Source: Sandarakinorhabdus oryzae (GTDB lineage: Bacteria > Pseudomonadota > Alphaproteobacteria > Sphingomonadales > Sphingomonadaceae). From it: a stretch of 36,815 nucleotides of DNA. Below the pieces are notes generated by a model, which had not been told where the DNA came from, made no database searches, and was given only the letters and a program-made list of their open reading frames with translations. The stretch covers positions 1 to 36,815 of the forward strand of contig NZ_WNJP01000011.1 of the NCBI RefSeq assembly GCF_009733735.1, in the 5' to 3' direction. Shown one piece after another: positions 1 through 36,815 of the stretch. Made by a program: the position numbers and the translations under genes. Numbering within the stretch: position 1 is the first letter of the stretch; every line of letters starts with the position of its first letter.

Positions 1-1104
1 CCCCGGCCCACCGCGCGGCATTTCCGTCCACCCGCCGGACACCGCGGCCACCGGTTCGGCCACGAAGGCCGCCAGCGCCGCCCCCGAAACCTGGGTGCTG
101 GCGCGGTGCCCGGCCTCGTCCAGCGCCCGGCGCAGGCCCGACACGATCATCCCGCGCACCTGGGCGGCATCGCGGAATCGCACCTCGGTCTTGGCGGGGT
201 GGACATTCACATCGACAAAATCGGACGGCACGGCGAGGAACAGCGCCACCACCGGATGGCGATCGCGGGCCAGCAGATCCTGATAGGCCCCGCGCAGGGC
301 GCCCACCAGCAGGCGATCCTTCACAGGCCTTTGATTCACAAACAGATATTGGTGATCGGAAACACCGCGATTCCAGGTTGGTAGGCCCGCCAGGCCAGCC
401 AGATGCAGGCCTTCGCGTTCCAGATCCACCGCCACCGCATTGCTGGCAAAATCCGGGCCGATGATCGCCGCCAGCCGCGCCAGCGTCGATTGTGGGCTGG
501 CATCGGGTAGCGGCGGCAGGTTCAGGAGGCGGCGGCCCTCCTGTTCGACCACGAAGCCCACCTCTGGCCGCGCCATCGCCAGCCGCCGGATATGGTCGAG
601 ACAGGCAGCCAGCTCGGAACGCGGTGATTTCAAGAACTTGCGCCGGGCCGGGACCTGGGCGAACAGGCCTTCGACGCGCGCCACCGTGCCCGGCGCCGCG
701 CTGGCCGGGCCGTCGTGCACCACCCGGCCATTGTCCAGCACCAGCCGCCAGCCCTCACCCTCGGCCGGCCGGCTGGTCAGCGACAGCGTGGCAACCGACC
801 CGATCGACGGCAGCGCCTCGCCGCGAAAGCCCATGGTATCAATGGCTTGCAGATCCTCGTCGGGCAGTTTCGAGGTGGCATGCCGCTCCACCGCCAGCCG
901 CAACTGATCGGGCGCCATGCCGATGCCGTCATCGGCCACTTCCAGGCCATCGATACCGCCGTTGACCAACGTCACCCGGATCCGCCGGGCGCCGGCATCC
1001 AGCGCATTTTCCACCAGTTCCTTGGCAGCACTGGCCGGCCGCTCCACCACCTCGCCGGCGGCGATGCGGTTGATCAGCGTTTCAGGCAGGCGACGAATGG
1101 GCAC
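1..1104 (-). CDS. mutL: DNA mismatch repair protein MutL, N-terminal part (cut by window start)
   Basis: MutL couples mismatch recognition by MutS to strand removal in methyl-independent or methyl-directed repair. The 368 visible residues contain the GHKL ATPase core: ELVENALDAG (E29 and N33, the same numbering as the well-known MutL family), the DDGIGM Mg/ATP-loop motif and GFRGEALPSI, followed by the transducer domain with FVNQRPV and the DVNVHPAK signature with its ATP-contacting lysine. I chose the GTG start because an in-frame TAA lies only four codons upstream and the protein then begins MPIRRLPETL, as MutL proteins do. The C-terminal dimerisation domain lies outside the window, so the presence of an endonuclease motif cannot be judged. 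It is divergent from mreB across about 156 bases. Confidence 0.96.
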   Translation of the reverse strand, partial: MPIRRLPETLINRIAAGEVVERPASAAKELVENALDAGARRIRVTLVNGGIDGLEVADDGIGMAPDQLRLAVERHATSKLPDEDLQAIDTMGFRGEALPSIGSVATLSLTSRPAEGEGWRLVLDNGRVVHDGPASAAPGTVARVEGLFAQVPARRKFLKSPRSELAACLDHIRRLAMARPEVGFVVEQEGRRLLNLPPLPDASPQSTLARLAAIIGPDFASNAVAVDLEREGLHLAGLAGLPTWNRGVSDHQYLFVNQRPVKDRLLVGALRGAYQDLLARDRHPVVALFLAVPSDFVDVNVHPAKTEVRFRDAAQVRGMIVSGLRRALDEAGHRASTQVSGAALAAFVAEPVAAVSGGWTEMPRGGPG

Positions 1105-1248
1105 CGGCCTGTATTAGGGGCAGTTGGGCGCACTGTCATGTGCTCCCCGTTCCACTTTGGCCTTCACCCTTGCAGAATCGGGCATTCGGGGCCAAAGGCG
1201 GCTGATTGGTCGCGCAGGTTCGCGAATTCCATCCTCATGTCTTGGTAA

Positions 1249-2301
<1,053 letters not shown>

Positions 2302-2323
2302 GCCGGCTCGCACCAGGGGACCC

Positions 2324-3280
2324 ATGGACTGGACTCCCGCCCCTCGCCGACCCACCGCCATCCGGCGGGAGCAGAATCTCGCGCTTGTCTCGGCCGTCAT
2401 TTCGGGCGGCGTCATTGCGGCCGGGTTGATCCTGCTGCTGGTGGCGCGGGTCAATCCCGAAACCGCCGACGGCGTGCGGGCGGCCGCCACCGATATTGTT
2501 GCGCCGGTGTGGTCGGTTGTGCGTGCGCCCATTGATGGCGCGGCCAAGCTGGGCGGCGAATTCAGCGATTATTTTGGCGCCGTTTCGCGGGCTGAGCAAC
2601 TGGAAGCCGAGCTCGACAAGGCCAATGCCCGACTGCGTGCCGCCCGCACCGGCCAGCGCGAACTGCAGCAACTGAAGCGGCTGATGGCCGTGCGCGAGCC
2701 CACCCGCACCGTGGTCGCCACCACCCGCATCGCGGCGGCAACTGCGGGCAGCGTGGCCCGCACCGCCATGCTGGCCGTGGGCGGCGGCGATGGCATCACC
2801 CGCGACATGCCGGTGATCGGCGCGGAAGGCCTGGTCGGCCGCACGTTGGAGGTTGGGCGCTTTTCTGCCCGCGTGCTGCTGATCACCGATCCCTTGAGCC
2901 GGGTGCCGGTCATTGTCGAACGCACCGGCCAGGCCGGCCTTGCCACCGGGCGCAACCTGCCCACCCTGCTGCTGGCCGATCGCATTGGCCCCGATGTGCC
3001 GTTGGTGGTGGGCGATCGCATCGTCACCTCAGGCGATGGCGGGGTCTATCCGCCCGGCGTGCCAGTGGGTGTGGTGGTCGATCCGCGCAGCGATGGCCCG
3101 ATCATCCGCCCAGCCGCCAGCCCGCTCGGCGGCGGCTTTGTCACGGTGGAAAAGGCGTGGCTGCCGATTCCCGATACCAGCCCCAAGGGCCCGGTGTTCG
3201 ATGCGCCGGTGCCGGTGGAGGCCCGCACCCGCGGCGCCCCGCCACCGCGCCTGCGTGATGCCGAAGCCCCGGCGCAATGA
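2324..3280 (+). CDS. mreC: Cell shape-determining protein MreC
   Basis: MreC is a bitopic periplasmic scaffold that activates PBP2 and links it to MreB. The 318-residue protein shows a basic cytoplasmic start, one membrane segment at about residues 24-46 (AVISGGVIAAGLILLLVA), a coiled coil at about 85-115 (AEQLEAELDKANARLRAAR) and then the beta-barrel MreC domain with the typical stretch GVYPPGVPVGVV. A proline-rich tail follows. An AGGGG ribosome site sits five bases before the ATG. It lies 22 bases behind mreB and only 13 bases before the proposed mreD start, so translation is probably coupled. Confidence 0.95.
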   Translation: MDWTPAPRRPTAIRREQNLALVSAVISGGVIAAGLILLLVARVNPETADGVRAAATDIVAPVWSVVRAPIDGAAKLGGEFSDYFGAVSRAEQLEAELDKANARLRAARTGQRELQQLKRLMAVREPTRTVVATTRIAAATAGSVARTAMLAVGGGDGITRDMPVIGAEGLVGRTLEVGRFSARVLLITDPLSRVPVIVERTGQAGLATGRNLPTLLLADRIGPDVPLVVGDRIVTSGDGGVYPPGVPVGVVVDPRSDGPIIRPAASPLGGGFVTVEKAWLPIPDTSPKGPVFDAPVPVEARTRGAPPPRLRDAEAPAQ

Positions 3281-3293
3281 CGCCGTATCGCCC

Positions 3294-3854
3294 GTGATCG
3301 CCACGCCGCCGCCCCCTGCCCTGCTGATGACTCCGGCCGAACGCCGGCGCTGGCTGCTGTCGACGTGGCGCTATGCCGTGCCGGCGCTGGCCAGCATGAT
3401 GCTGCTGGTGCTGATGCTGGCGCCACTGCCCTTGAGCGTGCCGGCCATGCCGCACCTGGCGCTGATGGGCGTGCTGGTGTGGGCGATGCTGCAGCCGGCG
3501 CTGATGCCGCCCTGGCTGGCCTTCTGTATCGGCGCGCTGGCGGATCTGCTGTTCGGCGTGCCGCTCGGCGTCAATGCCACGCTGTTCGCCATCGCCACCG
3601 GGGTAATGCGCCTGTCGGGCCGGCTGTTCGGCCGCCATGGCAGCGGCTTTGACTGGCTGCTGGTCGCTGCCGTGCTGTTCGGCTTCCTGCTGCTCACCGG
3701 GCCGTTGATGGCACTGGCTGGCCGGCCGACGCCGGTGCTGCCGCTGCTCTGGCAATGGCTGACCAGCGTGATGGCCTGGCCGCTGGTGGCGCGGGGGTGC
3801 GCCGCCGTACAGCGCCGGCTGGCGGCGACGGCACCGCTCTGGCGCCATGGATGA
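3294..3854 (+). CDS. mreD: Rod shape-determining membrane protein MreD
   Basis: MreD is the small integral membrane partner of MreC and RodA in the elongasome. From the proposed GTG start the product has 186 residues with four or five hydrophobic segments, for example YAVPALASMMLLVLMLAPL, LALMGVLVWAMLQPAL, WLAFCIGALADLLFGVPLG and LLVAAVLFGFLLLTGPL. The ADLLFGVPLGVNA stretch is the conserved MreD core. A later in-frame ATG at 3327 would give 175 residues; neither start has a clear ribosome site, so the start is uncertain. The 3' end overlaps the mrdA start by 8 bases, which supports translational coupling. Confidence 0.9.
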   Translation: MIATPPPPALLMTPAERRRWLLSTWRYAVPALASMMLLVLMLAPLPLSVPAMPHLALMGVLVWAMLQPALMPPWLAFCIGALADLLFGVPLGVNATLFAIATGVMRLSGRLFGRHGSGFDWLLVAAVLFGFLLLTGPLMALAGRPTPVLPLLWQWLTSVMAWPLVARGCAAVQRRLAATAPLWRHG

Positions 3855-5835
3855 TCCTGTCCGCCGCATGGAATTTTCGCGCCGTGCCCTGCTCTTGGGC
3901 GCGGGCATGGCCACAACCGGCGCGGTGCTGGCCGGGCGCATGGCCTGGCTCGCCGTGTTCGAAGGCGAACGTTACCAGCTGAAAGCGCAGGAAAATCGCG
4001 TGCAGGATCGGCTGATCCCGCCGCGCCGGGGCTGGATCGTCGATCGCGGCGGCAAGCCGATCGCACTCAACCGCCCGGATTATCGGCTGGAACTGCGTCC
4101 GGCCGAGGTGGAAAATCTCGATGCCGCGCTGATCGCCATTCGCGGCGTCATCGATCTCGATGTCGGCGAGGAACTGCGCATCCGCGATGATTGCGCCAGC
4201 CAGCCCAGTTTCATGCCGGTGGTGGTGCGCCAGAACCTGACCTGGCCGGAATTCACCGCCTGCAATGTGCGCCTCGCCACCCTGCCCGGCGTCACCCCGG
4301 TGCAGAGCTTCTCGCGCTTCTATCCGGAGGGCGAGCGCTTTGCGCATCTCATCGGCTATGTCGGCGCACCAACGCCGGAGCAATATCGGGAGGACAGGAA
4401 CCCGCTGCTCATCTACCCCGGCTTCCGCATCGGCAAGGATGGCATTGAACGTCACGAAGACAAGCGCCTGCGCGGGGTCGCAGGATCATCGCGGGTGGAA
4501 GTGACGGCGCGCGGCGAACTGGTGCGCGAACTGGGCACCGAGGCAGACCGGCCCGGCGACACGCTGCGTCTCACCATCAACCGCGACTTGCAGAACTACG
4601 CCGCGCGCCGGCTCGGCGACAATTCGGCCAGCGTCATCGTCATGGACTGCATCACGGGCGACGTGCTCTGCATGGTCTCGATGCCGGCCTATGATCCCAA
4701 CATCTTCTCGCGCCGTGTGCCGGCGAAATTGTGGAACGCCCTGCAGACGGATGACCATACGCCGCTTTTGAACAAGAGCGCGATGGGGCTTTACCCGCCC
4801 GGTTCAACCTTCAAGATGGTGAGCACGCTCGCCGCGCTCGAGGCTGGCATCGATCCGGGCGAGACGGTCGGCTGTTCGGGCGCCTATCGGCTGGGCAACA
4901 ATGTCTGGCACTGTCACGCCCGGCGCGGCCATGGCGGGGTCAACATGCACCGCGCCCTGCCGCTTTCGTGCGACATCTATTTCTACACAATGGGGCGCCG
5001 GGTGGGCATCGATGCCATCGCCGCCATGGCCCGACGGCTTGGCCTTGGTCAGGAATATCCGCTGCCGCTGCCCGGCCAGGCCAGCGGCATCGTGCCCGAC
5101 AAGGCGTGGAAGCAGCGCAGGTACAAGCAGGCCTGGCGCGAAGGCGAGACGCTCAACGCTGCCATCGGCCAGGGCTATATCATCACCAACCCGCTGCAAT
5201 TGGCGGTGATGACGGCGCGGCTGGCCAGCGGCCGCGAAGTGATGCCGCGCCTGATCGCTGACGGAAAGGCGCCGGAATTCCCCTCCCTGGGCATCCCGGA
5301 ATCGCATCTGGCCATCGTGCGACAGGGCATGATCGACGTCGTCAACGCCGGCTTCGGCACGGCGCGGGCCGCGCGCAGCCCGATTGCCGATCTGATGTTC
5401 GCTGGCAAGACCGGCACCGCCCAGGTGCGCCGCATTTCGGCGGCCGAGCGCAAGCGCGGCGTCATCCGCAACGAGGCGCTGCCGTGGAAGCAGCGCGACC
5501 ATGCCCTGTTCGTCGCCTTTGCCCCGGCCGATGCCCCGCGCTATGCCTGTTCGGTGATCCTGGAACATGGCATTGCCGGTGGCAAATATGCCGCCCCCAT
5601 CGCACGCGACGTGCTGAGCTTCCTGTTCGAGCCGGAACGGGCCCTGGCCGTACTGCCACCGATCGAGGCCGAGGCCGCCCGCGCCCGCGCCGCCCGGGAA
5701 GCCAGCGAGGCCGCCGCCAGCATCGCCACCGAAACCCGCCAGATGATGCCAAGCTGGCTCAAGCTCGACATCCAGCCGCCGCAGTTCGAGATCGAAGATC
5801 CGGACGCGCCGCAACCCCCGCGCGAGCCGGAGTAA
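3847..5835 (+). CDS. mrdA: Peptidoglycan D,D-transpeptidase PBP2
   Basis: PBP2 cross-links new lateral-wall peptidoglycan with RodA as its glycosyltransferase partner. The 662-residue protein has one N-terminal membrane anchor at about residues 14-38, a PBP dimerisation (pedestal) domain, and a transpeptidase domain with all three penicillin-binding motifs: S-x-x-K as GSTFK (Ser320 is the predicted acyl-enzyme serine), S-x-D as SCD at residue 374, and KTG at 521-523. The tail after about residue 600 is rich in Ala/Arg/Glu with low complexity and ends in a proline-rich stretch, an extension beyond the shorter enterobacterial enzymes. The start overlaps the mreD stop. rodA begins 5 bases after the stop. 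Confidence 0.96.
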   Translation: MDDPVRRMEFSRRALLLGAGMATTGAVLAGRMAWLAVFEGERYQLKAQENRVQDRLIPPRRGWIVDRGGKPIALNRPDYRLELRPAEVENLDAALIAIRGVIDLDVGEELRIRDDCASQPSFMPVVVRQNLTWPEFTACNVRLATLPGVTPVQSFSRFYPEGERFAHLIGYVGAPTPEQYREDRNPLLIYPGFRIGKDGIERHEDKRLRGVAGSSRVEVTARGELVRELGTEADRPGDTLRLTINRDLQNYAARRLGDNSASVIVMDCITGDVLCMVSMPAYDPNIFSRRVPAKLWNALQTDDHTPLLNKSAMGLYPPGSTFKMVSTLAALEAGIDPGETVGCSGAYRLGNNVWHCHARRGHGGVNMHRALPLSCDIYFYTMGRRVGIDAIAAMARRLGLGQEYPLPLPGQASGIVPDKAWKQRRYKQAWREGETLNAAIGQGYIITNPLQLAVMTARLASGREVMPRLIADGKAPEFPSLGIPESHLAIVRQGMIDVVNAGFGTARAARSPIADLMFAGKTGTAQVRRISAAERKRGVIRNEALPWKQRDHALFVAFAPADAPRYACSVILEHGIAGGKYAAPIARDVLSFLFEPERALAVLPPIEAEAARARAAREASEAAASIATETRQMMPSWLKLDIQPPQFEIEDPDAPQPPREPE

Positions 5836-5840
5836 GCGCC

Positions 5841-6950
5841 GTGGACCTGCTCAACGGTCCCTGGCGCCGCGAACTCGGCCGCTTGCCCTGGGGGGTGGTG
5901 CTGCTGGTCTGCGCCATTGCCGGCTTTGGCCTTGTGGTGCTCTATTCGGCTGCCGGCGGCTCGCTGAACCCGTGGGCGCTGAAACAGGGCATCCGCTTTG
6001 CCATCCTGCTGGTGGGTGCGCTGGCGCTGGCGCTGGTGCCGCCGGAACGCTGGCTGGGCTGGGCCTGGCCGATCTATCTCACGCTGCTGGTGGCGCTGGT
6101 CGGCGTCGAGGTCGCCGGCGCCGTGCGTGGCGGCAGCCAGCGCTGGCTCGATATCGGCATCATGCAATTCCAGCCTTCGGAGATGATGAAACTGGCCATC
6201 GTGCTCGTGCTGGCGCGCTATTATCAATATGTGCCCAAGGGCTATGAAAGTCGGCCCGATGTGCTGCTGCCGGCGCTGGCGCTGATCGCCATGCCGGTCG
6301 GGCTGGTGATGCTGCAACCCGATCTGGGCACGGCGCTGTCGATCCTGTTCGGCGGCGTGGTCGTGCTGTTCCTGGCCGGGGTGCGGCTGTGGCTGTTCGG
6401 CACGGCGGCCGCAGCGGTGGCGGCGATGCTGCCCATCGCCTGGAACATGCTGCACGATTATCAGAGGAAGCGCGTGCTGATCTTCCTCGATCCCGAAAGC
6501 GATCCCCGCGGCGCCGGCTATCACATCACCCAGAGCAAGATCGCCATTGGCTCGGGTGGCCTTACCGGCAAGGGATTCCTGGGCGGCACCCAGAGCCACC
6601 TCGATTATCTGCCGGAACTGCACACCGATTTCGCCTTTGCCACAATGGCAGAGGAATGGGGCCTGATGGGCGGGCTCTATGTCATCATTCTCTATGGCAT
6701 GGTGCTTGCCTGGGGCATCCGCACTGCAATGAACGCGAAAAGCCAGTTCCAGCGCCTGCTCAGCCTGGGCCTGATCGCGACCTTGTTCTTCTATCTGGCG
6801 ATCAACATGATGATGGTGATGGGCCTGGCCCCGGTCGTCGGCATCCCATTGCCGCTGATCAGTTGGGGCGGCAGCGCGATGATGACGGTGATGATCCTGC
6901 TCGGCGTCGTCATGGGCATCGCCCGCGCCAACCGGCCCCGACTGGATTGA
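5841..6950 (+). CDS. rodA: Peptidoglycan glycosyltransferase RodA (SEDS family)
   Basis: RodA polymerises lipid II into glycan strands for cell elongation. From the GTG placed 5 bases after mrdA the product has 369 residues, the usual RodA length, with about ten membrane segments. SEDS family signatures are visible: GSQRWLDIG, FQPSEMMKLAIVL, LQPDLGTAL (its aspartate belongs to the catalytic region known for RodA), the SHLDYLPELHTDFAFA stretch, and the C-terminal GLAPVVGIPLPLISWGGSAM. A longer reading frame runs upstream inside mrdA, but its extra residues are Arg/Pro-rich and out of character for the family, so I rejected that start. It is the last gene of the operon; the next feature is the tRNA gene. 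Confidence 0.95.
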   Translation: MDLLNGPWRRELGRLPWGVVLLVCAIAGFGLVVLYSAAGGSLNPWALKQGIRFAILLVGALALALVPPERWLGWAWPIYLTLLVALVGVEVAGAVRGGSQRWLDIGIMQFQPSEMMKLAIVLVLARYYQYVPKGYESRPDVLLPALALIAMPVGLVMLQPDLGTALSILFGGVVVLFLAGVRLWLFGTAAAAVAAMLPIAWNMLHDYQRKRVLIFLDPESDPRGAGYHITQSKIAIGSGGLTGKGFLGGTQSHLDYLPELHTDFAFATMAEEWGLMGGLYVIILYGMVLAWGIRTAMNAKSQFQRLLSLGLIATLFFYLAINMMMVMGLAPVVGIPLPLISWGGSAMMTVMILLGVVMGIARANRPRLD

Positions 6951-7079
6951 GGGGCTGGCTTGGTGCCGACCATCGAGCCGCTGCCCCAAAAAACCGGTTT
7001 ACAACCCCCCACCCCCCTGCTAATCGCCCGCTCCCGACCGGACGGCCTCGCCGCCCGATCCCTCGCCCGATCGGCGAAT

Positions 7080-7155
<76 letters not shown>

Positions 7156-7200
7156 CCTTCTTAATGACTTAGATGTGAGTTGCGGGCATCGCCTACTGGC

Positions 7201-7220
7201 GGGGCATCAATGGGGCACCA
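7201..7220 (+). repeat. Left-end arm-type repeat candidates (GGGGCATCA / GGGGCACCA)
   Basis: Two nine-base words, GGGGCATCA and GGGGCACCA, start 11 bases apart about 45 bases inside attL. GGGGCATCA occurs again at 27236-27244 near attR in the same orientation. One-helical-turn spacing close to the core site fits arm-binding sites for an integrase with an N-terminal arm-binding domain. This is an inference from position and repetition only. Confidence 0.4.
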
Positions 7221-7234
7221 GATCGCGGCAGCAC

Positions 7235-9913
7235 CTAGCTTGCGAACCGCTTCACGATAAAATCCAATCCCATGTTGTCTTGGATCTGATCATGCGGGAT
7301 CAGAGCGTAGCGCCACGGCTTGCCGCCATGTGGCATTCCGTGCTCGCTCGCTTGCTGGCACCACTTTGTGGCCACGTCACGCTTCGCAAGCACATCGCTA
7401 TCTTGCATCTTTGTCGCCATCTTAGGCTCAAGCATAAGGATCTCGATTTCAGTCTCCGCCACAAAGTCCGGAATGTATTCCTGATGATCGCTGCCATCGC
7501 GATAGAACATCTGGAATTGCCCCTTAGCGGGCTTGAACCATTTCAGGCTCTCACGCTCAAGAATGACCGAGAGCTTGCGCTCGGTATCAGACTGGAAACG
7601 GACCGGCGTCAGCAGACACTTGGAGTACCCCCCAAACAGGTAGCGCGCCATGTTGGACTTATCGGCAGGCGGCAACCGATAATCGAGTGGTTCGGTCTTC
7701 TCAGACGTATGGGCCGATGAACGGATTTCGGTGAATCCCTGTTTGACCACCGCCTCATATTCGACCGTGTCATCGATCCAATAATGATTGAGCATTTGCG
7801 CTCGGACAGCGCGGGCAATTACGTCCTGCTCCGCCTGCAACAGCGCCATCAGTTCGTTGTGCTCCATCCGCGAACGGAGATGCTCCACAACCTGTCCCGC
7901 CAGATCATAAAGGAGATCGGCATTGTCATCATACGAAACGTCAGGGAAGTTGATCAGTCCGCTGACGACATAGTCCTCTGGCGTCTTTTCGAGGAAATTG
8001 CCCTGAATGACGCCGATGGTATCCGCCTCATTCCGATCAAGGTAGCGGGCCAGCAAGGCACCATCAGGCGCAACGAGGTTCATGGTCGAAAGGTCCAGCT
8101 TGAAGGGTCGGAATCCTGCCTTCACCTCGCCCTTTGGCATCAGGGATATACGCGGGATGCTGATCGTCTGGTCGATGACCTCAGATGAGGTCTCAGCGGC
8201 AATCTTGGCGAAGTCCGGCGGCGGGACTACGCCTTCCAGCGCCATCTGTTGCGGGCGATATTGGCTCCGCACCTCGCGGACGAGCTTTTCCTGCACATCG
8301 GGTCGGGTTAGATAGCTGATGTCCGGAACTACAGACGGATCACGCGACAGCTTCCGGATCGCCTCATAGGTGAGCTGTGCGACGCGCTGCGTCTCGGCAT
8401 CCTCAAACTTGGGTTTGGGCTGCGTGCCTGCATATTTCGCACCCTCATCGCCCTGCCCCGAAGGCAGGCCCAAGCGCGCAAGAATGGTCGGTGTGGCGAC
8501 AACCGTTACCTTCTTGTGGTCCAATATCTCCTCATCGAGCACTAGCGTGCGCAGCCGAATGGGGGACCTGGGATTGTTCGCTTCGTCCACTATCTCCTGA
8601 AAGCGGTCATGCGCCACGATGTTCAGGCGATCCACCGCTGCAACCCCAGTGCGTTTGCCATATGGCAACCGAAGGCCGCGCCCGATGCTTTGTTCAATCA
8701 GGGTGCGGGCATTGGCGGCGCGAAGCGGCACGATGGTGTAGAGGTTGGTTACGTCCCAGCCCTCTTTCAACATGTTGACGTGGATGACGATTTCGACCGG
8801 GTTGTCGGCGTGCTCCACGGTCAGCAGCTTTTCGACCGTTTCCTCTTCCTTCACGCTCGAATCGACCTGAATCACCTTCTCGGCATAGTTGCCGCCGAAA
8901 AACACGTCGGACTGGATCAGCTTCATCAGTTCCGCCGCATGGGTCGTGTCGCGGGCGATGACGAGGACAAAGGGCTTGACGATCCGCTCGCCATTTTCGC
9001 GGGCATAGGTTTCCAGATCGACCTTCACTCGCTCGTGCAAGCGGATGCCGTCCTCCAGCTTTATCTGTTCGATGCTCGCGGGCGTTTTCCCGGCTGCGAT
9101 GAAGTTCTTGCGCGTGACGACCGCCGGGTCCTTGACGAAGCCATCCTCCATCGCGCGGGCGAGCGGATAGTCGAACACCACATTGCGGAACGGCACCGGC
9201 CCCTTGCTGCCCTCGACAAAGGGCGTCGCGGTCAATTCGAGGCCCATGACCGGGTTCAGCTCGTTGATCGCCCGCATGCCCGCCGTGGCGCGATAGCGGT
9301 GGGATTCATCCATCAGCATGACAAGGTCTTGCTGCTTGGAAAGGTAATCGAAATAACTGTCGCCAAGGGTTTCCTGCATCGAGCGGATGCGCATCTGTTT
9401 GCCGCCGCGCACTTCGCTGGTGATCTTGGAAATGTTGAAGATGTTGATCTTGCAGCGCAGGACATCGTCCAGCAGCGCGCCCCGGCTCTCGTAATTCTCG
9501 CCGGTAATGACCTCGGGGGTCATCACGGAGAATTCGGCAATGCCCTTGAACACATATTTGGGCGTGTTGCGTGTGAAATCCTCGATCAGCTTCTTGTAGA
9601 TCGTAAGGTTAGGCGCAAGCACGAAGAAATTGTTGATGCCGTGCGCGATGTGCAGATAAGCGACGAAGGCCCCCATCAGCCGGGTTTTGCCGACGCCGGT
9701 TGCCAGCGCGAAGCAAAGCGAGGGGAATTCGCGCTCGAAATCAGTCACGCCGGGGAATTCACTGCGGATCGCCTCCAGCGCGGCCTTTAGGTCAGCGCCT
9801 TTGCGGGGCGCGACGATCTCGGTCATCCGGTCGAGGATTTCGAGGCTGCGGCGCTGCGGTGCTCGCAGGCTCAGGCGGTTGCTGATCGCGTTGACATGAC
9901 GGATGTTGCTCAT
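7235..9913 (-). CDS. res: Type III restriction enzyme Res subunit (helicase-nuclease)
   Basis: Res subunits of type III systems use ATP to communicate between two unmethylated sites and then cleave DNA. The 892-residue protein shows a superfamily 2 motor: motif I GVGKT at 73-77, motif II DESH at 202-205, motif III LTATP at 227-231, and a C-terminal motor segment with EQSIGRGLRLPYG as motif VI. Near the C-terminus IPDF (815-816 PD) and LEPK (E829, K831) form a PD-(D/E)XK nuclease signature. A strong GGGGAGG ribosome site precedes the ATG, which overlaps the mod stop as ATGA. It is the last gene of a four-gene overlapping cassette and ends only 80 bases from attL. Confidence 0.92.
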   Translation of the reverse strand: MSNIRHVNAISNRLSLRAPQRRSLEILDRMTEIVAPRKGADLKAALEAIRSEFPGVTDFEREFPSLCFALATGVGKTRLMGAFVAYLHIAHGINNFFVLAPNLTIYKKLIEDFTRNTPKYVFKGIAEFSVMTPEVITGENYESRGALLDDVLRCKINIFNISKITSEVRGGKQMRIRSMQETLGDSYFDYLSKQQDLVMLMDESHRYRATAGMRAINELNPVMGLELTATPFVEGSKGPVPFRNVVFDYPLARAMEDGFVKDPAVVTRKNFIAAGKTPASIEQIKLEDGIRLHERVKVDLETYARENGERIVKPFVLVIARDTTHAAELMKLIQSDVFFGGNYAEKVIQVDSSVKEEETVEKLLTVEHADNPVEIVIHVNMLKEGWDVTNLYTIVPLRAANARTLIEQSIGRGLRLPYGKRTGVAAVDRLNIVAHDRFQEIVDEANNPRSPIRLRTLVLDEEILDHKKVTVVATPTILARLGLPSGQGDEGAKYAGTQPKPKFEDAETQRVAQLTYEAIRKLSRDPSVVPDISYLTRPDVQEKLVREVRSQYRPQQMALEGVVPPPDFAKIAAETSSEVIDQTISIPRISLMPKGEVKAGFRPFKLDLSTMNLVAPDGALLARYLDRNEADTIGVIQGNFLEKTPEDYVVSGLINFPDVSYDDNADLLYDLAGQVVEHLRSRMEHNELMALLQAEQDVIARAVRAQMLNHYWIDDTVEYEAVVKQGFTEIRSSAHTSEKTEPLDYRLPPADKSNMARYLFGGYSKCLLTPVRFQSDTERKLSVILERESLKWFKPAKGQFQMFYRDGSDHQEYIPDFVAETEIEILMLEPKMATKMQDSDVLAKRDVATKWCQQASEHGMPHGGKPWRYALIPHDQIQDNMGLDFIVKRFAS

Positions 9914-11667
9914 TGCCCGTCCTCCCCGTCAAACAGGCCGCCTTGCAGGGGATTGCGCGCGGGTGGTGGCGCGTCATCCTCCACCGCCTCCGCCATCGGC
10001 AGGTTGGCGACGTTCAGCGAATAGTCGTCATGCCCCCATTCGCATTTGGAGCGGATGTGGTTGGGGATTTTGCGCAAGGTGAGGTTGGCGAATTGATCGG
10101 CATTGCCGCGCCATGCGGAACACAGGATCAGTAGCGAACGATCCGGCCCGACATCATCGGACAGCGCGGCCAGCTCATCCGGCCCCAGCGTCTGCGTGGT
10201 GACATAGAGGAAGTCGCGCTCGCTCGATTGACCCTGCTGCCACCAGATATCGGGGCTTGGCTGATAAGTGTAGCCTTCCAGCTTGCACAGCGCCTCCGCC
10301 AGCATCGCCGCGTCATAGTCCCGGCTTATGATCTCGCGACCCCACTTGTCCTTTTCAAGCAGGCTTGGTGCAAGCTCGTAGTAGCGGAAGCCACCGCCAC
10401 CCTTCCAATCGACCGCTTTGCTGATCCCGCCCTGGTCGCTGCCATTAATCACTTTTTGGAGGCGTGGCAGAATGTGAGTGTGAGCTTGGTCCCTCAGCTC
10501 CACCATAATCCAGCGGCGTCCCATCTTGTGAGCAGCTGCTCCCGTAGTTCCAGACCCACCAAATGAATCTAGGACCCAATCTCCCGGGTTTGTCGATAAA
10601 TCAAGGCAGCGCTTGATGAGCGCCTCCGGCTTCTTGCCTTTTGGAAAATCGACACCGCCCTCGTTATGCAAATTGTTAGACAGGATGTCGTCCCAAATAC
10701 TAGTCAGCGGCTCACCGGCAACATACTGACCATCGACGAGCTTTAGCTTGTCCGCATAAAAAAGGATACGCTGTCCGCCGATGAAATACATATCCGAGAG
10801 GTTCGGCCGTTCGAGCTTGAAAACCTCTCGGGGGGCACTTTTGGATGCATCAATCATTTCGCGCGCAGCTGAGCTGACCGCGTTATAGTCTGGTCTCGCA
10901 AGCTGTATTACCGCCTCAGCATTTGCATGAACAAATGCGGTCATCTCAGTCTCAAAGTCATCTCCGAGTGCCTTTTTCACCGCCTTTTCTGGGATACCTT
11001 TGGCGTCTGAAAAGGCTCGCATCAATGTGCAGAAACGCCATTCAGCAAATGGTTCGGCGACGTTCTCAATGAACTGTCCGTAACGCTTATCGCGCTCAAA
11101 CCGTGCAGTGAAAACACGGTTTGGCTTCCAAACCGATTTATCCTTAGCGTAGATGAGGATAAAGTTGGACGTACTGACAAGTCCGGGATTGATGGACTTG
11201 TGGCCGGTTGCAGAACCCTGTTTGAAAGTGGCGATGTTTATGCGGTTCCGCCGGCCAAAAATTTCGTCGGTTAGAACGGTAAGATAGGCAAGTTCGTTGT
11301 CATCGATGTGGATAAACAAGGTTCCGTCGGGAGCCATCAATCGATGAATGATTTCCAGCCGATCACGGATCAAAGCAAGCCATAGCGAATGCTCAAGACC
11401 ATCCTCATAATGATCAAACGCTTGTTGGGTATTGAATGGCGGATCAATGTACACGCACTTCACCTGACCTGCAAAATCCGCCTCCAAGGCCTTCAGCGCG
11501 AGCAAATTGTCGCCATGGATCAGGATATTGTCGAAGATGTCATTGTCACTCACCCGCGCCGCTGCGTGATAGCTTCTCTCAGGAATCTCCCTCAGAATGC
11601 GCGGTTCCAGCCGGGGCCGGTTCTCCTTGCCCACCCATGTCAGTTCAAGTTTCTGCTTCTTCGTCAT
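9910..11667 (-). CDS. mod: Type III Mod subunit: beta-class adenine-N6 DNA methyltransferase
   Basis: Mod recognises the target sequence and methylates an adenine in one strand, and it gives Res its specificity. In this 585-residue protein the catalytic motif IV DPPF (75-78, within CVYIDPPFNTQ) precedes the SAM-binding motif I FGGSGTTG (369-376). This order defines the beta class used by type III enzymes. The variable stretch between them, about residues 150-320, is probably the target recognition domain. The start codon overlaps the stop of the AIPR gene (ATGA), and the stop overlaps the res start in the same way, so the three proteins are probably made in fixed proportion. The recognition sequence cannot be predicted from sequence alone. 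Confidence 0.92.
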   Translation of the reverse strand: MTKKQKLELTWVGKENRPRLEPRILREIPERSYHAAARVSDNDIFDNILIHGDNLLALKALEADFAGQVKCVYIDPPFNTQQAFDHYEDGLEHSLWLALIRDRLEIIHRLMAPDGTLFIHIDDNELAYLTVLTDEIFGRRNRINIATFKQGSATGHKSINPGLVSTSNFILIYAKDKSVWKPNRVFTARFERDKRYGQFIENVAEPFAEWRFCTLMRAFSDAKGIPEKAVKKALGDDFETEMTAFVHANAEAVIQLARPDYNAVSSAAREMIDASKSAPREVFKLERPNLSDMYFIGGQRILFYADKLKLVDGQYVAGEPLTSIWDDILSNNLHNEGGVDFPKGKKPEALIKRCLDLSTNPGDWVLDSFGGSGTTGAAAHKMGRRWIMVELRDQAHTHILPRLQKVINGSDQGGISKAVDWKGGGGFRYYELAPSLLEKDKWGREIISRDYDAAMLAEALCKLEGYTYQPSPDIWWQQGQSSERDFLYVTTQTLGPDELAALSDDVGPDRSLLILCSAWRGNADQFANLTLRKIPNHIRSKCEWGHDDYSLNVANLPMAEAVEDDAPPPARNPLQGGLFDGEDGQ

Positions 11668-13514
11668 GTGATATCGGTTTCATTCGGCTGGGGCGGCGCA
11701 ACGGCGGGAGCTGCCTGCCCTTGATTCTGAGGTTGGAAGATAGCAGCCTTTAGCGCACCAAACAGGTTTTGGCAGTCGCCTTGGGTCTTAAACACCGATT
11801 GGAAGTCGCGCTGCGTCGTTAACACCTGCAGCCCACCAAGGACCGCCTCATAGGCCGCAAAGCCTTTGGCCACGGCCTGAGCGAGCAGCTTCTCGGCATA
11901 GTCCGACACAGCGGCAGAGATCGCGGCCTGCTCGTCGGCCGTCAACGCTAAGGCTTCGCCCTCCTGCGGCTTAAGCCTAACATAAATCGCCGACAGGACG
12001 ATCCAACGCGCATTCGTGTAAAACGACTTGGTTGCTCCATTGGCCGCTTTGGCGCTGTCCCCCATCCCTTTCAGCACGATCCGCTGCGCTTGGACCGCGC
12101 GCCAAGCCGACCGTGCCGAAAGGCCTTGCGGAAACACGCGCTGGTGGCGGCTGGGGCACAGGACATCATCCGGAAAGGCAACGTCCAACGACAGAAGCGA
12201 GGGCCGGTTTGCGGCAACGCGGGTCACGAGATCGCAATCTGCGGCGTTGGCCAGACACGCGCATGCCGTCAACGCCTCATCAATGGTGAAGTTTGTCTCG
12301 TCGGCGTCAGGCGTATCCTCATCAATGCGGTAATGATAACCGATCCCATGCGGCCTCAGGGTCGATGCCATTTGCGCATGCAGTGGATAGGCGGCGGCAA
12401 AGTCTTTGAGGAGCACGGTGTTCTGAAAGTTCGCCGTCCGCGAAATCCGATCCGCAAAAGCACGGTCATCCACGCACTTTTCCAGCGATACGATCTTGAT
12501 AAAGGCGAACCCTTTCGGAGCAGCATCACCTTCGGGAACCTGAACGCATTTGGCGATAGAGCCAAGCGTTTGTGCGCCATTGATGATGGCAAAGCCCTTG
12601 GCGGTTACCCGCTTGCGTTCCGCGTTGGTTCGATCAACGGGGTAGAGCTCCAGCCGGTCGCAGTAAGCAGTCAGCCCGTTGTTGAGATAGTGGAATAGCT
12701 GCGCCTCATCTGAGAGCGTTTTCTGGATGTCCTCGTTAACCTCGGTACTGCCTTTGAAACCCCTGATGTTCGCGCGCACCAGCTTTGCGCCGTGTTCGTC
12801 GTAAAGCGCCTTCAGCTTCTCTAGCGGGATCAAACCATAGATGGTTTCGTAAGGCGTGGTGACATAGCCAGGGCGAACGATCTCAAGCTCGACCGTTTCG
12901 ATCCCCGGCCCAACATCCCCGCCACTGACCCAATCATTCAAAGTGGTCAGGTTTACCGCTTGGAACGCGAAATAATCGTCTGTTTGATCAAGCGCGAGCT
13001 TCGCGCGCAAGCTTTCAAACAAATGTTTGCGGTCCTCGGAAACAAACGAAAGGCCTGAATAGCACAGCACGGCCCGGGCCTGCGTTGACGCGTTCTTTAG
13101 AGCCGCTTCAAGCTGGGGACGTAAGGCGGTGATTTTCGCGTTTTCTGCAAAGGCATCAAAACGCCCTTCGAGCATGTTTTCAAGGCCGGTCTTGAACTTA
13201 GTAACGTCTCCCAAGTCCGGTTCGCCCGTCCCTGAATGAATGTACTTCGACTGAACCAGCCAAAGCGTATTGGTGACAGGGGAAAAGTAGATTCCATCAA
13301 TTCCGCCATCGCCACCGCCATCGACGACGCCTGCGGCGGCATCTTGAATTGATGCACCACCAAGCTTGTGGAGCGCATAGGCGGCGAGCGCCCTGCTAAG
13401 AAAATCCCGCTCATTTTGATCCGCATCGCCATTTGCCTTGATCGGTAAATGGCCGTCGAAAAGCTCATGAAGCTTGGGCGCTAACGCCAGAACTTCAATC
13501 GGACGATCCGCCAT
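11664..13514 (-). CDS. AIPR-family protein with a PD-(D/E)XK-like N-terminus
   Basis: The 616-residue product matches the AIPR (abortive infection phage resistance) family by its central features: YVTTPYETIYGLIPL, FKGSTEVNEDIQKTL, FHYLNNGLTAYCD and the IINGAQTLGS motif at roughly residues 215-320. Members of this family are found with restriction and abortive-infection genes, but their biochemistry is poorly known. The N-terminus has VDGGGDGGIDGIY (D73) followed by WLVQSK (Q88, K90), the spacing of a D-x(n)-(E/Q)-x-K nuclease core. I chose the ATG that overlaps the helicase stop as TGATG, with GGAG nine bases before it, over an earlier GTG. It lies between the SNF2 helicase and mod, both overlapping. 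Confidence 0.85.
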   Translation of the reverse strand: MADRPIEVLALAPKLHELFDGHLPIKANGDADQNERDFLSRALAAYALHKLGGASIQDAAAGVVDGGGDGGIDGIYFSPVTNTLWLVQSKYIHSGTGEPDLGDVTKFKTGLENMLEGRFDAFAENAKITALRPQLEAALKNASTQARAVLCYSGLSFVSEDRKHLFESLRAKLALDQTDDYFAFQAVNLTTLNDWVSGGDVGPGIETVELEIVRPGYVTTPYETIYGLIPLEKLKALYDEHGAKLVRANIRGFKGSTEVNEDIQKTLSDEAQLFHYLNNGLTAYCDRLELYPVDRTNAERKRVTAKGFAIINGAQTLGSIAKCVQVPEGDAAPKGFAFIKIVSLEKCVDDRAFADRISRTANFQNTVLLKDFAAAYPLHAQMASTLRPHGIGYHYRIDEDTPDADETNFTIDEALTACACLANAADCDLVTRVAANRPSLLSLDVAFPDDVLCPSRHQRVFPQGLSARSAWRAVQAQRIVLKGMGDSAKAANGATKSFYTNARWIVLSAIYVRLKPQEGEALALTADEQAAISAAVSDYAEKLLAQAVAKGFAAYEAVLGGLQVLTTQRDFQSVFKTQGDCQNLFGALKAAIFQPQNQGQAAPAVAPPQPNETDIT

Positions 13515-16378
13515 CAGATGACGCTCCACCGGATCGTGAAGAGGTTTTCTTCATCGACCTTTTGCTCAAGCCTCGCCTCGATATTGTTGATGAGCTCGGC
13601 CCGCTGCTCATCGATGCGGTCCTGTGCATCGAACAGTGAGCGCCGCTTGCTATTGCGCTCGCTTTCCAGCGCCTTGACGGCCTTTTGGCCCGCCAGCTTA
13701 TCCTCAAGCGTCAGCGCCGCCGTTGCCGCACGCCTGGCCTCTTTAATCTGCCGGTCAATCTCTCTGATCTCACGTTCCAGTCCAACTTTCAGATCATCTG
13801 CCCAACCGTCGAGTTTGGTCGCCTCTTCCTCGAAGAAACGGGCATTGCGCTCCGAGATGGCCTGCCGAACATGCGCCCGCTGTTGATCGATAGCATTGGC
13901 AAGTGCAGCATCAATCAGGATTGGAACGGCAACCTCGGAGCCTACCGCACCGCCGACCGTCATCAAGCGGCTGGTCATCTCATCGGTAAGGATCGTCCCG
14001 CCATCAGAAATGGCAGAAAGCAGCAGATGGTCTTCGCCCTGCCCCAAAGCTTCAATGCTCAGCAGCCTTGCAGTTAGCCACCCGGATTGCCCCTTAAGCG
14101 GGTTCAGGATCGAGACCTGCCCGTCATGCCCGGATAGGTCAAAGGTCATTTCAACGATAGGGAGATTACGCCCTTTCGCGCGAGCGACAATCGCCTCACC
14201 CAGTGGGTGATTGATCCGAAACAGGTGCGCTTCGCCTGTCCGTCTCGGCAGCTCATAGAGGCCAGTAGGTATCTCGTCAGCGGCCAGCCATTCGGGATGA
14301 CGCATAAGGTTGAAACTGGAGTCGTCAATAAAGTGCGCGTCATTGGCCAATTCAAACTCGGCCAAGCGCATCAGACTTCTCTCGAAGCCTTTAAGCTGCG
14401 CGGTTGTGTTTTCACTAGTATTGCGCAGCTTTTCCCTTACCTCGTCATCAAAATTTTCAAGCAACTTACGCCGTGCGTTCGTCATGGCCTCATTTATTTC
14501 AAGACTGAGCTCCAATTGCAGCTTGTCGAATGCAGCCTTGATCTCGTCATGCTGACGGCATTGCTGATAGATGCCGGCAATGCGCTTTTCGAGATCAACC
14601 CCAGATTCAATTGCCCCGAGCACCTCATCGCTGGCGCCGAAAACACCTTCAAATAGCTGAAACTTCTCGGCTAGTAGTTCATAAACACGGCGATCAGCTT
14701 CATTCTTCCGGTTTAGGAAGTTGACCACCACGACATCATGCTTTTGCCCATAGCGATGGCAGCGGCCAATGCGCTGTTCGATCCGCTGGGGATTCCAAGG
14801 CAGGTCATAATTCACGACCATCGAGCAGAACTGGAGGTTTATGCCCTCAGCGCCTGCTTCAGTCGCAATCATGATCCGCCCCTTTTCGCGGAAGTAGTCA
14901 ACCAAAGCGGAACGCATGTCCGCTGTCCGCGAACCGGTAATGCGATCCGAACCGGTATGTTTGGCCAACCAAACATCATAGATTTGCTTAGATTCTGGGT
15001 CGGTGTTGGAACCATTGAACAGGACAATGCCCTCTGCATAGTCACTGTCACCTAGAAGGCGGAGAAGGTAGCTCTGGGTCTTTCGGGACTCGGTGAAGAT
15101 GATAGCCTTCTCGGCTGCGCCAAGCTCTCGTGCCTTGTCGAAGCCGACTTTCAACGCTTTGAGAAGGGCTAGGCCTTTCGCATTATGCTCGACGGATGTG
15201 GCCAGATTCGTAAACTCACGAAGGTCGGCAATCTCGTTCCTGAGTGCTTGCGCTTCTTCGTGAGATATCGGCTCGACCTCATCATCACCCCATTCCTCGG
15301 CTGTCTCGTCGAGAACCTCGTAATCCTCATCCAACTCGTCAACGAGGTCTTGGCTAGGCTCCGCATTGTCGAGACGCTTTTGCAGGCGGTCTGCGATAGA
15401 ACCTAGTGCCCCGGCGATGGCGAAGGTCGATGATGCGAGCAACTTCCGCAGGACAAGCGTCATAAGTGATCGCTGGCTTGGTGGCAGCGCTTGAAGGTTC
15501 GAGCGCCCGAGATACTCGGTCACATGATCATAAAGACGGTCTTCAATTTCGCTCGGGTCAAACGCCTCAAGGATGGCGTGACGGCGAGTGTAGGGCACAT
15601 ATGCGGTTACCTGTCGACGCAAAGTGCGATGGCAAACGGGGCGCAGCCGCTCCTTGAGAATGTCAAACGATCGATCCTGAGATAGATTGGCAAACTGTTC
15701 GCGAAAGCTCTTCAGATCACCAAATGCGTGCTCGTCGATAAAGCTCACCAGGCCGAAAAGCTCGAGAAGCGAATTTTGCAGTGGCGTCGCGGTGAGTAGC
15801 AGCTTCTGCCTACCCTCAAAGGCCCGCTTCAAGGTATTAGCGATCACATTTGAGGGCTTGTAAACGTTCCGAAGGCGATGGGCTTCGTCCAAAACAACAA
15901 GATCCCACGCAGTTCCGCGCACATCCAATTCCTTGCTGCGGGCAAACTGGTAGGAGCAGATCGCGACGCGTCCCGGGCGGTCAAAGGGATAGCGTTCACC
16001 GCTCTTGATCAACTGGTTGTATGACTTAGCTTCAAGAATTTCGCAGGGTAGGAAGAACTTTTGACTGAGTTCCTGATGCCATTGCTTCCGCAGATTGGCA
16101 GGCGCAACGATCAGGATGCGCCGCTTGCCCTCGGCCCATCGTTGGGAAATGACCAAACCGGCTTCGATAGTTTTCCCCAATCCGACTTCATCAGCCAGCA
16201 GGGCTCCTTTTGAAAGGGGTGACGCAAAGGCGAATAGTGCCGCATCAACTTGGTGCGGGTTCATGTCGACCTGCGCACCCGCAACAGCGATCGCAAGCCG
16301 TTCCGAACTATCGGCCGAACGCCGCCGAACCAAGTCCGACGCTATGAATTTTGCGTGATACTCGTTAATGCCAGCCAT
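13514..16378 (-). CDS. SNF2/RapA-like DEAD/DEAH-box helicase (defence-associated)
   Basis: This 954-residue superfamily 2 ATPase has SNF2-type motifs: I at DEVGLGKTIEAG (GLGKT 66-70), II as LDEAHRLRN (DEAH 164-167), III as LTATPLQNSL, V as ATEAGAEGINLQ and VI as QRIGRCHRYGQ. Enzymes of this type translocate on double-stranded DNA and displace bound proteins. An acidic insert (DELDEDYEVLDETAEEW) separates the two motor lobes. The last 200 residues are rich in charged heptads and probably form a coiled coil, ending in LFTIRW. The ATG at 16378 is preferred to a TTG two codons upstream. It is the first gene of the cassette with AIPR, mod and res. SNF2 helicases also occur in class 1 DISARM (DrmD), but the DISARM core genes drmA and drmB are missing here. 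Confidence 0.9.
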   Translation of the reverse strand: MAGINEYHAKFIASDLVRRRSADSSERLAIAVAGAQVDMNPHQVDAALFAFASPLSKGALLADEVGLGKTIEAGLVISQRWAEGKRRILIVAPANLRKQWHQELSQKFFLPCEILEAKSYNQLIKSGERYPFDRPGRVAICSYQFARSKELDVRGTAWDLVVLDEAHRLRNVYKPSNVIANTLKRAFEGRQKLLLTATPLQNSLLELFGLVSFIDEHAFGDLKSFREQFANLSQDRSFDILKERLRPVCHRTLRRQVTAYVPYTRRHAILEAFDPSEIEDRLYDHVTEYLGRSNLQALPPSQRSLMTLVLRKLLASSTFAIAGALGSIADRLQKRLDNAEPSQDLVDELDEDYEVLDETAEEWGDDEVEPISHEEAQALRNEIADLREFTNLATSVEHNAKGLALLKALKVGFDKARELGAAEKAIIFTESRKTQSYLLRLLGDSDYAEGIVLFNGSNTDPESKQIYDVWLAKHTGSDRITGSRTADMRSALVDYFREKGRIMIATEAGAEGINLQFCSMVVNYDLPWNPQRIEQRIGRCHRYGQKHDVVVVNFLNRKNEADRRVYELLAEKFQLFEGVFGASDEVLGAIESGVDLEKRIAGIYQQCRQHDEIKAAFDKLQLELSLEINEAMTNARRKLLENFDDEVREKLRNTSENTTAQLKGFERSLMRLAEFELANDAHFIDDSSFNLMRHPEWLAADEIPTGLYELPRRTGEAHLFRINHPLGEAIVARAKGRNLPIVEMTFDLSGHDGQVSILNPLKGQSGWLTARLLSIEALGQGEDHLLLSAISDGGTILTDEMTSRLMTVGGAVGSEVAVPILIDAALANAIDQQRAHVRQAISERNARFFEEEATKLDGWADDLKVGLEREIREIDRQIKEARRAATAALTLEDKLAGQKAVKALESERNSKRRSLFDAQDRIDEQRAELINNIEARLEQKVDEENLFTIRWSVI

Positions 16379-16430
16379 AACCAAGGGTTAGCCGAGGCTC
16401 GTCGATAGGTCATGCGGAATCTTGATCGGG

Positions 16431-16449
16431 TTTGGCAGTGCTTGCCACA
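16431..16449. promoter_or_regulatory. Operator-like inverted repeat in the divergent promoter region
   Basis: Between the helicase cassette and the divergent GIY-YIG gene (about 138 bases) the arms TGGCA and TGCCA flank a five-base spacer, and the symmetry extends imperfectly on each side (TTTGGCA against TGCCACA). A site here could control both transcription units. No convincing -35/-10 pair could be assigned, and a five-base arm can arise by chance. Confidence 0.25.
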
Positions 16450-16516
16450 ACAAAGTCTTTTCGCCTGGTGAATTGAAGGCGGCATACATTAACATCCAAC
16501 GGAGGGTCATTCAAAA

Positions 16517-17146
16517 ATGAGCGGCGGGATCGTCTATATTCTGACCAATGAAGCAATGCCGGGATATGTCAAGATTGGCCTCACGCAACAGGATGATGTC
16601 GGGGATCGGGTAAGGCAGCTTGATAACACTTCGATCCCGGTTCCTTTCGAGTGCTACTTCGCGGCCCATGTGCCCGATTGCCGAAAGGTTGAGCGAACGC
16701 TGCATTTCGTCTTCGGTGGACGACGCGCGCGGCGCAACCGTGAGTTCTTCACGATCGATCCAGACTTGGCGAAGGCTATCATCGAGTTGGTCGCCATCGA
16801 CAAGGTTTCCCTGACCGATGCAGAACAATCTATCGACAAGGAGGAGCGGCGCGAAATCGAGGATATGCGCAAACGCCGTGAGGTGAGGACCTTCCCGAGC
16901 ATGAATATTCCCGTTGGCAGCGTGCTGACGTTCATCAAGGATGAAACGGTCACCTGCACCGTAGCCGGCCCGCGCAAGGTCAACTTTCGAGGCGAAGAAA
17001 TGAGCCCGTCCAAGGCTGCGCTGCTTGTCATCCATGAAATGGGATACGATTGGCCAGCAGTCAGCGGTATGGCCTATTGGGCCTACGAGGGGGTCAAGAT
17101 CGGCGACTATGGAAACCGAGAAATCGCAGATGACGATGATGCCTAG
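16517..17146 (+). CDS. GIY-YIG nuclease-like protein (T5orf172/MUG113 type)
   Basis: The 209-residue product begins with a GIY-YIG fold: GIVYILTN (residues 4-11) and YVKIG (17-21), then the conserved arginines of DRVRQL (R31, R33), and KVERTLHFVF with E59 and H63, as in the T5orf172 subgroup. GIY-YIG domains of this subgroup are usually endonucleases. The C-terminal part (MSPSKAALLVIHEMGYDWPAVSG) resembles the small DUF4357/RAMA-like modules attached to restriction proteins; I am less sure of that. A CGGAGGG ribosome site lies 10-11 bases before the ATG. It is divergent from the helicase cassette, and a protein with a possible second nuclease core follows 40 bases later. Confidence 0.75.
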   Translation: MSGGIVYILTNEAMPGYVKIGLTQQDDVGDRVRQLDNTSIPVPFECYFAAHVPDCRKVERTLHFVFGGRRARRNREFFTIDPDLAKAIIELVAIDKVSLTDAEQSIDKEERREIEDMRKRREVRTFPSMNIPVGSVLTFIKDETVTCTVAGPRKVNFRGEEMSPSKAALLVIHEMGYDWPAVSGMAYWAYEGVKIGDYGNREIADDDDA

Positions 17147-17186
17147 CCGGTCCCTAGTCCAAACTCATCATTGCTGGAATTAGTCT

Positions 17187-18572
17187 ATGGCTCGAGCTGG
17201 GGGCTACATCCTAAAGGTGTCTAAGAGTCGGCAAGAGGCACTCTTGAACGACCTCGACGTACGAGGTCTTTTTGCCGAGGCGGTTCCGTATTTTCAGCAT
17301 AGTCGCAACGCTCCTTTGATTTGCTTCATCAGTTTCCAGCCGGGATATGTAACTCATATTGGCAAAGGCCGAAGAGGAGTTAGCGCTGGAACTGACCTTA
17401 GCCGCCTAAATGTCACTGAGGTGGTCGAACTTCCCGAACCGATCAGTTTTCGCGACATACGAGACGAGCTTGACGGTCACGTTTACCGACACATCGATCA
17501 GCGACTTAGAAGCGGGGGATTGCTGCCGCCAGCCAGCTTTTCGGCACTTGTCGATGCGCTCAGCGAACTGGCTCCGGATTTGGCGTCAACGTTGCAAAGC
17601 TACAGCCGAAGCCGAGCGCAGCGCATTTCTTCTTTGCCAGAGCGTGCGCGAGATAATCTTGCAGAACAAAAGGAAAGTGTGGCGATTGCGATGTCAATCG
17701 CAGGAATAGACAAACGCCAACTTGCAGATTGGCAGCCTCCTGCGGACATGGACGCATCAACCTCTTATCTGGATGGGCTAGATGCATTTCGCGCCCGTGA
17801 AGACGCAATGGTTATCGCCGATTTACGTCGCATGCCCGGCTTTGATCAAGTTCGCGAAATGACCCACGGGAGCGCGGTGTTTGAAAACGACTTCTCTCGT
17901 TTGACCGTAACAATTGCCAACCATCTTCCGCTGGAGGAGCAACTAGGCGTGGACCTGATCTACTTTAACGAAACATTTCAGTCGTTTGTCATGGTCCAAT
18001 ACAAGGCGATGGAGCAGGTCGAGGGCGCAAGCGAAGCAGTGTTTCGCTTTCCATCAGCTCAGCTTGATATCGAAATATCGCGTATGGACGACCACTTGAA
18101 CCATATTCGCCACGCCACTGGCAATGGAACTCGGACTGACTATCGGTTTTTTGAGAACCCGTTCTTTCTGAAATTCTGTCCCAGACTGAACTTCAATCCC
18201 GACGATACCGGCTTGGTTAAAGGGATGTATATTCCTTTAGATTACTGGCGTCTGTGCGCAACAGATGAGGAACTGGTTGGTCCGAGAGGTGGTCGTGCTC
18301 TGACCTACAGCAATGTCGGTCGTCACCTTAACAACACCGAGTTTGTGCAAGTCGTTTCGAAGGGCTGGATCGGCACCAATGCTGCACAATCAGCCCTTCT
18401 TATACCTTTGATCCGTGAGGTCATACAAACTGGTCGCGCGGTCACCCTCGCTGTTAAAATCGACAAACGGCCGCCGGATGGCGAAGGGGAAAGTTCGCTA
18501 GAAGAATGGATGAACGCCGAAGGAACTCGGGCGGATGAATCAGTCCAAATCCGGCTGAACGAATCCTTTTGA
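17187..18572 (+). CDS. Uncharacterised 461-residue protein, possible PD-(D/E)XK-like nuclease
   Basis: I do not recognise the family. The N-terminal 90 residues (YILKVSKSR..., FQPGYVTHIGKGRRGVSAGTDLSRL) look like a compact alpha/beta module. The middle contains GVDLIYFN (D256) followed after a beta-strand-like gap by FVMVQYKAM (Q271, K273). This D-x(14)-Q-x-K arrangement with hydrophobic strands is what a PD-(D/E)XK core with a Gln substitution would show, and it closely parallels the IDGIYFS...LWLVQSK segment of the neighbouring AIPR protein. Base composition is lower in GC than the backbone. It follows the GIY-YIG gene with no room for a terminator, so the two probably form one unit. The nuclease call is inference. 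Confidence 0.6.
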   Translation: MARAGGYILKVSKSRQEALLNDLDVRGLFAEAVPYFQHSRNAPLICFISFQPGYVTHIGKGRRGVSAGTDLSRLNVTEVVELPEPISFRDIRDELDGHVYRHIDQRLRSGGLLPPASFSALVDALSELAPDLASTLQSYSRSRAQRISSLPERARDNLAEQKESVAIAMSIAGIDKRQLADWQPPADMDASTSYLDGLDAFRAREDAMVIADLRRMPGFDQVREMTHGSAVFENDFSRLTVTIANHLPLEEQLGVDLIYFNETFQSFVMVQYKAMEQVEGASEAVFRFPSAQLDIEISRMDDHLNHIRHATGNGTRTDYRFFENPFFLKFCPRLNFNPDDTGLVKGMYIPLDYWRLCATDEELVGPRGGRALTYSNVGRHLNNTEFVQVVSKGWIGTNAAQSALLIPLIREVIQTGRAVTLAVKIDKRPPDGEGESSLEEWMNAEGTRADESVQIRLNESF

Positions 18573-18816
18573 GGCAAGCTGCGAGAAGCCCAATCGGCTA
18601 TTGGAGCTGCAGAACCGTGCGCCGCATCTCCAGCTATTGATACTAGACCAGGGACGTTTTCACTCAACAGAAGGCTGACGGAGCTGCCCCAAGTCACAGT
18701 ATTTCGTTAAAAAGCTAGCTTGAGAGACACAGAGCCGCCGTCCGAAGAGCCAGAGGTTGGGCCTGAGACGCAGCCGATCTCGATGTATGATGCCGTCCGA
18801 GACGACGGAGACATCC

Positions 18817-19440
18817 ATGGGCGGCATCGGATCAGGCGCCAGGCGATCATTTCACGCTGGTAAGGTTGAGGAGGAGCTGGCGCTCGATATTCGCGCCCTG
18901 CGGCGGCTGGGCGTCGTTAGAATCGGCGAGTGTGTGATCGACACAATTCGATGGTCTAGCGGCGGCCTAAGCGGCGTTTACGCGCGCCTTCGAACCGATC
19001 TCAGTGATTTTGCTCGTGGCGGGACACTAACGATCAGCATTGCAGCGCCTGATGTGGCTACCACCACCCAGGATGTTGCGATCGAAATGACCCCAACCCC
19101 CTTCGGCGGGCACCGATGCTTTTTTGTCTGCCCGATTAGTGGCGGGCGCTGCGAAGCCCTTTACTACATCTATGGCAGGTTTGGCTCGCGTAAGGCTCAT
19201 AGGCTTAGCTATGCTGTGCAAGGCATGGATGCCTTGACCAGAGCGCGCCGAAAGGCAGCTAAGCTGCGTCGCAGACTGAAGGGCTTGGACAACCAACCAC
19301 GGCCGCGAGGGCGCAACCGGATTGAGCTGGCAGAACGCCTTCAAATGGTAGAATCCCAAGTCCGGACGCTATACCTTGATCGGCTTAGTTCTCTGGTCGA
19401 TCGGTCTGGTTCCCAACGGATGCCCCGCGACAGGACGTGA
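18817..19440 (+). CDS. Hypothetical protein of the MGGxGSG-start type
   Basis: The 207-residue product begins MGGIGSGARR and continues LDIRALRRLGVVRIG, GGLSGVYARL, TPTPFGGHRCFFVCP and LYYIYGRFGSRKAHRLSYAVQ. This layout matches a family of hypothetical proteins common on proteobacterial islands, whose function is unknown. In that family two CxxC-type clusters usually follow the FGG.R..F.CP segment. Here the first reads CPISGGRC and the second pair is absent, so metal binding may be lost. I chose the ATG with GGAG six bases upstream rather than an in-frame ATG 60 bases earlier. The 244 bases before it hold no recognisable gene. Confidence 0.65.
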   Translation: MGGIGSGARRSFHAGKVEEELALDIRALRRLGVVRIGECVIDTIRWSSGGLSGVYARLRTDLSDFARGGTLTISIAAPDVATTTQDVAIEMTPTPFGGHRCFFVCPISGGRCEALYYIYGRFGSRKAHRLSYAVQGMDALTRARRKAAKLRRRLKGLDNQPRPRGRNRIELAERLQMVESQVRTLYLDRLSSLVDRSGSQRMPRDRT

Positions 19441-19556
19441 CTAGACTAAGAGTCGCAATTTCATGGCTTTGGGCAAGCTGACCATCTGATTGTAAATCAG
19501 CAGGTCCTGCTGCCACCTACGATTCAAGGGAGGATCCCGGCTTCAAGTAGCCGAAA

Positions 19557-19874
19557 TCAGCGAATTGGCGTTGCAGGCTTGTTCGGCGGGTTAAGAGCGC
19601 GGTACTCAGGGATCGCCTGTAGCACCTCATTTATGGCTTCGGGCTGAAACCCAAAGCCGAGCACAAGCGTCCAAAGGATCTCATACAAGAATCCCAAGCG
19701 ATGGTCGGGATGTCTGTGCCAGCGCGCTTCGCAGGCCCCCAACGTCATGTCGTAGCGGTTCGCTTCTGGATCGAGGCGCCGAAACACATTGATCGCCCTT
19801 GGCTCGCCGCCCGTCTCATGCTGCTGACCAACGAAAACAGCGATGACCGCGTCCTCAAGCTCGATATCCTTCAT
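19557..19874 (-). CDS. Small hypothetical protein, 105 residues
   Basis: I do not recognise this protein. It is acidic at its N-terminus (MKDIELEDAVIAVFVGQQ), has a central hydrophobic helix-like stretch (GFLYEILWTLVLGFGF) and a proline-rich end. It has an AGGGG ribosome site five bases before the ATG. The GC-rich third positions fit coding sequence, but less strongly than in the large genes. It stands alone between a plus-strand gene and a plus-strand small gene, so no operon context helps. Confidence 0.5.
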   Translation of the reverse strand: MKDIELEDAVIAVFVGQQHETGGEPRAINVFRRLDPEANRYDMTLGACEARWHRHPDHRLGFLYEILWTLVLGFGFQPEAINEVLQAIPEYRALNPPNKPATPIR

Positions 19875-20013
19875 GTCGCCCCTGCATCCTGTTCACCACG
19901 ATCATGAATGGTGAACACGAAGAGAAACCGAGGGCTTTCTGGGATTTTTCCTGACACGCTTCTCCATGCCATCTTAATGGAAATGTCGGTCCCAACTTAA
20001 GGAGATGACCGAC

Positions 20014-20328
20014 ATGACGATTACCAAACTGACCAAGCCTACCACCGCGCCGGTTTCGGTCCTAAGGACCGCCACGGCTGCCAAAGCCGCGCCCGAAGTC
20101 AAAGCTGAGACATCAGTTGATATGGTCACCCTTGATCAGCTTGCCCGCGAAATGAAAATGCCGCCGCGTGATGCCCGCATGCTGCTGCGGTTGGCGGCAA
20201 AGCAGACGAAGACCTACCCCACATTAGGCAAGGAACACCTCGCCAGACAGCCATGGCAGTGGGCACCGGGTTCGAAGGCACTGGAAGAGGCCCGCAAGGC
20301 CTTATCCGCTGGCAACACCAACCCATGA
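20014..20328 (+). CDS. Small island protein with a possible HTH, 104 residues
   Basis: The product has an Ala/Thr/Pro/Lys-rich flexible first 40 residues. A segment follows that looks like a helix-turn-helix (MVTLDQLAREMKMPPRDARMLLRLA), then PWQWAPGSKALEEARKAL. Proteins of this style accompany replication modules on alphaproteobacterial islands, but I know of no function. The ribosome site AAGGAG directly abuts an upstream in-frame ATG and lies nine bases from the ATG I chose, so the later start is better supported. It converges on the primase-helicase gene, separated by hairpins. Confidence 0.6.
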   Translation: MTITKLTKPTTAPVSVLRTATAAKAAPEVKAETSVDMVTLDQLAREMKMPPRDARMLLRLAAKQTKTYPTLGKEHLARQPWQWAPGSKALEEARKALSAGNTNP

Positions 20329-20358
20329 AAAAAGGCCGAGACAACTGATCCCGGCCTT
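20326..20358 (-). terminator. Rho-independent terminator downstream of the primase-helicase gene
   Basis: Read on the minus strand, AAGGCCG pairs with CGGCCTT across a 13-base loop and is followed directly by a run of six Ts. It lies about 30 bases after the stop of the minus-strand Prim-Pol gene, where a terminator is expected. The stem could also work weakly for the convergent small gene. Confidence 0.75.
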
Positions 20359-20369
20359 CATTACCCCTC

Positions 20370-20411
20370 AAACTGGCCGAAATGTCCCTACAGAGGGGTT
20401 TCGGCCAGTTT
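20370..20411. repeat. 13-bp perfect inverted repeat over the primase-helicase stop codon
   Basis: The arms AAACTGGCCGAAA and TTTCGGCCAGTTT are exact complements separated by 16 bases and enclose the stop codon of the minus-strand gene. A second pairing, ACCCCTC (20363-20369) with GAGGGGT (20393-20399), competes with the first because it uses the loop. The result is two mutually exclusive stems at the end of the transcript, next to the terminator. Confidence 0.7.
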
Positions 20412-22115
20412 CCAGTGTCGCCTCCTCTTTTCGACGCCCATCCTGCGCGCAACCTTGCGGAGGGTGCTGGGATTGATTGATCGCCGGTCCCCTTCCGCAA
20501 TTACATCCTTGACCGGCCGGGCTCCGTTGGCGAGTGCGCGCTTAAGGAACTGCTCCGCATCAACCCCTTCACTGGCAGGGCGCCCGGGCGGGTTGGGCTT
20601 TCGGCCAAGGTCGTTGGCCGTCAGATCAGTGGTCCCGCACCATACAAGCCGTGGCACACGTGTTTTGGTTTCACCGTCCAATGTGTAGAGACGGCTATCA
20701 CCCCGGACAGATAGATTGTGCTTTGAATGGGCGAAGACCCTGATGTCTTCATCGTCAGGGTGCAAACCGATCATGGTCGAGGACCGGGCAGCAGCGGAGA
20801 TATCAACCGACCCCAGGCCCCGATGGATGGCCTTGTCCTTGTCCGACTTGTTCAGGTGCCTAAGGCCAATGACTGTCACATTGTGGTCCCGCGCAAGCTC
20901 ACCAAGGCGCGCCATGAACGGGCGCGTTTCATTTGCCTTGTTCATGTCCACGCCCTGCATGTAGGCTAGGAGAGGGTCAATTGAGATGACCTTGACCCCA
21001 TTTACCTTGATGTGCTCCTCGATCAGCATGATCACGTCCTCATTGAGGGGCAGATATTTCATCACCCAGATGCGCGAAAGATCGCCGCCCATGCGCGTAA
21101 ATCGCTGAAACAAAGTTGTCTCAGGATCGTCCTCGGCGCTTAGGAACAAGAATCCTTGTGGGTCCATGGCTTCTTGGCCTGGCAATGCCCTGCCTGACGA
21201 CAAGAGCGCCGCGAGCCAACATAGGAAGTAGGTCTTACCCACATTCCCGTCGCCTTCGAGCAGGTTGACCGCGCCCCGCACAAAATAGGGCTTCCAAAGA
21301 AACTCTACTGCACGCGGCGTCACGTCGGACATCAGCGTGAATAGGCCCTCGTGTGCAGGGTCATATCGGCTGATGCTGCCCGCTATTGATTCCACTTCGC
21401 TAGTCGGCAAGGGTGGCTCGCAGAACTTGCGGTTGAAGGTATCAAGCAGGCTGAAAATCACTGGTTCGCTGTAGCCTTGCCGCCGAATCGATCCCGCAAT
21501 CTGGGTCAGGCGGCTATTTCGCCCGCCCTTAGTAACTTTGATCGCCCCCGCCTCTTCCTGCGCCATGTCGCCTTTCCGTTTGGACCTGTTGCTGCGGTGC
21601 TTGCGAATGGCCTTCACCACCTCATTAGGCAGGTCCGCGATAGGTGCGCCGAAGTCCTTCGACGAGTAGATACCGCCATCAGGATGACGTGAACCGGGCA
21701 GCAGCACATAGCTGGACAGCAGGAAGTCCAAATCAACCGCAAACTTGATGACACTCCCGCCAAGGTTACCGGAGTAGCGGTAAAACCTGTGGCTGCCCTT
21801 CCTTGTCCGCGTTTTGCGCGTGGGAGGCAGCTTTGCCAACCGTTTGAGCGCTGTAGCGGCTTCGGGGCCATCTTCATCCACAACGCATATGCCAGAGCCT
21901 TTAAGGCCAGCCGCAAGATTGATCTCGCCGTCCTGCGCAAGCCAACGCTTCACTGTCTTGAGCGACTTGGTTGCGCTATTCAGGCCATGTGGTGAAAAGC
22001 GGGTGTCCGGGCTTTTGGAACGAGGTTTGATGGCAATAATGCCCATGCCAGCAGCAATCGCATTTTCAGCGATCTCTGCCAGCATAGCTGCCCGTTTAGA
22101 GAGCTTACTGGACAT
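20388..22115 (-). CDS. Prim-Pol domain / RepA-like AAA ATPase (island replication protein)
   Basis: The 575-residue product combines a bifunctional primase-polymerase domain with a hexameric-helicase-type ATPase. The Prim-Pol part has PHGLNSAT, the GSGICVVDEDG strand with the DxD metal pair (D80, D82) and SHRFYRY (H109). A PriCT-like linker (GRNSRLTQIAGSIRRQGYS) follows, then a RepA/KaiC-like ATPase: Walker A GDGNVGKT at 288-295, Walker B VISIDPLL with D380, and LRHLNKS as sensor. The C-terminus (SINPSTLRKVARRMGVEKRR) looks like a winged-helix. Such fusions start replication of plasmids and integrated elements. A GGGAGG ribosome site nine bases before the chosen ATG decides the start; an earlier in-frame start adds 22 residues without one. 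Confidence 0.85.
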   Translation of the reverse strand: MSSKLSKRAAMLAEIAENAIAAGMGIIAIKPRSKSPDTRFSPHGLNSATKSLKTVKRWLAQDGEINLAAGLKGSGICVVDEDGPEAATALKRLAKLPPTRKTRTRKGSHRFYRYSGNLGGSVIKFAVDLDFLLSSYVLLPGSRHPDGGIYSSKDFGAPIADLPNEVVKAIRKHRSNRSKRKGDMAQEEAGAIKVTKGGRNSRLTQIAGSIRRQGYSEPVIFSLLDTFNRKFCEPPLPTSEVESIAGSISRYDPAHEGLFTLMSDVTPRAVEFLWKPYFVRGAVNLLEGDGNVGKTYFLCWLAALLSSGRALPGQEAMDPQGFLFLSAEDDPETTLFQRFTRMGGDLSRIWVMKYLPLNEDVIMLIEEHIKVNGVKVISIDPLLAYMQGVDMNKANETRPFMARLGELARDHNVTVIGLRHLNKSDKDKAIHRGLGSVDISAAARSSTMIGLHPDDEDIRVFAHSKHNLSVRGDSRLYTLDGETKTRVPRLVWCGTTDLTANDLGRKPNPPGRPASEGVDAEQFLKRALANGARPVKDVIAEGDRRSINPSTLRKVARRMGVEKRRRHWKLAETPL

Positions 22116-22116
22116 C

Positions 22117-22314
22117 TTACTTAACCTCCCGCCATCGAATACGGGTTTGCCGCAATGTTCCAGCGGGTACCGTGCCCACAAATGGATCTGGGACCTCGAT
22201 TACAAACCGAAGCCTCAACTCATCGCATTGTGGGTGTGCTACCTCGAATACAAATCTGTACCAGTTCGCCTTCTCTTTCAGAGGCGAGATATGAACTTCG
22301 ACAGGTCTGCCCAC
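22117..22314 (-). CDS. Small unknown protein overlapping the AlpA-like gene
   Basis: From a GTG inside the end of the AlpA-like gene, 65 codons read VGRPVEVHISPLKEKANWYRFVFEV..., with balanced composition and alternating hydrophobic residues typical of a beta-rich protein. The stop lies one base before the start of the Prim-Pol gene, inside its ribosome site region, so the genes may be coupled. The same frame is open further upstream, but there it gives Arg/Ser-rich low-quality sequence opposite to the AlpA frame. I do not recognise the protein, and the start is uncertain. Confidence 0.4.
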   Translation of the reverse strand: MGRPVEVHISPLKEKANWYRFVFEVAHPQCDELRLRFVIEVPDPFVGTVPAGTLRQTRIRWREVK

Positions 22315-22460
22315 TTCCAATAAGTCGTGGCCCCCACTTTCACACGCCGAGGCCACTGCCCCTTTGCTTCGAGCCTCAACAGTGTTGAGTTGTCGAGCTT
22401 TACTCCTAGCCGACGAAGGCCGGCGCGATCGACGAGGAGAGGGTCTTCTGGCGGTATCAT
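22278..22460 (-). CDS. AlpA-like / excisionase-type MerR-fold regulator
   Basis: The 60-residue product has the layout of AlpA-family DNA-binding proteins: LLVDRAGLRRLGVKLDNSTLLRLEAKGQWPRRVKVGATTYWKWADLSKFI. A helix-turn-helix is followed by a wing and the W-x-x-x-D-L-x-x-F helix. In P4-type islands such proteins activate integrase expression or act as excision factors. It lies in the mobility module between the integrase-side gene and the replication gene. A GGAG motif lies 12 bases from the ATG, a long but usable spacing. Confidence 0.75.
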   Translation of the reverse strand: MIPPEDPLLVDRAGLRRLGVKLDNSTLLRLEAKGQWPRRVKVGATTYWKWADLSKFISRL

Positions 22461-22512
22461 GACTCATAACTGCTCCATGTTGCCGGAGACGATCCTCCGG
22501 GGAGCGAGCTAT

Positions 22513-23172
22513 CTATCTCCCTGGTTCAACTGCGGCTTCACAACTTTGTGAATCCAAATTCCGCAACCCTGTTTTGTTCCGCTTCAGGAAATCCAGAACT
22601 GTCTTTGCTACCTTCGATAGGTGAGAACCGTCGGGAATGTTTTGGTTTTGGGCTGGACACCAATCTCCGAGGTGCCTGACGATGGCGGCGTTCGTAGGCA
22701 GGCAATCTTGTTGCAACGTAAACATCCATGCCTCGTGGACGATCTTGTCCCATTCAAAGCTGTGCTTCTTGCGTGGCCTGCCCGCTTCTGGAAGCACTGC
22801 AATAAGCTCAGGCTCATCGACCCAGCACGGCTCCCAAGCATCATATTGGATCCTACAAGCCCCGCTCTGAAGGCATACGGCAAAAACGGGATCGGTAACC
22901 CAATGGAGGGGCAAATCCGTGATGCTGGATCCATCGTCCGTAAGCGCGTAAACCTTGACGCGCCCGCCCGTAATGTAGTCGTGAAGCAAGTCTTGGACAT
23001 GCTTAGCCCGATCCCAGGCCTCCCGGTCGGGCGCTGCATCAGCACCAAATACCAGCACGGCTGGATCATTTTCAGACCAGTTAGAATGGTGAAATCGTTC
23101 ACCAACCAGATTGGCAGCTGCGGCAAGACTGATCCGTCGATTCGTTGGCGGCGCGTTATTCACTAAGGCCAT
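22513..23172 (-). CDS. Hypothetical island protein downstream of the integrase, 219 residues
   Basis: I do not recognise the family. The N-terminus (RRISLAAAANLVGERFH) resembles a short helix pair. The C-terminal third (FEWDKIVHEAWMFTLQ...PTNAAIVRHLGDWC) reads like a putative helix-turn-helix, which is common in proteins coded next to alphaproteobacterial island integrases. I chose the ATG that overlaps the last 17 bases of the integrase gene because GGGGGAG lies eight bases upstream; a longer frame starts further inside the integrase without support. The overlap suggests co-translation with the integrase. Confidence 0.6.
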   Translation of the reverse strand: MALVNNAPPTNRRISLAAAANLVGERFHHSNWSENDPAVLVFGADAAPDREAWDRAKHVQDLLHDYITGGRVKVYALTDDGSSITDLPLHWVTDPVFAVCLQSGACRIQYDAWEPCWVDEPELIAVLPEAGRPRKKHSFEWDKIVHEAWMFTLQQDCLPTNAAIVRHLGDWCPAQNQNIPDGSHLSKVAKTVLDFLKRNKTGLRNLDSQSCEAAVEPGR

Positions 23173-24304
23173 CAAGAAAGCTCCCCCAAGAATCCAAAGC
23201 GTCTCGTCGTTCGGCGTCATAGCCGTAGCGATTATATACTGCCGCAACGCCGCTGATGGTGCCAGATATGTGGTTCAATACCTTTTCCACAACATGCGGC
23301 GCGATCCCTGCCCTCGCCATTCCTGACGCCGCTGTGCGACGCAAGTCGTGGAGTCTCCAGTCCGATGTCTCGGACAGCGCGTGGATCTGCCGCAACGCCT
23401 TACTGAACCCGCTGATTGGTGACCGCCGCGTCGTGGTAAACACCCAATCACAACCGGCAAAGCGTGGGACAGCCGCCAGCAACCGCAGCGCATACTTGTT
23501 GAGCGGTACCAGGTGCGGTTTGCCGTTTTTGGACAGATCTGCCGGAATCACCCATTGCTTGGCCTCCAGATCGACTTGGCTCCACTTCATCTGTGAGACC
23601 TCGCCGCGTCGCTGACCTGTGGCCAGCAACAGAGGCACGAACTGGCAGAAGGGATACGAAAGCCCCGCGCATACCCGCAGCACGGCGCGCAGTTCATCAT
23701 CCTGCAGCACCCGGTCGCGTGGGTGCTCTCGGGTCGGCGGCTTGGTGCCCTGCACCGGTGAGGCGTCCACAATACCGCGCTCTACGCACCAGTTGAACAG
23801 CTTGCGCAGGTTTGAATGGATACGGTTTGCCTGATAAGATGCCCCGCGCTCGATGGCGCCGTCCATTAGCTCCAGGATGTCGTGGCGCTTGATGTCACGA
23901 ATATCGCGCTGTCCATACTGGCCTACGAACTCACGCCGCAGGATGCGCTCCGCCTCCTTCCAGCTGCGGTTGCGCGGGCGCGCATACTGACGAATGAAGT
24001 CATTGCAGATTGCCTCAACGCTCATCCCCGGCTGACGGCGACGCGCGGCAGGGTCAGTCCCCTCATCCACCAGCCGCAAGGCTTCGAGTGCTTTGGCGCG
24101 GGCTTCAGCGAGGGAAATGCGCGGATGAACGCCAAGCGGCAGTCGGCGTTGTTTCAAACCATAGCGATACTTGACCGTGTAGACCTTCCTGCCGGTCGGA
24201 AACACGCGAAGGCTGAAACCGGGGCACAGGATGTCATGGATTTCATACCGCTTCACCTGCGGCTTGAATGCATCGATTGCTTTTGCGCTAAGTGCTTTCC
24301 GCAT
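23156..24304 (-). CDS. Tyrosine integrase, DUF4102/P4 type
   Basis: The enzyme integrates and excises the island at the tRNA-Lys gene. The 382-residue protein begins with the DUF4102 arm-binding domain (about residues 1-90: FKPQVKRYEIHD, CPGFSLRVFPTGRKVYTVKYR, LPLGVHPRISLAEAR). A core-binding SAM-like domain and the catalytic domain follow. Catalytic residues are complete: R232 in TGQRRGE, H319 and R322 in LHDLRR, H345 in LNHIS, and Y357 in VYNRY as the likely nucleophile. Its position about 3 kb from the right end, instead of beside an attachment site, is unusual. It is transcribed away from attR, with a downstream gene overlapping its stop. Confidence 0.93.
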   Translation of the reverse strand: MRKALSAKAIDAFKPQVKRYEIHDILCPGFSLRVFPTGRKVYTVKYRYGLKQRRLPLGVHPRISLAEARAKALEALRLVDEGTDPAARRRQPGMSVEAICNDFIRQYARPRNRSWKEAERILRREFVGQYGQRDIRDIKRHDILELMDGAIERGASYQANRIHSNLRKLFNWCVERGIVDASPVQGTKPPTREHPRDRVLQDDELRAVLRVCAGLSYPFCQFVPLLLATGQRRGEVSQMKWSQVDLEAKQWVIPADLSKNGKPHLVPLNKYALRLLAAVPRFAGCDWVFTTTRRSPISGFSKALRQIHALSETSDWRLHDLRRTAASGMARAGIAPHVVEKVLNHISGTISGVAAVYNRYGYDAERRDALDSWGSFLDGLSE

Positions 24305-24380
24305 GTGCCGTTCCCTTCAACGGCACCTCAATAATCATGGATTTCCGACTATCTCAAAGAAATTCCCATTCGTGCAATGG

Positions 24381-24420
24381 TTTGCAACAGTATGCTTCGA
24401 ACTTCAACGATCTGCTTCGG
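24381..24420 (+). repeat. Arm-type repeat candidates upstream of the integrase
   Basis: Two imperfect 20-base units lie in tandem: TTTGCAACAGTATGCTTCGA and ACTTCAACGATCTGCTTCGG, with 13 of 20 positions equal. The words TTGCAACAGT and CTGCTTCGG both recur within 120 bases of attR. The site lies in the presumed promoter of the integrase gene, where integrase or AlpA binding could regulate it. Confidence 0.45.
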
Positions 24421-24478
24421 GCTTGTCAGAAGCATCACACAGGTGACTGCAGCACCAGGTTGATGCAGACTGATTCGC

Positions 24479-25099
24479 ATGATCATCGCTCCTGACGAGC
24501 CTGAGCCCGCAACGCTTGAGGAGGCATTGAAGGCCACTGTCATAAGGGTCTTCGACGGCGACGGTTTTCTTGCCCGTGTATGGAATCCCTTTAGGCAGGC
24601 ATGGGTTGAACGCGTGCCGTTCCGCTTCGCGTTTATCGATGCCCCTGAAATGGGCCAGCCGTTCGGCCAGGAGTCGAAGGTTTTTCTGGAACGCCTAATC
24701 GCAGACAGGTCGCTGCGGCTGGACCCCGTTGGCAAAGAGTCAACAGGCTTTATCCCTGTCGACCCCTACAAGCGCATGCTCTGCATGGCCTTCTTGTCGG
24801 ATCAGCTTGCGGCCGGCAAGGTCACCTACTTCATGAACCGAACGTGCAGTACGGGCACTGCGAGAAGCGCCCGCGCCGTCACCCGCAATGTTGAGCTGGA
24901 AATGGTCGTCAACGGCTGGGCATGGGTGACGCAGCAATATGCCTTTGACCGCGCAGACGACTATTTTGCGGCACAGGAAGATGCTCAGCACAGCAGACGC
25001 GGCCTTTGGGCGATGGACAAACCCGAACCACCATGGAGCTTCAAACGAAGGGAGAGGCAGCGCAAACTAAAGAGCGCCGGCCAAGGCAACTTGCTGTAG
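24479..25099 (+). CDS. Staphylococcal nuclease-like (SNase) protein
   Basis: The 206-residue protein has the SNase OB-fold pattern: VIRVFDGDGF (D26, D28), FRFAFIDAPEMGQPFG with R49, D54 and E57 at the places of the catalytic arginine, calcium-ligand aspartate and general-base glutamate, YKRMLC with R99 as the second catalytic arginine, and the C-terminal AQEDAQHSRRGLW helix. It is therefore predicted to be an active calcium-dependent nuclease. No signal peptide is seen at the N-terminus (MIIAPDEPEPATLEEA), so it probably acts in the cytoplasm, unlike the secreted classical enzyme. The ribosome site is weak. It is divergent from the integrase and convergent with the PLD-like gene. Confidence 0.85.
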   Translation: MIIAPDEPEPATLEEALKATVIRVFDGDGFLARVWNPFRQAWVERVPFRFAFIDAPEMGQPFGQESKVFLERLIADRSLRLDPVGKESTGFIPVDPYKRMLCMAFLSDQLAAGKVTYFMNRTCSTGTARSARAVTRNVELEMVVNGWAWVTQQYAFDRADDYFAAQEDAQHSRRGLWAMDKPEPPWSFKRRERQRKLKSAGQGNLL

Positions 25100-25140
25100 C
25101 CCCCCCCCGGTCCTTGGAACCAACTTCGAGCTGCGCGAGA

Positions 25141-25192
25141 CGCACCAGCTGGTGCGCGATGGCCTGTAGATTTTTTGTCTAACGAAATTTCG
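25141..25192. repeat. Two perfect palindromes between convergent SNase and PLD genes
   Basis: CGCACCAGCTGGTGCG (16 bases, perfectly symmetric) is followed 26 bases later by CGAAATTTCG (10 bases, perfectly symmetric), with a run of six Ts between them. The first could form a terminator stem for the SNase transcript, though the T run is 14 bases away and no loop is present. Both could be protein-binding sites. Confidence 0.4.
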
Positions 25193-25232
25193 CGCGGCCT
25201 AGGACTAATGGATACGTCCAGCAGCGAGAGCA

Positions 25233-26516
25233 TTAGGCGGGGATGTCGTGGCCAAGAAACCTCAAGGCTTTGAGTGTCCTCCCGTTCACCGGTGGCCGAT
25301 CAGGCGTCATCCATCCAACCAGCTCCATGACGCAGTTCTCACCGAACCGACCTAGTCGCCATTTCTCATCAAAAATGCAGTCGTAGGCTCGTTCGAGCAT
25401 CAGCCCATCGCCGTGCAACAGGTATATGAGCGTTTCTTTTATATCGGTCAGGGTGTTCCGCTGCGCGAAATCGGCTTTAAGCCCCGGGAGGCCTCCAGAT
25501 ACGAAGCGCAGCATGTCATAAAAGGCATGACAGCCGCACAGCGTGTCAAACATTTCATCGTAGTCCATGGCCTCTATGGACGTGACCGATGTGAAGCCCT
25601 CTCGGAGGCGAGCGATGTTCCCAAGCTCCTCTTCAGCGTAGTACATATCGCCCGCTCTGGTATCGCCAACGTGCACCCAATCTTGAAGATAGTTGAGCGT
25701 GCGCTCGCGTCGCGCTGGCCGCTCAGCAAGCGAAGACTCTTTCCATGCATCACCAGGCGCGTGAATCAGTCGGGTCCAACCGAGGAAGCGATTGAGCTCA
25801 ATCTCAACATCCCCACCGGCGAATTCGGGCCGCCTCAGGCCAGTTTCCAGCATGATGTCCTTCACTTCGCGGAAGGCTGGGATCACCCGCTCGTCATACT
25901 TCCTTCGCAGTTGCTCAAGGAAGGACCGTCGCTTGGACATCACCTCGCTTCCCGCCTTCGCGCTCGGCGGATCAACCTTACCCACATGCTTTGTGAGATG
26001 GCTTTCAAATTCCGCTTCTTCTTTCGGGTTGCCGATCAGGCGATAGGCAGCTTGATAGGCGGCCAATATCTCGCTCGTCATTGCGCCCGCGTGGTTCCAG
26101 AAAGTCTCGAACAGAGCCGGCAACTCCTCGAAGGCTGCATCACGATCTCTGTGAAGTACGATGGAAACCTCACGATTGGTCATTAAGCCGGCATTTGTGA
26201 GATTGGCGCTGCCAACCATAGCGCGATCATCTACTATGTAGAGTTTGGCGTGAAAGCCCCGACTTGTATAGTATCGCAGCGTCACGAGAGGGTCAGCCAT
26301 TGCTTTGGCTACAACCGCTGGAGGTGTGACCGAGCACAACCGCACAATGAGCTTCACTTGGCAGCCACGCCTGGTCAGCTTCTCTATCGGTTCGTAGGTC
26401 GAAAAGAACGGACTCGCCAGCATGGCCGACGTCGCGCTGGGCGCCGTCAGCTCGAAAAAGTCCATGGTGTAGCCACTGGATTTGGAGTTTCCGTATGAAT
26501 CTCTGAGTGTTGGCAT
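25233..26516 (-). CDS. Phospholipase D-like (HKD) nuclease-domain protein
   Basis: The 427-residue protein has one clear HKD motif near the N-terminus, FHAKLYIVDDRAMVGSANLTNAGL (H89, K91, D96, then S-x-N), preceded by the strand-rich start typical of PLD-like nucleases (ATSAMLASPFFSTYEPIEKL). One motif per chain means that it would work as a homodimer, as in Nuc or BfiI-type nucleases. The remaining 300 residues are helical, of no family that I recognise, with a conserved-looking NRFLGWTRLIH and a C-terminal WMTPDRPPVNGRTLKALRFLG. Such proteins are common in defence loci. The ATG at 26516 is preferred to a TTG four codons upstream. It is divergent from the next gene. Confidence 0.8.
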   Translation of the reverse strand: MPTLRDSYGNSKSSGYTMDFFELTAPSATSAMLASPFFSTYEPIEKLTRRGCQVKLIVRLCSVTPPAVVAKAMADPLVTLRYYTSRGFHAKLYIVDDRAMVGSANLTNAGLMTNREVSIVLHRDRDAAFEELPALFETFWNHAGAMTSEILAAYQAAYRLIGNPKEEAEFESHLTKHVGKVDPPSAKAGSEVMSKRRSFLEQLRRKYDERVIPAFREVKDIMLETGLRRPEFAGGDVEIELNRFLGWTRLIHAPGDAWKESSLAERPARRERTLNYLQDWVHVGDTRAGDMYYAEEELGNIARLREGFTSVTSIEAMDYDEMFDTLCGCHAFYDMLRFVSGGLPGLKADFAQRNTLTDIKETLIYLLHGDGLMLERAYDCIFDEKWRLGRFGENCVMELVGWMTPDRPPVNGRTLKALRFLGHDIPA

Positions 26517-26602
26517 GCTATTGTCCAACTAAGTATTCGATTGCGCCGCCGATTGGGGCGGGAGAGACTTCTCACGGTTTCTTGATAGGACAAGGCTAGC
26601 CA

Positions 26603-27214
26603 ATGGCAAAGAGACACGTATTCGAGGCCACACTGGACATGGACTTCAGGTGGCCGATGGCAGGAGATGCACCTTTCATTTCGGCTGAGAATCCTGCGGA
26701 GAATGCCGTCATCGCGGAGGATGACTTCACCCGGTTGATACTCATGAAGGAGGGATATCGAAAGGCAGGGGATATTGCTGTTGCCCACTGCGACGCGAAC
26801 CCTGCTGACCGAGATTCCCTAGTCTACCCGACAATCTTCAACTACAGACAGTTTATTGAGTTATCACTTAAGTATATGATTGCCACTTACGGCAGAACCG
26901 TTGGCATTAATCCAAACTGGAAGACTCATAGACTAGACGTCCTTTGGGCAACGTTTGCTGAAATGCTTCAAATATACGGCACACCTGATCCAGATGATGC
27001 CGATCCTATCGTAGCTTCTATTGTCGCAGAGTTTTCAAAAATCGACCCGAGGTCAGATGCGTATCGTTATCCTGTAGATCAGAAGGGAAGCCCACTGCCA
27101 ATTGCATTTGCCGCAACGCACCTTCCAAACCTGGCGGATGTCATGGACGCTGTTGCATCATATTTTGAAGGCTGCGACGGTTTTCTGAGCGATATCCAAG
27201 GCGCGTCGCATTAG
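26603..27214 (+). CDS. Hypothetical 203-residue protein, possibly HEPN-like
   Basis: I do not recognise the family with certainty. The central part reads like a helical bundle: PTIFNYRQFIELSLKYMIATYG, then GRTVGINPNWKTHRLDVLWATFAEM. The YRQFIELSLK...HRLDVLW layout recurs in uncharacterised proteins and resembles HEPN-type helical domains, but no certain R-x4-6-H motif can be fixed. The gene is visibly lower in GC than its neighbours, with codons such as ATA and TTA, a sign of transfer. An AAGG stretch precedes the ATG. It is divergent from the PLD-like gene (86 bases apart), and the two may form a toxic pair. Confidence 0.6.
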   Translation: MAKRHVFEATLDMDFRWPMAGDAPFISAENPAENAVIAEDDFTRLILMKEGYRKAGDIAVAHCDANPADRDSLVYPTIFNYRQFIELSLKYMIATYGRTVGINPNWKTHRLDVLWATFAEMLQIYGTPDPDDADPIVASIVAEFSKIDPRSDAYRYPVDQKGSPLPIAFAATHLPNLADVMDAVASYFEGCDGFLSDIQGASH

Positions 27215-27235
27215 GCAACGGTGCGGGGTCCCAAC

Positions 27236-27353
27236 GGGGCATCAGACGCATGCAATTGGCTGCTTCGGATTGCAACAGTCTGCTCCGCTCTGCAGCCGCC
27301 AAGTGATTATGTTCGCGTGCCCAGTGCAACGGGTTGCAACGATTTGCAACAGT
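27236..27353 (+). repeat. Right-end arm-type repeat candidates (TGCAAC cluster)
   Basis: TGCAAC occurs at 27271, 27325, 27335 and 27345; the last three are spaced exactly 10 bases apart. TTGCAACAGT occurs at 27270 and 27344 and also upstream of the integrase. CTGCTTCGG at 27260 and GGGGCATCA at 27236 link this end to the integrase promoter and to the left end. The cluster ends 22 bases before attR and covers the whole gap after the last cargo gene. Confidence 0.55.
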
Positions 27354-27374
27354 TTTCCAAGGCCTTAAGGCCAG

Positions 27375-27419
27375 CTCTTAATCAGCGGGTCCCAGGTTCG
27401 AGCCCTGGTGCGTCCACCA
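27375..27419 (+). repeat. Right attachment repeat (attR), 3' fragment of tRNA-Lys
   Basis: This is an exact 45-base copy of the tRNA-Lys 3' end from the anticodon loop to CCA. It lacks the acceptor 5' strand and D arm, so it cannot be a functional tRNA. It marks the right boundary of the island. Confidence 0.96.
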
Positions 27420-27711
27420 TTTTCGCTGTTTCCATGGCCGCCTTCCTGCAATGAAACCTAGCAGAGCGACTGTGTTCGGCTCGGTTGCGGCTGCGCGTTC
27501 GCTGGTCGAATCGCGGCGTCAGTCGTCTTGATCGTCCTATATCGGCACCGGCGTTGGCCTCTGCATTAAGCGCAAGTGTCCAGAGGGTTTCCGCATTGGC
27601 CACGCTGCGTGCCGGTTCGTCGGCTCGTCGCATTTCCCGTTCCAAAAGGACGATATCGCTCGCCGGCCAGGATGCTGCTGATAGACTCGGTGCGCCGGGG
27701 GGATCGGGTGT
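27420..27711. other. Non-coding gap right of the island
   Basis: No gene, RNA or repeat could be supported in this 292-base stretch. Open frames here are arginine-rich and lack ribosome sites. It probably holds the promoter of the glycoside hydrolase gene and the original sequence downstream of tRNA-Lys. Confidence 0.5.
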
Positions 27712-28800
27712 ATGGGCGACATGCAACTTTGGTCGGTGGCGACCGCACGCGAATGGCAGGCCCGTGTGGGTTGGCAGGTTGGCTGCAACTTCACGCCGTC
27801 GTGCGCCATCAACCAGATCGAGATGTGGGGCAGCGCCAGCTTTGATCTGCATTGCATCGAGCGGGAGCTGGATCTGGCCGGCAGCCTCGGCCTCAATGCG
27901 CTCAGGGTTTATCTGCACGATCTGCTGTGGCTGGATGATGCCGAAGGCCTGCTGCAGCGCATCGATCTTTTACTGGCCGCAGCCCACCGCCGGGGCATTC
28001 GCGTCATGCTGGTGCTGTTCGACAGTTGCTGGAATGAAACGCCGCACTTGGGCCCTCAGCGCGCGCCGTTGCCGGGTGTGCACAACAGCGGCTGGGTGCA
28101 GTCCCCGGGCCCGGCCGTGCTTGCCGATCCTTCGCAGCATGGACGGCTGCAGGCCTATGTTGAAGGCGTTGTCGGGCGGTTTGCCCGTGACGACCGCGTG
28201 CTGGCCTGGGACATCTGGAACGAGCCGGACAACGGCCCCGATGTCTCGCTGTGCGACCCGGCCTCGCTGGCGGCCAAGGCCGCGCTGGTGTTGCCCCTGC
28301 TGAACCACGCTTTCGGCTGGGCGCGCCGCCAACGGCCGCAGCAACCGCTGACCAGCGGTGTCTGGCTGGGCGACTGGTCTGCCCCGCATCGCCTGTCGGA
28401 CCTGCAGGCGACGCAGGTCGCCCAGTCCGACGTCATCTCGTTCCACAACTATGGCGACGCCGCGGATTTTGCTCGACGCATCACCTGGCTACAGGCCTTC
28501 GATCGCCCCTTGCTATGCACCGAATTCATGGCACGGCCCACCGGCAGCACGTTCGAGGCGATCCTGCCGATCGCGCTGGCCCAGGGTGTCGGCGCCTTCT
28601 GCTGGGGTCTGGTCAAGGGCAAGACCCAGACGCACCTGCCGTGGGACAGCTGGAACAATCCCTATCTGAACGGACCTGACGGGCCGTGGTTCCACGACAT
28701 CTTCGATGCCGATGGCACGCCGCATGATGAAGCCGAGGTGGCCCTGATCCGCCGCCTGACCGGCGCCGGGCAGGCGTCGCATCAGACCGCCGCCGCCTGA
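27712..28800 (+). CDS. GH5-like glycoside hydrolase (TIM barrel, clan A)
   Basis: The 362-residue protein resembles cellulase/beta-mannanase-type hydrolases. After NFTPSCAINQIEMW it shows alternating strands and helices of a TIM barrel (LGLNALRVYLHDLLW, IRVMLVLFDSCWN). The acid/base motif WDIWNEPD (E171) follows, then ISFHNYG, the nucleophile strand LLCTEFMA (E271) and GAFCWGLVKGKTQ. Two glutamates about 100 residues apart with the WNEP motif define a retaining clan A enzyme. No signal peptide is visible, so it may act on oligosaccharides in the cytoplasm. The substrate cannot be told from sequence. An ATG nine bases later is an alternative start. It lies next to a probable galactose dehydrogenase region, which fits sugar use. 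Confidence 0.85.
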   Translation: MGDMQLWSVATAREWQARVGWQVGCNFTPSCAINQIEMWGSASFDLHCIERELDLAGSLGLNALRVYLHDLLWLDDAEGLLQRIDLLLAAAHRRGIRVMLVLFDSCWNETPHLGPQRAPLPGVHNSGWVQSPGPAVLADPSQHGRLQAYVEGVVGRFARDDRVLAWDIWNEPDNGPDVSLCDPASLAAKAALVLPLLNHAFGWARRQRPQQPLTSGVWLGDWSAPHRLSDLQATQVAQSDVISFHNYGDAADFARRITWLQAFDRPLLCTEFMARPTGSTFEAILPIALAQGVGAFCWGLVKGKTQTHLPWDSWNNPYLNGPDGPWFHDIFDADGTPHDEAEVALIRRLTGAGQASHQTAAA

Positions 28801-28898
28801 TTTTCCGGTGCATAAAATGGCCGACGGCGTGATTTTTGCCTGATTGAAGGGGCCTGTCGCTGTAGGGTCGCTCGTATCCGACCGCCAGGACCTGCTTG

Positions 28899-31800
28899 AT
28901 GCCCGACCAGACTGCCCCCTTTGCCCGGTTTGCCCCGCCGTTGGCTCCCGCCTCTGCCTTGCGGCAGCGCATCACCGCGGCGTGCCGGACGCCAGAACCC
29001 GAGGCTGTCGCCGCACTCTTGCCCACCGCACAGATCGAGGCGCCGTTGCGCGATGCCGTGACCGCCACGGCCCGGCAGCTGGTCGCCGCCCTGCGCGCCA
29101 AGGGCCAGCAGGGCGGAGTGGAAGGCCTGGTGAAGGAATATTCGCTGTCCAGCCAGGAGGGCGTGGCGCTGATGTGCCTGGCCGAGGCCCTGCTGCGCAT
29201 CCCCGACACCGAAACCCGGGACGCGCTGATCCGTGACAAGATCGCCGGCGGTGACTGGCGGGCGCACCTGGGCGACGGCAAGACCCTGTTCGTTAATGCC
29301 GCCACCTGGGGCCTGATGGTCACTGGCAAGCTGACCGCGAGCTTTGCCGAATCCGGGCTGGGTGCCGTGCTCACCCGCCTTATCGCCCGCGCCGGCGAGC
29401 CGGTGATCCGTCGCGGCATCGACATGGCGATGCAGATGATGGGCGATCAGTTCGTCACCGGCGAGACCATCGAGGAGGCCCTGCAGCGCGCCCGCCGGCT
29501 GGAAGCCAAGGGCTTTGCCTACAGCTATGACATGCTGGGCGAGGCGGCGACGACGATGGCCGATGCGGATCGCTATTTCGCCGATTATGAACATGCCATC
29601 CACGCCATTGGTGCGGCTGCGGCCGGGCGCAGCCTGTACGAAGCGCCGGGCATCTCGATCAAGCTATCAGCGCTGCACCCGCGTTATGCCCGGGCCCAGC
29701 TGGACCGGGTCGTGGGCGAGCTGCTGCCGCGGGTGCATGCCCTGGCGCGGCTGGCCCGGCATTATGGCATTGGTCTGAACATCGATGCCGAGGAGTCTGA
29801 CCGCCTCGAACTTTCGCTCGATCTGCTCGAACATCTGGCGCTGGCGCCAGATCTCAAGGGCTGGGACGGGCTGGGCTTCGTCGTGCAGGCCTATGGAAAG
29901 CGTTGCCCCCATGTCATCGACTGGCTGATCGATCTGGCGCGGCGGTCGCAGCGGCGACTGATGGTGCGGCTGGTCAAGGGCGCCTATTGGGACAGCGAGA
30001 TCAAGCGCGCCCAGGTTGATGGCCTGGCGGATTTCCCGGTGTTCACGCGCAAGGTCCACACCGATGTGTCCTACATCGCCTGTGCGCGCAAATTGCTGGC
30101 GGCGCGGGATGCGGTGTTCCCGCAGTTTGCCACCCACAATGCCCACACGCTGGCCGCCATCCATCACCTCGCCGGGCCGGATTTCCGGTTGGGCGATCAT
30201 GAATTCCAGTGCCTGCACGGCATGGGCGAGGCGCTCTATGAAGAGGTGGTGGGCCCGGCAAAGCTGAACCGCCCGTGCCGCATCTATGCGCCGGTCGGCA
30301 CGCACGAGACCCTGCTCGCCTATCTCGTGCGCCGCCTGCTCGAAAATGGCGCCAACAGCAGCTTCGTGCACCGCATCTGGGACGAGAATGTCGCGATCGA
30401 TGAACTGGCCGCCGATCCGGTGGACGAGGCGCGCGCCATCGTGCCGCTGGGCGCGCCGCACCCGATCATTGCCCTGCCGCAGGCCATTTACAAAGATCGT
30501 CGCAATGCCAGCGGGCTCGATCTGGCCAGCGAGGCCACGCTGGCGGCCCTGACGGCGCAGTTGCAGGAAAGCGCCCACCACGACTGGAGCGCGGGCCCGC
30601 TGCTCGCCAGCCCGGCCCAGCCGGCCACGGCGCAACCGGTGCGCAACCCGGCAGACCGGCGCGACATCGTCGGCAGTGTCGCATTCGCCTCCACCGAAGA
30701 TGTTGCGCACGCAGCGCAAACGGCGCAGGCCGCTGTTGCCGGTTGGGCCGCCGTGCCTGTCGCCCAGCGCGCCGCCGTACTCGAAGCCGCTGCCGACGCA
30801 CTGGAAGCCAGGATGCCGCTACTGCTCGGCCTGATCATCCGCGAAGCCGGCAAGTCGACCGCAAACGCCATCGCCGAAGTGCGCGAGGCGGTGGATTTCC
30901 TGCGCTACTACGCCGTCCAGGCGCGCGACACGCTCAATGCCGACCACCGGCCGCTCGGCCCGGTGGTGTGTATCAGCCCGTGGAATTTCCCGCTGGCAAT
31001 CTTCATGGGCCAAGTTGCCGCCGCGCTCGCCGCTGGCAATAGCGTGCTGGCCAAACCGGCCGAGGAAACCCCGCTGATCGCGGCCGAAGCCGTGCACATC
31101 CTCCACAACGCCGGCGTGCCCGCCGATGTGCTGCAGTTCGTTCCCGGCGATGGCACGGTTGGCGCGGCGCTGGTGGCGCGGCCGGAGATTGCCGCAGTGA
31201 TGTTCACCGGCTCCACCGAGGTTGCCAAGCTGATCCAGCGCGAACTGGGCCGCCATGCCACACACGATGGCCGCCCGATCCCGCTGATTGCCGAGACCGG
31301 CGGCCAGAATGCGATGATCGTCGACAGTTCGGCGCTGTCGGAACAGGTGACCGCCGACGTCATTGCCTCGGCCTTTGACAGCGCCGGCCAGCGCTGTTCG
31401 GCGCTGCGCATCCTGTGCCTGCAGGAGGACATTGCCGACCGCCAGCTCGCCATGCTGAAGGGCGCCCTCGCCGAACTGCGCATCGGCAATCCCGACCGGC
31501 TGAGCATCGACGTCGGCCCGGTGATTACGGAAGAGGCGAAGCAGACCATCACCGCCCACATCGACCAGATGCGCCGCCTTGGCTGCCCGGTGCACCAGCT
31601 GCCGCTTCCCGACGATACGCAACACGGCAGCTTCGTGCCGCCCACCATCATCGAGATCGACAGCATCGCCCAGCTCAGCCGCGAAGTGTTCGGCCCCGTG
31701 CTGCATGTCGTGCGCTTTGCCCGCGAGGAGATGGGGGCGCTGATCGATGCCATCAATGCCACCGGCTATGGCCTCACCTTTGGGCTGCACACGCGGCTCG

Positions 31801-32543
31801 ATGAAACCATCGCCGAGGTGACGGCGCGGGTGGTGGCCGGCAATCTCTATATCAACCGCAACATCATCGGCGCCGTGGTCGGCGTGCAGCCCTTTGGCGG
31901 GCGCGGCCTGTCGGGCACCGGGCCCAAGGCCGGCGGGCCGCTCTATCTGGGGCGGCTGGTTGATCGTGAGCCGCTGACCGGCCTTGCCGGCGACAGCAGG
32001 CGCGATCCGGCCGCCGCGGCGCTGGCTGACTGGCTGCGCAGCAATGGCCTGGCGCCCAGCGCTGATGCGGTGGAGGCCGCGATAGCTGACAGCCTGAATG
32101 GCGGTACGCGCGATCTGCCCGGCCCGGTGGGCGAGACCAATCTTTATGCGCTGCATCCGCGGGGGCATGTGCTGCTGGTGCCGGCCACCGCGGAAGGCCT
32201 TGCCGTCCAGATCGGCACCGCGCTTGCCGCCGGCAACCGCGCGACCATCATCTGGCCGGGCGCCCGCCCTGCGCCGTTCGACCAGCTGCCGCCGCTGGTG
32301 GCGGACCGGCTTGTGTGGCGGCACGACCTGCCGGAACAGGCCGACTTTGCCGCCGTTCTGATCGAGCCGCCGGCTGCGCCCGGGCTGATCGAGCGGCTGA
32401 CCAGTCTGCCCGGCCCGATCCCGATCATGCAGGTCGCCGACAGCCAGGGCCATTATCGCCGCGACTGGCTGGTTGAGGAGGTTTCCACCTCGATCAACGT
32501 CACGGCGGCCGGCGGCAATGCCAGCCTGATGGCCCTCGTCTAG
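28899..32543 (+). CDS. putA: Bifunctional proline dehydrogenase / P5C dehydrogenase PutA
   Basis: PutA oxidises proline to glutamate in two steps, channelling pyrroline-5-carboxylate between its domains. The 1214-residue product shows an alpha domain (about 1-230), the FAD-binding proline dehydrogenase barrel (ISIKLSALHPRY, RLVKGAYWDSEIKRAQ) and an aldehyde dehydrogenase domain with SPWNFPLAIF, FTGSTEVAK, ETGGQNAMIVD and the catalytic cysteine in AGQRCSALR (C833). It ends with an ALDH-superfamily-like region and the conserved C-terminal INVTAAGGNASLM flap. The N-terminal ribbon-helix-helix repressor domain of enterobacterial PutA is missing, so it cannot autorepress that way. AGGA lies eight bases before the chosen ATG. 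The convergent neighbour overlaps its stop. Confidence 0.96.
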   Translation: MPDQTAPFARFAPPLAPASALRQRITAACRTPEPEAVAALLPTAQIEAPLRDAVTATARQLVAALRAKGQQGGVEGLVKEYSLSSQEGVALMCLAEALLRIPDTETRDALIRDKIAGGDWRAHLGDGKTLFVNAATWGLMVTGKLTASFAESGLGAVLTRLIARAGEPVIRRGIDMAMQMMGDQFVTGETIEEALQRARRLEAKGFAYSYDMLGEAATTMADADRYFADYEHAIHAIGAAAAGRSLYEAPGISIKLSALHPRYARAQLDRVVGELLPRVHALARLARHYGIGLNIDAEESDRLELSLDLLEHLALAPDLKGWDGLGFVVQAYGKRCPHVIDWLIDLARRSQRRLMVRLVKGAYWDSEIKRAQVDGLADFPVFTRKVHTDVSYIACARKLLAARDAVFPQFATHNAHTLAAIHHLAGPDFRLGDHEFQCLHGMGEALYEEVVGPAKLNRPCRIYAPVGTHETLLAYLVRRLLENGANSSFVHRIWDENVAIDELAADPVDEARAIVPLGAPHPIIALPQAIYKDRRNASGLDLASEATLAALTAQLQESAHHDWSAGPLLASPAQPATAQPVRNPADRRDIVGSVAFASTEDVAHAAQTAQAAVAGWAAVPVAQRAAVLEAAADALEARMPLLLGLIIREAGKSTANAIAEVREAVDFLRYYAVQARDTLNADHRPLGPVVCISPWNFPLAIFMGQVAAALAAGNSVLAKPAEETPLIAAEAVHILHNAGVPADVLQFVPGDGTVGAALVARPEIAAVMFTGSTEVAKLIQRELGRHATHDGRPIPLIAETGGQNAMIVDSSALSEQVTADVIASAFDSAGQRCSALRILCLQEDIADRQLAMLKGALAELRIGNPDRLSIDVGPVITEEAKQTITAHIDQMRRLGCPVHQLPLPDDTQHGSFVPPTIIEIDSIAQLSREVFGPVLHVVRFAREEMGALIDAINATGYGLTFGLHTRLDETIAEVTARVVAGNLYINRNIIGAVVGVQPFGGRGLSGTGPKAGGPLYLGRLVDREPLTGLAGDSRRDPAAAALADWLRSNGLAPSADAVEAAIADSLNGGTRDLPGPVGETNLYALHPRGHVLLVPATAEGLAVQIGTALAAGNRATIIWPGARPAPFDQLPPLVADRLVWRHDLPEQADFAAVLIEPPAAPGLIERLTSLPGPIPIMQVADSQGHYRRDWLVEEVSTSINVTAAGGNASLMALV

Positions 32544-33463
32544 CCGTTGAACGCCGCCACCGCGTGGTGGCGGGCGATCAGGAAGGCATCGGCGACCAGC
32601 CGCAGCGGCGTCACGTCGACATCGCTGGCGCCGGCGCGCACCAGTTCGACGAAGCGCGCATAGAGACGCGGATATTCCTGTTCCGGTTCTGCCGGCTGCG
32701 GGCCGTTCGGCAGGTGCAGGCGATTGCCGCCTTCGGCCAGAACCAGGCGGCCGCGCGCAGTGTCGGCGATGATGTCCCACGACGGCGGGCCGCTCTGGCG
32801 GAAGTCGAATTCGGCCGTGATCGGCACGCCCGATGCCGTCGCCAGCTGCAGGCGGGCGGCGATCGGGGCCGCACAATTGGCCGGCACGTCGAGATCGGCT
32901 GACAGCATCCGCACCGGCTCCGGCAATATGGCGGTGAGGATCGACAGCGCATTGATGCCGGGATCGAACACGCCAAAGCCGCCCGGTTCCCACAGCCAGG
33001 TCTGGCCCGGATGCCAGACATTGGCATCTTCCTTCCAGGCGATGTGAACGGCGCGGATATCGGCCGCTGCCAGCCAGTCACGCGCCGCATCGACCGCCGC
33101 CGCCGCCCGCGAATGCCAGGAGGCAAACAGGGTAACGCCCATTTCCTGCGCCAGGGCCGCCAGCGCCTCCACTTCCGACAGGGTCGCCCCCGGCGGCTTT
33201 TCGAGGAAGACATGGCAGCCGGCGAGCAACGCCGCGCGCCCGGCGGCAAAGCGCGCCTGTGGCGGCTGGCACAGCACCACCGCATCCAGCCTGACTTCGG
33301 CCAGCATGGCTTCGATAGTGGGGTAGTTGGCAACGCCCTGTGCCTGCGCATTGCGGCTGGCAACGGCGACCAGATCGATGCCCGGCGTTTGCGCGATGGC
33401 CGGCAGATGCTGATCCCGCGCGATCTTGCCCAGCCCGACCAGCCCCAGCCGGATCGCGCTCAT
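32540..33463 (-). CDS. Gfo/Idh/MocA oxidoreductase, probable D-galactose 1-dehydrogenase
   Basis: The 307-residue protein has the Rossmann NAD(P) motif GLVGLGKIARDQHLPA (GxGxxA-type, residues 7-23) and the family motif EKPP at 88-91, where the lysine is the usual catalytic base. The C-terminal sheet domain contains FGVFDPGINALSI, with Asp and Asn in place of the more common D-x-x-x-H. The EKPPG form, the KEDANVWHPGQ segment and the length recall bacterial D-galactose 1-dehydrogenase, which makes galactonolactone in the De Ley-Doudoroff pathway. Other sugar dehydrogenases of the family are possible. It is convergent with putA and overlaps it by 4 bases. Confidence 0.8.
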   Translation of the reverse strand: MSAIRLGLVGLGKIARDQHLPAIAQTPGIDLVAVASRNAQAQGVANYPTIEAMLAEVRLDAVVLCQPPQARFAAGRAALLAGCHVFLEKPPGATLSEVEALAALAQEMGVTLFASWHSRAAAAVDAARDWLAAADIRAVHIAWKEDANVWHPGQTWLWEPGGFGVFDPGINALSILTAILPEPVRMLSADLDVPANCAAPIAARLQLATASGVPITAEFDFRQSGPPSWDIIADTARGRLVLAEGGNRLHLPNGPQPAEPEQEYPRLYARFVELVRAGASDVDVTPLRLVADAFLIARHHAVAAFNG

Positions 33464-33627
33464 GACGGCACGCCTTGACGTTTCAGCAGGATGGGAACAA
33501 CGGCGCGCATCCTGTTGATCTATGGCCGCCCACGGGTCCCGTCAATCGCCGGCACCGGGCAATGGTGATTGACTTCACCGCCCCTGCTCTTCACACTTTT
33601 TTCAGGATGCATGGGGGAAGAGCGCGG

Positions 33628-36600
33628 ATGCGAATGCAGGCCATCCTCTGGTCGGCAGCCTTGCTGGCGGCGCTGGCCGCGCCGGCAACCGCCCAAGCGC
33701 CGGCAGCAGCCGTGGTGAAGCCCAAGATCATCGTGCAGGCGATGGGTGAAGGCGGCTTCGACGTCGCGGCCTGGTCGGCGGACAGCCGCTTCATCTTCAC
33801 GGCGTCGGGCCTGCTGCGCGAATTGCTGGTGTGGGACGCGGCCAGCGGCGTGATCGTCGATCGCGTGCGGCTGCCGTCCAACCCCAAGTCGCTCGGCGAG
33901 TTCATGAAGCTTGACCGGATGCAGTTGCTGCCCGATGGCCGCACACTGCGGCTGGATGGCGAAGTGCTTGATCCGGAAAGCGCCGATCTGCGCGCCGGCC
34001 GCGCCTATCAGATCGACATCTTCACCCGCCAGGTCAGCATGGTGGCGCCGCGCCCGCTGCGTCCCTTGCCGGCCGGCCAGAACTGGCAGACCACCACCCA
34101 GTTGTGGATGAAGGCCCTGGGCACCATCCACAGCGGCATGACCGAAATGGCCCCGGCCGACGCGCTGCGATTGCTGCCAGCGGCGCCGCGTTCGCCCGAT
34201 GGCCGCTGGCAGATCGAACGCGCTCTGCTTGGCTTCACGCTGCGCGACAGCACCGGCAGCGTGCGCGAGCTGGCGCCGGCCAAGACCGTCCTGGGCGGCA
34301 TCGACGATGCCGAACTGTCGCCCGACGACAAGCGCCTCGCCTTCCTGTCGCTGCAGGGCGACGACAGCCTGGGCGCGGACTCGTCGCAGGTCTTCCTTTT
34401 CGATCTCACCGTCGGCCGCTTCCTGACGCCGGTGACGCTGAAGGGCGATTACGACCAGGTGCGCTGGATCAATCCCAACCAATATTATGTGCTGGCGCAG
34501 GACAGCAGTGATGACCCGTTGGACGATGCCGCCCCCGGCCTGCCGCCGCCGGCCCTGCTGATCGACGCGGCCAGCGGCCAGACCGTGCGCTCGGCGCCAG
34601 CGCGCTGCTTCATGGCGGTGCTGCCCGATGGCGGCCTGGTTGGTGCCGGGCTGGCCAACTGCCGCAGCAATGCCGGTACGGACCGCACGCTGCAGCGCCT
34701 GGTGGAGGGGAAATGGCGGCCGCTGCCGGGGCTGGAGCTGGAAAGGGGCGCCTATGTGCGCCTGCTGGCGACCAGCCCGAAAGGCGACCGGCTGGCCGTG
34801 GTGGTGCGCGCCGCAGCCGGCAACGGCGGCATCGCCATCATCAACGCCCAGACCGGTGCCATCGAAAAGAGCACCGGCCTGACCAAGGACATCAGCCCCA
34901 CCCGCATCGGCTTCACGCCCGATGGCCAGCGCGTCTGGTTTGCCGGCAATGCCTCGGTGCTGGAATGGCAGCTCGATCAGCCGCAGCCTGATCCCGAAAA
35001 GCCGATCACCCGGGAATTTTCGGTGCGCTCGCTGCTGCCGACCAGTTTTGCCAGCCAGGGCAACCGCCTGCTGATCGGCGGCGCCTTTGAAGAGCGGATC
35101 CAGGCCGTCGATCTGGTCAGCGGCGGCGCCCTGCCGGCCATCGATTTTCCCGGCGCCACCTCGGTCGGCTTCATGCGAACCCGCCCGATCCTGTGGGCGG
35201 CCAGCAGCAATGACGGCCTGAGGCTGTGGAACAGCCGTACCGGCGAGGAATTGATGACCATCATGCTGCTGCCCGGTCAGCGGTTCGTGGTGGTCGCCGC
35301 CGATGGCCGTTACGACACCAATCTTGGCCCCGATTCCGAAAGCTTTCGCTGGCTGATGTCCGACGAGCCGTTCACATCGCTGGCCCCGCAGACGCTGATG
35401 CGCGATTATTACGAGCCGCAGCTGATCACCAAGCTGATGGACTGCACGCTGGCCGGCACCTGTGCGCGCGTGCTGCACCCGGTACCGCCGGTCGCCGGGC
35501 TCAACCGATTATTGCCAGAGGTGCGCATCACCGATGTGCAGCCAGCCGACACGCCAGGGCAGGTGGTGGTGCAGGTCGAGGCGCGCGAGACGCGCGATGC
35601 TGCGCGCGGCCGGCGCTCTGGCCTGTTCAACGTCAAGCTGCTGCTCGACAATCGCCAGATCGAGCAGGATCCGCCGCATTTCCAGCAGAAGCCCAGCCCG
35701 ACCCTGACCGAGTGGCGCGAATTGAACCAGCTTGAGGATGTCGATGCCGCCGGACTCTGGACGCGCCGGTTCCAGGTGGATGTGCCCACCCACAACGCCG
35801 GCAAGCCGATGGAATTTGCCGCCTATGCCTTCAACAGCGACCGGGTGAAGAGCAATACGGCGCGGCGGCGCTGGGTTCCGCCCGCCAACACCACCCCGGC
35901 CCGGCCGCGCCGCGCCTGGGTGCTGACCATTGGCGTCAATGATTATGCCGAACGCCGGCTCGACCTCAATTTTGCCGTGCCCGATGCGCGGATGATTGCC
36001 AGCCGCCTCGCCGCCATTCCCGGCTATGAGATGCGGCACATCAGCCTGACCAGCGCGCCCGCTGCCGATGGCCAGCCGGCGCGGCAGGTGACACGCGCCG
36101 ATGTGCTGGGCGTGCTCGGTTTCCTGTCGGGCTTTCCACCGGAAATGGAGCAGGCCATCCGCCTGCAAGACGTGCACAAGCTGCGCAACCTTGAACAGAC
36201 CACCCCGGATGACATCGTCATCATCAGCTTTTCGGGCCACGGCTTTGCCAGTGCCACCGGCCAGTTTGCGCTGGTGCCGTCCGATGCACGCTGGCCGGTG
36301 AGCGCGACAGCGCCGGACCCGCGTTCGGTGATTTCGGCCGAGGATCTTACCATCTGGCTCGGCTTCATGCAGGCCAGCGAGATCGCCTTCATCATTGATG
36401 CCTGCCATTCGGGCGCGGCGGTGAACACGCCCAATTTCAAGCCTGGCCCGATGGGCGATTCCAGCCTGGGCCAGCTGGCTTTCGACAAGGGGCTGCGCAT
36501 CCTGGCAGCCACCCAGGCCGATGACGTTGCACTGGAAAATGCCGCGCTGGCCCAGGGTTTTCTCACCGCTGCGCTCGGCGAGGGCCTGACCGACAGCGGC

Positions 36601-36815
36601 GGACCGGCCGATCTCGACCGCGACGGCAAGGTGCTGCTCGATGAATGGCTGCGTTATGCCGTGGCGCGGCTGCCGTCGCTGGAGGAGGAGGTGCGGCGCG
36701 GCGGCGGCGCCATGGCGGCACGCGGCGTGCGCCTGGTGATGCGCGCGCCGGCCGCCGCGCCGCCGAAGTCGCAGGAGCCCAGCCTGTTCGATTTCAACGC
36801 CGCACCATCGCCAGT
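33628..36815 (+). CDS. Exported beta-propeller / caspase-like (peptidase C14) protein, 3' end outside the window
   Basis: The visible 1062 residues begin with a signal peptide (MRMQAILWSAALLAALAAPA, likely cut after TAQA). A long WD40-like propeller region follows up to about residue 560 with repeats such as SPDGRWQI, SPDDKRLAF, SPKGDRLAVV, TPDGQRVWF and NDGLRLWNSRTGEEL. A linker domain and then a caspase-fold domain come next: RAWVLTIGVNDYAERRLDLNFAVPDA, the catalytic His in ISFSGHGFA (H871) and Cys in IIDACHSGA (C926). Both catalytic residues are present, so protease activity is plausible. I chose the ATG with GGGGGAAG upstream; an in-frame ATG 21 bases earlier would add charged residues before the signal peptide. 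Confidence 0.88.
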   Translation, partial: MRMQAILWSAALLAALAAPATAQAPAAAVVKPKIIVQAMGEGGFDVAAWSADSRFIFTASGLLRELLVWDAASGVIVDRVRLPSNPKSLGEFMKLDRMQLLPDGRTLRLDGEVLDPESADLRAGRAYQIDIFTRQVSMVAPRPLRPLPAGQNWQTTTQLWMKALGTIHSGMTEMAPADALRLLPAAPRSPDGRWQIERALLGFTLRDSTGSVRELAPAKTVLGGIDDAELSPDDKRLAFLSLQGDDSLGADSSQVFLFDLTVGRFLTPVTLKGDYDQVRWINPNQYYVLAQDSSDDPLDDAAPGLPPPALLIDAASGQTVRSAPARCFMAVLPDGGLVGAGLANCRSNAGTDRTLQRLVEGKWRPLPGLELERGAYVRLLATSPKGDRLAVVVRAAAGNGGIAIINAQTGAIEKSTGLTKDISPTRIGFTPDGQRVWFAGNASVLEWQLDQPQPDPEKPITREFSVRSLLPTSFASQGNRLLIGGAFEERIQAVDLVSGGALPAIDFPGATSVGFMRTRPILWAASSNDGLRLWNSRTGEELMTIMLLPGQRFVVVAADGRYDTNLGPDSESFRWLMSDEPFTSLAPQTLMRDYYEPQLITKLMDCTLAGTCARVLHPVPPVAGLNRLLPEVRITDVQPADTPGQVVVQVEARETRDAARGRRSGLFNVKLLLDNRQIEQDPPHFQQKPSPTLTEWRELNQLEDVDAAGLWTRRFQVDVPTHNAGKPMEFAAYAFNSDRVKSNTARRRWVPPANTTPARPRRAWVLTIGVNDYAERRLDLNFAVPDARMIASRLAAIPGYEMRHISLTSAPAADGQPARQVTRADVLGVLGFLSGFPPEMEQAIRLQDVHKLRNLEQTTPDDIVIISFSGHGFASATGQFALVPSDARWPVSATAPDPRSVISAEDLTIWLGFMQASEIAFIIDACHSGAAVNTPNFKPGPMGDSSLGQLAFDKGLRILAATQADDVALENAALAQGFLTAALGEGLTDSGGPADLDRDGKVLLDEWLRYAVARLPSLEEEVRRGGGAMAARGVRLVMRAPAAAPPKSQEPSLFDFNAAPSP

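Follow-up and report, generated by a model that had tools for sequence, protein, structure and literature searches.

In the 36,815-nucleotide stretch of Sandarakinorhabdus oryzae DNA analyzed here (the window), four genes form an overlapping operon, and comparison with other genomes shows that three of them, encoding an SNF2-family ATPase and the predicted modification (Mod) and restriction (Res) subunits of a type III restriction-modification (R-M) system, constitute a recurrent and largely co-inherited core. The comparison also shows that the fourth gene, which encodes an AIPR protein, lies in a variable slot, mostly the gap between SNF2 and mod, that elsewhere is empty or occupied by unrelated genes, of which many are of the effector kind. 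We give an even chance to the interpretation that the operon is an SNF2-type III restriction platform whose effector is exchangeable and probably acts as a backup. The four genes, in the order of transcription, are:

13514..16378, minus strand: SNF2-family ATPase, RapA/DrmD-like, 954 aa from ATG (SNF2-rel_dom and Helicase_C, Pfam)
11664..13514, minus strand: AIPR protein, 616 aa, in the slot between SNF2 and mod (PF10592)
9910..11667, minus strand: type III Mod, beta-class DNA methyltransferase, 585 aa (N6_N4_Mtase, Pfam; PADLOC MTase_III, 602 bits)
7235..9913, minus strand: type III Res, SF2 ATPase with a C-terminal PD-ExK nuclease motif, 892 aa (ResIII, Pfam; PADLOC REase_III, 594 bits)

The preliminary description had treated these genes as one overlapping unit, and this was confirmed: all four open reading frames are uninterrupted, and the junctions read off the sequence are TGATG (SNF2/AIPR), ATGA (AIPR/Mod), and ATGA (Mod/Res). 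The SNF2 protein contains the motifs DEVGLGKT, DEAH, and QRIGR. In Mod, DPPF at 75 is followed by FGGSG at 369, the beta-class order in which motif IV precedes the AdoMet motif, and its relatives in the PDB include EcoP15I Mod. Res contains ATGVGKT, DESH, and PDF...EPK and matches EcoP15I Res in the PDB. By sequence criteria, Mod and Res of the window are thus assigned to type III R-M. The AIPR protein contains D-x3-D-G-G-I-D...QSK.

The cassette sits on a tRNA-Lys island of ~20.3 kb with a 50-bp repeat at both ends, a mobile integrated element that carries the operon. Its other features are:

7080..7155, plus strand: tRNA-Lys(CTT), island integration site (ARAGORN)
7111..7160, plus strand: presumed att copy, a 50-bp direct repeat overlapping the tRNA-Lys 3' end
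20388..22181, minus strand: Prim-Pol/PriCT-1/AAA primase-ATPase (Pfam)
23156..24304, minus strand: tyrosine integrase with Arm DNA-binding domain (Pfam)
27375..27424, plus strand: second presumed att copy, with the 50-bp repeat at 96% identity and a distance of 20,264 bp from the first

When four regions from the same genus were compared as possible empty sites, the right flank aligned, and neither the left flank nor tRNA-Lys was found beside it. A PLD gene with weak DrmC matches (25233-26528) is also on this island, nearly 9 kb beyond the operon.

Evidence for the core comes from both of its ends. Across 398 evenly sampled genomes, 10 of 12 related Res genes had an SNF2 gene upstream (the exceptions are L205 and L207), the 12 being loci with at least 5.8 kb of upstream sequence; the other 8 of the 20 loci had less than 4.7 kb and were dropped, including one with an SNF2 scrap (L206) and one with an AIPR scrap (L208). 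Conversely, Mod and Res were found downstream of SNF2 in 40 of 48 loci from the best 80 GTDB loci and in 25 of 28 viral loci, all selected by length alone (at least 8.5 kb downstream) after those with SNF2 scores of 800 bits or less (7/80 GTDB loci and 33/76 viral loci) had been left out. A laxer tally that also admits short loci in which Mod and Res were found (45/53 GTDB and 30/33 viral) is biased towards the result. The GTDB counts derive from one scan of the best 80 loci and so favor near relatives, open reading frames were called mechanically, all tallies ignore kinship (e.g., L112 and L116 resemble near copies), and plasmid loci were hand-picked and are not a sample. The SNF2 genes without downstream Mod and Res were L055, L068, L074, L084, L085, L086, L091, and L095 in GTDB, among which L074 has both genes upstream instead, and L132, L136, and L138 among the viral loci. 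Across 13 AIPR-carrying loci, SNF2 and Res distances were correlated (rho 0.64, p 0.0005). Among 50,697 phage records, one SNF2 protein match was found at E <= 1e-60.

The helicase thus goes with Mod-Res and not, as had been supposed, with AIPR as a pair: judged by the refuting condition set in the preliminary description, related Res genes were accompanied by the helicase in 10/12 loci and by AIPR in only 4/12. The surprise expressed earlier at finding more than Mod and Res, which were said to be normally enough, is not warranted either, given that a helicase-like third ATPase gene is documented beside hundreds of type III systems, its role being described as an open question (PMC8259958). 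Among these systems are Eco86II of E. coli NCTC86 and BspHIV (Murray et al. 2021, PMC8259958). For the one relative examined there, the SNF2-type ATPase was dispensable for methylation and undetected in an active enzyme preparation (PMC8259958), so this protein most likely acts in the cell. As in the window, the SF2 helicase-like gene of Eco86II is 5' of mod and res, and m4C was measured for this system (PMC8259958). The NCTC86 locus that we analyzed, which we infer from strain and gene order to be Eco86II, is SNF2-Mod-Res with no gene between, and its SNF2 is 44% identical to the window SNF2 over the full length. It differs in having Mod (1040 aa) and Res (1126 aa) of large-class size, whereas those of the window are of the small class, and in lacking a slot gene where the window operon has AIPR.

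A second type III class, defined by the PADLOC PDLC03647 Res, also has an SNF2-class helicase (~1090 aa) upstream of mod-res, an arrangement present at 11 of the 14 loci that were judged; the 15 places examined, out of 31, were chosen for upstream room. This helicase aligns to the window SNF2 only in pieces, at 28%. A gene of 224-260 aa follows it in 9/10 cases, encoding DUF4391 in the two checked. The idea that AIPR replaced DUF4391 was rejected; DUF4391 was found with this different ~1090-aa helicase. Operons of this class also contained a Schlafen gene (L301) and a GmrSD gene (L298).

All four genes recur in this order, with none between, in Methylocystis (L019), Methylobacterium (L020), Nitrosomonas (L024), a viral contig (L099), and two further loci (L204 and L215). 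The order was also found with extra genes in Lysobacter (L021), Burkholderiaceae (L023), Nitrincola (L037), L212, and L216, in a Deinococcus plasmid with three small genes before Mod and one before Res, and in E. coli L278 with an Abi gene between SNF2 and AIPR. Such recurrence across genomes is more than chance. The set is not obligate: AIPR was present in only 4/12 Res-side loci and 6/40 GTDB SNF2-Mod-Res loci. That the four genes form one obligate complex, with the helicase and AIPR as its integral abortive arm, is accordingly very unlikely in our view, even though the same order with short overlaps recurs in several distant hosts and the Abi-containing E. coli version covers at least 80% of its 10.5-kb query in 24 of 5,426 genomes, two of them with a truncated AIPR. 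Among the 24 genomes in which the E. coli AIPR gene was matched, five matched less than 80% of its length, and in two of those five SNF2, Mod, and Res were still listed; closely related cores, moreover, differ in cargo. On these comparative grounds AIPR is an optional gene and one of many slot occupants.

A gene of at least 110 aa between SNF2 and mod was found in 23 of 40 GTDB loci and 8 of 25 viral loci. In GTDB, 16 loci had genes only between SNF2 and mod vs. 2 with genes only between mod and res (p 0.001); the viral loci gave 7 vs. 1 (p 0.07, not significant alone). No slot gene was found in 15/40 GTDB and 16/25 viral Mod+Res loci, and SNF2 must therefore do more than control cargo. Between SNF2 and res there were 87 genes in 62 clusters. 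The 36 slot genes scanned against Pfam yielded 23 with matches and 13 without, and we judge 17 of these matches to represent defence effectors or ATPases that partner them: SIR2 (including one DSR2 homologue, 479 bits), Abi_2, Abi_C, Schlafen with HATPase, GmrSD/HNH, PLD/NgoFVII, Fic, AAA_21 with DUF4276, SMC-like ATPases, HerA, and a ThsA macro protein. The other six are not plain effectors, i.e., a sigma-70-like protein, a RecD-like helicase, DUF2130, RhuM (twice), and Bro-N. Variants of the E. coli core had an empty slot, Abi with AIPR, AAA with an S8 peptidase, or DUF262 in a degraded locus. AAA and subtilase genes also occupy the AIPR position in other operons.

The AIPR genes appear to be exchanged among operons. 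Compared with L099, L019, and L020, the window is 68-71% identical in SNF2 and 65-69% in Res vs. 27-31% in AIPR. The SNF2 genes of the window, L019, L020, L099, and L204/L175 group together (95/93), and constraining the AIPRs of the same loci to one clade was rejected (AU p 7e-5), also without the window (p 0.0015), whose AIPR is a long branch (1.65-1.86). For SNF2 and AIPR distances, rho was only 0.25 (p 0.07). AIPR distances, however, track those of Res (rho 0.65) and Mod (rho 0.58) as closely as core genes track one another; the gene thus often descends together with its operon, and the case for exchange depends on a few branches. Slot AIPRs group together (86/61), and a broader tree places all 14 of them in one group (92/91), by which fresh recruitment of the window AIPR from non-operon AIPRs was rejected. 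We thus claim probable exchange among operons and not recruitment from outside. The sister cores (100/100) of the Salmonella plasmid locus L011, with Abi, and L215, with AIPR, were considered as a clean swap, which was rejected: L011 has IS256 beside Abi and E. coli L278 has both Abi and AIPR, so AIPR loss is equally likely.

The slot genes might instead be passengers, the junction upstream of mod merely tolerating insertions within a defence island and the cargo acting independently. Consistent with this are the mobile island on which the cassette sits, the clustering of defence genes in any case, the existence of AIPR relatives without the operon, and the presence of cargo-type genes in type III operons without SNF2, such as Fic in L297 (between mod and res) and L293 (before res), where no SNF2 gene was found. 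The AIPR rows L184-L203 are termed alone on short flanks, the whole loci being 2.6-4.1 kb, and for the viral rows so termed up to 10 kb per side was checked, with a weak Mod match in L273. The GTDB bias towards the SNF2-mod gap, the same-strand AIPR genes with short overlaps with SNF2 or mod in several loci, and the separation of slot AIPRs from the other sampled AIPRs, as expected of a dedicated lineage, all speak against passengers, and we consider this alternative unlikely.

The AIPR protein belongs to its family with 99.9 bits to PF10592 (gathering score 25). The nuclease-like N-terminus claimed for it previously is supported: D65, D69, D73, Q88, and K90 are invariant in 30 of 30 aligned sequences, and residues about 4-198 match the fold of PD-(D/E)xK enzymes. 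In VIA-align comparisons, residues 20-198 aligned with FokI (Z 8.9, rmsd 3.1, 140 aligned) and the N-terminal part with HamA (Z 7.3, rmsd 4.2); only two rows reached Z 8. Residues about 219-389 (model pLDDT 85.5) resemble ParB-N (Z 5.9, rmsd 6.0, 121 aligned) and sulfiredoxin (Z 4.9, rmsd 3.6, 95 aligned), the next unrelated row having Z 2.4. With Foldseek, ParB-N was matched by the central domain at probability 0.97 but E 0.011, and neither the whole model nor this domain had a match at E <= 0.001; a sequence search of the PDB gave no relatives at E <= 0.1. The protein looks like a PD-(D/E)xK nuclease followed by a possible ParB/sulfiredoxin-like domain, while its C-terminal part (residues about 440-616) received no assignment. 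AIPR was given an N-terminal HEPN domain by Makarova et al. (2012, PMC3506569), in contrast to the PD-(D/E)xK match here; a Pfam scan with the full-length protein gave no match to a HEPN model, and the invariant D/D/D/QxK residues together with the fold matches argue for a putative REase domain.

The GmrSD plan consists of a ParB/Srx-like part and a nuclease. Given its resemblance to this plan, AIPR could be a modification-dependent (type IV-like), NTP-driven enzyme that cuts modified phage DNA escaping Mod-Res and would widen the range of the system without cell killing. GmrSD/DUF262 proteins do occur in SNF2-type III operons (L009, L035, and L275) and in the other type III class (L298), and the AIPR nuclease residues are invariant; many other slot occupants (DSR2, Abi, Schlafen, Fic), however, are of the abortive type, and we hold this explanation to be possible rather than probable.

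Under the platform interpretation, Mod would recognize an asymmetric site and methylate self DNA, and Res with Mod would cut DNA that lacks this methylation once sites in inverse orientation have communicated in an ATP-driven manner, as is established for EcoP15I-type enzymes. The SNF2 ATPase would act in the cell on restriction complexes or DNA-bound proteins, which it may clear or recycle or whose state it may report. AIPR would be a second-line nuclease effector with a probable nucleotide-binding (ParB-like) part, kept silent by operon products and released once restriction is blocked or overwhelmed, much as PrrC is by EcoprrI, and co-translation across the stop-start overlaps would coordinate effector and keeper. 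The backup arm suggested in the preliminary description is thus plausible. PrrC in EcoprrI, with prrC nested in the restriction locus, and PARIS are guardians of restriction whose effector is released when restriction is inhibited (PMC12707154, PMC3506569). The release-on-inhibition logic proposed for AIPR is the same, while PrrC and PARIS differ in belonging to a type I host locus or being a stand-alone sensor and in being tRNA nucleases (same sources).

BREX loci are similar in embedding Schlafen, HNH/GmrSD, OLD-TOPRIM, REase, and similar backup effectors in a methylation-based system, with a RapA-like Swi2/Snf2 helicase in BREX type 3, according to PMC12839542, a paper in which the words AIPR and DrmD are absent. 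They differ from the window operon, whose core is Mod-Res; no BREX core gene turned up when window genes were scanned. The closest named helicase family for the window SNF2 is DrmD of DISARM (NCBIfam DrmD_b, 681 bits; PADLOC, 672). DISARM was nonetheless rejected on the DrmD_b cut-off of 950, the distance of the PLD gene from the operon, and the lack of a DrmB-type MZB/DUF1998 domain (PF09369), for which the genome that contains the window (99.26% complete) had 0 matches, compared with matches in 8 of 14 control genomes. MZA was rejected with 57 bits for MzaE vs. a cut-off of 1050.

A wider version of the platform interpretation, which we find doubtful, would make SNF2-Mod-Res a general defence hub with a plug-in bay for effectors, in which SNF2 is the transducer that senses when Mod-Res is stalled, inhibited, or unsuccessful and releases the slot effector; just as doubtfully, the effectors would be the AIPR nuclease here and, in other operons, a protease or DSR2, Abi, Schlafen, GmrSD, or Fic. 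If this is true, the third ATPase, so far an orphan in type III systems, would gain a function.

Some elements are already in print: the third ATPase (PMC8259958), the link of AbiU1/AIPR to type III R-M, and, proposed in 2012 with AIPR named, exchangeable toxin domains (HEPN, Sir2, ParB, REase) for type I/III R-M (Makarova et al. 2012, PMC3506569). In what is available of the latter, the SNF2 gene is not singled out, the slot is not counted, and exchange is not tested. Among the matches listed by a full-text literature search, whose coverage leaves out most subscription papers and preprints, there was no description of the SNF2-AIPR-Mod-Res set and no count of slot genes for SNF2-type III operons. 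This natural series of operons, in which a single core is combined with many cargos, several in E. coli, makes the role of the third ATPase testable. Should the slot prove to be a genuine effector bay, the occupants that lack a name would form a short set of candidate new anti-phage genes. Together, the observations suggest that the operon points to a defence platform with exchangeable parts.

The four minus-strand genes at 7235-16378 are intact, and the preliminary description of a cassette of overlapping SNF2, AIPR, Mod and Res genes was confirmed by their uninterrupted frames, by the stop/start overlaps at the SNF2/AIPR (TGATG), AIPR/Mod (ATGA) and Mod/Res (ATGA) junctions, and by concordant family scans and signature motifs in all four proteins.

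Genes of the cassette (minus strand, 7235-16378; identified by family scan and signature motifs) and of its surroundings
SNF2-family ATPase, 954 aa
AIPR protein, 616 aa
Mod, type III methyltransferase, 585 aa
Res, type III restriction subunit, 892 aa
7080-7155, tRNA-Lys gene
16517-17146, plus strand, GIY-YIG (T5orf172/MUG113) gene, divergent from the SNF2 gene
20388-22181, Prim-Pol/AAA protein, between the copies of a 50-bp repeat
23156-24304, tyrosine integrase, between the copies of the same repeat

GC content is about 53-60% across 7.5-27 kb, compared with about 66-69% in the flanks, and a 50-bp stretch over the 3' end of the tRNA-Lys gene recurs at 27375-27424 (96% identity, 20,264 bp away). 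With the integrase and Prim-Pol/AAA genes enclosed by this repeat, an integrated mobile element most likely carries the cassette as cargo. An empty integration site was not found in four same-genus regions, in which the right flank aligns without the left flank or tRNA-Lys beside it. A homologue of the GIY-YIG gene (70 bits) is located at 18695-19342 of viral contig L143, which also has an SNF2-Mod-Res operon. The 461-aa protein encoded at 17187-18572 (plus strand) matched nothing in Pfam, PADLOC or NCBIfam at E <= 0.001, and none of the neighbourhood ORFs searched encodes a homologue. The island also encodes a PLD-fold protein (25233-26528, minus strand) weakly similar to DrmC/NgoFVII. Elsewhere in the host genome, a second AIPR-family match (contig C421, 20434-20916; 28% identity) lies in an open frame of 684 aa. 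The host appears to belong to the family of Hankyongella, since the interrupted AIPR frames of genome G030, a member of the host's family, equal those of Hankyongella contig L094 in length and score.

The preliminary description had also paired the helicase with the AIPR protein as a backup arm; the wider samples instead tie the helicase to Mod and Res. Leaving out the window's own gene, 20 Res relatives were recovered from an even set of 398 genomes of the phylum, and at the 12 loci with at least 5.8 kb upstream (the remainder had less than 4.7 kb) SNF2 was found upstream in 10 and AIPR in only 4. Among the best 80 SNF2 loci of a GTDB scan, 73 exceeded 800 bits by the family profile and 48 had at least 8.5 kb downstream, where Mod and Res followed in 40; for viral contigs (76 loci, 43 above 800 bits, 28 with at least 8.5 kb downstream), they followed in 25. 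Several groups are common to the SNF2 and Res trees, and SNF2 and Res distances are correlated (rho 0.64, p 0.0005) across 13 AIPR-bearing SNF2-Mod-Res loci (the window, L006, L019, L020, L021, L023, L024, L037, L099, L204, L212, L215 and L216). At L207 (7874-10684), a related Mod-Res pair without SNF2 lies directly downstream of an isoleucyl-tRNA-synthetase-like gene, and at L205 a related Res adjoins a short Mod (420 aa), with SNF2 absent from the roughly 11.8 kb upstream. A small HTH gene directly precedes SNF2 in L008-L012 and in E. coli locus L278, whose copy is called mads1, and L014 has a WYL gene; neither type was seen upstream of the window SNF2.

Murray et al. 2021 described a conserved gene for a helicase-like ATPase that lies 5' of mod in the m4C type III systems Eco86II (E. 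coli NCTC86) and BspHIV (Acinetobacter species H), and located it near type III genes of over 500 genomes (PMC8259958). According to the same report, methylation proceeds without this ATPase, no ATPase peptides were seen in a DNA-cutting, partially purified Eco86II preparation, and the role of the ATPase was left open (PMC8259958). The gene order at the NCTC86 locus is SNF2-Mod-Res, and its SNF2 is 44% identical to that of the window over the full length.

The position occupied by AIPR is variable. Counting genes of at least 110 aa, the 40 GTDB loci (from the best 80) had a gene between SNF2 and mod in 23, between mod and res in 9 and at neither position in 15, while the 25 viral loci gave 8, 2 and 16, respectively. 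In the GTDB set, 16 loci had such genes before mod alone against 2 after mod alone (p 0.001), and in the viral set 7 against 1 (p 0.07), kinship being ignored in both tests. Across the 139 SNF2 loci collected, the stretch from SNF2 to res contained 87 genes, which formed 62 clusters. Pfam scanning of 36 of these genes matched 23, to SIR2, Abi_2, Abi_C, Schlafen AlbA_2 with HATPase, GmrSD/DUF262 with HNH, PLD/NgoFVII, Fic, AAA_21 and DUF4276, SMC-like ATPases, HerA, ThsA macro, DUF2130, RhuM, Bro-N, a RecD-like helicase and a sigma-70-like protein; the other 13 had no Pfam match. The slot ATPase of L044 is LmuB-like by PADLOC (79 bits), and two operons encode large SIR2 proteins.

SIR2 proteins of about 1190 aa in SNF2-Mod-Res operons
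L082, 12874-16443, by PADLOC scan (best match DSR2, 479 bits)
L211, 7187-10759, by clustering with the L082 protein

L082 also has a RhuM-family gene between mod and res. In L104, the gene of a ThsA macro-domain protein (Thoeris-like, 5107-5964) lies upstream of mod and is followed by genes of 195 aa and 389 aa, the latter unmatched; in L066, a sigma-70-like protein (7603-8532) precedes a large-class mod; and the slot of L013 is occupied by a PLD/NgoFVII-like gene.

Within E. coli, the core occurs without a slot gene (NCTC86 and plasmid L281), with Abi and AIPR (TUM1881), with an AAA ATPase and an S8 (subtilisin-type) peptidase in the SNF2-mod interval (L279, L280 and L282), and with a DUF262 protein at a degraded locus. 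The ATPase-peptidase pair was found in 72 of 5,426 genomes, and the Abi+AIPR operon query was covered by at least 80% in 24. The AIPR gene of that operon had matches in 24 genomes, and in 19 the match spanned 80% or more of the gene; among the matches listed for the other five, three covered 35% of the gene, and in two of these three (SMN197SH3 and OkiPb01679) SNF2, Mod and Res were still listed.

A second Res class (PADLOC PDLC03647) was present in 30 of 299 genomes. Fifteen of its 31 places were fetched, picked for upstream room, and 14 were judged, L305 being cut short; an SNF2-class helicase was upstream in 11. One of these (L306) belongs to the window's SNF2 family, and the other ten to a distinct family of about 1070-1110 aa, followed in nine cases by a 224-260-aa gene (DUF4391 in both genes checked). 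Given these counts and those for the window's class, an upstream SNF2-type helicase is the rule in both Res classes sampled. Among second-class operons, L301 includes a Schlafen gene and L298 one for GmrSD. A bolder reading, in which SNF2 would be the transducer of every slot protein, is improbable, and somewhat more so in view of the Fic genes in second-class operons L297 (between mod and res) and L293 (before res), where no SNF2 gene was found.

The AIPR of the window probably has a history partly separate from that of its operon. The window is 68-71% identical in SNF2 and 65-69% in Res to viral contig L099 (Res cut by the contig end), Methylocystis L019 and Methylobacterium L020, but only 27-31% in AIPR, and its AIPR is no more similar to theirs than to those of L005 and L007, both outside SNF2-Mod-Res operons. 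The window groups with L099, L019, L020 and L204 in the SNF2 tree (95/93), whereas its AIPR falls outside all other slot AIPRs. Constraining these five AIPRs together was 84 log units worse (AU p 7e-5), and constraining the four without the window gave AU p 0.0015; the finer points are weakened by the long branch on which the window AIPR sits. Against exchange, all slot AIPRs taken together make up a single group (86/61, and 92/91 when rows were added), and across the 13 loci AIPR distances correlate with those of Res (rho 0.65) and Mod (0.58), but scarcely with those of SNF2 (0.25, p 0.07). A fair reading of these sequence comparisons is that slot AIPRs are a dedicated lineage, often inherited with the operon and sometimes exchanged.

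D65, D69, D73, Q88 and K90 are invariant in all 30 N-terminal AIPR sequences compared. The AlphaFold2 model of the whole protein was modest (pLDDT 66 overall, about 75-90 for the greater part of residues 1-150), and Foldseek with it returned nothing at E <= 0.001. VIA-align placed residues 20-198 on FokI (Z 8.9) and residues 3-191 on HamA of Hachiman (Z 7.3), followed by Upx (6.1), a CdiA toxin domain (6.0), a Pyrococcus repair endonuclease (5.3) and Shedu (4.4); as some GTPases reach 4.1-4.5, only the top rows count. The N-terminus of this protein looks like a restriction-endonuclease fold, which differs from the HEPN domain assigned to AIPR N-termini by Makarova et al. 2012 (PMC3506569). A separate model of the central domain, built from 37 sequences (pLDDT 85.5), matched ParB-N (Z 5.9; Foldseek E 0.011) and sulfiredoxin (Z 4.9) with middling Z values, the next row being 2.4. 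The ParB-like match is consistent with the assignment of the DndB N-terminal domain to the AbiU1/AIPR family (PMC3506569) and the description of DndB as ParB-like (PMC12704722). The domain plan is GmrSD-like and GmrSD proteins are found in such operons, both consistent with the main alternative, that AIPR would be a type IV-like enzyme cutting modified phage DNA; we consider this rather unlikely.

Several individual parts are already in print: the third helicase gene since 2021 (PMC8259958), toxin displacement in R-M operons and AIPR beside type III systems since 2012 (PMC3506569), and embedded backup effectors in BREX in 2026 (PMC12839542). Among the papers listed by full-text searches, which covered few subscription papers or preprints, none was seen to combine a slot in SNF2-type III operons that is counted and biased in position, evidence that the slot AIPR is exchanged against the core, and AIPR read as PD-(D/E)xK plus ParB/Srx-like.

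Type III Mod methylates one strand of an asymmetric site, and Mod-Res cleaves DNA with unmethylated sites in inverted orientation. In the cell, the SNF2 ATPase may act on restriction complexes or DNA-bound proteins. Given the many effector-type slot occupants, the tight coupling to the core and the intact catalytic residues, the reading we favour, at about even odds, is that AIPR, like PrrC, which EcoprrI holds silent until restriction fails (PMC12707154, PMC3506569), would be a second-line nuclease silenced by its operon partners and freed on restriction failure.
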